Shown here: positions 1 to 36,626 of the stretch, in pieces
Layout: each line of letters begins with the position of its first letter
How positions within the stretch are numbered: the first letter of the stretch is position 1
Virus record (IMG/VR): IMGVR_UViG_3300042480_000267
Location: 1 to 36,626 of that record
Origin: a virus
Reading direction: 5' to 3' (one strand)
DNA: 36,626 nt
The notes under the pieces: generated by a model
Database searches by the model: none
Told to the model about the DNA's origin: nothing
The model's input: only the letters and a program-made list of their open reading frames with translations
Made by a program: the position numbers and the translations under genes

Positions 1-18
1 TTCATTGTTTCCATGTTA

Positions 19-411
19 CTACCTTGTCCCGCTTGTTACACGCCAGTGGGCTAGTACACCGTTGTCGTATAGGTAGCGGGACACTTTCAGGTTGCACTCT
101 AGGTTGAGCAGGGATTTCTTGGTCTGTCGGAATGGGCGGGAACAGACACGGGCTGTTACGGTTTTCCACGTTGAGTTCACTTGAAGCCCGCCGTAGTCGT
201 AGGAACCGTTGCTGTTCTGTGAGGACACAGCCTTGGGGTTGCATCGGGACTCACGCCACATGATGTAACTGAACTGCTTGACTGGTAGCCCATGTCGGCG
301 TAGTGCGTTCTCGTATTGTGGGCAGGACTTGGTTTGTTCTGCTGATGCTGGTGCTGGTACTACTGTGACCAGTGAAATGGCAATAAGGGATGCCGATATA
401 TATTTTCGCAT
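19..411 (-). CDS. Secreted lysozyme / lytic-transglycosylase-like protein
   Basis: This 130-residue protein starts with a clear signal peptide: basic MRKY, a hydrophobic stretch to about residue 20, and an ASA cleavage site near residue 24. The mature part carries an SLT or goose-lysozyme-like motif, YIMWRESRCNP, with Glu54 as the likely catalytic acid, followed by a YDYGGLQVN segment that usually sits beside the active site. It would cleave peptidoglycan glycan strands outside the membrane, either as a second lysin or to remodel the wall. A strong Shine-Dalgarno (AAGGAGG, 5-6 nt before the ATG at 411) supports the start. It is separated from the main lysis cassette by the recombination genes, which is unusual. 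Enzyme class is inferred from motif and signal only. Confidence 0.7.
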   Translation of the reverse strand: MRKYISASLIAISLVTVVPAPASAEQTKSCPQYENALRRHGLPVKQFSYIMWRESRCNPKAVSSQNSNGSYDYGGLQVNSTWKTVTARVCSRPFRQTKKSLLNLECNLKVSRYLYDNGVLAHWRVTSGTR

Positions 412-463
412 AGTGCCTCCTTGTGGCTACGTTTGCGCCCCGTTTCTCTAAGGCGAGTTTAGC

Positions 464-877
464 CTAATCGTAGGCTTGGTTGGTTTGTAAATCCTGAATG
501 TGTTGTGGGTAAAGGAGAAATCCTTTTGCGGGGTTGGTGCTGTTGGGTGCGAAGTCACGTTTCTGTAGCGTGTCACGGTTTACTCTAAGATAGTTCTTCA
601 ATCGTTTCACACTCACAATGATGAACGCATCAGGAGCATACCTATACGCCCACCATGTAGCAGTTGTCACGTTGATGCCTGATACTTTCCAACCATTACC
701 GTTCGGGTTCTGCTCTGTCTCAACAGCCATACGCCCATTACGGTATCGGTCAGCCTTGACTTCCACTGTGCCTTCATTGAAAGCGTTGAAGAAATCAATC
801 AGGTTTTGTTCACCTTCATGCCCGTACTCTAAGTCTGTTTTGAAATCAAACTTAGGGTTATACCCTGCTATTTCCAC
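464..877 (-). CDS. PD-(D/E)XK-like nuclease (putative)
   Basis: A 137-residue cytosolic protein. Residues 18-45 have the look of a restriction-endonuclease fold: an acidic N-terminal helix (EGEQNLIDFF) followed by a strand with an E-x-K core (GTVEVKADR, Glu39 and Lys41). Later hydrophobic strands (DAFIIVSVKRL) fit the same fold. It is the last gene of a run that contains an exonuclease, an annealing protein and a resolvase, so DNA processing or host DNA degradation is plausible. It overlaps the preceding gene by 20 bases. Specific substrate unknown. The assignment rests on one motif. Confidence 0.55.
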   Translation of the reverse strand: MEIAGYNPKFDFKTDLEYGHEGEQNLIDFFNAFNEGTVEVKADRYRNGRMAVETEQNPNGNGWKVSGINVTTATWWAYRYAPDAFIIVSVKRLKNYLRVNRDTLQKRDFAPNSTNPAKGFLLYPQHIQDLQTNQAYD

Positions 878-1226
878 CGAGTAATTCTTTCTCTTGTTTC
901 ACGCTGGTGTTGTCAAAGCATCCAACATAGAAGTCTTGACCCCATATTTCAATAGGGTGGTACCCAAGTCGGGTTGCCCATGTGTCGGCTGCATAGATTT
1001 CTATTCCTTCTGCCCGCCACCTTGACTTGACACTTGCCTCCACTGCCCCGACTCGTTCGTCTAGGAGAAGACGGTTGAGTAGTGGTGTTGCGTCTAGTCG
1101 TAGACCTGCGTTGATGTTGGTTTCACGGTACTTCTTACGGTATGCCTGCGCTTCTGTGACACAGATTGTGCATCGGCATTTGTATTTCAGGTAGGCAGAG
1201 CGCCCATGTTTTATGTCAGTCTTCAT
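858..1226 (-). CDS. Hypothetical protein with N-terminal HG..CxC..C motif
   Basis: A 122-residue protein. The N-terminus has HGRSAYLKYKCRCTIC (Cys17, Cys19, Cys22), a pattern seen in small actinophage proteins that may bind zinc or DNA. The following basic helix (QAYRKKYRE) would suit nucleic-acid contact. The remainder (residues 45-122) is soluble and not recognised. It sits between a Cys-rich protein and the nuclease-like gene, overlapping both (11 and 20 bases), so all three are likely co-translated. Function unknown. A regulatory or DNA-binding role is only a guess. Confidence 0.6.
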   Translation of the reverse strand: MKTDIKHGRSAYLKYKCRCTICVTEAQAYRKKYRETNINAGLRLDATPLLNRLLLDERVGAVEASVKSRWRAEGIEIYAADTWATRLGYHPIEIWGQDFYVGCFDNTSVKQEKELLGGNSRV

Positions 1227-1362
1227 CGTCTTCTTCTATCGGTTCGCAGTGTTGATGGTATGTCCACCAGTCACAGAATGAACATGGTTGTTCTGACCTG
1301 CTGTTGCAACCGCATCGGCTACGTGGGCAGGTGTGACCACCTGGACATTCATCGTCGCTCAT
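1216..1362 (-). CDS. Small cysteine-rich protein (48 aa)
   Basis: I place the start at the ATG at 1362, giving MSDDECPGG. That ATG overlaps the TGA of the preceding 50-residue gene as ATGA, a coupling arrangement used throughout this strand. An upstream ATG at 1398 would add twelve basic residues inside the neighbouring gene. The protein has seven cysteines in 48 residues (positions 6, 12, 17, 19, 27, 30, 39) and an acidic tail, so it probably binds zinc. Role unknown. Small zinc proteins of phages often contact host proteins. Confidence 0.5.
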   Translation of the reverse strand: MSDDECPGGHTCPRSRCGCNSRSEQPCSFCDWWTYHQHCEPIEEDDED

Positions 1363-1511
1363 TCCCCTAGTTCCTTTTCTTCTTGTAGTTGTAGCCATGT
1401 GTCAATGGCTTTACGTTCACGCTCTGATGGTGCCTGTAGGCGCACAAAATCTGAGGCGTTGTATATGCGGTTCATTAGACATTCAAAGAGTTCACGGCTT
1501 GCCTGTTCCAT
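1359..1511 (-). CDS. Small helical protein (50 aa)
   Basis: A short reading frame, MEQASRELFECLMN... ending KELGE. Its ATG at 1511 overlaps the TGA of the resolvase gene by one base (TGATG), and its own TGA overlaps the next ATG (ATGA). The two tight junctions are the main reason to call it a gene. The sequence is charged and predicted largely helical, with no membrane segment. Function unknown. Confidence 0.55.
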   Translation of the reverse strand: MEQASRELFECLMNRIYNASDFVRLQAPSERERKAIDTWLQLQEEKELGE

Positions 1512-1846
1512 CAGTACCCTGCCTGCTTCAACAACTTCACCATATCCTCAAAACGCATGATGGCATACTGCTCTGCACCAGTGGCATGACCCTGACGTTT
1601 CACAACCAGCACACCAAAGTCAGCACCAGCATTGACACGCTCAGCCTCAGTCTCCTGCAACCAACCCGACAACTCATGTCGTTTCGCTGCCTTACATTCA
1701 ATAACAATAGGCGCACCACAGTTGATGTCTCCCTTATCTAAACTGCCATGCAATGCACGACGTTCTGCATAGGGGAACCCGTTGTCACGCATGAAGCGAG
1801 CAATGAGAGTTTCAAATGATGTTCCTTTAGAACGGCTCTTTGACAT
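1511..1846 (-). CDS. Holliday-junction-resolvase-like endonuclease (Hjc type)
   Basis: A 111-residue nuclease with the archaeal-Hjc/VRR-like arrangement of catalytic residues: KGTSFE (Glu12), a GD pair (Asp40), then an E-x-K strand VIECKA (Glu50, Lys52). The C-terminal part repeats the pattern seen in actinophage resolvases (a GWLQE..AERVNAGADFGVLV block). It would cut branched DNA before packaging. It belongs to the recombination cassette, directly after the RHH-like gene (20-base overlap) and downstream of annealing protein and exonuclease. Length fits the family. Confidence 0.75.
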   Translation of the reverse strand: MSKSRSKGTSFETLIARFMRDNGFPYAERRALHGSLDKGDINCGAPIVIECKAAKRHELSGWLQETEAERVNAGADFGVLVVKRQGHATGAEQYAIMRFEDMVKLLKQAGY

Positions 1847-2015
1847 TATCCATCGCCTCTTTCACTAACTGGCGTAACAGTTCTGACTTGGTGATACCGC
1901 CACGTACCTGACAAAGAAGTTCAATGTGATACCACTGCTTAGTTGTGACACGCAACCCCATGAAACGGGTTGATGCAATCTCCCCATCGGGGTCTACTGT
2001 TCGCTTCGCACTCAT
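1827..2015 (-). CDS. Small RHH-like DNA-binding protein (putative)
   Basis: 62 residues from the ATG at 2015, which overlaps the TGA of the annealing-protein gene as TGATG. A GTG one codon earlier is possible but less well placed. The sequence has a short strand (FMGLRVTTKQWY) followed by two helices (HIELLCQVRGG, SELLRQLVKEAMDNV), the order expected of a ribbon-helix-helix repressor. It could autoregulate the recombination operon. No direct DNA-contact evidence, so the fold is inferred from the predicted strand-helix-helix order. Confidence 0.5.
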   Translation of the reverse strand: MSAKRTVDPDGEIASTRFMGLRVTTKQWYHIELLCQVRGGITKSELLRQLVKEAMDNVKEPF

Positions 2016-2680
2016 CACTTACCTGCCTTAGCGGTAGTGAAAGCCTTACGCAAAGCAGCCAGGTCTTTCTGTGTGCCGAATCCGAAACGCACGTTCGCAT
2101 CCTTATAGATAGTCATAGGGTTCAAGTCGTTATCTACACATGCTTTGTTGAACGCATTGATTTGGTCTTCGCTCAACGGTGAATCGTCAGGTAACGCTGG
2201 CTTAGGTGCAGGCTTGGCTGGCTGTGGCTTGTCCTCTACAAGTGAGGCGAATTGCGATTTGCTCCAAAGGCTCAACGCTATTCCGTACCTCATGGAAGCG
2301 TTACGTAAGAAATCTCCAATAAGTTCCTTCTCATAGTCTCCCTTGTCAGCCTTGACACTACCCACGCCAAGCATTTCTTTACCGTGGACTGTGAGCCAAC
2401 CCCACATGGTTGCCATGCCGTTCTCAATGTGGATAGCAGGGCGACCTTGTACCCAACCGCATGGTTCCCATGACCAGTACGGGTCAATCTCAATGAGGAT
2501 ACGAGTGATGTCTGCGTGTCCAACGAAGTCCAACTTGGTGCCACCCTTAGGTAGTTGCTGAACAATTGATGGGTCTGGTTTTGCGTAGTCCTTCAGAATG
2601 TTTCTGAGTTCTTCTGCTTTATTGTTTTCCACTGGTGTTGTTACCTTTCTTGGTGTTGAGTATGTGAATGATTGTTCCAT
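2015..2680 (-). CDS. Single-strand annealing protein (Rad52/Sak-like)
   Basis: 221 residues. Residues 35-75 (KLDFVGHADITRILIEIDPYWSWEP) and a following beta-rich block match the Rad52-type annealing proteins of actinophages. The region around 115-140 (DKGDYEKELIGDFLRNASMRYG) is the conserved helix of this family. A Pro/Ala linker near residue 155 leads to a small C-terminal helical domain (DSPLSEDQINAF...), probably for protein contacts such as SSB. It pairs with the exonuclease encoded immediately upstream (2 bases apart), as in lambda Red-like systems: the exonuclease resects and this protein anneals. An AAAGGCG Shine-Dalgarno lies about 8 nt before the ATG. Confidence 0.7.
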   Translation of the reverse strand: MEQSFTYSTPRKVTTPVENNKAEELRNILKDYAKPDPSIVQQLPKGGTKLDFVGHADITRILIEIDPYWSWEPCGWVQGRPAIHIENGMATMWGWLTVHGKEMLGVGSVKADKGDYEKELIGDFLRNASMRYGIALSLWSKSQFASLVEDKPQPAKPAPKPALPDDSPLSEDQINAFNKACVDNDLNPMTIYKDANVRFGFGTQKDLAALRKAFTTAKAGK

Positions 2681-2682
2681 TG

Positions 2683-3630
2683 TTATTCGCCTTTCAAGCG
2701 GAGTGTTCGTGATGATGTGGACTTGACGTACTGTGCATACAGGTCGGGGTTCTCTGACTGAAACTTCTTAGCGTCAAACCAGTCACGCTTGTATCCCTTC
2801 CATGTGGCAACTGTTGCCCCATTGATTGTGGCAGATTCGTTCTCGCCAATCAAGTCACACAGTTCAGCCTTCAACCTATCTTCCATAGCCTTGTATGAGG
2901 AAAGTTCAGACTTGACATGCTTCAACTGTGCAATCAGTTCTGTTACTGATGGGTTCAGTTCTGCTATGCCACCGTTGAAACGTGAGTAGCGAGTAGAGAT
3001 TGTCTCGTATGTGTAGACAACACCTTCAGGGTCCATGCCCAATGCGATGTTGTTCAACCACTTAGCACACGCAGAGATGTGTTCCTGCTTCTCATCATCA
3101 GTGACGTTCTGTTCCACGATGGTGAGGCGGAGCGTGTTGTCAAAGATTGCCCATGTCACACGGCTTGCATCAGAACAAATGGCTTGTTGTACACCTTGGA
3201 TTTTCCAATAGTCAGGCAAGGTGCCTGAGTATTCACGGCTGGTGGTTTTGACTTCAAGGATGTGGCGTGTCTCCTCGTTCCAACCGTCAAGGGTGGAGAT
3301 AAGGTGTGCGCCTTCTTCGTCGTCGTAGCAGAACAGTTCATCGGGTGTGGTGAATGTGATGCCGAGGCGGTCACCTGCCCATTGGATGATGGTGTCTTCA
3401 AGGCGGTTGCCTGTTTCCATCGCTGCGTTTGGAGGGATGGGTGTTGGTGCAATTCCTGACAGCAGTTCTGCTGCGTACTGGTCTTGCTTTACGAACGGAT
3501 GCAAGCCATAGATTGCTGCGGCTGCACTAGCGGAGATGCGGCGGTTGCCGTCTTCGTCTGTGTAACGCTGATTCAACCATGCTTGTGAACCGTGTGGTGC
3601 TTTTGGTATGCGATACCGAGTGAAACTCAT
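2683..3630 (-). CDS. YqaJ-family viral exonuclease
   Basis: 315 residues with the lambda-exonuclease / YqaJ catalytic set: a Gly-rich opening (ASAAAAIYG), GNRLEDT (Glu78), STLDGW (Asp115), the E-x-K strand LEVKTT (Glu126, Lys128) and a YWKIQGVQQ helix (Gln145, Gln149). It would degrade one strand of linear duplex DNA 5' to 3' to feed the annealing protein. Residues 225-270 look like a coiled coil and the C-terminus (WKGYKRDWFDAKKF) is typical of phage YqaJ proteins. First gene of the recombination operon, behind a candidate promoter at 3665-3693. Confidence 0.85.
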   Translation of the reverse strand: MSFTRYRIPKAPHGSQAWLNQRYTDEDGNRRISASAAAAIYGLHPFVKQDQYAAELLSGIAPTPIPPNAAMETGNRLEDTIIQWAGDRLGITFTTPDELFCYDDEEGAHLISTLDGWNEETRHILEVKTTSREYSGTLPDYWKIQGVQQAICSDASRVTWAIFDNTLRLTIVEQNVTDDEKQEHISACAKWLNNIALGMDPEGVVYTYETISTRYSRFNGGIAELNPSVTELIAQLKHVKSELSSYKAMEDRLKAELCDLIGENESATINGATVATWKGYKRDWFDAKKFQSENPDLYAQYVKSTSSRTLRLKGE

Positions 3631-3642
3631 GGAGTTCCCCTT

Positions 3643-3677
3643 CCTTCTGTGTTATGTATAAATCACTATACAGAAGG
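3643..3677. repeat. Inverted repeat overlapping a -10 element
   Basis: Perfect 8-bp arms CCTTCTGT and ACAGAAGG separated by 19 bp. On the minus strand the repeat covers the -10 of the candidate exonuclease promoter, so it could be an operator (for example for the RHH-like protein) or a weak leader hairpin. Confidence 0.4.
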
Positions 3678-3693
3678 GGTGCGTCAATTACAA
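3665..3693 (-). promoter_or_regulatory. Candidate sigma70-like promoter of the recombination operon
   Basis: On the minus strand: TTGTAA (-35), 17 bp, TATAGT (-10), about 35 nt before the exonuclease ATG at 3630. The -35 is only 4/6, the -10 5/6. Confidence 0.4.
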
Positions 3694-3947
3694 GGGGTCA
3701 ACACAAAAGTTTTTCTGACCATACCCACAGGGATGTAGAACAGGTTGATTCCTTCACCATCGTGGTAGGTCTGAAGCAAAGTCACATGGTCTTTCTTGCC
3801 ACCTGGGTCTTCACATGGGACAAGGAAACCTACTGAGTGGACAAGGGTTTCGCCTTCATCTTCAATGGTTTCTAGCGTGAGCCAGCCTGCGTCCCCACCG
3901 CAAGCGTCTGCCCATTCAATAAGTACAACGGGGTATTCAGTCTTCAT
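3684..3947 (-). CDS. Hypothetical protein (87 aa)
   Basis: A soluble acidic protein beginning MKTEYPVVLIEWADACGGDAGW. It is predicted mostly beta, with a VGFLVPCEDPGG turn in the middle. I recognise this general shape from small phage proteins but know no function. Its ATG at 3947 lies inside the preceding 39-residue gene (11-base overlap). It precedes the candidate promoter of the recombination operon, so it is probably the end of the lysis-side message. Confidence 0.6.
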   Translation of the reverse strand: MKTEYPVVLIEWADACGGDAGWLTLETIEDEGETLVHSVGFLVPCEDPGGKKDHVTLLQTYHDGEGINLFYIPVGMVRKTFVLTPCN

Positions 3948-4056
3948 TGTCTGCTGGTTCGCCTTCTGTGCGGCACTCAGGACAGTACCGTCCTTGTGAC
4001 TGATGCCATGCTTCTTCGCAGGTGGGGCATACGTAGATGTGGGACAACGAGGTCAT
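3937..4056 (-). CDS. Small zinc-ribbon-like protein (39 aa)
   Basis: Reads MTSLSHIYVCPTCEEAWHQS... with two CxxC knuckles: CPTC at residues 10-13 and CPEC at residues 25-28, the pattern of a zinc ribbon. Acidic C-terminus. It overlaps the next gene by 11 bases. Too small for an enzyme; likely a protein- or nucleic-acid-binding zinc module. Found by direct translation of the gap between longer frames. Confidence 0.55.
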   Translation of the reverse strand: MTSLSHIYVCPTCEEAWHQSQGRYCPECRTEGEPADNED

Positions 4057-4068
4057 GGCTTTAGGTTA

Positions 4069-4200
4069 CTATGCCGCTTTGTGGCTGGCAAGGAGTTGCT
4101 CTATCCGTGCTACAAGATTCACTAGTTGTTCTTCTTCTGGTCCCCGAACCACTACTTTTACTAGGAAATTACGGATGGCGATAAGGTCTGCGAGAGTCAT
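4069..4200 (-). CDS. Small hypothetical protein (43 aa)
   Basis: MTLADLIAIRNFLVKVVVRG... then a regular amphipathic helix (PEEEQLVNLVARIEQLLASH). No transmembrane segment long enough to be certain. It lies between the membrane protein at 4217 and the zinc-ribbon gene with 12-16 nt gaps, in the same direction and spacing as its neighbours. Function unknown; a lysis accessory role is only suggested by position. Confidence 0.45.
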   Translation of the reverse strand: MTLADLIAIRNFLVKVVVRGPEEEQLVNLVARIEQLLASHKAA

Positions 4201-4216
4201 AGGACTCGCTAGGTTA

Positions 4217-4447
4217 TCAGTCTGGCTTAGTGATGTACGTTTCCACAAGGGTCAAACGGTTCTCAATTCTGTCAAGAGAATCCCGCAAAGACGACCCACT
4301 ATTCGGGCGCATCTGTTCCTCAACAAACCCCATCGCCTTCTCAATGCGCTTAGCCCAACGGTACATTGGCAGTAGCAACCCACGGTGAATAACACCAAGA
4401 GAAGCCACTGCCGCAGCGACCATCCCTAAGACCTGGATAGCGGTCAC
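4217..4447 (-). CDS. Small membrane protein, holin-like candidate
   Basis: 76 residues: one N-terminal transmembrane helix (about residues 3-26, IQVLGMVAAAVASLGVIH) followed by a basic patch and a soluble coiled-coil-prone tail (SSLRDSLDRIENRLTLVE). Its ATG overlaps the lysin stop by 4 bases. Single-span membrane proteins with such a tail are common next to actinophage lysins and may be holins or holin regulators. Two other small membrane proteins in this cassette compete for the holin role. Confidence 0.6.
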   Translation of the reverse strand: MTAIQVLGMVAAAVASLGVIHRGLLLPMYRWAKRIEKAMGFVEEQMRPNSGSSLRDSLDRIENRLTLVETYITKPD

Positions 4448-5013
4448 TTCCCGTCACACCACTGCCAGTGCCAGTGTTCAAACTCTGGCGACTTGATGTT
4501 GTTTCCCTGAAGGTAGAACCCGAACGTTGGTGCGTTCTCACACATCCATTTGAATCCTTTTTTAGCGGATGCCATGCCGACAATGTTGCCACCCTTACCC
4601 TCAACAGCGAGGTCAATAGCCAATCCCCAACCGTGGTTAGAACCTGACTTACCTGTCGGGTCTGGTGCAGCCGATGGTGCCTTGCCCTTCTTCAGAATCC
4701 AAGTCTTGCCGTCAAACTTGCGGGTCACTGTGTTCTTCTTGCCGAGGCGTGGGTCGTTCGGCTTGGCTACTTCATAGCGGTCCATGAACATTGCGAACTG
4801 TCCGTCATAAGAACGGTAGTCACCAATGTTGCGGAGTTGAACACCTGCTGCCATTGCTGCGTCATACATTTTGTTGAACGCTTCGGCTGCTTCCTTATAC
4901 ATTTTGCCGCCAGTCTTCACACCAACAAGAAGACTCTTGTCAAGACGACCATTGATTTGACCTTTCAAACCTGCTGGTACTACTAACTTTTTATATGGGA
5001 GTGTCTTTGACAT
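4444..5013 (-). CDS. Endolysin: M15 (VanY/D-Ala-D-Ala) peptidase
   Basis: 189 residues with the zinc-peptidase M15 signature SNHGWGLAIDL (Ser125, His127, Asp134) and the C-terminal EHWHW (Glu179, His182), which supply the metal ligands and general base. Residues 65-80 (YRSYDGQFAMFMDRYE) form the upstream part of the same domain. It would cut peptide cross-links or stems in peptidoglycan. There is no signal peptide, so it needs a holin. The N-terminal 40 residues may bind the wall. An AGGA Shine-Dalgarno lies about 7-9 nt before the ATG. This is the main lysin of the phage. Confidence 0.85.
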   Translation of the reverse strand: MSKTLPYKKLVVPAGLKGQINGRLDKSLLVGVKTGGKMYKEAAEAFNKMYDAAMAAGVQLRNIGDYRSYDGQFAMFMDRYEVAKPNDPRLGKKNTVTRKFDGKTWILKKGKAPSAAPDPTGKSGSNHGWGLAIDLAVEGKGGNIVGMASAKKGFKWMCENAPTFGFYLQGNNIKSPEFEHWHWQWCDGK

Positions 5014-5064
5014 TTGTTTGTTCCTGTGTTGCTTTTGTAATGGGGTGGGTGTACTATTTCTTTT

Positions 5065-5107
5065 GCCTCAGGCGGAGTTCTTTTCCCCTTTCTCCTTCGC
5101 CTGGGGC
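5065..5107. repeat. GC-rich inverted repeat between lysis genes
   Basis: Arms GCCTCAGGCG (5065-5074) and CGCCTGGGGC (5098-5107) pair with one G-T wobble around a 23-nt loop. TTTT follows on the plus strand, so it reads as a terminator only in the plus direction. On the minus strand it is a hairpin between the 56-residue gene and the lysin, perhaps limiting lysin expression. Confidence 0.35.
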
Positions 5108-5116
5108 TTTTACTAT

Positions 5117-5287
5117 CTACTCATCAGTTGCGATATTGAATACAGCAGCGAGGATGAGAACGACAAGGGTTGTCACGCTAATCATCAGAGCCTTGGACAA
5201 TGTAGGTCCTGACAGGGTGATGAGAACAAGTCCTGTACCTGATGCCCAGAGAAGTATGGAAACGATAACGCCTAGATATTTACGCAT
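5117..5287 (-). CDS. Two-span membrane protein, holin candidate (56 aa)
   Basis: MRKYLGVIVSILLWASGTGL... contains two hydrophobic segments (about residues 5-24 and 36-53) joined by a short loop with Lys32, and ends ATDE. Size and topology match class II holins. It lies directly upstream of the lysin gene, with a hairpin in the 103-nt gap, and downstream of the secreted Thr-rich protein. Found by translating the gap. Confidence 0.55.
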   Translation of the reverse strand: MRKYLGVIVSILLWASGTGLVLITLSGPTLSKALMISVTTLVVLILAAVFNIATDE

Positions 5288-5297
5288 GGGTACAAAT

Positions 5298-6362
5298 CTA
5301 CCATTTCATTCGGGTCGTGGCGGCGGCGGTCATTGTGACTGCGGCTAGGGTGACAAGGGTTCTACGGGTGGACACGGGGACATTAGAACCGACGGGGACG
5401 TAGGTGTCCAGACCACCACCGAAGATGTCTACGGTCTTCTCAAAGGCTTCTCGGACCTCTGTAGGGGCAGCACTGACCGAGGCTACAAGTTCTTCTAACT
5501 GGGCATCCGTTAGGTCATCAATGACGAGGGCTTCAAAGACCTGGGTTGCTTCTTCTTCAGTGATGGTTGCCAACACTTCAGGATTTAGGGCTATCTCTGT
5601 TGCTTGTTCTTCTGTAATGTTGGGTGGTATTGTTGATGTACTCGTAGGAATGGGAGTAGGTAATGTGGGTTCTGGAATGGGCGGCTGTGTTGTTGGCGGC
5701 ACTGACGTGCTTGATGTCGTGGTTGTGGTGGAAGGAGCAGCAGTAGATGTGGTGGTTTGAGGTGAAGTTGTGGCAGGCGCAACGGAAGTGGAAGAAACTA
5801 CAGGGGCAAGGGTTGTCGTTGTGGTTGTGGTTGTCGCTTCTGTGGTGGTTGTCGTTTGTTCTGTTGTTGTTGTCGGGGGGACAGTAGATGTCGTTGGCAG
5901 AGTGGTCGTTTGGGGTGGGTCCGTGGTTGTTGCTTGTGGGAGCGTTGTTGTGGGTGACACTGAAACGGTAGTTACAGCGCCCTGTCCGTAGCCCAGTTCA
6001 TACTGGACATTCCAAGTCACGCCATCACGCCAAACATCGGGCTGGTGACAACAAGTTCCTGCACGTAGACGGTACCTACCTGGCTCTAACTGCACAGACA
6101 AATAGGATTGCAAACCGTTGTAGTCATCGTTGCTGACAATCAATTCCCCTCCCTCTGTATACAGCCATAGTTGAGGGTCGGATGGGTAGCCTTCAGACTG
6201 ATAGGTCTGCGCTATGAACTGTGTCGGCTCGCTGTATTCAAACCAGAAGTCTGTTGGTTGGGTGACGATTATGTTTTCCGCTTTAGCACTGGATGACAGC
6301 AGTAAAGCAGAAGCGATAACCCCTATAAAAAATAGTGCGGCTCTATTGAGCCTGTGGGTCAC
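5298..6362 (-). CDS. Secreted protein with mucin-like Thr-rich linker
   Basis: 354 residues. A signal peptide (hydrophobic residues 9-25, AKA cleavage near 28) is followed by a beta-rich domain (30-130; FWFEYSEPTQF, PGRYRLRAGTCC) reminiscent of pre-peptidase C-terminal or adhesin domains. A long Thr/Pro/Ser linker spans about 135-245, with runs of up to nine Thr. An acidic helical domain (250-320, EEQATEIALNPEVLA, EEEATQVFEAL) leads to a weakly hydrophobic basic end. It lies inside the lysis cassette and overlaps the 89-residue holin-like gene by 20 bases. Thr-rich linkers of this kind are typical of actinobacterial surface proteins and are O-mannosylation targets. It may coat the cell surface or help disrupt the envelope. 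Function not known. Confidence 0.6.
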   Translation of the reverse strand: MTHRLNRAALFFIGVIASALLLSSSAKAENIIVTQPTDFWFEYSEPTQFIAQTYQSEGYPSDPQLWLYTEGGELIVSNDDYNGLQSYLSVQLEPGRYRLRAGTCCHQPDVWRDGVTWNVQYELGYGQGAVTTVSVSPTTTLPQATTTDPPQTTTLPTTSTVPPTTTTEQTTTTTEATTTTTTTTLAPVVSSTSVAPATTSPQTTTSTAAPSTTTTTSSTSVPPTTQPPIPEPTLPTPIPTSTSTIPPNITEEQATEIALNPEVLATITEEEATQVFEALVIDDLTDAQLEELVASVSAAPTEVREAFEKTVDIFGGGLDTYVPVGSNVPVSTRRTLVTLAAVTMTAAATTRMKW

Positions 6363-6612
6363 GCTTCACACCGAAGGCTGCGTCCACTTCATGTGCTTCT
6401 AACTTGCCGTCAAGGGATGACTTGGCGAGGTTGACGAGTACGTCTGCGATGGCATGGAAACCACCGAGGGCTGCCGAGTACCACAACGGGATGGACACGC
6501 CTGTGCCTACGGAGTTGATGATGCTAGAGCCTGTGATGATGGTAAGGCTGGACATGATGAACAACGCTACGATGCGGCTTGCTACGTCCTTGGCAATCTT
6601 CAATGACAACAT
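6343..6612 (-). CDS. Holin-like membrane protein (89 aa)
   Basis: Two predicted transmembrane helices (about residues 14-35, IVALFIMSSLTIITGSS, and 42-64, SIPLWYSAALGGFHAIADVL) separated by a short loop, then a soluble charged tail (KLEAHEVDAAFGVKRDPQ). This matches the holin-like proteins of many phages of aquatic bacteria. Shine-Dalgarno TAGGAGAA lies 8 nt before the ATG at 6612. It opens the lysis cassette right after the tail-collar gene. Confidence 0.6.
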   Translation of the reverse strand: MLSLKIAKDVASRIVALFIMSSLTIITGSSIINSVGTGVSIPLWYSAALGGFHAIADVLVNLAKSSLDGKLEAHEVDAAFGVKRDPQAQ

Positions 6613-6642
6613 TTTGGGGTTCTCCTACTGGTTGACCCCTCC

Positions 6643-6658
6643 AGGTATGGGTATACCT
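6643..6658 (-). terminator. Short hairpin after the tail-collar gene
   Basis: AGGTAT and ATACCT arms around a 4-nt loop, just past the stop of the collar gene. There is no T-run, so it is a weak terminator or an mRNA-processing hairpin between tail and lysis modules. Confidence 0.3.
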
Positions 6659-6665
6659 TAGCAGG

Positions 6666-7895
6666 TTAGTCGTGCTTGATGATGTAGTTCACGACCACAT
6701 GGGGCTGGAGGTAAGCCTCTGCACCGCCAGTATTGGCGTTGGTCATCGTGATTTCTGTACCAACTGTGGCTGTAATACCCGTGGTGTTTGATGCCGTTGA
6801 CTCAGTGTATGCGCCCACGCCTTGACCCTGCGCATTGATGACATTTATTTCGTTGTCACTCAAACTCGCTGCTGCTACAAGTTCCCCGTTGATAGTGTGT
6901 GTATGTCCAGGGTCGGTAATTGTGACAGTTCCCGAAGCCAAGACAGCAGTGTTTGCGTGGCTATGGCTTGGCAAGTTGTTCGTACCGATGGTAGTTGAAC
7001 CACCTGTTCCCAACAAGGTCAAAGAAGCACTGTCGCCCAAAGCGAAACGACCCTTGAAGTCAGGGGTCGTAGCACCAACAATGGCAGCCAACGCTGTATA
7101 GCCAGTGGTGGATGTGCCGTCACAAAGCAACCAACCTGTAGGTGCAGAAGCGCCACCATACATGGCGATAGTTCCGACAGGGACAAGAGCATTGGCGACA
7201 GCAGTAGCAAGGTCTGCTAACGCAACAGTGCCATTGACAAGGTTTGCTGATGCAACTGTGATGTCGGTAGGTAACGCACCTGTAGCCAACTTGCTGAGGG
7301 CGATAGCGGCTGAGGCATTGATATCTGCGTTGACAATTGCACCATCAAGAATCTTCCCTGATGTGATAGCCGAGTCAGCAATTCCGTCGGTACCTACGGT
7401 TGCCCACTTCACACCACCGTCAGCCACCGTGGAATCAGCAACCAACACCTTATTATTGTTGCCAGAACCACCAGTAGAAATAGTCTTAGGACCAGTTGTT
7501 CCATGAACCACAATGTCACCATTGGTGGTGTACTTAGACACAAGTTCATTAGCCTGGTTTGCTTCGGTAGCGGTAAACACTGGGTAGATAGTTGCGCCAA
7601 CATCATGCGCCCTGTCTGTCGTGTCGTCAACACCACGACCATTAACTGATGCTGACCAGGCTGAAGTAACAGCAGGGTCAACCACAGTCAACGTGGTGGC
7701 AGAAGCATAGATAACACAAATCTTTTCTTCTTTGGCTGTGCCAGGGTCCACAACAACAAAGAAAGGTGTCCCACTTGTGGACCATCCAGACATTGATGCT
7801 GCAAGAGTGATGCTTGTAGCGTTAGCGGCAAGACCGCTACCACCCAAAGCATTGATTACTGCTGCACCTTTATAAGACCTGCGTGAATAAGCCAT
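6666..7895 (-). CDS. Tail fibre with Tail Collar domain
   Basis: 409 residues. The Tail Collar signature occupies about residues 240-295: VPVGTIAMYGGASAPTGWLL, then CDGTSTTGYTALAAIVG and TPDFKGRFALGDS. The C-terminal region has the glycine-rich, His-containing metal-binding look (LPSHSHANT, DPGHTHTING) of T4 gp12-like tips, ending in HVVVNYIIKHD. The N-terminal 230 residues are beta-rich and repetitive. It is the last gene of the tail module and probably a receptor-binding or short tail fibre. Confidence 0.85.
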   Translation of the reverse strand: MAYSRRSYKGAAVINALGGSGLAANATSITLAASMSGWSTSGTPFFVVVDPGTAKEEKICVIYASATTLTVVDPAVTSAWSASVNGRGVDDTTDRAHDVGATIYPVFTATEANQANELVSKYTTNGDIVVHGTTGPKTISTGGSGNNNKVLVADSTVADGGVKWATVGTDGIADSAITSGKILDGAIVNADINASAAIALSKLATGALPTDITVASANLVNGTVALADLATAVANALVPVGTIAMYGGASAPTGWLLCDGTSTTGYTALAAIVGATTPDFKGRFALGDSASLTLLGTGGSTTIGTNNLPSHSHANTAVLASGTVTITDPGHTHTINGELVAAASLSDNEINVINAQGQGVGAYTESTASNTTGITATVGTEITMTNANTGGAEAYLQPHVVVNYIIKHD

Positions 7896-7904
7896 TGTTA
7901 TCTC

Positions 7905-9779
7905 CTAGTTTTCCACTGAACGCAAGGTTACAACAAGCGTCCCGTTAAATTGCCATGTATTCCCCTGCGAATCTGACGCATCCCACTGCAAATCTTCCAA
8001 AATTACTGAGTGCGTAACCGAACCCATTTGCAAAGCAATGATACGAGGTGAGCCGATTAGCCCATCAAAAAATGATTGTTCTTCTTCAACGTCGTAGTAA
8101 TACTCTTTGCCACGGACAGTGACCGACTGGTGGAGCAGGACAGGAACAACGAATACTTGTGAACGGAACGGTGCGGCATATGCTCTAGCCATCCAACGGG
8201 TGAATGTTGGTCCTGTTGATGTGGCAGTGGAGGACCTGGTGAGGACGTACTTGAATTCTGCTTCAATGGCTCGTGTGTCGGAACCGTCAAAGGAGTTTTC
8301 AATGTCGTTGCCTGTGTCCCATACGCCTACTTCCGTGTAGTCGCCGTCGTCTAGTTTTAGATAGGAAGCGATGGACCCTACAAGGGGGGTGGAACGTGTG
8401 TCTATCTTGGCTACGAACTTACGGTCTGGGATACCCCAACGCCATGTGCCTGTTTCAATCTCGCCTGATGCAACAAGGTTGGCTGAATCTTCAGCGACAA
8501 CACCGACACCTGAAATTGTAAAAAGCCTTTTACCTGCAAGAGTGGCAACTGACTGAACATCGTTACCAGATGCGTACATTAAGTCAGTAGAAAAAGCAGG
8601 TGTGTTAGGTGCAATAAAACTGGACAGGTCAAGACGACCCAAACCGCCTAATGCGTTCTCATATCTTGACCATGCAAACCAAACGAAACGGTCCTCACTG
8701 CTGAAACCTTTGACATCCCCTGATGTTGGTATCAACGAACCAGCAAGAAGACCGCCTTGGGAATCTGTTGAACAGAATCGGACACCTTTGTTTGTGCCGA
8801 TGACAACGAAACCAAGGTAACCATGTAACGCTGTTGGGTATTCCCCTGTTGGTAGTTCTAAAGCAACGATGGCGACATCTACTGTGCCGTCTGTTTTGAT
8901 ACCTAAACGGTAGACAATGCCTGCATCGTTTGAATATCCCGCTACGTAGATAGCGTTTTGCCCGCCAACAATTCCTGTGCAAACAAAGTTCGGGTCACGC
9001 AATGTTGCTGTTGCTGTACCGTGAGAAGTGCTGGCAGCATAAGGAATAATATGAACATGGGTATTGGCGGTATCGTTGTGTACGCCAACAACGAAACCTT
9101 TAGCGAAACCAAGTTTTGTGTAGTTATATGTACCGCCTGATGTGGCGTAATGGTCAGCAACAGAAGAACCACCGATGGTTGTCATCATCACACCCTCATT
9201 GGCGTATGCAACATAAATTTGTTTGCCGTCAGTAATGATGTCGTTGATTGCGGCGGTGGGCGCACCAGTAGTTACCGAAGTCCAAGTAGGAGTAGCAGCG
9301 TATGGGTTGGTGCTGTACTTTAATGTTTGCCCGTCAGCCACATAGATGTAGCCGTTGACCTCAATCATTTTGAGGTTTGTCCCTGTCATAGCAGATGACG
9401 ACGGCAGTCTAGTTGCGTTAAGCAACGACAACTGACCCTTCACCCAAGGGTTAATACCCTTAGACTTGTAGAACATGTAGTCCTTAGATTCGGCAGTGTC
9501 GGCATAGCGTTGACCCGCACCAAAATGCCATGAGTCCTGACCACGCCTCCACAAACCACCAGGGTTAATAGCACCCTCACCAGGGCTGGTGGAATCGTCC
9601 GTTGAATCACGAACACGCTGCTCATAGCCACGTTTGAACTGATTTGATTTCTGGTCAATCATGTATGGACGACCATCAATAGCGACAGGGAAAGTGTGCG
9701 GCACCAAAGATGATGAGGCTGTACCAGAAAAATACGGTGGTGTGCCAACATACGGCAGTGTGAAGGTCGGTACCGCCAT
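7905..9779 (-). CDS. Large tail protein (nozzle or propeller-like candidate)
   Basis: 624 residues. The sequence is beta-rich with repeating blocks (INDIITDGKQIYVAYANEGV; GQNAIYVAGYSNDAGIVYRL; FVVIGTNKGVRFC; DRFVWFAWSRYENA) that look like blades of a beta-propeller (about residues 150-420). A C-terminal beta domain (500-624) follows. No membrane segment or signal. In short-tailed phages a protein of this size and build forms the tail nozzle, so this is my leading guess. The alternative is a baseplate or fibre-attachment protein. It lies immediately downstream of the 295-residue adaptor-like gene (3 nt gap). Confidence 0.6.
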   Translation of the reverse strand: MAVPTFTLPYVGTPPYFSGTASSSLVPHTFPVAIDGRPYMIDQKSNQFKRGYEQRVRDSTDDSTSPGEGAINPGGLWRRGQDSWHFGAGQRYADTAESKDYMFYKSKGINPWVKGQLSLLNATRLPSSSAMTGTNLKMIEVNGYIYVADGQTLKYSTNPYAATPTWTSVTTGAPTAAINDIITDGKQIYVAYANEGVMMTTIGGSSVADHYATSGGTYNYTKLGFAKGFVVGVHNDTANTHVHIIPYAASTSHGTATATLRDPNFVCTGIVGGQNAIYVAGYSNDAGIVYRLGIKTDGTVDVAIVALELPTGEYPTALHGYLGFVVIGTNKGVRFCSTDSQGGLLAGSLIPTSGDVKGFSSEDRFVWFAWSRYENALGGLGRLDLSSFIAPNTPAFSTDLMYASGNDVQSVATLAGKRLFTISGVGVVAEDSANLVASGEIETGTWRWGIPDRKFVAKIDTRSTPLVGSIASYLKLDDGDYTEVGVWDTGNDIENSFDGSDTRAIEAEFKYVLTRSSTATSTGPTFTRWMARAYAAPFRSQVFVVPVLLHQSVTVRGKEYYYDVEEEQSFFDGLIGSPRIIALQMGSVTHSVILEDLQWDASDSQGNTWQFNGTLVVTLRSVEN

Positions 9780-9782
9780 TGC

Positions 9783-10670
9783 TTAATCCCTGTTTAGGAA
9801 AGTTGGGTATTGCCTCATAAGTTTTGCTGCTTCAGATGTGATGCGGTCACGACGCATACGCAACAAGTTAGTGATTGAGTTGCTAACAGACCCAGACGGA
9901 ACCTCATCTGGACGGCGGGTGTCGCCTTGTGATTCTGTGAAGTTGCGTTTGATTTCTCGTGGACCAACTAAACGAATCTGCGAACCGATAATCAGGATGT
10001 CTTCACATGATGTTGGAAGACCAGTGACATTCTGGATGTTTTGTGTTTCTGCTGTGATGTTGCTGAATGGTGACTTGTATACGATAACCATTCGTCCTGC
10101 ACGTACCTGCTCATCAAAACGGATGGCGTATCCAGTGTTGAAGTCATCATTAGGGAGGTCACGAATAAGTCGGCAACGGCGAACCTTGATGTAGTCGGTT
10201 GAGATGTAGCGTAATGAAACTGAAATCAAGTCAATGATTTTGTCTGTTGTCGGCAGGTTAACCATTAGGTCGGTGCCGTTGTAGTTCAACTCCAAGATTT
10301 TGATTTGGAACAAACCGTTCATAGGGCTTGCCAAGTCATCCAGTTCAGCGTTCATCGCTTCTAGGATTTGCGCTCTAGGGAACTTAGGGTCTACGGTTGC
10401 AACAGAAGACGCAGCATGGGCGGCTGCTGTGGTGCCGTTCCAACCTCGCTCAACAGTCACAGACTTTGAACCAGCAGAGATTTCCCATACATACATGAGT
10501 TCGTTATCTATTTGGATAACCCCACCAGGTCGGATACCGCTAAGGTCGTATTGAAACGTGACACTTGTAACAGTTGCGTTGATAGCAAGAGTTGTTTTGT
10601 TACGTTCTTCTACAGTGCCAGACATTAACTGGCGTACTGTCCTATCAATAACGGTACCGACGGTGGACAT
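9783..10670 (-). CDS. Virion adaptor / tail-tube-like protein (candidate)
   Basis: 295 residues. It opens with MSTVGTVIDRTVRQL, then a compact beta domain (30-100: GVIQIDNELMYVWEIS, VERGWNGTTAAAHA) that resembles the OB-like module common in phage connector proteins. A helical segment at 105-130 (FPRAQILEAMNAELDDL) is typical of tail-completion or adaptor proteins. The C-terminus is basic (LLRMRRDRITSEAAKLMRQYP). Its ATG follows the TAA of the Lys-rich gene directly. Position next to the large tail protein supports a role at the head-tail junction. Not certain. Confidence 0.55.
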   Translation of the reverse strand: MSTVGTVIDRTVRQLMSGTVEERNKTTLAINATVTSVTFQYDLSGIRPGGVIQIDNELMYVWEISAGSKSVTVERGWNGTTAAAHAASSVATVDPKFPRAQILEAMNAELDDLASPMNGLFQIKILELNYNGTDLMVNLPTTDKIIDLISVSLRYISTDYIKVRRCRLIRDLPNDDFNTGYAIRFDEQVRAGRMVIVYKSPFSNITAETQNIQNVTGLPTSCEDILIIGSQIRLVGPREIKRNFTESQGDTRRPDEVPSGSVSNSITNLLRMRRDRITSEAAKLMRQYPTFLNRD

Positions 10671-10811
10671 TTACTTCTTCTTAGCCTTAGCCTTACGCAC
10701 TGGAGCCTTCTTGGACTTGTTCATTTTCATTCCCTTTTCCTTGGCTTCAGCCTTCGCCATAGCCATTCCCTTAGCAGTGTATGGGAATTCTTTTTTTCCG
10801 ACCATTGGCAT
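10671..10811 (-). CDS. Small Lys-rich conserved phage protein (46 aa)
   Basis: MPMVGKKEFPYTAKGMAMAK... with a very basic C-terminus (RKAKAKKK). Proteins starting VGKKEFPYTAKG are familiar to me from podoviruses of aquatic bacteria, where they lie among structural genes. Likely virion-associated or DNA-binding. The TAA abuts the next ATG at 10670. Confidence 0.6.
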   Translation of the reverse strand: MPMVGKKEFPYTAKGMAMAKAEAKEKGMKMNKSKKAPVRKAKAKKK

Positions 10812-10841
10812 TTGTTGCTCCTAATTGTTGAGGTGACTACA

Positions 10842-11879
10842 TCATAGCCGATACCATGTGAGGTTGGCTTCAAGTCGTTCATCTTCTGGGTTGAGGGCTA
10901 ATGCTTCGCTTCCGTGGAACCAGGCTTCGTCATGGTCGCCAAGGTGGTAGCAGGCAAGCGCCATGTAATCATGGATTTCCCAACCCCATGCTTCTGGTTC
11001 GCAGAAGTAATCTGTTGGTTTGGTTGTGGTTCGGAACGCCATTTCGCAGGATGCTCGGCAGGCAGCCCAGTCTTCTTTGGTGCGGTAAAGGTTGGCTAGG
11101 TCTACCCAGTTTTCACGGCGGGTCGGGTCTTCCGCTACTGCTTTATACAGGTGATGTTCGGCAGAGTCGGGTCGCATCTTCGCCAAGTAACGGTGTGAGG
11201 CTGCTCGTTCGGGGTTCCATTGGGAGATGGATAAGTGCCGTGAGAAGTGGTGTTGGGCTAGTGCATATCGTCCATGATAATAGTATTCACGGGCTAGGTA
11301 GAACTGGATACGTTCGTCGTTGGTGTTTTCTTCGGCTGCCAGTTTTAACATTTCTAGGTATTGACCACGGGATTTTGTGTTGTCAGGGTGGTGGTGAATT
11401 TCTAACCCATAAACATGGGTAGAGTTTTCTGTTGCTACTGGAGTAAGAACTTCATGGATTGGGTACTTCCATGTGTGACTATGCCTGCCGTGGATGCGAC
11501 CAATGGTAAACGATTGTCCTTCTGAACCGTCAGCATGGAACGTGGTTACGACCTTGTGTTTAACCATGTTGATATCTGGGGATAAGTTTTCTAAGACTTG
11601 TCGCCACCCTGGGGTTAACACCTCGTCCATATCTAGGGAGATACACAGGTCTATATCGTCAGGTAAACATGTGAGTGCCACGTTGCGGGCGTGGTCAAAA
11701 CGCCACGGGTCAAAAGTTTCTGTCTCTACAGTGACATCACAGTCCCATGCTATTTGTCGGGTATTGTCCGTTGAGCCTGTGTCAAGGATTAACCTATAGT
11801 CGGCTTCTTCGCATGACTTAGCCCATCGTGCTACGTGCTTGGCTTCGTTCTTGGCGATTGTGTAGACCGCTATTTTCAT
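10842..11879 (-). CDS. Glycosyltransferase family 2 with C-terminal TPR-like repeats
   Basis: 345 residues. The N-terminal 160 residues are a GT-A fold glycosyltransferase: YTIAKNEAKHV, LDTGSTDNT and the metal-binding DxD in LDMDEVLTPGW (Asp83, Asp85), then GRIHGRH. Residues 170-345 look like TPR helices (EYYYHGRYALAQHHFSRHL; VDLANLYRTKEDWAACRASC; ACYHLGDHDEAWFHGSEAL). It transfers a sugar from a nucleotide donor. The acceptor could be a virion protein such as the Thr-rich collagen fibre or host surface glycan. It is embedded in the tail-fibre module, which favours virion glycosylation. Confidence 0.8.
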   Translation of the reverse strand: MKIAVYTIAKNEAKHVARWAKSCEEADYRLILDTGSTDNTRQIAWDCDVTVETETFDPWRFDHARNVALTCLPDDIDLCISLDMDEVLTPGWRQVLENLSPDINMVKHKVVTTFHADGSEGQSFTIGRIHGRHSHTWKYPIHEVLTPVATENSTHVYGLEIHHHPDNTKSRGQYLEMLKLAAEENTNDERIQFYLAREYYYHGRYALAQHHFSRHLSISQWNPERAASHRYLAKMRPDSAEHHLYKAVAEDPTRRENWVDLANLYRTKEDWAACRASCEMAFRTTTKPTDYFCEPEAWGWEIHDYMALACYHLGDHDEAWFHGSEALALNPEDERLEANLTWYRL

Positions 11880-11887
11880 AACCCCTC

Positions 11888-12928
11888 CTAAAGATTAAGA
11901 ACAGTTTGTTTGTTCCTAAAGAATCTTACTTGATTGTCGTAGAAAGGTTTGTCTGCTGCGGATACAGGTTCTGTGTAGTAGCCCTCAAACCGTTGGATGC
12001 CAGCGTCAAGTTCTGCTTGCTCAAATGCGGCAAGACCATAGGTATCTTCAATGCCGTGAATCTTAAACAGGGCTGATAAAGAAGATGAAGCCATACGTTT
12101 AAACACCATTGTCTTGATTGCATCGTTTAAGGCGGGGATATTGGATGGTCGGACACGGGCTGTCTCGCTACCTGCTAGGTAGTTGCTGATTTGCATAGGG
12201 GGCAGGGAGGCTAGGGCTGTTAGTTCTTCTGTTGTAAACCCAAGACCGTCAAGAAAAGCCTTGGCTGCCACGGCTGCGTCGTCGGCGCTGGTAAACGGTT
12301 CTTCGGCTAATACCGACCATTCATAGATGAGCCTAAATGTTTCTTGCAGTGTGCGCCCAGTAGAAGGAGAAACACTGTTGTTTAATTTATCTTCAGCCAG
12401 TTGAGATTTGTTTTTTGCCTGCACATAAATCAAATGAGCAGAACCATTTAAACACATGAACGGTTCATAGACAACAATCTCATTTGCTTCGCTAAACACA
12501 CGGTCAATGTTCTCTCCAGCAAAAGCCTTTGCCCCGTACATTCCACGGTCACAACGCCAGTCGCCACCACCGATAGGAGAAGACTTTGTAAAACTAAATG
12601 TCCCTAGTTCAGAGTCAAGTGGGCGGTCATAAATATCAATGATGCGTTCAAGCGGGTAAAGGTTGAGAACCTGCACTACGCCATTACAAAACACAGTTAG
12701 GTTATGTAATGGAAGTTTCTGGAATGGGTGTTTCCAGGCAGCCAAAAGTGTTCCATCATGGAGAACAAATACATCAATAAAATCAACCGATTCGTTGCCA
12801 GTTGGTGTTTGAATCCATACGTCAACTTCTGTTGCGTTCTTTGGAAGCCTGTCAAGAATAAAGAATCCTCGGTGTGTTGCGAGAATATCTGTTGAGAATA
12901 GTTTTGTTTGAATCATTCCGCCACTCAT
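11888..12928 (-). CDS. Tail/fibre-associated protein of unknown function
   Basis: 346 residues, unrecognised. The first half is beta-rich (FSTDILATHRGFFILDRLP; DFIDVFVLHDGTLLAAWKHP), the second half helical (QETFRLIYEWSVLAEEPF; DDAAVAAKAFLDGLG; NYLAGSETARVRPSN). Cys residues are few and there is no signal or membrane segment. Its ATG overlaps the glycine-rich fibre stop (ATGA-type overlap at 12925-12928). Position between a fibre gene and a glycosyltransferase suggests a fibre component or fibre chaperone. Confidence 0.5.
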   Translation of the reverse strand: MSGGMIQTKLFSTDILATHRGFFILDRLPKNATEVDVWIQTPTGNESVDFIDVFVLHDGTLLAAWKHPFQKLPLHNLTVFCNGVVQVLNLYPLERIIDIYDRPLDSELGTFSFTKSSPIGGGDWRCDRGMYGAKAFAGENIDRVFSEANEIVVYEPFMCLNGSAHLIYVQAKNKSQLAEDKLNNSVSPSTGRTLQETFRLIYEWSVLAEEPFTSADDAAVAAKAFLDGLGFTTEELTALASLPPMQISNYLAGSETARVRPSNIPALNDAIKTMVFKRMASSSLSALFKIHGIEDTYGLAAFEQAELDAGIQRFEGYYTEPVSAADKPFYDNQVRFFRNKQTVLNL

Positions 12929-13967
12929 GGTCCGTAATAGTTAAATCTTACAACGCCCGCAATACCAGCACCGTTGATGGCTTGACCACCAGAACTCGGT
13001 CCGTTCCAGTGTGTTCCGTTAGAACCATACTGTCCAGTGCCAGCGTTCATTGAAAAAGCACGACCACCTGCACCGCCAGATACGCCGTGGATAGTTGAAC
13101 CAGCACCACCATTACCAGGGGTAAACGCATAATCTGGTGCCACATTGATGCTGCCTCCATCGGTACCGTTTGCTGCCCATCCTGCGCCACCACCATAGGA
13201 ATAGTTATTAGGGTCGGGGTTATTGTTTTTATCCAGGTTTGCGTATCCGATACCGCCAGTGGTTGAGCCATCTCCCGAACCTTGATTACCGCCGCTCCCC
13301 CCTGATGAACCATTGTCAGGTGAACCACCACCACCACCAGCCGTTATGGTAGTGAAGTTTCCACTCAACGAACTTGAACTGCCAGCAGTCCCTGCTGCGC
13401 CGCCAGCACCCACAGAAACTGAAAGGACAAGATTTGATACGCTCGTCAAAGTCACAGACGAGACATCCCTGTATCCACCTGCGCCGCCGCCACCGCCACC
13501 GCCGCCACCGCCACCTCCACCGACAAGGATGGAAGTAAAAGATGGGATGACGGCAGAACCGCCAGTTGGTGTGACAGTCTGCAATGTCAATGTGTCTGTG
13601 CCAGAAGTTGTCTTTGAGTATGTCTTCAACGACCATGTAGTAAACGACGACGAAGACGACGTGGTTGTACCGATAGCATTAGTGGCTACACAACGGAAAT
13701 AGTAAGTAGTTCCGACAGACAAACCAGTTATGTTGGCGTATGAAGAAACGCTCTGACCAGAAATAGGTGTCGTAGCAGCGTTTACTTCGGTATACGAAGC
13801 AAAGTTATTAGTTGTGTTGTACTGAAACTTAACTGTTGTTGAGTAAAAGTTTGCACTAACGGTTGCGTTTAGTGTGGCTATTGATTGGTTAAAGTTGGTT
13901 GCAGCCGACAAAGAAACAGTTGGTGCCAGTGCAACAGACGAAGCAATAAACCCGTGTCTGATGGGCA

Positions 13968-13968
<1 letters not shown>
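12925..13968 (-). CDS. Tail fibre: fibronectin-III-like domain plus glycine-rich tip
   Basis: 347 residues. Residues about 10-110 form a fibronectin-III-like domain (FQYNTTNNFASYTEV, TGLSVGTTYYFRCVATN). From about 150 the chain turns into a glycine-rich sheet-like domain: a run of 13 consecutive-type Gly around residue 155, then AGGYRDV, GAGGAAG, AGGGGG and GGAGG. Such glycine-rich adhesin modules are frequent in phages of aquatic bacteria and act as host-recognition tips. It directly follows the collagen-like fibre (one-base overlap), so the two may build one fibre. Confidence 0.75.
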
Positions 13969-15487
<1,519 letters not shown>

Positions 15488-15505
15488 ACCCGCATAAGCA
15501 TAGCA

Positions 15506-16591
15506 CTATTTTACTGCGCCTGAATCCAGCAAAACATCATGCACATTCTCTGGGACAACGTATGTTTCCCCTGGTACAAGGTTATAAGGCTCATTTCCAA
15601 TGTAGGCGTTGACTTTTCTAACAACCTGGATTTCAACTTTTATTTCTGGTCTGACAAATTCTGGGTTGTCAAGGAGGGTGCCTTCAGGGATAAGGGATAG
15701 AAGTTTGGTGGTGGCTTTTGACCATGTGAAGGCTTTGGTTTCTGGGACACGGGAGATAGCGGTCTGTCTGATGGTGCCACGGTTGCGGTATGCGTCCATC
15801 ATTAGTTCTTCCAAAACCTTTTGGTTTGGTTCGTCCCATTGCCCTATGGTTTCCGCTTTGGATTTGGTGCATGGAACTACCCCGAAGGCTAGGTGTGAGA
15901 ACTGGGACTGTCCTGTGCTGTCTGAGATGATTGTGGGGATACCACTGGCGATGGCTTGTAGCGGCATGAGTCCGAAACCTTCGCCACGAGATACAGCCAC
16001 AAAACAGTCGGCTTGGTTGAACCATGTTCGTTGTTCTTCAGGGTTCATCCACTCTCTGTTGAGGAAGATTTTTTCACCTAGTTTTTTGGTGGGGACATCT
16101 TGTGCGTGAGGTGCTGCTTTGATGTGTAGTTCAGCATCAGGAAGTTTCAAAGCGTTAAACGCCTTCACTAGAACGTCAAGACCTTTACGGTGCCACAAAG
16201 ACCCGCCCCCATGAAAACGGAACACATCGTTGTCAGGTTCACCTATTGGTTTCCAAAACTTATGGTCTACCCCTAACGGGCAATACGAAACATCATTATG
16301 GAACTGACTGAACAGTTCAACGTTGTGTTGGCAAGGAACAATTATCTGGTCAAAATGTTCAAGCCATCTACGAAACCTATGAGGCAAAACATCTGTTTCC
16401 CACATAGAAAACAAAACACGATGCTGACCTTCAAGCCACCCCTTGCAAGCATACGGAACCTGCATATGAACATGAACAGACGCAGACTTATCCAACTTCA
16501 CAGTCTTAGGAAGCGAATCCTTAAAACCTTGGAGCATGGAACCATACCCCAACTTTGGGTCAGGGAAACCCTGCCATGATTGATAGTTCAC
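15506..16591 (-). CDS. Glycosyltransferase family 4-like with extra C-terminal module
   Basis: 361 residues. The GT-B C-terminal half is clear: a HRKGLDVLVKAF motif (residues 134-145), then GEGFGLMPLQAIASGIPTIIS (about 203-223), the donor-site loop of GT4 enzymes. The usual EX7E has Glu204 but Gln212 in place of the second Glu. The N-terminal half is short for the family. The last 40 residues (VNAYIGNEPYNLVPGETYVV, then HDVLLDSGAV) are not part of the enzyme. They resemble a small module of phage connector proteins that binds virion structures. It overlaps the next gene start by 4 bases. Virion glycosylation is the simplest reading. Confidence 0.75.
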   Translation of the reverse strand: MNYQSWQGFPDPKLGYGSMLQGFKDSLPKTVKLDKSASVHVHMQVPYACKGWLEGQHRVLFSMWETDVLPHRFRRWLEHFDQIIVPCQHNVELFSQFHNDVSYCPLGVDHKFWKPIGEPDNDVFRFHGGGSLWHRKGLDVLVKAFNALKLPDAELHIKAAPHAQDVPTKKLGEKIFLNREWMNPEEQRTWFNQADCFVAVSRGEGFGLMPLQAIASGIPTIISDSTGQSQFSHLAFGVVPCTKSKAETIGQWDEPNQKVLEELMMDAYRNRGTIRQTAISRVPETKAFTWSKATTKLLSLIPEGTLLDNPEFVRPEIKVEIQVVRKVNAYIGNEPYNLVPGETYVVPENVHDVLLDSGAVK

Positions 16592-16872
16592 AACGGCGCT
16601 GGCGTACCTTCAATTTGATGCTTAGACGTAGCAAGTTGTTCAACAGCATGACAACCATCAATCGTCTTAGGTTGCAGCCCTTCTTTACGAAGACGCTTAT
16701 AAGCAGGCATATCCTTTGACCAGTTCTTTTCACGCTGGTTAATAACCGCAACCGCCTCACCCTTGGTGGTCGTGGAGTTAGAACCAATCTGAACCCCTGC
16801 AACCTTGCATCCGAAACAACCTTCAACATCCAGATTTGGATGTGTCTCTCTATGCTTCAATATAATCACCAT
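16588..16872 (-). CDS. Conserved actinophage protein (94 aa)
   Basis: Contains CFGCKVAGVQIG (a CxxC knuckle at residues 19-22), then REKNWSKDMPAYKRLRKEGLQP and IDGCHAVEQL. I recognise this pattern from small proteins encoded among structural genes of actinobacteriophages. Function unknown. Start at the ATG 16872, which overlaps the previous gene by 23 bases. Confidence 0.65.
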   Translation of the reverse strand: MVIILKHRETHPNLDVEGCFGCKVAGVQIGSNSTTTKGEAVAVINQREKNWSKDMPAYKRLRKEGLQPKTIDGCHAVEQLATSKHQIEGTPAPL

Positions 16873-17107
16873 ATCCAGCAGCAGTAAGGTCTGCTTCTTC
16901 TTGTGCTGTTAACTCGTGGATATGCCCACCATGATAGGTGAAAGCAATATCGTCAGCATCCCCTGGTTGCCATTCAGTGAATGACCCGTCCTTTAGTTTG
17001 AACACGTTACGTCCACGCCTACCTGGTTTCAGATACGCAAGGATTCCACGTTCCCCAGGTAAAGCCCAGTTTACAAAGTTGTCTGTTGGTGGGCGAAAAG
17101 TTGCCAT
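16850..17107 (-). CDS. Conserved actinophage protein (85 aa)
   Basis: I start at the ATG 17107 (MATFRPPTDNFVNWALPGER). The upstream ATG at 17134 would lie inside the terminator hairpin and lacks conserved residues. The sequence PPTDNF..., GRRGRNVFKL, YHGGHIHELTAQEEADLTAAGYG is a pattern I know from proteins located just after the capsid gene of actinophages. Role unknown, possibly virion-associated. No clear Shine-Dalgarno separates it from the terminator 15 nt upstream, so its expression may need read-through. Confidence 0.65.
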   Translation of the reverse strand: MATFRPPTDNFVNWALPGERGILAYLKPGRRGRNVFKLKDGSFTEWQPGDADDIAFTYHGGHIHELTAQEEADLTAAGYGDYIEA

Positions 17108-17121
17108 GTCTACACAATAGC

Positions 17122-17150
17122 AAAAGCCCCCCACCGAAGTGAAGGGCTTT
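17122..17150 (-). terminator. Strong rho-independent terminator after the capsid gene
   Basis: On the minus strand AAAGCCCTTCAC and GTGGGGGGCTTT form a 12-bp stem (two G-T pairs) closed by a TTCG tetraloop, followed by a short T stretch. It lies about 48 nt past the capsid stop. The UUCG loop is exceptionally stable. It should separate abundant capsid mRNA from the tail module or act as a 3' stabiliser. Confidence 0.85.
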
Positions 17151-17197
17151 CGCTTGCTGTGCTGTGTCTCTAGGACACGGACACTATACAGGGGTTA

Positions 17198-18178
17198 TTA
17201 GGCGTTTGCACCAATGCTTGAAGATGATTCAATGCGGCGCAATGCTTCCTGACGGAACACACCGTAACCAACGAAGTGCTTCCAACCAACTGGACGGAAA
17301 CGCTGGAGGAGGTCGGTCACTTGACCGTACACAATTGTTGGCTGTGAACCGTACTCGCCACCCATTGAGACAGCCTTGGCAAGTGCCTGCTGACCCATGA
17401 TGAGGGTACCGTATGCGTCAATTGTTCCAGATGCACCAGAGTTGTTGGATGCGTTTGCGAACAGAGGGGCACGAGCCGACTCAATAAAGCGAACGCCTTC
17501 AAACATGCCAATTTCACCATTGTAAAGAGGCATTGCGTTGGTGTACTTGTACGAGTCACGCCAGCCTGAAGCATCGGTGATGCCACGAAGGTCGTAGGAC
17601 ACGTCTGGGTGAATGAAGCCAACGTAGTTTCCACCGATGGTAGGAACGTTTGCTGCACGGAGTTGAGCAACTGCACGACGGATGTCCTTAGCGGTAAGGG
17701 TGTCGTCTGTGTTCAAAGTTGTACGGCTAGATGGGGCTACTGCTCCACCTGTTGCGTAGATAACGTTGTCGCCAGCCTGGATTACGTCACGAGCGATGGT
17801 GTCAATTGACAAACCAGCGTTGTAACCAACAGCGTTAGCGGCTACTGGGTCAACAGGGAGGAAAGACGAAGCACGAAGTTTCGCTGTCGTAACTGTTGCG
17901 TTACCGTATTCACGGAGGGTGACGGTAACCTGGTTGTCGCTCATTGCGACTGGGGTTACGTCTTCTGCTTCACCGAGTTCCGTGGTCGCTGCTGCGAGGT
18001 CGGAGAACACTGTGAACTTTACGGATGCACCTGGGTTTGTTGCGTTCGTGGCTTGCACGTCTGCGAACTGGTCAAAGTACATTTCTGGACGAAGGGCAAA
18101 GTATGCCAACTTCTCAAAAGCAACCTGGTCAACCGAAAGGTTGGAGGTGCCTGTTTCTGCTGCGTAGTAATCAGCCAT
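17198..18178 (-). CDS. Major capsid protein (N4-gp56 / HK97-fold family)
   Basis: 326 residues. The central and C-terminal motifs GFIHPDVSYDLR, NGEIGMFEGVRFIES and a KAVSMGGEYGSQPT-like end match the N4-gp56-type major capsid proteins. It has an N-terminal arm, a spine-helix region (EYGNATVTTAKLRASSFL) and the P-domain, as expected of an HK97 fold. Scaffold protein precedes it and a strong terminator follows it, as for the most abundant virion protein. A Shine-Dalgarno AAGGA lies about 10 nt before the ATG, separated by an A-tract. Confidence 0.85.
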   Translation of the reverse strand: MADYYAAETGTSNLSVDQVAFEKLAYFALRPEMYFDQFADVQATNATNPGASVKFTVFSDLAAATTELGEAEDVTPVAMSDNQVTVTLREYGNATVTTAKLRASSFLPVDPVAANAVGYNAGLSIDTIARDVIQAGDNVIYATGGAVAPSSRTTLNTDDTLTAKDIRRAVAQLRAANVPTIGGNYVGFIHPDVSYDLRGITDASGWRDSYKYTNAMPLYNGEIGMFEGVRFIESARAPLFANASNNSGASGTIDAYGTLIMGQQALAKAVSMGGEYGSQPTIVYGQVTDLLQRFRPVGWKHFVGYGVFRQEALRRIESSSSIGANA

Positions 18179-18206
18179 GATTTTTTTTCCTTAATAGGTA
18201 GAGGGT

Positions 18207-18677
18207 TTAAATTTCTCCAAGGTCAACACCTTGGGCTTGTGCCTCTGCAAAAATCGCTAACAGTTCTTCTTGGGACGACGCATCATTGATTCGTTTCATC
18301 CAAGATGGTCCACTAGATGCGGTTTCGGCTCCAGCGGCAATCCTGTTGGTCTGCTGCCAGGCTGCCTTGTCGGTGTCCTGTGGTTTGGCTTGGGGTGTAA
18401 TCAGTTGTGCTTCCTCTGCGGCTTGCCTAATAGCCTCTGGAGTGAGGTCGCCGTCGTAACCTTTAACGAAGTATTTGGCTTGTGGTGAAGCAGGGTCAAT
18501 ACCTGCCTTAACGAAAGCCATCTCTCGTTGTACGGTTTGGAACTCTGCAACTTGTTTGCGTAGTTCACGGGCTTCCTTCTCCAACTGCTTCATCCGTGAA
18601 CGAACAGGGTTCGTTTCTTGGACTGGCTCGTCATAGATGGATTCGTCGTCTTCGTAGGTATCTGCGAAATCTGACAT
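18207..18677 (-). CDS. Scaffold protein
   Basis: 156 residues, very acidic N-terminus (FADTYEDDESIYDEP), a coiled coil at about 28-55 (MKQLEKEARELRKQVAEFQ) and a disordered Gln/Ala-rich remainder. This is the composition and gene position (directly before the capsid gene) of phage scaffolds. It would guide capsid assembly and be removed before packaging. The conserved KYFVKGYDGDLTPE segment may contact the capsid protein. Confidence 0.75.
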   Translation of the reverse strand: MSDFADTYEDDESIYDEPVQETNPVRSRMKQLEKEARELRKQVAEFQTVQREMAFVKAGIDPASPQAKYFVKGYDGDLTPEAIRQAAEEAQLITPQAKPQDTDKAAWQQTNRIAAGAETASSGPSWMKRINDASSQEELLAIFAEAQAQGVDLGEI

Positions 18678-18810
18678 ATGGCACTCTCCTTAGTCCACAC
18701 CACATCGGAGGAACGTGGTGGCTACATTATTTACACCCCATGTGACGCTACGGTATCGGGGGATTTCCCGTAGGTTTCAGCCATCGGCTTACGTTGTGAA
18801 CAATAGCACA
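18678..18810 (-). promoter_or_regulatory. 133-nt intergenic region before scaffold and capsid
   Basis: The only sizeable gap within the structural block. It holds hairpins (CACCAC/GTGGTG at about 18700-18722) and an A/T-rich TAAATAAT on the minus strand, but no -35 I trust. A dedicated promoter for scaffold and capsid would be logical, given the terminator after the capsid. Not demonstrated. Confidence 0.3.
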
Positions 18811-18817
18811 CTATTGT
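18800..18817 (-). terminator. Perfect hairpin overlapping a stop codon
   Basis: Arms ACAATAG and CTATTGT (7 bp) with a 4-nt loop. It covers the TAG of the 278-residue gene. No U-run follows on the minus strand, so it more likely marks an mRNA 3' end or processing site than a full terminator. Confidence 0.35.
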
Positions 18818-19647
18818 CCTGCTGTGCGTAGTCCTGTGATTCCTTGTTGAGTTTCGGCTAGACCGCCACCTTCTTGGAAGGCTGCTTTGCGGGATGCTTT
18901 GCGTGTTGCGATGCGTTGTGCTGCGGCTGCGTTGGTTCCGAATACGCCAGAGATTTGTTCTTCTTGTGTGATTGCGGTTTCACCTGCGGTCAAAGGGTTA
19001 AACAGTTCTTGTGTCATGGCAAGTTCCTGGAATCCTTCTTGCGCTCTTGCTTGTCCGATGCCACGGCTAACCAGTTCTTCTGACTGGGCAGCAGTGAGTT
19101 GCATACCTTGTTCACGGGCAGCATTAGCACGACGGGCGGCTTCTGCTTTCTTAACAGCCTCTGACTGTTGGAACCTTGTAGGGTCAATAAGGAACGCTGC
19201 AATGTCAGAATCACCAATGCCGTATAGACGCTTCAGTTCTTCCTTGGTGCCTGGTTCGGTTTCCATTACTGCTCGGTAACCTTGTTGGATGCGGGTGTTT
19301 AGTTCGTCTGCACGAACGTCATTTCCGATGAAGTTTGCAAAGTCATCCTGGGAATCGTAAAACCCTTTAGGCATACTGTTCACACGGAGAGCCTGTTCAA
19401 ACTCCTTCTCAACCATAAGGTAGTCATCCTCGCTAATGGGTTTATAGCCGTTCTTCTCCCGCAATGCCATGCCTGCAAACCGAGTCTTATACAAAGAAGT
19501 GTCACGGACAGTACGAAACATCCGTTCCCTGCCAAACTGACCATCAAAAATAGTTGGGTCTTTTTGCAGTTCAACGTCAAGAAGCCCAATCAAAGAATCT
19601 AATCCGTACTGCCGAAGAAAATCAATTGCATCATCACGTGCTGCCAT
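18811..19647 (-). CDS. Virion/ejection protein candidate (278 aa)
   Basis: A helical, charged protein. Notable segments are a repeat-like acidic start (DDAIDFLRQYGLDSLIGLLDVEL), DVRADELNTRIQQGYRAV, and an Ala/Gln-rich C-terminus (AAQRIATRKASRKAAFQEGGG). It has no signal and no membrane helix. It is encoded between the 630-residue virion protein and the scaffold gene with a one-base start overlap, in a block of internal proteins. Most likely a minor virion or ejection protein. Function not recognised. Confidence 0.5.
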   Translation of the reverse strand: MAARDDAIDFLRQYGLDSLIGLLDVELQKDPTIFDGQFGRERMFRTVRDTSLYKTRFAGMALREKNGYKPISEDDYLMVEKEFEQALRVNSMPKGFYDSQDDFANFIGNDVRADELNTRIQQGYRAVMETEPGTKEELKRLYGIGDSDIAAFLIDPTRFQQSEAVKKAEAARRANAAREQGMQLTAAQSEELVSRGIGQARAQEGFQELAMTQELFNPLTAGETAITQEEQISGVFGTNAAAAQRIATRKASRKAAFQEGGGLAETQQGITGLRTAGQ

Positions 19648-21539
19648 TACGCCATCTTTCCAAATCCACGAGCCAAAGATTGCGCCAAGTTTCCATAAGC
19701 GTTCTTTGCCTCATCCGTATTCTGCCACTCAGGTAGTGAGCGAAGATATGTATTCCATTCCCACAAATCCATTTGACGATAATCATTTGTCTTAGGGTCA
19801 CGGTAATTCAAAGCCTTGTTCCATTTGTCCTGAGTCCAGTCAATCTGGCTTACATCAATGGACGAGCCAAGAGTTGCCGCAGCCTGCTGCTTGTATGCGT
19901 ACATTGCAGTATCAACATCTTCACCACGGTCAAGTGCTGGCTGCAAAGAACGGAACTGTGTACGAGCAGATGAACGCATCAACTCATCCCACTGAACCTC
20001 GGTCTTTTGACCAGTAAGAATCTGCTGTGTCCAAGTGCCAATCAGTTCTTCTGACGGTTTCTGAAAATAAGTTGCAGCCTTAGCACGAAGGTTGCGACCA
20101 GTAGAAGACTGACGTAAATCAGCCATTCCTTGTGGACCGCCAAGTTGTGCCTGTGCTACCTGCTCCGAACCCAAAGCGTTCAATGTTTGCTGAGGTGACC
20201 AACCAAACTTCAATGAATCACTAGCCAGTTTACGCAAAGTTGTATCGTTAAGAGTGAAACCCAACGACCCTGCGTTAGCCCTTAGTTCTTCAACAGAGGC
20301 AGTAATTCTTGCTTCAGATGTTGCGGGGTCTGTTGACTGCTGGATAGCAAACTGACGTGCTGATTGTTGTGTTGTGCGGAACCATGTTGTGTTTTGCAGT
20401 TTTGCAGTCATCTTAGTTTCGTCATCAAAGTAACCGAGTCGCACTGATTCGTCAATTACTTGTTTGACTTCTTGGTCGCTATTGTAAACGTCCCACATTG
20501 AACCAAATTCTTCTTGGATAATTGTTTTCCATTGTTGAGAACCAACGGTTACAGTTTTCCCGTCAATAACTACGGTTGTTCCAGAAGTTCCAAGCGTTGC
20601 GGTACGAACCCATTTGTTGTCTTGGTATGTGAACTTTACGTTCTTTGAGTTTGTGTATGTGTCACCTGATACTGCTGAGGCTGGTTTTTTATTTCCATAG
20701 TCTTTGGGTGCCCGACCACCGCCGCCGCCTCGTCCGCCACCGTCGCCGCCACCGCCAGAACCACCAGCATTGGGATTGATACGAGGGTCCTCACTGTCAG
20801 GTCCATTATCAAACCCTCTTTCAAGAGCAGACCTTAATTCATAAATTTCTTGCTCAGTGTACAATCCATAACCGAGAACAGCCCATCTGCCACCTCTTTG
20901 CTTCGCATTGATAATAGCCTTATATTGTTTCTGGGCAGCCCCAGGTGCTTCACTGGGGAAGCGAGAAGAAACATTAAAAGGTCCTGGGTCTGCTTCAGTA
21001 CCAACCTCTGTTCTTAAAGCATCTTCTATTGCTTTTGCCTTTGCTGCGGCAGGACTCAAACCAAGAACAACTTCATATGTTGCAGCACGATTTTTTAGCC
21101 ATTCGTCAACAAACCTTTTTCTTTCTGGAAACACCATACCTTCTATTGAAGGTACAAGGGTAGATGAATTCGGCGTATTAGATGGGACTGTAGTTGTTGT
21201 AGTTGCTGGTGTAGTCGTTGTTGTAGTAGTTCTAGGGCGAGGAGAATTTTTATTTGTTGGTCCAGTATTTTCTTCTTCACCACTTCTACTACCAGGTCTT
21301 GTCACTGCGGGGCTAGGTCCAACAATAAAACCTCTACCTTTGCTCTTGACATAACTCTTGATATAAGCAAGACCTTTTTTTCTACGAGTAAAGTTAACTT
21401 GTTTCAAAGCAAGACTGTCTGCCGCTGCACGAGTAATGTTCCCTGCTTCCATCAAAGCGTCAGACCTAATCATGACAGCATCAGCCAAGATGACAACTTC
21501 CTTAGGGTCTATTTCTTGTTCTCGTTTTTTAGGTGCCAT
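19647..21539 (-). CDS. Large virion protein with Thr-rich and Gly-rich linkers
   Basis: 630 residues. A basic N-terminus (MAPKKREQEID) and helical start lead to a PRPRTTTTTTT/ATTTTTVPSNTP linker (about 100-125). A globular part (130-250) follows, then a GGSGGGGDGGGRGGGGG linker (about 265-285). The C-terminal region (300-630) is helical and soluble (WNKALNYRDPKTNDYRQMDL; WNTYLRSLPEWQN). Thr/Gly linkers suggest a flexible, multi-domain structural or ejection protein. Its start overlaps the preceding stop by one base. Confidence 0.5.
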   Translation of the reverse strand: MAPKKREQEIDPKEVVILADAVMIRSDALMEAGNITRAAADSLALKQVNFTRRKKGLAYIKSYVKSKGRGFIVGPSPAVTRPGSRSGEEENTGPTNKNSPRPRTTTTTTTPATTTTTVPSNTPNSSTLVPSIEGMVFPERKRFVDEWLKNRAATYEVVLGLSPAAAKAKAIEDALRTEVGTEADPGPFNVSSRFPSEAPGAAQKQYKAIINAKQRGGRWAVLGYGLYTEQEIYELRSALERGFDNGPDSEDPRINPNAGGSGGGGDGGGRGGGGGRAPKDYGNKKPASAVSGDTYTNSKNVKFTYQDNKWVRTATLGTSGTTVVIDGKTVTVGSQQWKTIIQEEFGSMWDVYNSDQEVKQVIDESVRLGYFDDETKMTAKLQNTTWFRTTQQSARQFAIQQSTDPATSEARITASVEELRANAGSLGFTLNDTTLRKLASDSLKFGWSPQQTLNALGSEQVAQAQLGGPQGMADLRQSSTGRNLRAKAATYFQKPSEELIGTWTQQILTGQKTEVQWDELMRSSARTQFRSLQPALDRGEDVDTAMYAYKQQAAATLGSSIDVSQIDWTQDKWNKALNYRDPKTNDYRQMDLWEWNTYLRSLPEWQNTDEAKNAYGNLAQSLARGFGKMA

Positions 21540-22276
21540 TACATATTCTCCATAAGATTTGCAACATTACTGATAGCAGACAAATACTTGTAGCCATCGG
21601 ACTCAGCACCATATTTTTGTTCAATACGGTTCTTGAAAAATACGTCAGTGCTAGGAACAGTGGCACCGCCTGCTGCTTCTGCTTGCTGGCTTGACTGATA
21701 AGCCCTGCTGAACTTTGATGCTTCTGAAGCAGACAACTTGCGTCCGATAGTTGACAGTGCTGTACGGTTTGCTATCTCAACAAGGTCTTCGGTAGCGGCA
21801 ACCCTGACACGCCCACCTCCATCTTGGGAAGATGAGAATGGAGACTTTTTACCTGAGGAATAAATTTGATTCCAAGATATACCAGCCAGGTTTGAGGCAT
21901 AAAAAAGTCTTGAAACGGCGGCTTCGTCTTCGTCTGATAAACCGCCACCAGGTCTTCCAGATTTATACCAGCCACGTCCATAAAGATTTCTGAGAAAAGT
22001 ATTTCTTTCAACTTCTCCCATGCTGTTAAGGAGTTCACGAGGACCCGTGTTCAAGTTGTAGTAAGGAGTTACTGCACCTTCTGTATCAACAATTCCAGAG
22101 ACAGTATCTTTACCTTGTACGCCAGGGCGAGGTGGTGGTATATACCCAGGGGATACACCAGTATAACCCTCTGTTGAACCTGTAACTACCCCACCAGTAG
22201 GGGGAGGGTTAATAGCCCCTGGGAGAACAACAGGAGGGTCATTTTGATTTGATGGATTTTGTTTACGTGGTGCCAT
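21539..22276 (-). CDS. Proline-rich virion-associated protein (245 aa)
   Basis: N-terminal 60 residues are Pro/Asn/Gly-rich and disordered (NQNDPPVVLPGAINPPPTGG, YIPPPRPGV). Residues 65-245 are mostly helical and soluble, with a GRKLSASEASKFSRAYQSSQQ stretch. Unrecognised. Its start and stop overlap the neighbours by one base each, which ties it to the internal virion block. Confidence 0.45.
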   Translation of the reverse strand: MAPRKQNPSNQNDPPVVLPGAINPPPTGGVVTGSTEGYTGVSPGYIPPPRPGVQGKDTVSGIVDTEGAVTPYYNLNTGPRELLNSMGEVERNTFLRNLYGRGWYKSGRPGGGLSDEDEAAVSRLFYASNLAGISWNQIYSSGKKSPFSSSQDGGGRVRVAATEDLVEIANRTALSTIGRKLSASEASKFSRAYQSSQQAEAAGGATVPSTDVFFKNRIEQKYGAESDGYKYLSAISNVANLMENM

Positions 22277-25200
22277 TATTCAAACTCCTGAGAAAGCAAT
22301 CTGTCATACACCTTAGCGAAATCAGGAGACTGCTGTGCAAGAGTCTCAGCATACCCATCAATGTACTCGTGTAAATCACCAAGTTGTGCAGATTTAAGCG
22401 AATCAAAACCACGTCTATAGGCTTCCTGTAAAGCGGCATTGCGAATCTGCTCGTAATAATTGACAGCCTGCGCCACCTTATTGTCTTTCAAATCTTCTCG
22501 TTTAGCAGCATCAAACAAAGAACCGATATCTCGCTGTGTTTTTTCTGGGTCAAGATTCATCTTCCCGAAACCAGGGTACTTAGCAATAATCTGGTCTTTA
22601 TAATTGGCAAGATATTCACGTTGGTCTTTGTTCATCTTCGGACCGAAGTATCGTTTCATGTCACGATAAAAAGCCATACCAATTGTTTTTTGTGATGCGT
22701 CAATAATTTCATCATCTGTAAGTCTGCGGCGTTTGCCTGTCTTCAACTGGCGGGTGTAAACCTCAAAGTCAAAGTCTGTTCCAGCAGGACCAAAGAACCC
22801 ACCAATATCAGGATAGACACGGAACAGTTCTGGGTTGTTCCGTTCAAAATTACCGAACTCTTTTGATGCGCCCAGACCGCCAACGTCGGATGTTGTCTTG
22901 TTGGCAAGATAAATAAAAGCGTTGTCGCCAAAGATTTCAATAAAGCGCAGGGCAGATGTGTCTGGGTTGTTTTCCCGCAATGCTTGGAGTGCTGTCGCTA
23001 AACCAACGGTATGGTAGTCGCCGCCTTTTGCTGCAACCTTCATGTTTAAATCGCCTGATGCTGGACCAGTGAACTGTGAAAAAGCACGAAGCGCAACAAA
23101 AATTCTTGCCTTATCTCTTGCATCATTCTGCAAACGGTCAACCTCATTGGCATTGGACAGGTCGTATTCTCCTGTTGCCGACAATGCCTGCATTGTTTCA
23201 ATATAGGTGTTAGCAAAGAAGCGACCATCCGTTTTCCCATTTGCAGCATCAAGGGCTTTTGTCAGCCAAGACGGGACAAAAGCATCAGACAGGTCTGTTC
23301 TTTCACCATAAGGCAAAAGTATTTTACGTATGAAGTCCTGCGAAGGCATATCTTTCAAGATGGCGCTTGTTGCCATTGACATGACTGGTCCTAATCCTGG
23401 GCGGTAATCCAAACCAGGAGCAAGACCTTTAACGGGGAGAGTCAAATTGGCAGTAACACCTGTAACCATTTTTGTTAAACCGCCTACAAGTGGGAAGTCA
23501 ACAGAGAATCTTCCGTTAGATGGGTCTTTATAGAAGATGCCACGACCATCACCATCTGGGTCAGCCTCACGACCATTCTCTACAGCCCACTGCATCTTAC
23601 GGAAATTGTCTGGGTTGGGAAGATACCCAAGTGCGCCACCTGCTACTGGAACTGTGAAGAACCTAGCCATACGTCCAAAGAATTCAGCCTGTTGCTGTGC
23701 GAATGGTGAGATAAGACGCATAATGTCTGTACCGTTGCGGCGTTCTACTGCGTTATAGAAAGTCTTTTTGTATTCGTCAAGTGCTGAACCTGATGCAAAA
23801 CTTGAAACCTCATCAGCGTTCAATGTGCCATAAAGTTTATCTGGGTTTGCTTTAAGGTCTTGAAGTTTTTTCCACAAGCCAGGCGTTAAATAGTTTTCTG
23901 GGTCATCAACACGAGATGAGATGTCGTCAATAATTTTATTTAATGATGCTTCATCAAGAGATACAGCCAATTTTTCCACCCAGTCGTAGTAGTAACTGCG
24001 GAACGCTGGAGAGCGTTCAAGGGTGGAAATTGGTTTTGTATACATAAACGAATAAAATTTGTCAACTAACAAATTCATTGAATCGCCAACGGAAGATGCT
24101 GCTGTTGTTTTGGGATTACGTATTTCTGCAACAACTCGTTGTGGCATACGAGGGTCCATATAAATTGCTTGACTTCTTAAAAGTTCTTCAAGTTCTTTTG
24201 TGTTATCGCCTAGACCGTCAAAAGCAAAAGGTTCTACTTTAAAAGTTGAACCGCTTGCTGTTCTTGTTTCATCAACAACCCTGCCTACAAAAGTGCTATC
24301 AACTGTTTTCCCACCAACTTTGATTTTTTGTGTTACCTGAACACGACCACCAATTTTAAGTTCACCAACAATCTTATCGTTTGGTCCAACCATTTTAACT
24401 TGCTTAGTAAGGCGACCCTGTGCAACGATTTCAAGAAGTTCAGAATTGTCTCCAGTGATTCTTCCGAGGCGGGCATTATTTGATTCCAGCAACCGCATCA
24501 AGTTGCCTTTTACATCCATGTCAATTTTTTCGTACACAATTGATTGTGATGGTGCGTCCCACACTTCCATGCCAGTATTGAACTTAGACTTGATAGTCGT
24601 AAACCAACGGACCGCTTCTTTGTCTCCTGCTTGAATTAAGTCATAAAGTTCGTCAACAGAAAGACCTTCCGCTAATTTACGGGTAGACCAGTCGGCGTTT
24701 AGTTTTCCAATTTCGTCGCCATGCGCTCTTGCAACAGCATTGTCTACTTTGTCAAGACGGCGTGTGTAATCAACAAACTGACCAATTCTTGATGCTCTAC
24801 GTTTTACAGCAACTGGGTCTTTATAGTAAGCAGAAATACCATCTTCTGTTACGTTGCGATAATCAATCAGTTCATCACCGATATTTTCCACTGAACCAAT
24901 AACATCCCATTCTTTTGCGGTTACAGTACCCTGACCAACTTTGTGGTTAACAAATGCCATCCACTGAAAAGGATGATAAAAAGGACTTATCCCTGTTTTG
25001 CCTGACAATGCGATAGACACTTGTGAATCAATGGTGTTACGCACAAAGTTCCCGATTGTAGCCGTAATGTATTTGCGCCATACTTCTTCCTGGAACCAGT
25101 TGGCTGCTGCTAATGGCATACGTAATTGACCAGCATTGTTAAGATTAAGAAGATTTGGGTCTTGCTTATTTTTAATCCAAAGCCAGTTGTAATTATTTGT

Positions 25201-26925
25201 TAGGCGACGTACTTGTCTTGGGTCTGGAACAATGAATTCGTGATTAGCAAATTCTGAAGTTAATGTTCCACCAATAAAATTTCGTGCGTCAGCATCAGGA
25301 GGAAGACCGTGGATGTTGCGATATAGACCATCATCAAATGGATTTCCTCCAGAGTCAACAGTTCGTTTTCTAGCGCCCTTCACATAATCATCATGTATTT
25401 TGTAAAGTTCATCAACAAGTTCTGGTGCCGTGCCAAAACGAACCATTGAGTTTTTACCTTCAGCAAGAAGGTCATCATAAAATTCAGCAATTTTAGTTTC
25501 GTCTTTTGAAAGTAAAAGTTCACCAGCACGATTAATAAAATCTTTTGCTAGGTCTGGAACAGCAACTTCACCTGCATTGTCAAGTATCACTTCACCTTTT
25601 TCATCCAGTTTTGGACCTGCAATTTTGAACAGTTTTATAACTCTTTGAACAGTATCAATTTGACGAATCTGGTCACGAGGGGTTTCAGCCTGGAAAAGAT
25701 TAATGTTGTGTGCTGGCATTTTTGCGAAAGCACGGGAAACACCCTGTGTTGAAATAGGGATGGAATCAATAATTTTGTTTCGTTGGTCAAGGGACATGTA
25801 AGTTCTGCGCCCACCCTTAACATTCGCAATGTTCGTTACTTGTGTACCTAAAACATCAAGCAATGCAGCAGAAACTTCTTCTTCTGTTTTTGCGTTAGCA
25901 AGTTTCATCGTTGTTGACGGGTCTAACTTGCCACCCCATAGTTCGTGTGTTTCAGCAAAATCATCTGTTTCTGCTGTGCGTTGAATAATGCGACGACCAA
26001 AACTTGTTCTAAAGAACCTGTTGGTTTGTTCAATATCAATGCTATTACCAACGATGCCTACCTGTTGGCGTAACAGTTCTCGTTCAGCAGCGTTAGCACG
26101 AGTCAATGTAACTTCTTTGCTCCCCTTGCCAACGATGCGTGATGCTGCACCAATCTTAGAAAGAACCTCAACGCCAGTATCGGTTTGGGCTACAGCAGAA
26201 AGACCTTTACCTACAAGACCAAAACCTTTAGAAACATCAGCACCTTCTTCAACTGCACGTGCTGCTTTACCAATTTGTCCTGCCAGTGGAATGGATGGGA
26301 TTCCAATAGCAACAGCAGCATCAACCATTCCAGATAGTGTTCGGTATGCGGTTGTATTTGGGTCAAGGAAAGTGGATGCTAAACCACGACCAATTGTAAA
26401 CGCTTCACCATTAATTGTTCCACGGTATCTACGTACACGTTCAGTCTGAAGTTCCTTTGCACGACCACCAATAAAGAAACCATCACCCGCATCCTCATCA
26501 TTAGCAATAAGAGAACCAAGGTCTGTTGAAATAATCCATCCGTTAACAGAGTCGTCTTTGTCAAAAACTTGTGCGACACCACCAACAACAGTTTGCGGAA
26601 CAAACTCTAAAGCAGCAAACCCATAACGGGAAGCAGTCTTAACTTTGCTCATAACATTGCGTTCAAACCATGATTTTTTCTTTGGCTCTTTGGGCTTTGT
26701 ATCTAAAGGAGCAGAAGCCAAAGCAATCTGTCGTACTTGTTCGTCAGTAAGATTTGCTTTTGCAGCAGAAAGTTTTACACCTGCTGGCAAAGATGGATAC
26801 AAATTATGTATTTGACCTACACGTTGAGCCTGTGCCTGTGTTCCCTGTGCGGCGAGTTGTCTCCTTCGTGCGTTTTCTGCGGCGATAGTTGCCCATACAG
26901 CATCTTCAATTTCAGGGTTTCTCAT
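22276..26925 (-). CDS. Giant internal virion / ejection protein candidate (1549 aa)
   Basis: The largest gene of the window. The N-terminus is helical and Gln-rich (ENARRRQLAAQGTQAQAQR). An amphipathic or hydrophobic stretch lies near residues 205-235 (MVDAAVAIGIPSIPLAGQIG). Long charged helical regions alternate with beta segments; a beta insert near 860-900 includes KQVKMVGPNDKIVGELKIGG. I find no catalytic motif of lysozyme, protease or polymerase type. Size and place after the portal suggest an ejection protein that enters the host or spans the envelope, as T7 gp16-like and N4-like giant proteins do. Function is inferred only from size and position. Confidence 0.5.
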   Translation of the reverse strand: MRNPEIEDAVWATIAAENARRRQLAAQGTQAQAQRVGQIHNLYPSLPAGVKLSAAKANLTDEQVRQIALASAPLDTKPKEPKKKSWFERNVMSKVKTASRYGFAALEFVPQTVVGGVAQVFDKDDSVNGWIISTDLGSLIANDEDAGDGFFIGGRAKELQTERVRRYRGTINGEAFTIGRGLASTFLDPNTTAYRTLSGMVDAAVAIGIPSIPLAGQIGKAARAVEEGADVSKGFGLVGKGLSAVAQTDTGVEVLSKIGAASRIVGKGSKEVTLTRANAAERELLRQQVGIVGNSIDIEQTNRFFRTSFGRRIIQRTAETDDFAETHELWGGKLDPSTTMKLANAKTEEEVSAALLDVLGTQVTNIANVKGGRRTYMSLDQRNKIIDSIPISTQGVSRAFAKMPAHNINLFQAETPRDQIRQIDTVQRVIKLFKIAGPKLDEKGEVILDNAGEVAVPDLAKDFINRAGELLLSKDETKIAEFYDDLLAEGKNSMVRFGTAPELVDELYKIHDDYVKGARKRTVDSGGNPFDDGLYRNIHGLPPDADARNFIGGTLTSEFANHEFIVPDPRQVRRLTNNYNWLWIKNKQDPNLLNLNNAGQLRMPLAAANWFQEEVWRKYITATIGNFVRNTIDSQVSIALSGKTGISPFYHPFQWMAFVNHKVGQGTVTAKEWDVIGSVENIGDELIDYRNVTEDGISAYYKDPVAVKRRASRIGQFVDYTRRLDKVDNAVARAHGDEIGKLNADWSTRKLAEGLSVDELYDLIQAGDKEAVRWFTTIKSKFNTGMEVWDAPSQSIVYEKIDMDVKGNLMRLLESNNARLGRITGDNSELLEIVAQGRLTKQVKMVGPNDKIVGELKIGGRVQVTQKIKVGGKTVDSTFVGRVVDETRTASGSTFKVEPFAFDGLGDNTKELEELLRSQAIYMDPRMPQRVVAEIRNPKTTAASSVGDSMNLLVDKFYSFMYTKPISTLERSPAFRSYYYDWVEKLAVSLDEASLNKIIDDISSRVDDPENYLTPGLWKKLQDLKANPDKLYGTLNADEVSSFASGSALDEYKKTFYNAVERRNGTDIMRLISPFAQQQAEFFGRMARFFTVPVAGGALGYLPNPDNFRKMQWAVENGREADPDGDGRGIFYKDPSNGRFSVDFPLVGGLTKMVTGVTANLTLPVKGLAPGLDYRPGLGPVMSMATSAILKDMPSQDFIRKILLPYGERTDLSDAFVPSWLTKALDAANGKTDGRFFANTYIETMQALSATGEYDLSNANEVDRLQNDARDKARIFVALRAFSQFTGPASGDLNMKVAAKGGDYHTVGLATALQALRENNPDTSALRFIEIFGDNAFIYLANKTTSDVGGLGASKEFGNFERNNPELFRVYPDIGGFFGPAGTDFDFEVYTRQLKTGKRRRLTDDEIIDASQKTIGMAFYRDMKRYFGPKMNKDQREYLANYKDQIIAKYPGFGKMNLDPEKTQRDIGSLFDAAKREDLKDNKVAQAVNYYEQIRNAALQEAYRRGFDSLKSAQLGDLHEYIDGYAETLAQQSPDFAKVYDRLLSQEFE

Positions 26926-27302
26926 TACCGACCACTGTACTTCAACGCAGAGATAAGACCCAAAAGGTCATCGTTTGGGTACATGTTGTAAAGCACTTCT
27001 AGTTCTTCAAGAACAGGGTTAGACATAGGAAGAATCATTGGTTGATTCATAATTGGAGCCATCTGGTCTTGTGGGCGTTGAGTTGGTGCCATAAGGTCAA
27101 CAACATTCCCAGGGACAGGACGGTTCGCAGGTTGCGCTGGTTGCATTGGTTGTGGTGCAGCAGTCGGAGGCGCACCCATAGGGACAGCCTGTTGTGCAGC
27201 AAGTTGTTTTCCTGCTTCACCATATGTTTGACCTGTTGCAGCCTTCGCAGCAATCTTTCCTGCGGGGTTACGAAGGTCTGTACGGTTAGGGTACTCAGCC
27301 AT
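26925..27302 (-). CDS. Proline-rich protein between portal and giant protein
   Basis: 125 residues. The middle is Pro/Gln/Ala-rich (APPTAAPQPMQPAQPANRPVP), probably disordered. The last 35 residues are a helical, acidic tail (NPVLEELEVLYNMYPNDD, then LGLISALKYSG) that could bind a partner. Encoded with one-base overlaps on both sides, so translated with portal and giant protein. Perhaps a portal-associated or ejection cofactor. Confidence 0.5.
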   Translation of the reverse strand: MAEYPNRTDLRNPAGKIAAKAATGQTYGEAGKQLAAQQAVPMGAPPTAAPQPMQPAQPANRPVPGNVVDLMAPTQRPQDQMAPIMNQPMILPMSNPVLEELEVLYNMYPNDDLLGLISALKYSGR

Positions 27303-29134
27303 TATTCTCCTCCAAGGCGACTAGCAAGACTCAACACACCACCTGGGGTTCCTGGTGCTGCTGCTGCTCCAGCAGGCGGTCCACCAAGCCCACCAAGAAG
27401 TTGGTCCAACGATGGCTCTGCACCTCCAGGACCGATAGGTTGTTCAGCGCCCATACCAGGCATAGCCAAACCAGGCATTGTTTCAGGTGAACCTGCTGGT
27501 GCAGTCTCTGCTTGACGTGCTTGCGCTCGTTTCTGTGCAGCCATAATTGCCTGAGACAAACTCATCTTGTTAGAAGCAACCTGTGATGCGATGTATGCAA
27601 GGTCATCAGGTTGGTATGGACCGTTCGGGTCTGCTGCCTGTGCCTGAATAGAAGACAACAACGCTGCTTCAATACCTTCAGCAACGATACGGTCCTTCTC
27701 CAACTCTGGGTCAGAGATAAGCGGGTCTGCTTCACGGGCTGATTCCTTAGACATAAGCCCTGTACCAAGACGTTGACCCAAGCCGACGATGAGACTGTTT
27801 ACGTCTGAACCAGCAGCCGAGTATGCGACATAGTGGAAATCTGTTTCCCATAGTTTGTTCGGAGTGTAATCCTTGATACCGCCACCCATGCCTGGCATAA
27901 AGAAAGACTTAGCGGTGGAACCCCAATATGCTTTTTCAATTGCGATAGCAACTTTGTCTTCTTCGTTGATGGATGAGGCGAAGATTTCTTGTGCTTCTTG
28001 TACTCGGAAGTCCACAGTTGCTGCAAGAACTGCATCACCACGGCGACCTGTACGGATGTTGGTACCTGATTCGCCACCGAACTCGGCAGGGATAGAACCC
28101 TCTAAACGCTCTTGACGTTCTAAACGGTCCAACGCTACGTCTGTTTTATAGCCTGGGTTTGACTGCAACTGTTGAATATCGCCACCCTTAACAACACCTA
28201 ACTGTCCAGACTTGCCATCTGCAATCTGCATAATCTCTGGGTTCTCACCAGGACGGGCAACAAGGTATTCGTCAGGGAAAATGCCACGCTCAATAGCGAT
28301 TTCGGTAAGAGCCTGAAGACGGGCACGTGTGTAGTACATACCAAGAAGACCATCAAACTGTCCATGTGGCTTATCAAGAGTGATGCGCTGAGGGACAATA
28401 ACCAGTGGCATCCCTGTACGGTTGATGATGCGGGACAGTTCTACGGCTGGCGCACCCATGTAGTAGGTACCGCTAACAGGGTCACGGTCTTTTTCGTAGC
28501 CCATTGCAAGCGTAACGATTTCGTCTGCACATACATATTCAAGGATGGTGAACATGTCGTCTGGTCGTGGTTGTCCAACACGGAGCGCACCGTTGATTGC
28601 GTCACCAAAGTTGTAGGCAAGCCATGAATAGGTGCGGCTATATGAGAAGATTACGTTCTCTGGTACAGGGTTATCTGATTCTGATGCGGGCGCAGGGAAG
28701 GTATCAAGTGGGTTGCGTAGTTGCCACTCTGGGATTCGCTTATCAAAGTTAGGTTTGATATATACAGGTGAGTTGCTGTATGCAAGTAAGTGACGGGCAC
28801 GGCGGCGCATCTTCATACCCATACGGTTCTGGTCCCAGATAGCAAGCATTGCCCGCTTACGGTCACGAGCCAACTGCATGGAACGGTCTTGTCCTTCACG
28901 CATAGCAGGGAAATAAGGTGACGGCATCGTGGATGCGACACGCATACTCATCTGGTCAAGACCCTGGACAAGCAGGTTTGCTACGGAAGACTTGGTGTTG
29001 CGGTCTAATTCGTTCAGGGGAACAACAATGTCGCCATTGGCAAGTTGGCGTACTTGGCGCATTTGGGAAAGAATAGGACCTTGGGCGGTGACACGCTCTC
29101 GGTATAGGTCAACTATTTCTTCAACTGTTTTCAT
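27302..29134 (-). CDS. Portal protein
   Basis: 610 residues. The N-terminal helix-rich region (VEEIVDLYRERVTAQGPIL), a conserved NLLVQGLDQMSMRVASTMPS segment and a beta-rich wing (150-260, PVYIKPNFDKRIPEWQLRNP, FTILEYVCADEIVTLAMG) fit phage portals. It follows terminase in gene order and has portal length. A Gly/Pro/Ala-rich disordered tail (545-610) may contact internal proteins. Identified by context and general pattern, not by a catalytic signature. Confidence 0.8.
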   Translation of the reverse strand: MKTVEEIVDLYRERVTAQGPILSQMRQVRQLANGDIVVPLNELDRNTKSSVANLLVQGLDQMSMRVASTMPSPYFPAMREGQDRSMQLARDRKRAMLAIWDQNRMGMKMRRRARHLLAYSNSPVYIKPNFDKRIPEWQLRNPLDTFPAPASESDNPVPENVIFSYSRTYSWLAYNFGDAINGALRVGQPRPDDMFTILEYVCADEIVTLAMGYEKDRDPVSGTYYMGAPAVELSRIINRTGMPLVIVPQRITLDKPHGQFDGLLGMYYTRARLQALTEIAIERGIFPDEYLVARPGENPEIMQIADGKSGQLGVVKGGDIQQLQSNPGYKTDVALDRLERQERLEGSIPAEFGGESGTNIRTGRRGDAVLAATVDFRVQEAQEIFASSINEEDKVAIAIEKAYWGSTAKSFFMPGMGGGIKDYTPNKLWETDFHYVAYSAAGSDVNSLIVGLGQRLGTGLMSKESAREADPLISDPELEKDRIVAEGIEAALLSSIQAQAADPNGPYQPDDLAYIASQVASNKMSLSQAIMAAQKRAQARQAETAPAGSPETMPGLAMPGMGAEQPIGPGGAEPSLDQLLGGLGGPPAGAAAAPGTPGGVLSLASRLGGE

Positions 29135-29178
29135 ACTGACCTTTTGTGTAACGGAAACGACTAAAGGCTAACACATTA

Positions 29179-31155
29179 CTACTGGTTGAGCCACGATGGT
29201 CGCCACTGACGGGGAGGTAACTTCATCTGTGTCAGGTTCGGGATGTTCAAGACAGCCATCCACATACTCATCACAATGTCGGTACCAGACTTTTTATCTC
29301 TAGTCCATTTTGTTAGTTCTTCTACAGCAGCGAGGGTTTTCCAGTTGCCACGCATATGGGGTAGACGGATAGCACCTGTGCGGAATACCTGTGGGAGTAG
29401 GGCTTCAACACCCATCTTTTCATCCAGTTTGTTACGGCTTGTGGTGTGTGGAACTACGTTGACTCCACGGCTGGACTGCCATTTGCGTACAAAGTCGTGC
29501 GCTAAAAGGAATCGTTGGGCTGCGTTAATCTCTACAACCCAGTGCGAGATGGGGTATCCCATGCGGAGTGACCGTTCTTGCCAGTCATCCATGATTCCTG
29601 AGTATTCACCTGTGGTGGTGTTGTATCCAAGCAGGTCTTCTGCTGTCAGTTTGCAGCGTTCAATGTCAATAACGTGGTACAGATTGGTTTCTGGCTGGTA
29701 CAAAATCCATGTTAACGCCCAGAACATAGTTGGTGATGGGTCAACCGCCACAATAGACAAAACAGGCGGGGCAAGACCTGGGGGTATTTCTCCATGTCCA
29801 CGTTCATGGTCAATACAGCCCTGATATTGGACACCATCTGCGCCCATACCGCCATTAATCCACACCCTGTCAATAAGGTATGCGTCTAAATCCAACTCTC
29901 CCTGTTGATACACCACTTCAAACACTTCAGGTTTGTTATAACGGATAAAAGATAGGTCTTTCCAGGGGAGACGCTTCGGTTCTAGGAGTGGACCGTCAGG
30001 ATATGGGGGTGCGTCAAAACGTCGTGACTCTTTACCTGTGTCAAGGTCAGGATAATACGCCTGATAAATGATGTGTTTGTACTTTTGTGATTTCAATGGT
30101 TCCATTGATTCCACCTGTTCAGGTGTGATTATGTCCGACCCGTCATAATCTTCATCATCCAGGTCATAAGCAACTTTGGAGAGACAGTGTGCGTATAGGT
30201 CGCCTGGTCCGAGGCGCTGTCCAACAACCGCCAGTAGCCCACCTGGGTCGCAACGTGCTTCTGCCACGTTGTCCCATCTTTCAAGAAGTTTATCTCTGGC
30301 GACAGATTCACGGGCGTTATCAGGTGAAGCCACGTCGTCAAATAGGCAGAGGTCGGCACGGTGTCCGATGAACTCTGCTTCAATACCGTAAGCACGAACA
30401 GTCGGTTCCTTGTTGTCAAGTCCATTCCCATCTAGTTGTTCCACTACAAATTCGTCTGCTCGCCATAATGCGCCTTTATCGGTTGGTTTGAATCTGCCGT
30501 AGTCAATGGAAAGGCATCCTTGTGCGTCTTGGGCTAAGCCTTTGCGTACCAGTTGGGGGTCTGGTTGGATAGGCATAGGACGTTCAAGGGTTTCACGGAT
30601 ACGGCGGGAGTACAACTTCGCCATGTTCTGCGATACAGACCCAATCATGATACGAATCTTGCGGTCACGGACAATCGCCCATACCGCTACATCGTGGAAC
30701 AAGGTGGACTTTCCCGCACCTGGGGGGACGTTCACTACAACGAATTCTTTTTCCTCAGACTCCAACAGTTTGACTAGTTCCAAGGCTGCTTCTACTTGCC
30801 AAGGTGATGGGACACGACCAAGGTAGTACTCACGGAAGAAAGCAAAGTCTTCTTTACCGTGTTGCGCTTCAGGGCAAAGCCTGTCATCAGGTACAGCAGA
30901 TGGTAAATCAATCGCATCCATGAAGGCGTTGTATTCGTCACGTTGCTCGCCACCCTCGTTGCGTCTTACCTTGGCTGCTTTAGCGTCTGTCTCTTTACGG
31001 AGAGCCTCGGCTGCTTTCGCTTTCGCCACCCATTTAGAACCAGTATTGACATGGATGCCAGCAGTGCGGGAGGCTTGGGTGATTGTTTGTCCAGCAGTTA
31101 TCGCTGCGAAGAATTTGGCTTTATCCGCAGGGGATACAGTACGTTTTGTTCCCAT
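29179..31155 (-). CDS. Terminase large subunit with fused N-terminal HTH
   Basis: 658 residues. Residues 1-50 carry a helix-turn-helix (AGQTITQASRTAGIHVNTGSK) like that of small terminases. The ATPase follows: Walker A PPGAGKST (about 144-151) and Walker B LCLFDDV (269-275). The nuclease begins with VAVDPSP (about 469-475), whose Asp binds metal, and continues to the C-terminus. It cuts and packages DNA into the prohead with the portal. No separate small terminase is seen, so the HTH could recognise the packaging site. Its ATG directly follows the HNH stop. Confidence 0.85.
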   Translation of the reverse strand: MGTKRTVSPADKAKFFAAITAGQTITQASRTAGIHVNTGSKWVAKAKAAEALRKETDAKAAKVRRNEGGEQRDEYNAFMDAIDLPSAVPDDRLCPEAQHGKEDFAFFREYYLGRVPSPWQVEAALELVKLLESEEKEFVVVNVPPGAGKSTLFHDVAVWAIVRDRKIRIMIGSVSQNMAKLYSRRIRETLERPMPIQPDPQLVRKGLAQDAQGCLSIDYGRFKPTDKGALWRADEFVVEQLDGNGLDNKEPTVRAYGIEAEFIGHRADLCLFDDVASPDNARESVARDKLLERWDNVAEARCDPGGLLAVVGQRLGPGDLYAHCLSKVAYDLDDEDYDGSDIITPEQVESMEPLKSQKYKHIIYQAYYPDLDTGKESRRFDAPPYPDGPLLEPKRLPWKDLSFIRYNKPEVFEVVYQQGELDLDAYLIDRVWINGGMGADGVQYQGCIDHERGHGEIPPGLAPPVLSIVAVDPSPTMFWALTWILYQPETNLYHVIDIERCKLTAEDLLGYNTTTGEYSGIMDDWQERSLRMGYPISHWVVEINAAQRFLLAHDFVRKWQSSRGVNVVPHTTSRNKLDEKMGVEALLPQVFRTGAIRLPHMRGNWKTLAAVEELTKWTRDKKSGTDIVMSMWMAVLNIPNLTQMKLPPRQWRPSWLNQ

Positions 31156-31689
31156 TTACAGCCAACTTTCTTGCCAAGTAGAAACAGATTTACAAAAATC
31201 AATAAATTCTTCTACGGTAAGAGTTCCACGCATCATATTAATTTTCTTGTGAACTAACTGGATATTTTCTTTTGTATATCCAATTGAGTTGTCTATTCTG
31301 TCAATACTAGCAGTAATTGTTTTCAAGTCCCCTTTAGCCGAAATTTCTACACCTGATAACGCACATCTTGAAAACTGTTCAAAAAGTATAAGAGCCACAT
31401 CTTCAATTGTTATGTCCCATTCTAAAGACCTGTGGGTTGCAGACATTTTGAATTTATTAAACCAGGAAACCCTGACCCCTTGTATTTCACCCTGGGGGTT
31501 ATTGTTTTTATTAGAACACGATTTGCATGGATGTTTGGACAATCTTGTTGCATGGTCGTGGCGGGTTATATTTCGTGATTTACCACAAAACAAACAAGTA
31601 ACTGAGTAGAGGTTTTTTTCGTTTCCAGATTTTGTTTTTGTTTTACCGATTAACAAAACATTGTCTGGCAGTTCAGAAGTGCGTGGCAT
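31156..31689 (-). CDS. HNH endonuclease with zinc-ribbon N-terminus
   Basis: 177 residues. N-terminal CxxC knuckles (CLFCGKS and CKSCSNK) form a zinc module. The C-terminal part is a typical HNH homing-type core: CALSGVEI, then SIDRIDNSIGYTKENIQLVH and a conserved NMMRG..T..EF tail. The gene is visibly more A/T-rich than its neighbours, a sign of recent acquisition. It adjoins the terminase gene, where HNH nucleases can either help packaging or home. The A/T bias and the zinc-ribbon plus HNH build favour a free-standing homing endonuclease. Confidence 0.8.
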   Translation of the reverse strand: MPRTSELPDNVLLIGKTKTKSGNEKNLYSVTCLFCGKSRNITRHDHATRLSKHPCKSCSNKNNNPQGEIQGVRVSWFNKFKMSATHRSLEWDITIEDVALILFEQFSRCALSGVEISAKGDLKTITASIDRIDNSIGYTKENIQLVHKKINMMRGTLTVEEFIDFCKSVSTWQESWL

Positions 31690-31708
31690 AATCCCACTTT
31701 AGCACACT

Positions 31709-31969
31709 TCACCATTTCACACGGTCACTCCAGTATGCAGCAGACATTTTTCCTTTGGATATGTTACCAGCGTGGCGGGCTTTAAATGCTTTGTTTCGTG
31801 CCGAACCTTCTGGTGAACCTTTTACACCTTGCTGTCCGAAACGTATGGTTTTTATCTGGTCGCCTACTTTGGCTACGACAACGTGTGATTTTGTTGGGTG
31901 GCTAGGGGTGGCTTTGGGTTTGTTGAAACCTGTGACTCCTGCTCGTTTAAGGCGAGGGTCTTGTGGCAT
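31709..31969 (-). CDS. Conserved small phage protein (86 aa)
   Basis: Begins MPQDPRLKRAGVTGFNKPK, then TPSHPTKSHVVVAK, IKTIRFGQQGVKGSP and ends KMSAAYWSDRVKW. I recognise this signature from proteins of podoviruses infecting aquatic bacteria, encoded close to structural genes. Basic, possibly nucleic-acid-binding. Function unknown. Its ATG overlaps the upstream TAA (TAATG). Confidence 0.65.
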   Translation of the reverse strand: MPQDPRLKRAGVTGFNKPKATPSHPTKSHVVVAKVGDQIKTIRFGQQGVKGSPEGSARNKAFKARHAGNISKGKMSAAYWSDRVKW

Positions 31970-32127
31970 TACTTCTTCTTCCGTCCAGCAGCCATGTTAT
32001 CAACAAGGTTCGGATAGGGACGACCCGCCTTCTTCGCCCGTGCTTTCGCTGCTGTTTTCTGTGCAGGCGTTAAAGGGGTTGACTTCTTATTTGGATTTGG
32101 TTTGTCCCAAACTTTTTTTGCTGCCAT
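31969..32127 (-). CDS. Lys-rich small conserved protein (52 aa)
   Basis: MAAKKVWDKPNPNKKSTPLT... with KARAKKAGRPYPNLVDNM and a KKK end. Partner of the next gene in related phages, as I recall. Very basic; may bind DNA during packaging. No good Shine-Dalgarno, so start is by conservation and length. TAATG overlap with the following gene. Confidence 0.6.
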   Translation of the reverse strand: MAAKKVWDKPNPNKKSTPLTPAQKTAAKARAKKAGRPYPNLVDNMAAGRKKK

Positions 32128-32217
32128 GTTGTAACAGTACCAGATATGGGTGTATAGTTCCTGTCACATAGTTGCTTCACCTTTGAACCGTGAGGTAACG
32201 ATTGGGTTCTTTCCCCC

Positions 32218-32394
32218 TTATGGTTTTGAGATGTTCTTGCGGGGGGAAGAATACCCACCATGGCGGTACATCGGTTGCATGATGCGGCGCAAGTAATACA
32301 CGGGAACGTGGGTTGATGTTCCCTGCAACCAAGCCTCATTAAGTAGTTGATGCCCCTGTTGTGTAAGTGGAGCAAGCAGCGTTACGAACGTCAT
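32218..32394 (-). CDS. Candidate small protein (58 aa)
   Basis: From the ATG at 32394 (MTFVTLLAPLTQQGHQLLNEA...), which has an AAAGG Shine-Dalgarno 8 nt upstream. A longer frame from 32442 lacks such a site. The C-terminus is basic and aromatic (YYLRRIMQPMYRHGGYSSPRK). No homologue recognised. It would be the first gene of the minus-strand block. Supported mainly by its ribosome-binding site and position. Confidence 0.45.
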   Translation of the reverse strand: MTFVTLLAPLTQQGHQLLNEAWLQGTSTHVPVYYLRRIMQPMYRHGGYSSPRKNISKP

Positions 32395-32480
32395 CTCGTA
32401 GACCTTTTGGTGTCGGCTTAAAATCTTGGCTACGGCGACCATCCACTTCCGAGTGGTAAACCGTGGGGGGAGTTAGTTAT

Positions 32481-32501
32481 CTAGATGTGCTGGTCATCTA
32501 G
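32481..32501. repeat. Perfect 7-bp hairpin
   Basis: CTAGATG and CATCTAG around a 7-nt loop. First of five stem-loops within 300 nt. Confidence 0.5.
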
Positions 32502-32597
32502 TGTTTTACTAGCGCCCTTGCTTCGCTGCGGTTGCTGCCAGGAAGATGTGAGCAAGTGGTCCGACAAGTTAGAACTGGTGGGTGACTTCATGGTCTG

Positions 32598-32621
32598 CAA
32601 GAACTTGAACTGGTGTTCTTG
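32598..32621. repeat. Hairpin containing a GAAC-N4-GTTC core
   Basis: Outer arms CAAGAAC and GTTCTTG (7 bp, 10-nt loop). Inside lies GAAC-TGGT-GTTC (32607-32618), a degenerate LexA-like half-site pair, with T at the first spacer position and T-T ends instead of C-G. Confidence 0.4.
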
Positions 32622-32637
32622 AGAACCACTCGTAGTG

Positions 32638-32682
32638 TGTTCTTCCAGAACAACTACTTTTTCTTTTTTCCGTTTTTCTTTT
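32638..32682 (+). terminator. Hairpin plus T-tract, plus-strand terminator-like
   Basis: TGTTCT and AGAACA (6-bp stem, TCC loop) followed by a T-rich tract (32658-32682). In the plus direction it resembles a terminator, although no plus-strand gene lies upstream. It would fit the end of a small RNA starting near 32480, or block transcription entering the control region. Confidence 0.35.
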
Positions 32683-32711
32683 ACAAAGACCATTTGTCTC
32701 CAGCCAGTGAA

Positions 32712-32729
32712 TTGCTCTAGACAGAGCAA
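32712..32729. repeat. Perfect 7-bp hairpin with 4-nt loop
   Basis: TTGCTCT and AGAGCAA with loop AGAC. Adjacent to the nested stem at 32731. Confidence 0.5.
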
Positions 32730-32730
32730 C

Positions 32731-32775
32731 GGCTCGGACCATACGTAAAACTCTAGGTCCACCGCTTCAAGAGCC
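32731..32775. repeat. Nested two-part stem
   Basis: GGCTC/GAGCC (32731-32735 with 32771-32775) encloses GGACC/GGTCC (32736-32740 with 32756-32760), leaving a 10-nt bulge on one side. Together with the preceding hairpin it suggests a folded RNA or a structured origin. Confidence 0.4.
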
Positions 32776-32926
32776 ACACACACCCAACCACTCTCAGTAG
32801 TCAACCCCCACTCAGAGTCACACACGCTCAAAACCACCAAAAGAGTGAAACCATAACTCTCCAGTAATACATATATACAGGGGGGGATGCCTCGGCACAT
32901 ACCCTAGTTGCGTTAGGCTACCTAGG

Positions 32927-32938
32927 AATAATAGTTGC
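32927..32938. repeat. 12-bp direct repeat, copy 1
   Basis: AATAATAGTTGC, found again at 34856-34867. In both places it follows a TTAGG...CCTA palindrome. The copy here lies in the leftward promoter candidate. Confidence 0.55.
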
Positions 32939-32955
32939 AAATGCAACAATCTAAA
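32928..32955 (-). promoter_or_regulatory. Candidate leftward promoter with palindrome in the spacer
   Basis: Minus strand: TTTAGA (-35), 16 bp, TATTAT (-10). The inverted repeat GTTGCA-AA-TGCAAC (32934-32947) fills the spacer exactly, as an operator would. It could start the leader of the minus-strand block, about 530 nt before the first candidate gene. Confidence 0.4.
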
Positions 32956-33050
32956 CAGCCTGTGACTTTTCATACTGCTAACTCCAGCAAGCACCCCGCT
33001 ACCCCCAGCAACCAATAAAAAATAGGTAGCCAGCCCCTCACACTGCCTAT

Positions 33051-33072
33051 GTAGACAAGTTGTAGACAAGTT
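33051..33072. repeat. Tandem 11-bp repeat
   Basis: GTAGACAAGTT twice in direct succession. Possibly an iteron or protein-binding repeat; no further copies seen nearby. Confidence 0.45.
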
Positions 33073-33155
33073 GGTTGTGTGTTGCTACTTGCTAGTTGGT
33101 TGGGGAGTCGGGGGCTGTTGGTCTGGACCGTTGTTCTAGTTTGTGTCTGTTAGAC

Positions 33156-33169
33156 CGAACGTGTGTTCG
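33156..33169. promoter_or_regulatory. LexA (SOS) box 1
   Basis: CGAAC-GTGT-GTTCG. Every position fits the Gram-positive/actinobacterial SOS consensus CGAAC-RNRY-GTTCG. It abuts the first Crp-like palindrome. Host LexA would bind it and release it after DNA damage. Confidence 0.75.
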
Positions 33170-33185
33170 TGTGACATATGTCACG
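33170..33185. promoter_or_regulatory. Crp/GlxR-like palindrome 1
   Basis: TGTGA-CATATG-TCACG, one mismatch to TGTGA-N6-TCACA. The central GTGACATATGTCAC is a perfect palindrome. It directly follows LexA box 1. No TTGACA promoter at the usual 10-bp distance, so it may serve a different promoter. Confidence 0.6.
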
Positions 33186-33223
33186 TTGTAATTGGGTGGG
33201 GTATCGGGTAGACTACCGCCGAC

Positions 33224-33237
33224 CGAACAAGTGTTCG
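33224..33237. promoter_or_regulatory. LexA (SOS) box 2
   Basis: CGAAC-AAGT-GTTCG, again a full match to CGAAC-RNRY-GTTCG. It is 59 bp upstream of the -35 of promoter P1. Confidence 0.75.
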
Positions 33238-33244
33238 TGTTTGG

Positions 33245-33260
33245 ATACCCTTGGGGGTAT
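33245..33260. promoter_or_regulatory. ATACCC/GGGTAT palindrome, CsoR-like
   Basis: ATACCC-TTGG-GGGTAT, 6-bp perfect arms. Similar to operators of CsoR-type copper repressors (ATACCC...GGGGGTAT), but one base shorter. It may belong to another regulator. Confidence 0.3.
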
Positions 33261-33269
33261 GTTTGGGGG

Positions 33270-33285
33270 TGTGACGGAAGTCACA
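33270..33285. promoter_or_regulatory. Crp/GlxR-like palindrome 2
   Basis: TGTGA-CGGAAG-TCACA, a perfect TGTGA-N6-TCACA. Exactly 10 bp before the -35 of P1. Confidence 0.7.
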
Positions 33286-33295
33286 GTAGAAAGAC

Positions 33296-33324
33296 TTGAC
33301 AAGTGTGTTACGGTCTGATACAGT
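33296..33324 (+). promoter_or_regulatory. Early promoter P1
   Basis: TTGACA, 17 bp, TACAGT, with a TG two bases... before the -10 (TGATACAGT). Expected start near 33331. A consensus -35 and ideal spacing indicate host sigma70-type polymerase. The Crp-like site is centred about 53 bp upstream of the start. Confidence 0.75.
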
Positions 33325-33362
33325 GGTACACATCAAGGAGATACCGAAAGGGTCACTGAGAT

Positions 33363-33378
33363 AGTGACGAAAGTCACA
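33363..33378. promoter_or_regulatory. Crp/GlxR-like palindrome 3
   Basis: AGTGA-CGAAAG-TCACA, one mismatch. 10 bp before the -35 of P2 and about 33-48 bp downstream of the P1 start. A further GTCACT lies at 33352-33357, so as RNA this segment could also form alternative hairpins with a GAAA loop. Confidence 0.65.
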
Positions 33379-33388
33379 CAGGAAATAC

Positions 33389-33417
33389 TTGACAAAGTGT
33401 GAAACACTTGATAGAGT
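33389..33417 (+). promoter_or_regulatory. Early promoter P2
   Basis: TTGACA, 17 bp, TAGAGT. Expected start near 33424, just before the parS site. It drives the first plus-strand gene. Confidence 0.75.
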
Positions 33418-33439
33418 AGTTACTAACAGATAGGGAAAA

Positions 33440-33455
33440 TGTTTCACGTGAAACA
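33440..33455. promoter_or_regulatory. parS partition site 1
   Basis: TGTTTCACGTGAAACA, a perfect 16-bp palindrome identical to the bacterial chromosomal parS consensus (TGTTNCACGTGNAACA). It lies in the 5' leader of the P2 transcript, 19 bp before the first gene. ParB, probably host-encoded, should load here. Confidence 0.85.
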
Positions 33456-33474
33456 TTTTAGAGATAGGGAAACA

Positions 33475-33642
33475 ATGGACAAGTTCACAGAGACGGTAAC
33501 GGTGACACTCACCAAATACCAATGGGAGAGAGTAGAGCACGCTCTGTTCTGTTACAAGGTAGACGCATTGCTAGAAGACGCAATGGCAAGTTACAAGACA
33601 TACGGCGAAGTATTGGAAGCAGTAGAAAGCCAGGTAGCGTAA
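33475..33642 (+). CDS. Early small protein 1 (55 aa)
   Basis: MDKFTETVTVTLTKYQWERV..., acidic and helical, with a strand-helix-helix look (TVTVTLTKYQWERVEHALF). An RHH-like fold is possible but unproven. I start at 33475 behind AGATAGGGAAAC. An upstream in-frame ATG at 33439 would translate the parS site (MFHVKHF) and is less likely. TAATG overlap with the next gene. Confidence 0.65.
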   Translation: MDKFTETVTVTLTKYQWERVEHALFCYKVDALLEDAMASYKTYGEVLEAVESQVA

Positions 33643-33845
33643 TGACAAGAAAAGACTACGAGGCAATCGCCAAGGCTATCAACAATGTCCGCAACGATTG
33701 GGGAGCGCCTAACGGCGGACTAATCCCAACGGAGGCAAGGCACGCTATGGAAGAAATAGAGTATGCGCTTGCAAAAGTATTCGCACAAGAAAATCCACGA
33801 TTTGACAAAGACAAGTTTTTCATGGCTTGTTGGCACGGGAACTAG
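33642..33845 (+). CDS. Early small protein 2 (67 aa)
   Basis: Starts at the ATG overlapping the previous TAA. Reads MTRKDYEAIAKAINNVRNDW, then a helix HAMEEIEYALAKVFAQENP and FDKDKFFMACW. The RKDYE...I...FD...F..AC pattern recurs in small proteins of many phages, where function is unknown. Soluble, probably helical. Confidence 0.65.
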   Translation: MTRKDYEAIAKAINNVRNDWGAPNGGLIPTEARHAMEEIEYALAKVFAQENPRFDKDKFFMACWHGN

Positions 33846-33859
33846 AAAGGACTAGAACA

Positions 33860-34057
33860 ATGGAACAAGGCAAGCGATACAGCGTCACAAATTGGGATAC
33901 CACCAACCCTAAAAAAGAAATGACAGTATGGACAGATACCGTTCTTAGTGGTTGGGTGCGGGGACATGTCACGAAGAAAGGCTACCCACTAGTAGACACT
34001 TGCGTATGGACAAGATACCTAGCAGATAGTTGGACATGGACAGAGATTAGCGAATAA
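33860..34057 (+). CDS. Early small protein 3 (65 aa)
   Basis: Start at 33860 behind GAAAGG (9 nt). MEQGKRYSVTNWDTTNPKKE..., rich in Trp and Thr, predicted all-beta. No family recognised. Followed by a structured intergenic RNA. Confidence 0.6.
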   Translation: MEQGKRYSVTNWDTTNPKKEMTVWTDTVLSGWVRGHVTKKGYPLVDTCVWTRYLADSWTWTEISE

Positions 34058-34064
34058 CTAAACG

Positions 34065-34127
34065 GGGCTAGACCGATTAGGTCGGCAAGGGTTCACGACC
34101 CTACTAGCCCACTACCCCACAACGGGG
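34065..34127 (+). ncRNA. Three-way-junction RNA structure plus hairpin
   Basis: GGGCTAG (34065-34071) pairs with CTAGCCC (34104-34110). Inside are CCGA/TCGG (34073-34085, loop TTAGG) and AGGGT/ACCCT (34088-34102, loop TCACG), giving a compact three-way junction of 46 nt. A CCCC/GGGG hairpin (34115-34127) follows. All stems are perfect. The 7-bp outer stem and the GGGTTC-containing arm recall a tRNA without anticodon arm, but the T-loop consensus and a CCA end are missing. Possible leader element, riboregulator or tRNA relic, located between two genes. Confidence 0.45.
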
Positions 34128-34152
34128 CACAACAGAAAAGGACAATAGGACA

Positions 34153-34311
34153 ATGAAAAAGTACGAGACATTTAGCGAACGCTTGTTCGCAGAGGCGAGA
34201 CTATGCCGAAACTTGGGAGACATCAAGGGTGCTGAGGCGTGGGAGCGTCAAGCGGAACAGGAACGGGAATATGAACAACAGGGACAGGGATACCACTACG
34301 AGACAGTGTGA
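34153..34311 (+). CDS. Early small protein 4 (52 aa)
   Basis: MKKYETFSERLFAEARLCRN... continuing with a Glu/Gln-rich helix (ERQAEQEREYEQQGQGYHYE). Predicted one long helix. AGGACA precedes the ATG. Its TGA is part of Crp-like palindrome 4, and a CGAAC-N4-GTTCG palindrome (34175-34190) lies within the frame. Function unknown. Confidence 0.6.
   Translation: MKKYETFSERLFAEARLCRNLGDIKGAEAWERQAEQEREYEQQGQGYHYETV
34175..34190. promoter_or_regulatory. LexA-like palindrome inside a gene
   Basis: GCGAAC-GCTT-GTTCGC, 6-bp perfect arms. It fits the CGAAC-N4-GTTCG frame but has T where the SOS consensus has a purine. Codes for residues SERLFA, so it may be chance. Confidence 0.3.
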
Positions 34312-34322
34312 CATGAGTCACA
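34307..34322. promoter_or_regulatory. Crp/GlxR-like palindrome 4
   Basis: TGTGA-CATGAG-TCACA, a perfect TGTGA-N6-TCACA. It overlaps the stop codon of the preceding gene and lies only 22 bp before the -10 of P3. Confidence 0.7.
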
Positions 34323-34344
34323 GTGGAAATAACGAATAGCACGA

Positions 34345-34350
34345 TATCGT
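34345..34350 (+). promoter_or_regulatory. Early promoter P3 (-10 only)
   Basis: TATCGT followed by GTTAC, the same -10 region as P4, but no -35. The Crp-like palindrome is centred about 42 bp before the expected start (near 34357), the position of class II Crp-activated promoters. It is 11 bp closer than at P1, P2 and P4. Confidence 0.55.
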
Positions 34351-34382
34351 GTTACTCATAGCCAACAGAAAGGGAAACTAAA

Positions 34383-34652
34383 ATGGCTACAACAATACAA
34401 CAGGCAACGGTACGAAAGTCCTACCGTGTCACTATCCAAACTAAGTTCATGGAGAACAGTAGAACCATCAAGGTATGGCACTACGGGGGCAAGATGACTG
34501 CCCCATGGACTGACGAGTTAGACCCCGTGGACAACCACGCCAACGCTATCCAAATGTATCTAGACAAGATGGAATGGGGCGGTAAGTGGGTTATCGGGGC
34601 AAGTGTTGATGGATACGGATATGTAGCAGTGTGCGAGGGTGGTGCGAACTAA
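34383..34652 (+). CDS. Early small protein 5 (89 aa)
   Basis: MATTIQQATVRKSYRVTIQT... beta-rich with HYGGKMTAPWTDELDP and a helix (NHANAIQMYLDKMEW). Leader GCCAACAGAAAGGGAAA and the first codons ATGGCTACA are shared with the gene at 34996, though the proteins are otherwise different. Unknown function. Confidence 0.65.
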   Translation: MATTIQQATVRKSYRVTIQTKFMENSRTIKVWHYGGKMTAPWTDELDPVDNHANAIQMYLDKMEWGGKWVIGASVDGYGYVAVCEGGAN

Positions 34653-34843
34653 TGAAAACGGCAACAGAATTACACAGCGCAATCGGAAAGGTTGCAGACT
34701 ACAACAAAATAGAAGGGGTTAGTTTCACCGTAGCAATCATTGACGCTAGGGAACGGTTCGGAAATACGGACTACCTCATATCACCAATGTCGGGGACTGG
34801 TTCGGTGTGGGTGTCACACTGGTCAGTGAAGAATGTTAGGTAA
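34652..34843 (+). CDS. Early small protein 6 (63 aa)
   Basis: Start overlaps the previous TAA (TAATG). MKTATELHSAIGKVADYNKI... ends VWVSHWSVKNVR. Small alpha/beta protein. Its last codons (GTTAGGTAA) are part of the iron-box-like site, so the stop region is under double constraint. Confidence 0.6.
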   Translation: MKTATELHSAIGKVADYNKIEGVSFTVAIIDARERFGNTDYLISPMSGTGSVWVSHWSVKNVR

Positions 34844-34854
34844 GCCTAACCTAT
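34836..34854. promoter_or_regulatory. DtxR/IdeR-like iron box
   Basis: TTAGGTAAGCCTAACCTAT matches 17 of 19 positions of the DtxR/IdeR consensus TTAGGTTAGCCTAACCTAA (differences at positions 7 and 19). It overlaps the end of the preceding gene and lies upstream of A/T-rich TATAAATAAT and of parS 2. Confidence 0.65.
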
Positions 34855-34855
34855 A

Positions 34856-34867
34856 AATAATAGTTGC
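34856..34867. repeat. 12-bp direct repeat, copy 2
   Basis: AATAATAGTTGC, same as 32927-32938, and again right after a TTAGG...CCTA palindrome. Confidence 0.55.
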
Positions 34868-34881
34868 TCTATACAAGTAGA

Positions 34882-34897
34882 TGTTTCACGGGAAACA
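34882..34897. promoter_or_regulatory. parS partition site 2 (one mismatch)
   Basis: TGTTTCACGGGAAACA differs from parS 1 only by G for T at position 10. It is intergenic, 14 bp before Crp-like palindrome 5. Likely a weaker ParB site. Confidence 0.65.
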
Positions 34898-34910
34898 TTG
34901 AGTGAGACAC

Positions 34911-34926
34911 TGTGACGAAAGTCACT
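34911..34926. promoter_or_regulatory. Crp/GlxR-like palindrome 5
   Basis: TGTGA-CGAAAG-TCACT, one mismatch. 10 bp before the -35 of P4, as at P1 and P2. Confidence 0.65.
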
Positions 34927-34936
34927 AAACAAATAC

Positions 34937-34965
34937 TTGACATTGGTACAGGACTACTGTATCGT
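34937..34965 (+). promoter_or_regulatory. Early promoter P4
   Basis: TTGACA, 17 bp, TATCGT. Expected start near 34972. Drives the gene at 34996 and probably the rest of the plus-strand run. Confidence 0.7.
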
Positions 34966-34995
34966 GTTACACATAGCCAACAGAAAGGGAACATC

Positions 34996-35214
34996 ATGGC
35001 TACACATAAATATCGGGGTTACGAAATCGTCAAGCACGATAAGGGAACAGCAGGGACACCGTTAGGTCGTCACATTAGTTTCCACACCACTAATGGGGAA
35101 CTCAGCCACCCAACACTCAAAGGAGTGAAGTGCATGATTGACCACGTACTAGACACACCACGGGCAGAGCGTGAAGCCCACCGTGATTTCATCATCGCAT
35201 TGTTACAGAAATAG
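34996..35214 (+). CDS. Early small protein 7 (72 aa)
   Basis: Start at 34996 behind AGAAAGGGAAC. A longer in-frame start would lie in the operator and upstream of the transcript start. MATHKYRGYEIVKHDKGTAG..., with PLGRHISFHTTNGELSHPT and a helical end (AEREAHRDFIIALLQK). Small alpha/beta protein, unknown function. Confidence 0.65.
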   Translation: MATHKYRGYEIVKHDKGTAGTPLGRHISFHTTNGELSHPTLKGVKCMIDHVLDTPRAEREAHRDFIIALLQK

Positions 35215-35224
35215 AAAGGGAACA

Positions 35225-35491
35225 ATGAATAAGGAACAGGCAGTAGCGGACGCTAGGGCGTTGCGTGAAGAAACTATCAGGGAACTAGGGCACTTGATAG
35301 CAGACCTACAGAAAGACTATGACCGCCTAACCAAAGCGGTATGGATTGAGGACGACACAAAAATGATGACCGCTACACAGGGGAACACGGGCTACTACCT
35401 AAGCCAGCACTGCCTCCGATATGAGCAGACAATGAAAGCAGGGTGGCGTATGGAGGAGTACGCACGTATCGCACAATGGATAAAGGAATAG
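35225..35491 (+). CDS. Early small protein 8 (88 aa)
   Basis: MNKEQAVADARALREETIRE..., long helices with coiled-coil character (LGHLIADLQKDYDRLTKAV), then GNTGYYLSQHCLRYEQTMK. AAAGGG Shine-Dalgarno 5 nt before the ATG. Unknown; perhaps an oligomeric adaptor. Confidence 0.6.
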   Translation: MNKEQAVADARALREETIRELGHLIADLQKDYDRLTKAVWIEDDTKMMTATQGNTGYYLSQHCLRYEQTMKAGWRMEEYARIAQWIKE

Positions 35492-35493
35492 AA

Positions 35494-35676
35494 ATGGAAA
35501 CTTACGAAGTAACACGGGACGGGCGTTCACTCGCCACATTCAGAACAGAAGCGCAAGCGTGGAGTTGGCTACAACAGCACCAACCGTTCTCTATTGGTCA
35601 TGCCGTAGCGCATGAGGGGTACGACATTATCTACCCCAACGGTACGGGTCTAAAAGGAATTGAGATGGGGGCATAA
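35494..35676 (+). CDS. Early small protein 9 (60 aa)
   Basis: Start at 35494 behind AAAGGA. METYEVTRDGRSLATFRTEA..., followed by QAWSWLQQHQPFSIGHAV and a YDIIYPNG strand. Resembles short beta-alpha-beta proteins that echo host or phage sensor folds. Function unknown. TAATG overlap with the next gene. Confidence 0.6.
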   Translation: METYEVTRDGRSLATFRTEAQAWSWLQQHQPFSIGHAVAHEGYDIIYPNGTGLKGIEMGA

Positions 35677-35840
35677 TGGAAACAGCAGAGAGAATTATCC
35701 TGAACGAGTGCCATGTATGCGGGGAACCTCACACCCTGAACCGTATGGTTCACAAGTGGGACTACTCATACTGCCTCACTTGTTGGCAGACAATAGACAC
35801 AATCGTTAGCGAGTTCAATAAAGAAATGGAAACAAAATGA
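35676..35840 (+). CDS. Early zinc-finger-like protein (54 aa)
   Basis: METAERIILNECHVCGEPHT... has two knuckles: CHVC at residues 12-15 and CLTC at 33-36, a small zinc-ribbon arrangement. Its stop overlaps the next ATG (ATGA). Likely zinc-binding, possibly targeting host nucleic acids or proteins. Confidence 0.6.
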   Translation: METAERIILNECHVCGEPHTLNRMVHKWDYSYCLTCWQTIDTIVSEFNKEMETK

Positions 35841-36052
35841 ACAACGGATACGACCCGACTATCCCTTACAGCGAATATGTATTTGTTGCGGTGGTGCTTT
35901 TCATAATGCCGTTCACAATTTTATTTTTGATGTGCGCTTGGGATGTGGCAGTAAAGATGAGGCGTGACCGTAGGCGTGGTTCTTATGAGAGACATCCGTC
36001 ACAGCGTAATGATTTGTACCGTGAACACAATCGTGGTACGGTACAGAAGTAA
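35837..36052 (+). CDS. Early single-span membrane protein (71 aa)
   Basis: MNNGYDPTIPYSEYVFVAVV... with one strong transmembrane helix (about residues 14-36, FVAVVLFIMPFTILFLMCAW) and a very basic tail (KMRRDRRRGSYERH). Outside-in topology with the basic tail in the cytoplasm is expected. An early membrane protein could act in superinfection exclusion or host takeover. Confidence 0.6.
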   Translation: MNNGYDPTIPYSEYVFVAVVLFIMPFTILFLMCAWDVAVKMRRDRRRGSYERHPSQRNDLYREHNRGTVQK

Positions 36053-36073
36053 TCCATAGAAAGGGAAAACAAA

Positions 36074-36226
36074 ATGATTACAGATACACAACTAATGGAA
36101 GCGGTCATGGCAGTATGCCCGAACGCCACACTAGGACAAGACAATGACGGGCAACTCGTCATCTACACAAATAAAAAATATAACGAAAGCAACTATGCGA
36201 TTGTAGAAATGGAAGAAGGAGAATAG
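36074..36226 (+). CDS. Early small protein 12 (50 aa)
   Basis: MITDTQLMEAVMAVCPNATL... acidic, with YTNKKYNESNYAIVEMEEGE at the end. AAAGGGAAAAC precedes the start. Unknown. Confidence 0.55.
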   Translation: MITDTQLMEAVMAVCPNATLGQDNDGQLVIYTNKKYNESNYAIVEMEEGE

Positions 36227-36228
36227 AA

Positions 36229-36626
36229 ATGGGAAAACTAATTATTGACAAGGTGACTGGCACAGTCCTAAACATTGAGGGGTGCTATGTCATTGACGCA
36301 GAACAACTAGACGATTCATTTACGGATAGTGAGATTGCAGATTTAGCAGACCGTGTTGGTGTGCCTGTTGCTAGAGCAGAGGTAGGGACAATGGAAGAAC
36401 ACGAAGGGATTGAGTTATACCATCAGATGTCTAGCAAGTTTGGATGGGTTGGGTGCATCTTCACTGTTGCCGATATCCGTATGAAACTAGCGGAGGATGG
36501 GCTTGAAGGTGACGAGTTAGAGAAGATGGTTGAGAAGGTGCAGTGGACACGCTGGTGGCGCAAGACAATGGACAACGCAATGGTTGAAGCAGGGTCTGAA
36601 ACCCTTGACGAAGCTATCTACGAAGC
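36229..36626 (+). CDS. Early protein, truncated by the window end
   Basis: The frame is open from the ATG at 36229 to the last base (132 codons seen, no stop). It reads MGKLIIDKVTGTVLNIEGCY, IADLADRVGVPVARAEVG, then FGWVGCIFTVADIRMKLAED and a basic aromatic helix (VQWTRWWRKTMDNAM). Acidic overall, soluble. It follows the previous gene with only 2 nt between stop and start. Not recognised. Confidence 0.6.
   Translation, partial: MGKLIIDKVTGTVLNIEGCYVIDAEQLDDSFTDSEIADLADRVGVPVARAEVGTMEEHEGIELYHQMSSKFGWVGCIFTVADIRMKLAEDGLEGDELEKMVEKVQWTRWWRKTMDNAMVEAGSETLDEAIYE

Follow-up and report, generated by a model that had tools for sequence, protein, structure and literature searches.

Host LexA, together with the phage protein gp7, controls promoter P1 of the Bacillus tectivirus GIL01, where the LexA boxes of the early promoter lie at the transcription start or downstream of it; GIL01 has no damage-sensitive repressor of its own and does not integrate (PMC4551915). 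Sites of the cell-cycle regulator CtrA are strongly skewed to phage promoters in several lineages of alphaproteobacterial phages, and in phi29 the host protein Spo0A represses phage promoters and Spo0J/ParB holds the phage genome (both described in PMC9437464). Among phages of Actinobacteria, the tectiviruses have been scanned for LexA sites and none were found (PMC6950372). The cultured Planktophila phages LanE43-AprE7 and LanE43-AprF5 (E7 and F5) carry WhiB, glycosyltransferases, and ArdA (PMC10202952).

The window in this work is the whole stretch of DNA that was analysed, an IMG/VR virus record that is a 36.6-kb linear fragment. The control region of its early genes contains two LexA boxes. 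We consider it likely, from sequence comparison, that these boxes are operators through which host LexA represses a promoter between them (P0) and the neighbouring Crp-activated early promoters, so that lytic growth would be triggered by DNA damage.

The phage group and its host

The minus strand of the window encodes the large terminase, portal, and major capsid proteins, collagen-like tail fibres, and glycosyltransferases, as well as a RecE-like exonuclease, an annealing protein, and a RusA resolvase. The early genes are very small and form a cluster that points rightward from about 33475; the first of them (33475-33642, plus strand) encodes 55 amino acids without family match. Aligned with G001, a near-complete relative, the window seems to lack about 2.5 kb between its two ends. 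The terminase large subunit (29179-31155, minus strand; phrog_38, 4e-58) was the query used for gathering relatives, which are the best 80 of 224 terminase matches in IMG/VR. The nucleotide search matched Roseobacter phages only over about 250 bases (near 31700-31960), which is uninformative for the control region.

WhiB was found in 19 of 26 related records, and the WhiB profile gave a signal in Corynebacterium only among 14 control genomes. These results indicate that the hosts are Actinobacteria, a placement to phylum level. The major capsid protein of the phage group shares about 42% identity with proteins of Streptomyces phages, and homologues of the window phage are present in E7 and F5.

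LexA boxes and promoter P0

The palindrome CGAAC-N4-GTTCG that characterises LexA operators of Gram-positive bacteria and Actinobacteria occurs as box 1 (CGAACGTGTGTTCG, 33156-33169) and box 2 (CGAACAAGTGTTCG, 33224-33237). The sequence-only reading had reported two perfect SOS boxes 55 bp apart; both are exact matches, and the gap between them is 54 bp (68 bp from start to start). The arms of the boxes fit the LexA motif of Streptomyces venezuelae, tCGAAC-N4-GNNCGa (PMC9380542). That box 1 abuts a Crp-like palindrome was also read correctly, as the box ends at 33169 and TGTGAC of Crp-like site 0 (TGTGACATATGTCACG, 33170-33185, plus strand) starts at 33170.

A predicted promoter that had been missed in the sequence-only reading, P0 (TTGTAA-17-TAGACT, 33186-33214, plus strand), is bracketed by both boxes and starts 15 bp after the start of Crp-like site 0. 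Its transcription start is predicted at about 33221, so that box 2 begins about three bases past it and occupies about +4 to +17. Counterparts of P0 with the same spacing were identified in three relatives, namely TTGTAA/TAGAAT in L006, TTGTTT/TAGACT in L008, and GTGGAA/TAGGCT in L004. The spacing is thus retained in four sequences; the hexamers of P0 are weak, and those of L004 are not conserved. Box 1 is identical in the same three relatives, and among the close relatives compared the LexA arms are invariant and the spacer of box 2 is variable. In both L004 and L006, 11 bp are inserted between box 1 and the Crp-like site, which amounts to about one helical turn. No leftward promoter was identified under the boxes by eye or by promoter scan.

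A strongly conserved G-tract palindrome (TACCCTTGGGGGTA, 33246-33259) lies between box 2 and Crp-like site 1. It looks similar to a CsoR copper operator but was rejected as one because it reads TAC-X8-GTA, one base short of the TAC-X9-GTA that is required by the CsoR consensus (PMC3902906).

A third LexA-like site (CGAACGCTTGTTCG, 34176-34189) with exact arms, which is absent from the sequence-only reading, lies inside a small early gene (34153-34311, plus strand, 52 amino acids), where it spans the codons of SERLFA. Its spacer satisfies R-NN-Y and fails the strict RNRY. The spacer differences in its counterpart in L008 are all synonymous, so coding may explain this site; the protein sequence probably constrains it in part, and we do not use it as support.

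Enrichment in the control regions of relatives

In 51 dereplicated upstream regions of relatives, CGAACn4GTTCG occurs at 38 sites in 17 records, and it is absent from 433 kb elsewhere in the same phages, which is twice the amount of control-region sequence. Permuted arms average 0.3 sites upstream and 0.6 elsewhere in this set. The 19 non-redundant large records have 21 LexA sites upstream of the terminase and none in 514 kb elsewhere, compared with averages of 0.2 and 1.0 for 29 arm permutations; spacers other than 4 gave 0 or 1 sites upstream. All 38 sites have a purine at the first and a pyrimidine at the fourth spacer position, a property of LexA operators that was not imposed by the search. 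The motif recurs at many positions in the relatives with differing spacers. In dinucleotide shuffles of 32501-34400 (n=20,000), one site occurred 12 times and two or more sites never occurred.

The motif is short and the search space is large, which is what would favour chance palindromes in a palindrome-rich intergenic region. The shuffles, the permuted-arm and spacer controls, and the count of 38 against 0 in the relatives refute this origin statistically, and the probability that is left to it is negligible. A compositional artefact of freshwater actinophages was rejected as well, because E7 and F5 have no site; neither genome contains a LexA, Crp-like, DtxR-like, or parS site.

An unbiased palindrome scan with arms of 5 bases and spacers of 0-12 placed three other motifs among the top together with CGAACn4GTTCG. 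These are GTGACn4GTCAC (59 sites in 22 records, 0 elsewhere), TTAGGn4CCTAA (25 sites in 18 records, 1 elsewhere), and GTTTCn4GAAAC (14 sites in 11 records, 0 elsewhere). From their consensus sequences we take them to be Crp/GlxR, DtxR/IdeR, and ParB/parS sites, respectively. As judged from these motifs, the control region contains at least four host-type operators, the LexA operator among them. TTGCAn2TGCAA is also enriched upstream in the relatives (9 sites in 9 records, 1 elsewhere), and the window contains TTGCAAATGCAA at 32935-32946. A perfect LexA site is present in only 13 of the 33 relatives with long upstream sequence and none of the four motifs in 7 of them, so the wiring is lineage-dependent.

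Crp-like, parS, and iron-box sites

All Crp-like sites and promoters that follow are on the plus strand. The core of Crp-like site 1 (GTGACGGAAGTCAC, 33271-33284) starts 25 bp before promoter P1 (TTGACA-17-TACAGT, 33296-33324), which lies downstream of both LexA boxes, in agreement with the sequence-only reading. The core of site 2 (GTGACGAAAGTCAC, 33364-33377) is followed by promoter P2 (TTGACA-17-TAGAGT, 33389-33417). The core of site 3 (GTGACATGAGTCAC) lies at 34308-34321. The core of site 4, again GTGACGAAAGTCAC (34912-34925), starts 25 bp before promoter P3 (TTGACA-17-TATCGT, 34937-34965). A TTGACA-like hexamer lies exactly 25 bp from the palindrome start in 33 of the 59 Crp-like sites of the relatives, and nearly all of these hexamers are followed by TANNNT 17 bp on. 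A few promoters lie at 15 bp from the Crp-like site, one helical turn less. The locus thus has the TGTGA-type palindrome at a fixed helical distance to the -35 hexamer that marks Crp/GlxR-activated promoters. The 25-bp distance in the upstream regions of the relatives (L004-L083) is an unusual spacing for Crp activation.

The leader of the first early gene contains a perfect canonical parS (TGTTTCACGTGAAACA, 33440-33455). A second parS-like site (GTTTCACGGGAAAC, 34883-34896), a one-base variant, lies in an early leader, and L006 has the perfect GTTTCACGTGAAAC in an equivalent context. The canonical parS, GTTTCACG[T/G]GAAAC, is present in 7 of the 33 long upstream regions of the relatives. A DtxR/IdeR-like iron box (TTAGGTAAGCCTAA, 34836-34849) is situated upstream of an early promoter. 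One contig that was examined, L225, has fourteen dispersed GTTTCn4GAAAC palindromes, mostly GTTTCTGCCGAAAC, at 148-11602. They were rejected as parS because their core is not that of parS, and they resemble operators of an unidentified regulator.

Motif-only scan of viral contigs

Viral contigs (2.9 million) were scanned for LexA boxes lying no more than 30 bp from a Crp-like site; 61 stretches were retrieved, compared with 1 stretch for the control with permuted LexA arms. LexA boxes within 30 bp of a DtxR-like site were found in 46 stretches, a count without a separate permuted control. Homologues of window proteins are encoded in 48 of the 94 loci found by the two scans together, and the terminases among these homologues are as little as about 25% identical. 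DNA syntax alone therefore retrieves the same phage group. The matches in L185, L224, L228, and L182 were set aside, as they look like chance occurrences in coding sequence.

The gap is 0-5 bp in 31 of 81 LexA-Crp composites. Of the promoters that could be placed, 18 are on the Crp side and 3 on the LexA side; both counts are from composites that are not fully dereplicated. This geometry suits mutual exclusion of LexA and the activator, in addition to direct occlusion at P0.

Some loci with two or more boxes have no window homologue in the portion that was examined, such as L172 and L203. Both contigs, which are 50 and 70 kb long, exhibit alternating tandem arrays of LexA and Crp-like sites (L172:14300-14440 and L203:220-1010), some of them gapless, that adjoin the DnaA-box-like TTATCCACA. 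LexA, DtxR-like, and Crp-like sites are interleaved in L207:3797-3900, L195 (reverse strand), and L171:3240-3360, and in L207 and L195 the interleaved sites are located immediately 5' of an early promoter.

Such dense arrays, the presence of several boxes per genome, and the box within a coding region at 34176 are what would be expected if the boxes were decoys that titrate host LexA (and Crp and DtxR) during multiplication of the phage genome and disturb host regulation. Titration needs no particular geometry, however, whereas box 2 lies at the start of P0, box 1 abuts the activator site, and the Crp-like sites are locked exactly 25 bp (33 of 59), or occasionally 15 bp, from a -35 hexamer. 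Decoys are therefore an unlikely explanation of the boxes, and titration could be a second effect beside promoter control.

Search for phage-encoded regulators

The sequence-only reading had found neither lexA nor an integrase in the window, and the window contains none. Extending the search for integrase and repressor genes to the records of the relatives gave the same result. Peptidase_S24, the domain of LexA and CI, was absent from 21 records of relatives, which are fragments. Tyrosine integrase and ParB_N were not found in the same number of records, and serine recombinase was not found in 26 records. Two scans of genome contigs retrieved no prophage copy or terminase relative. Among 72 early proteins of five relatives, no repressor was recognisable, ParA had no match, and WhiB was the only regulator recognised. 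The phage group therefore resembles GIL01 in having no autocleaving repressor of the LexA/CI type (0 of 21 fragmentary records) and no sign of integration, and it resembles phi29 in having a canonical chromosomal parS (33440-33455) with no ParB of its own (0 of 21 records).

A phage-encoded repressor that recognises the LexA palindrome, as part of an ordinary immunity system, was weighed against these results. Many early genes have no family match, any small protein among them could be such a repressor, and a few kilobases of the genome are missing from the window. The searches of the 21 records and the 72 early proteins argue against it, as does a motif that equals the LexA consensus of S. 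venezuelae in every detail and that stands beside Crp-like or DtxR-like sites even in contigs without detectable window homologues. We regard a repressor of this kind as quite improbable. A small phage co-repressor like gp7 of GIL01 is possible, because the records are fragments and many small early proteins have no family match.

Proposed control by host regulators

The direct use of host LexA that had been suggested by the sequence-only reading is strongly supported by sequence: by the enrichment of 38 sites against 0, the spacer rule in 38 of 38 sites, the conservation around a promoter, the actinobacterial host indicated by WhiB, and the lack of a phage peptidase in the records searched. 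The earlier proposal was incomplete, as further host-type operators accompany the LexA boxes, and P0 rather than P1 appears to be most directly under LexA.

As long as the actinobacterial cell is undamaged, LexA bound as dimers to boxes 1 and 2 would keep the Crp-dependent P0 closed. Occupancy of box 2 would cover the transcription start of P0, and occupancy of box 1 could exclude or misplace the activator at the abutting Crp-like site. LexA may also hinder P1 via the nearby Crp-like site 1. Upon DNA damage, RecA* would cleave LexA and P0 would open; transcripts would then extend rightward past P1 and P2 to the early genes, and lytic growth would begin. We infer LexA binding, repression, damage induction, and the dormant state from the arrangement of these sites. 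The Crp-like sites predict cAMP dependence, the DtxR-like site at 34836-34849 predicts that the downstream cluster is additionally controlled by iron, and the parS at 33440-33455 predicts binding of host ParB for segregation or silencing.

The phage may instead be purely lytic, with the boxes for host LexA only delaying early transcription in healthy cells (lytic deferment or pseudolysogeny) and no heritable dormancy. Host LexA would still be the repressor under this alternative, and only the lifestyle would differ from that of damage-triggered escape from dormancy. It is consistent with the lack of an integrase in any record and of a prophage copy, with the description of E7 and F5, which are cultured relatives, as phages that lyse their host (PMC10202952), and with the precedent of CtrA sites in alphaproteobacterial phages (PMC9437464). 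However, perfect parS sites in the same region suggest maintenance through host division, and a damage trigger is typical of dormant phages. We hold a purely lytic life to be quite possible, if short of probable.

Under repression of P0 by host LexA, host stress sensors rather than a repressor of the phage's own probably decide when the phage grows. More tentatively, this may be a lineage without an immunity system of its own, in which host LexA (damage), Crp (cAMP and energy), and DtxR/IdeR (iron) together gate the early promoters by way of interleaved operators and host ParB segregates a non-integrated genome via parS; we offer this fuller scheme as a possibility that is rather less than even.

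The question concerns the decision between growth and waiting in phages of abundant freshwater Actinobacteria, for which neither integrase nor repressor was found here. If the proposal is true, these phages leave the decision to host sensors, so that host lysis would follow a directly testable rule (damage, iron, and cAMP), and any virome could be searched for the DNA signature with no need of protein homology. Arrays of alternating host operators, as in other contigs, would then be natural multi-input promoters.

Comparison with known systems

The closest relatives in culture are the Planktophila phages E7 and F5 and the Streptomyces phage Manuel, and their lack of a LexA box weighs against control by host LexA. 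The Planktophila phages E7 and F5 are similar to the window phage as freshwater actinophages of about 39 kb, with a major capsid protein of about 41% identity, a terminase large subunit of about 25% identity, and further homologues. The Streptomyces phage Manuel group (Beephvirinae) is similar in its major capsid protein (about 42% identity in the relatives) and in the gene order of terminase, endonuclease VII, portal, and giant protein. It differs in having its own primase and helicase as well as tRNAs, and in having no LexA or parS site.

The phages with CtrA sites share with this locus host-regulator sites at phage promoters, and differ in that their regulator is CtrA, not LexA with metabolic and metal sensors (PMC9437464). 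phi29 is similar in the use of a host repressor and host ParB; it differs in being tied to sporulation, and LexA, Crp, and DtxR sites are not described for it in that work (PMC9437464). GIL01 is similar in the position of LexA boxes at or downstream of an early promoter start. It differs in being a Bacillus tectivirus with a linear genome of 15 kb and a requirement for gp7 (PMC4551915), whereas the phage in this work is a tailed phage of Actinobacteria that adds Crp-like, DtxR-like, and parS sites and for which a relative of gp7 was not identified. In the literature searched, which left most subscription papers outside it, we found no phage control region reported to combine LexA, Crp, DtxR, and parS sites. 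The control of phage early promoters by host LexA is already known from GIL01, and what looks new in this phage group is the stacking of several host sensors together with a host-type parS.

Follow-up and report, generated by a model that had tools for sequence, protein, structure and literature searches.

Two fixed operator distances in the right arm of a tailed phage and the class-II-like layout of its promoter P3

Promoter P3, in the right arm of a tailed phage, has a Crp-type operator and lacks the TTGACA element of its neighbours, which raises the question whether it is a decayed promoter, a repressed one, or one that works in a different way. The window analysed here is a whole IMG/VR viral record of 36,626 nucleotides, linear and probably incomplete. 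Terminase, portal and capsid family matches among its leftward structural genes mark a tailed phage, and from about 33.4 kb an arm of small rightward genes follows; the right-arm genes tested are of unknown function. No nucleotide relative was found among 50,697 phage records, save for a short microvirus match in one of them, and no isolated close relative was found, the best terminase matches having 25-33% identity. Terminase relatives in IMG/VR comprise 224 stretches, of which the best 80 were used.

Geometry of P3 and its neighbours

The P3 operator (TGTGACATGAGTCACA; 34307-34322, on the + strand like all promoter elements described here) is an exact Crp/GlxR-type palindrome, TGTGAn6TCACA, and contains the TGA stop (34309-34311) of a 52-aa ORF (34153-34311). 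Separated from the 14-mer operator by 1 nt, the hexamer GTGGAA (34323-34328) is followed after 16 nt by the -10 element TATCGT (34345-34350); it occupies the place of a -35 and matches TTGACA at three of six positions. With the start predicted at the 7th base after the -10 (about 34357), from which all operator centres are counted, the operator is centred at -42.5. The gene behind P3 (34383-34652, + strand) encodes 89 aa of unknown function with a weak match to phrog_3199.

Three neighbouring promoters share a different layout, composed of the operator, 11 nt, TTGACA, 17 nt and TAnnnT, with the operator centred at -53.5 (far register). These are P1 (33271-33324; operator 33271-33284, TTGACA 33296-33301, TACAGT 33319-33324), P2 (33364-33417; operator 33364-33377, TTGACA 33389-33394, TAGAGT 33412-33417) and P4 (34912-34965; operator 34912-34925, TTGACA 34937-34942, TATCGT 34960-34965). 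The first-pass annotation had stated that P3 and P4 have their -10 and leader in common, that P3 lacks TTGACA, and that its operator is 11 bp closer to the start. All three statements hold. The -10 and leader agree in 31 of 32 nt (97%) between 34345-34376 and 34960-34991; a sequence check of the window found TTGACA in P1 (33296), P2 (33389) and P4 (34937) and none in P3; and the operator ends 23 nt before the -10 in P3 versus 34 nt in P1, P2 and P4, so that the shift is exactly 11 bp.

The near register is not unique to P3. In P0 (33171-33214), the operator (33171-33184) is followed after 24 nt by TAGACT (33209-33214), with TTGTAA (33186-33191) 17 nt before the latter, and is centred at -43.5. 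Operators of class II CRP promoters are located near -41.5, on or in place of the -35; the corresponding centres in P3 and P0, counted from predicted starts, support a class-II-like position, in line with the class II Crp distance that had been proposed for P3.

A second type of site accompanies P0. The LexA-type box, whose consensus is CGAACnnnnGTTCG, was sought across the predicted start, and a putative LexA site, CGAACAAGTGTTCG, is located at 33224-33237 (+ strand), 9 nt past the -10 (about +4 to +17). The layout of P0 with this box is identical in L172/L003, L276/L007, L083/L005 and the distant L155, the last of which has a better core, TTGACT-17-TATACT. Across viral_contigs, 37 stretches have an operator 25-55 nt from a LexA-type box; the P0 distance of 39 occurs in 3 of 31 unique cases, and there is no clustering on the P0 value alone. 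Exact matches to CGAACnnnnGTTCG in the window lie at 33156-33169, which adjoins the P0 operator, at 33224-33237, and at 34176-34189, inside the 52-aa ORF. Crp-type palindromes also alternate with LexA-type boxes in two phage contigs from one metagenome (L541:223-1040 and L439:12958-14424), and these arrays are possibly decoy or multi-site control regions.

Several other features were observed around these promoters. No tRNA was found near P3, and the Rfam search gave a single match, at 32927, far below the gathering score. The stretch 34065-34128 is predicted to form a strongly folded RNA, resembling a three-way junction with a hairpin (dG -29.7, z -3.8), without a tRNA or Rfam match; 77 nt of this region are identical in L007 and its copies, and the fold could end upstream transcripts before P3. 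Within 34357-34390, the leader sequence CATAGCC is predicted to pair with ATGGCTA in the start region of the P3 gene (dG -6.1, z -2.8), and P4 has the same leader and start. Inverted repeats surround many -10/spacer regions, such as AAGTGTGATACACTT and CACGATATCGTG (L087, L136 and window 34334-34357), a possible second operator. Two parS-like sites, at 33440-33455 in the P2 leader and at 34882-34897 just upstream of the P4 operator, comprise one exact copy of the parS consensus, TGTTTCACGTGAAACA, and one copy with a single mismatch. Sites with at most one mismatch occur in 15 of 81 family loci, the window included, and ParB_N is absent from all 14 records searched; the phage may recruit host ParB.

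Operator spacing and the case for activation

We conclude, with a probability of roughly 0.58, that P3 is a working, activator-dependent class-II-like promoter served by a host Crp/GlxR-type protein, and that the far register is most likely also activated. A dimeric protein of this type from an actinobacterial host would bind the P3 palindrome at about -42.5, adjoining the poor -35 element GTGGAA, and would recruit the main RNA polymerase of the host to TATCGT for transcription of the small gene at 34383. The same protein would most likely also activate P1, P2 and P4 from -53.5, one helical turn away, in the presence of TTGACA, and P0 would be a second near-register promoter, with the LexA-type box just past its predicted start.

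The distance from operator to TTGACA was compared across phages by counting unique operator contexts in viral loci. The counts are samples drawn from the matches listed, and since offsets 0-7 and 8-14 derive for the most part from separate scans, peak heights can be compared only inside each of these ranges. Among the matches listed, 65 unique contexts have TTGACA at offset 11, against 10 at offset 10 and 14 at offset 12; a second, lower rise consists of 20 contexts at offset 1 and 14 at offset 2, flanked by 6 at offset 0 and 5 at offset 3. The remaining offsets up to 10 hold 3 to 11 contexts each, and offsets 12-14 hold 7 to 14. Of the 65 contexts at offset 11, 57 have a TAnnnT element 16-18 nt past TTGACA; the corresponding figures among the matches listed are 3 of 20 for offset 1 and 6 of 14 for offset 2. 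Since few promoters are complete at offset 1, the TTGACA peak at this position carries less weight than the GTGGAA class described below. One complete near-register promoter of this kind, with TTGACA at offset 1 and TACGGT at gap 24, is found in L015/L016/L121/L193, and its leader resembles that of the far-register promoter in L054. A rigid 11-nt spacing, as seen for the far register in the sequences compared, would be expected if the protein contacts RNA polymerase.

The same spacing bears on the alternative that the operator is a repressor site at either register and P3 simply a weak, repressed promoter. The operators of P0 and P3 do adjoin or overlap the -35 region, and strong cores are present in some near-register promoters, as in L155. 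A repressor, however, needs no exact distance, whereas the far register is fixed at 11 nt and the near one at 23-24 nt, and the poor core of the GTGGAA class fits activation better. Moreover, the parts of a study on Mycobacterium tuberculosis CRP that deal with site positions (PMC4117774) tie repression to sites near +1 to +20 and place the cluster of CRP sites at -60 to -40. We regard repression at either register as unlikely.

The first-pass annotation had also proposed that one protein activates P3 but represses or modulates P1, P2 and P4. This division of roles is not favoured, given the rigid 11-nt spacing and the M. tuberculosis sites near both registers: among the genes in Table 2 of PMC4117774 that fall in the crp mutant are PE22, with a site at -44.5, and Rv1592c, with a site at -54.5. 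By analogy, these sites would favour activation from both registers over the activate/repress split. The case for far-register activation is weakened by Escherichia coli, since CRP at sigma70 promoters acts best from -41.5 and -61.5 and is very weak near -50, according to the data excerpted from PMC2859248.

Recurrence of the GTGGAA element

Direct comparison with relatives is possible at two levels. In L005 (identical to L083 reversed), P3 precedes the same gene (90% aa identity), and lacks TTGACA; the operator core and GTGGAA are preserved, as is the gap of 23 nt. Of the seven differences counted by eye between the two sequences over the 43 nt from operator to -10, four lie in the variable operator centre, and the ten operator core letters and the fixed -10 letters are unchanged. 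As a comparison of two sequences, this conservation lends weak support to the P3 layout. A homologous promoter with its leader stands before a different gene in L172 and its near-copies and has 11 more alignment columns, which contain TTGACA; the two promoter forms thus differ by one helical turn, a difference that may have arisen in either direction.

The GTGGAA element recurs in distant phages. Among the matches listed, 13 of 1110 unique operator contexts have it 1 nt past the operator, compared with two or fewer at each of 59 other offsets, and all 13 have TAnnnT at gap 23, 24 or 34. Gap 23-24 is found in 10 of these 13 contexts versus 43 of 1097 others among the matches listed (Fisher 7e-12), and in 8 of 10 versus 25 of 632 when loci fetched by -10-holding patterns are removed (8e-10). 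These p-values overstate independence, because the ten promoters come from 7 contigs among the matches listed, with four of them from L541; the small number of such promoters counts against the model of P3. Within these ten, the gap is 23 in P3 and L489, and 24 in the others. Also against the model, no clear peak at gap 23-24 was observed overall for operators whose best -35 has at most three matches, contexts having been merged differently in that count.

Because GTGGAA has a fixed offset and is coupled to the -10 in distant phages, P3 is one member of a class that recurs; as it carries a replacement for the -35, the layout looks like a second type of promoter and not a defective one. The proposal that P3 has lost its -35 therefore stands in part. 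Eleven columns including TTGACA are indeed missing relative to homologous cassettes, but GTGGAA takes their place, and the -35 looks replaced rather than simply lost. Simple loss was rejected, because L005/L083 retain a P3 without TTGACA and other phages have GTGGAA at this place as well. We also considered an ECF-sigma reading of the hexamer and dropped it, since no common downstream ECF-like element was seen by eye.

A rival reading would hold that P3 has decayed, that an 11-bp deletion took the -35, and that transcripts from P2 run on into the gene or its expression is weak and unregulated. The single 11-column gap holding TTGACA agrees with such an event, as does the terminator search, which found no terminator-like site on the + strand between P2 and P3. 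However, the form without TTGACA has an intact operator, spacing and -10 in L005/L083, and in distant phages the hexamer recurs at the same place, coupled to a -10; we consider this explanation quite unlikely.

The candidate regulator and its host

The exact core GTGACn4GTCAC occurs five times in the 36.6 kb window, always within 33171-34925. The longer TGTGAn6TCACA is exact at 33270-33285 and 34307-34322 and has one mismatch at 33170, 33363 and 34911; the backward control pattern gave no match. When up to two mismatches are allowed, the window holds 16 matches versus a shuffle mean of 26.9, which is no enrichment across its length, so that the case is built on the exact occurrences and the constant distances at which they stand. 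In 37 unique far-register phage promoters, the operator flanks, which were not forced by the search, are T in 81% and A in 92%, completing TGTGACn4GTCACA. Since the sections of PMC7999487 and PMC4117774 that describe binding motifs give TGTGAn6TCACA as the consensus of GlxR and CRP, respectively, the operator probably belongs to the Crp/GlxR type, as the earlier reading of a Crp-type site had it.

The putative binding protein appears to be encoded by the host. The Crp-type HTH (PF13545) was found in none of 14 family records, and it exceeded the cut-off in none of 11 other phage records, three of which gave weak matches; the records of both sets may be fragments. A phage-encoded Crp was therefore rejected (0 of 25 phage records over cut-off). 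Of 100 genomes sampled in the phylum of G014, 87 have a PF13545 match that exceeds the cut-off. The host itself is suggested by WhiB, an actinobacterial mark according to the portion of PMC10202952 that concerns it, which occurs in 11 of 14 family records, pointing to actinobacterial hosts. It is also over cut-off in 8 of 11 other phage records, and no match was found in the window record itself.

The layouts are rare in cellular genomes. The far layout has only 8 matches in genome_contigs, and the far and near layouts were each found in 1 of 396 sampled host-phylum genomes, one of these two single matches being the seed genome itself. A host protein would thus have to use the layouts without host promoters showing them, which speaks against the model, and either the phages use a geometry that hosts lack, or the relevant host group lies outside the sample. 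This rarity, together with a right arm of genes of unknown function in a probably incomplete record, would agree with an operator that belongs to a phage-encoded regulator instead of host Crp, but the lack of a Crp-type HTH over cut-off in 25 phage records and the match of the site to the Crp/GlxR consensus, unforced flanks included, make this quite unlikely.

With host Crp/GlxR-type activation as the preferred reading, the phage promoters can be compared with known systems. Like the class II CRP promoters of E. coli (-41.5), P3 has an operator that overlaps or adjoins the -35 region, a poor putative -35 and a main -10; with a start 7 nt past the -10, its position would be within 1-2 bp of theirs. 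Unlike them, it is phage-borne, it has a recurrent GTGGAA beside the operator, and it has a sister register at -53.5, a distance from which CRP shows hardly any activity in E. coli (PMC2859248). The targets of M. tuberculosis CRP and C. glutamicum GlxR resemble the phage promoters in that they share TGTGAn6TCACA and count among them activated genes whose sites are at -44.5 and -54.5, and Rv1057 of M. tuberculosis, with CRP and LexA sites, is comparable to P0 (PMC4117774 and PMC7999487). However, these targets are cellular and have scattered distances, whereas the phage promoters have two fixed registers with exact -35/-10 layouts that are rare in cells.

Among phages, the ESAS of cluster K mycobacteriophages likewise combine inverted repeats with a common leader before many genes of different families, but they consist of imperfect repeats of 17 bp that go with translation starts (PMC3203893), not Crp-type palindromes at a fixed distance from -35 and -10. 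GIL01 also has a control region that uses a global regulator of its host; there, control consists of LexA repression with phage cofactors (PMC6182141), whereas here the site is of Crp type, with a LexA-type box at P0. Our literature search found no report of Crp- or GlxR-run actinophage promoters.

We tentatively propose, as an idea open to considerable doubt, that actinobacterial phages share a promoter code nearly confined to phages, in which one host Crp-type operator at two rigid registers, far with TTGACA and near with the dedicated GTGGAA half-element, would determine, for each gene separately, how tightly early transcription is bound to the cAMP/Crp state of the host, at some places in combination with LexA boxes of the host. 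An activator-sigma complex, perhaps one involving phage WhiB, may recognise GTGGAA. If the code is real, actinobacterial phages would wire small right-arm genes to the carbon-status regulator of the host, and one promoter to its DNA-damage regulator, through fixed two-register promoters. This natural series, with members one helical turn apart, would then provide a clean test of actinobacterial Crp at -43 and -53, positions from which its activation is not predicted by the rules of E. coli.
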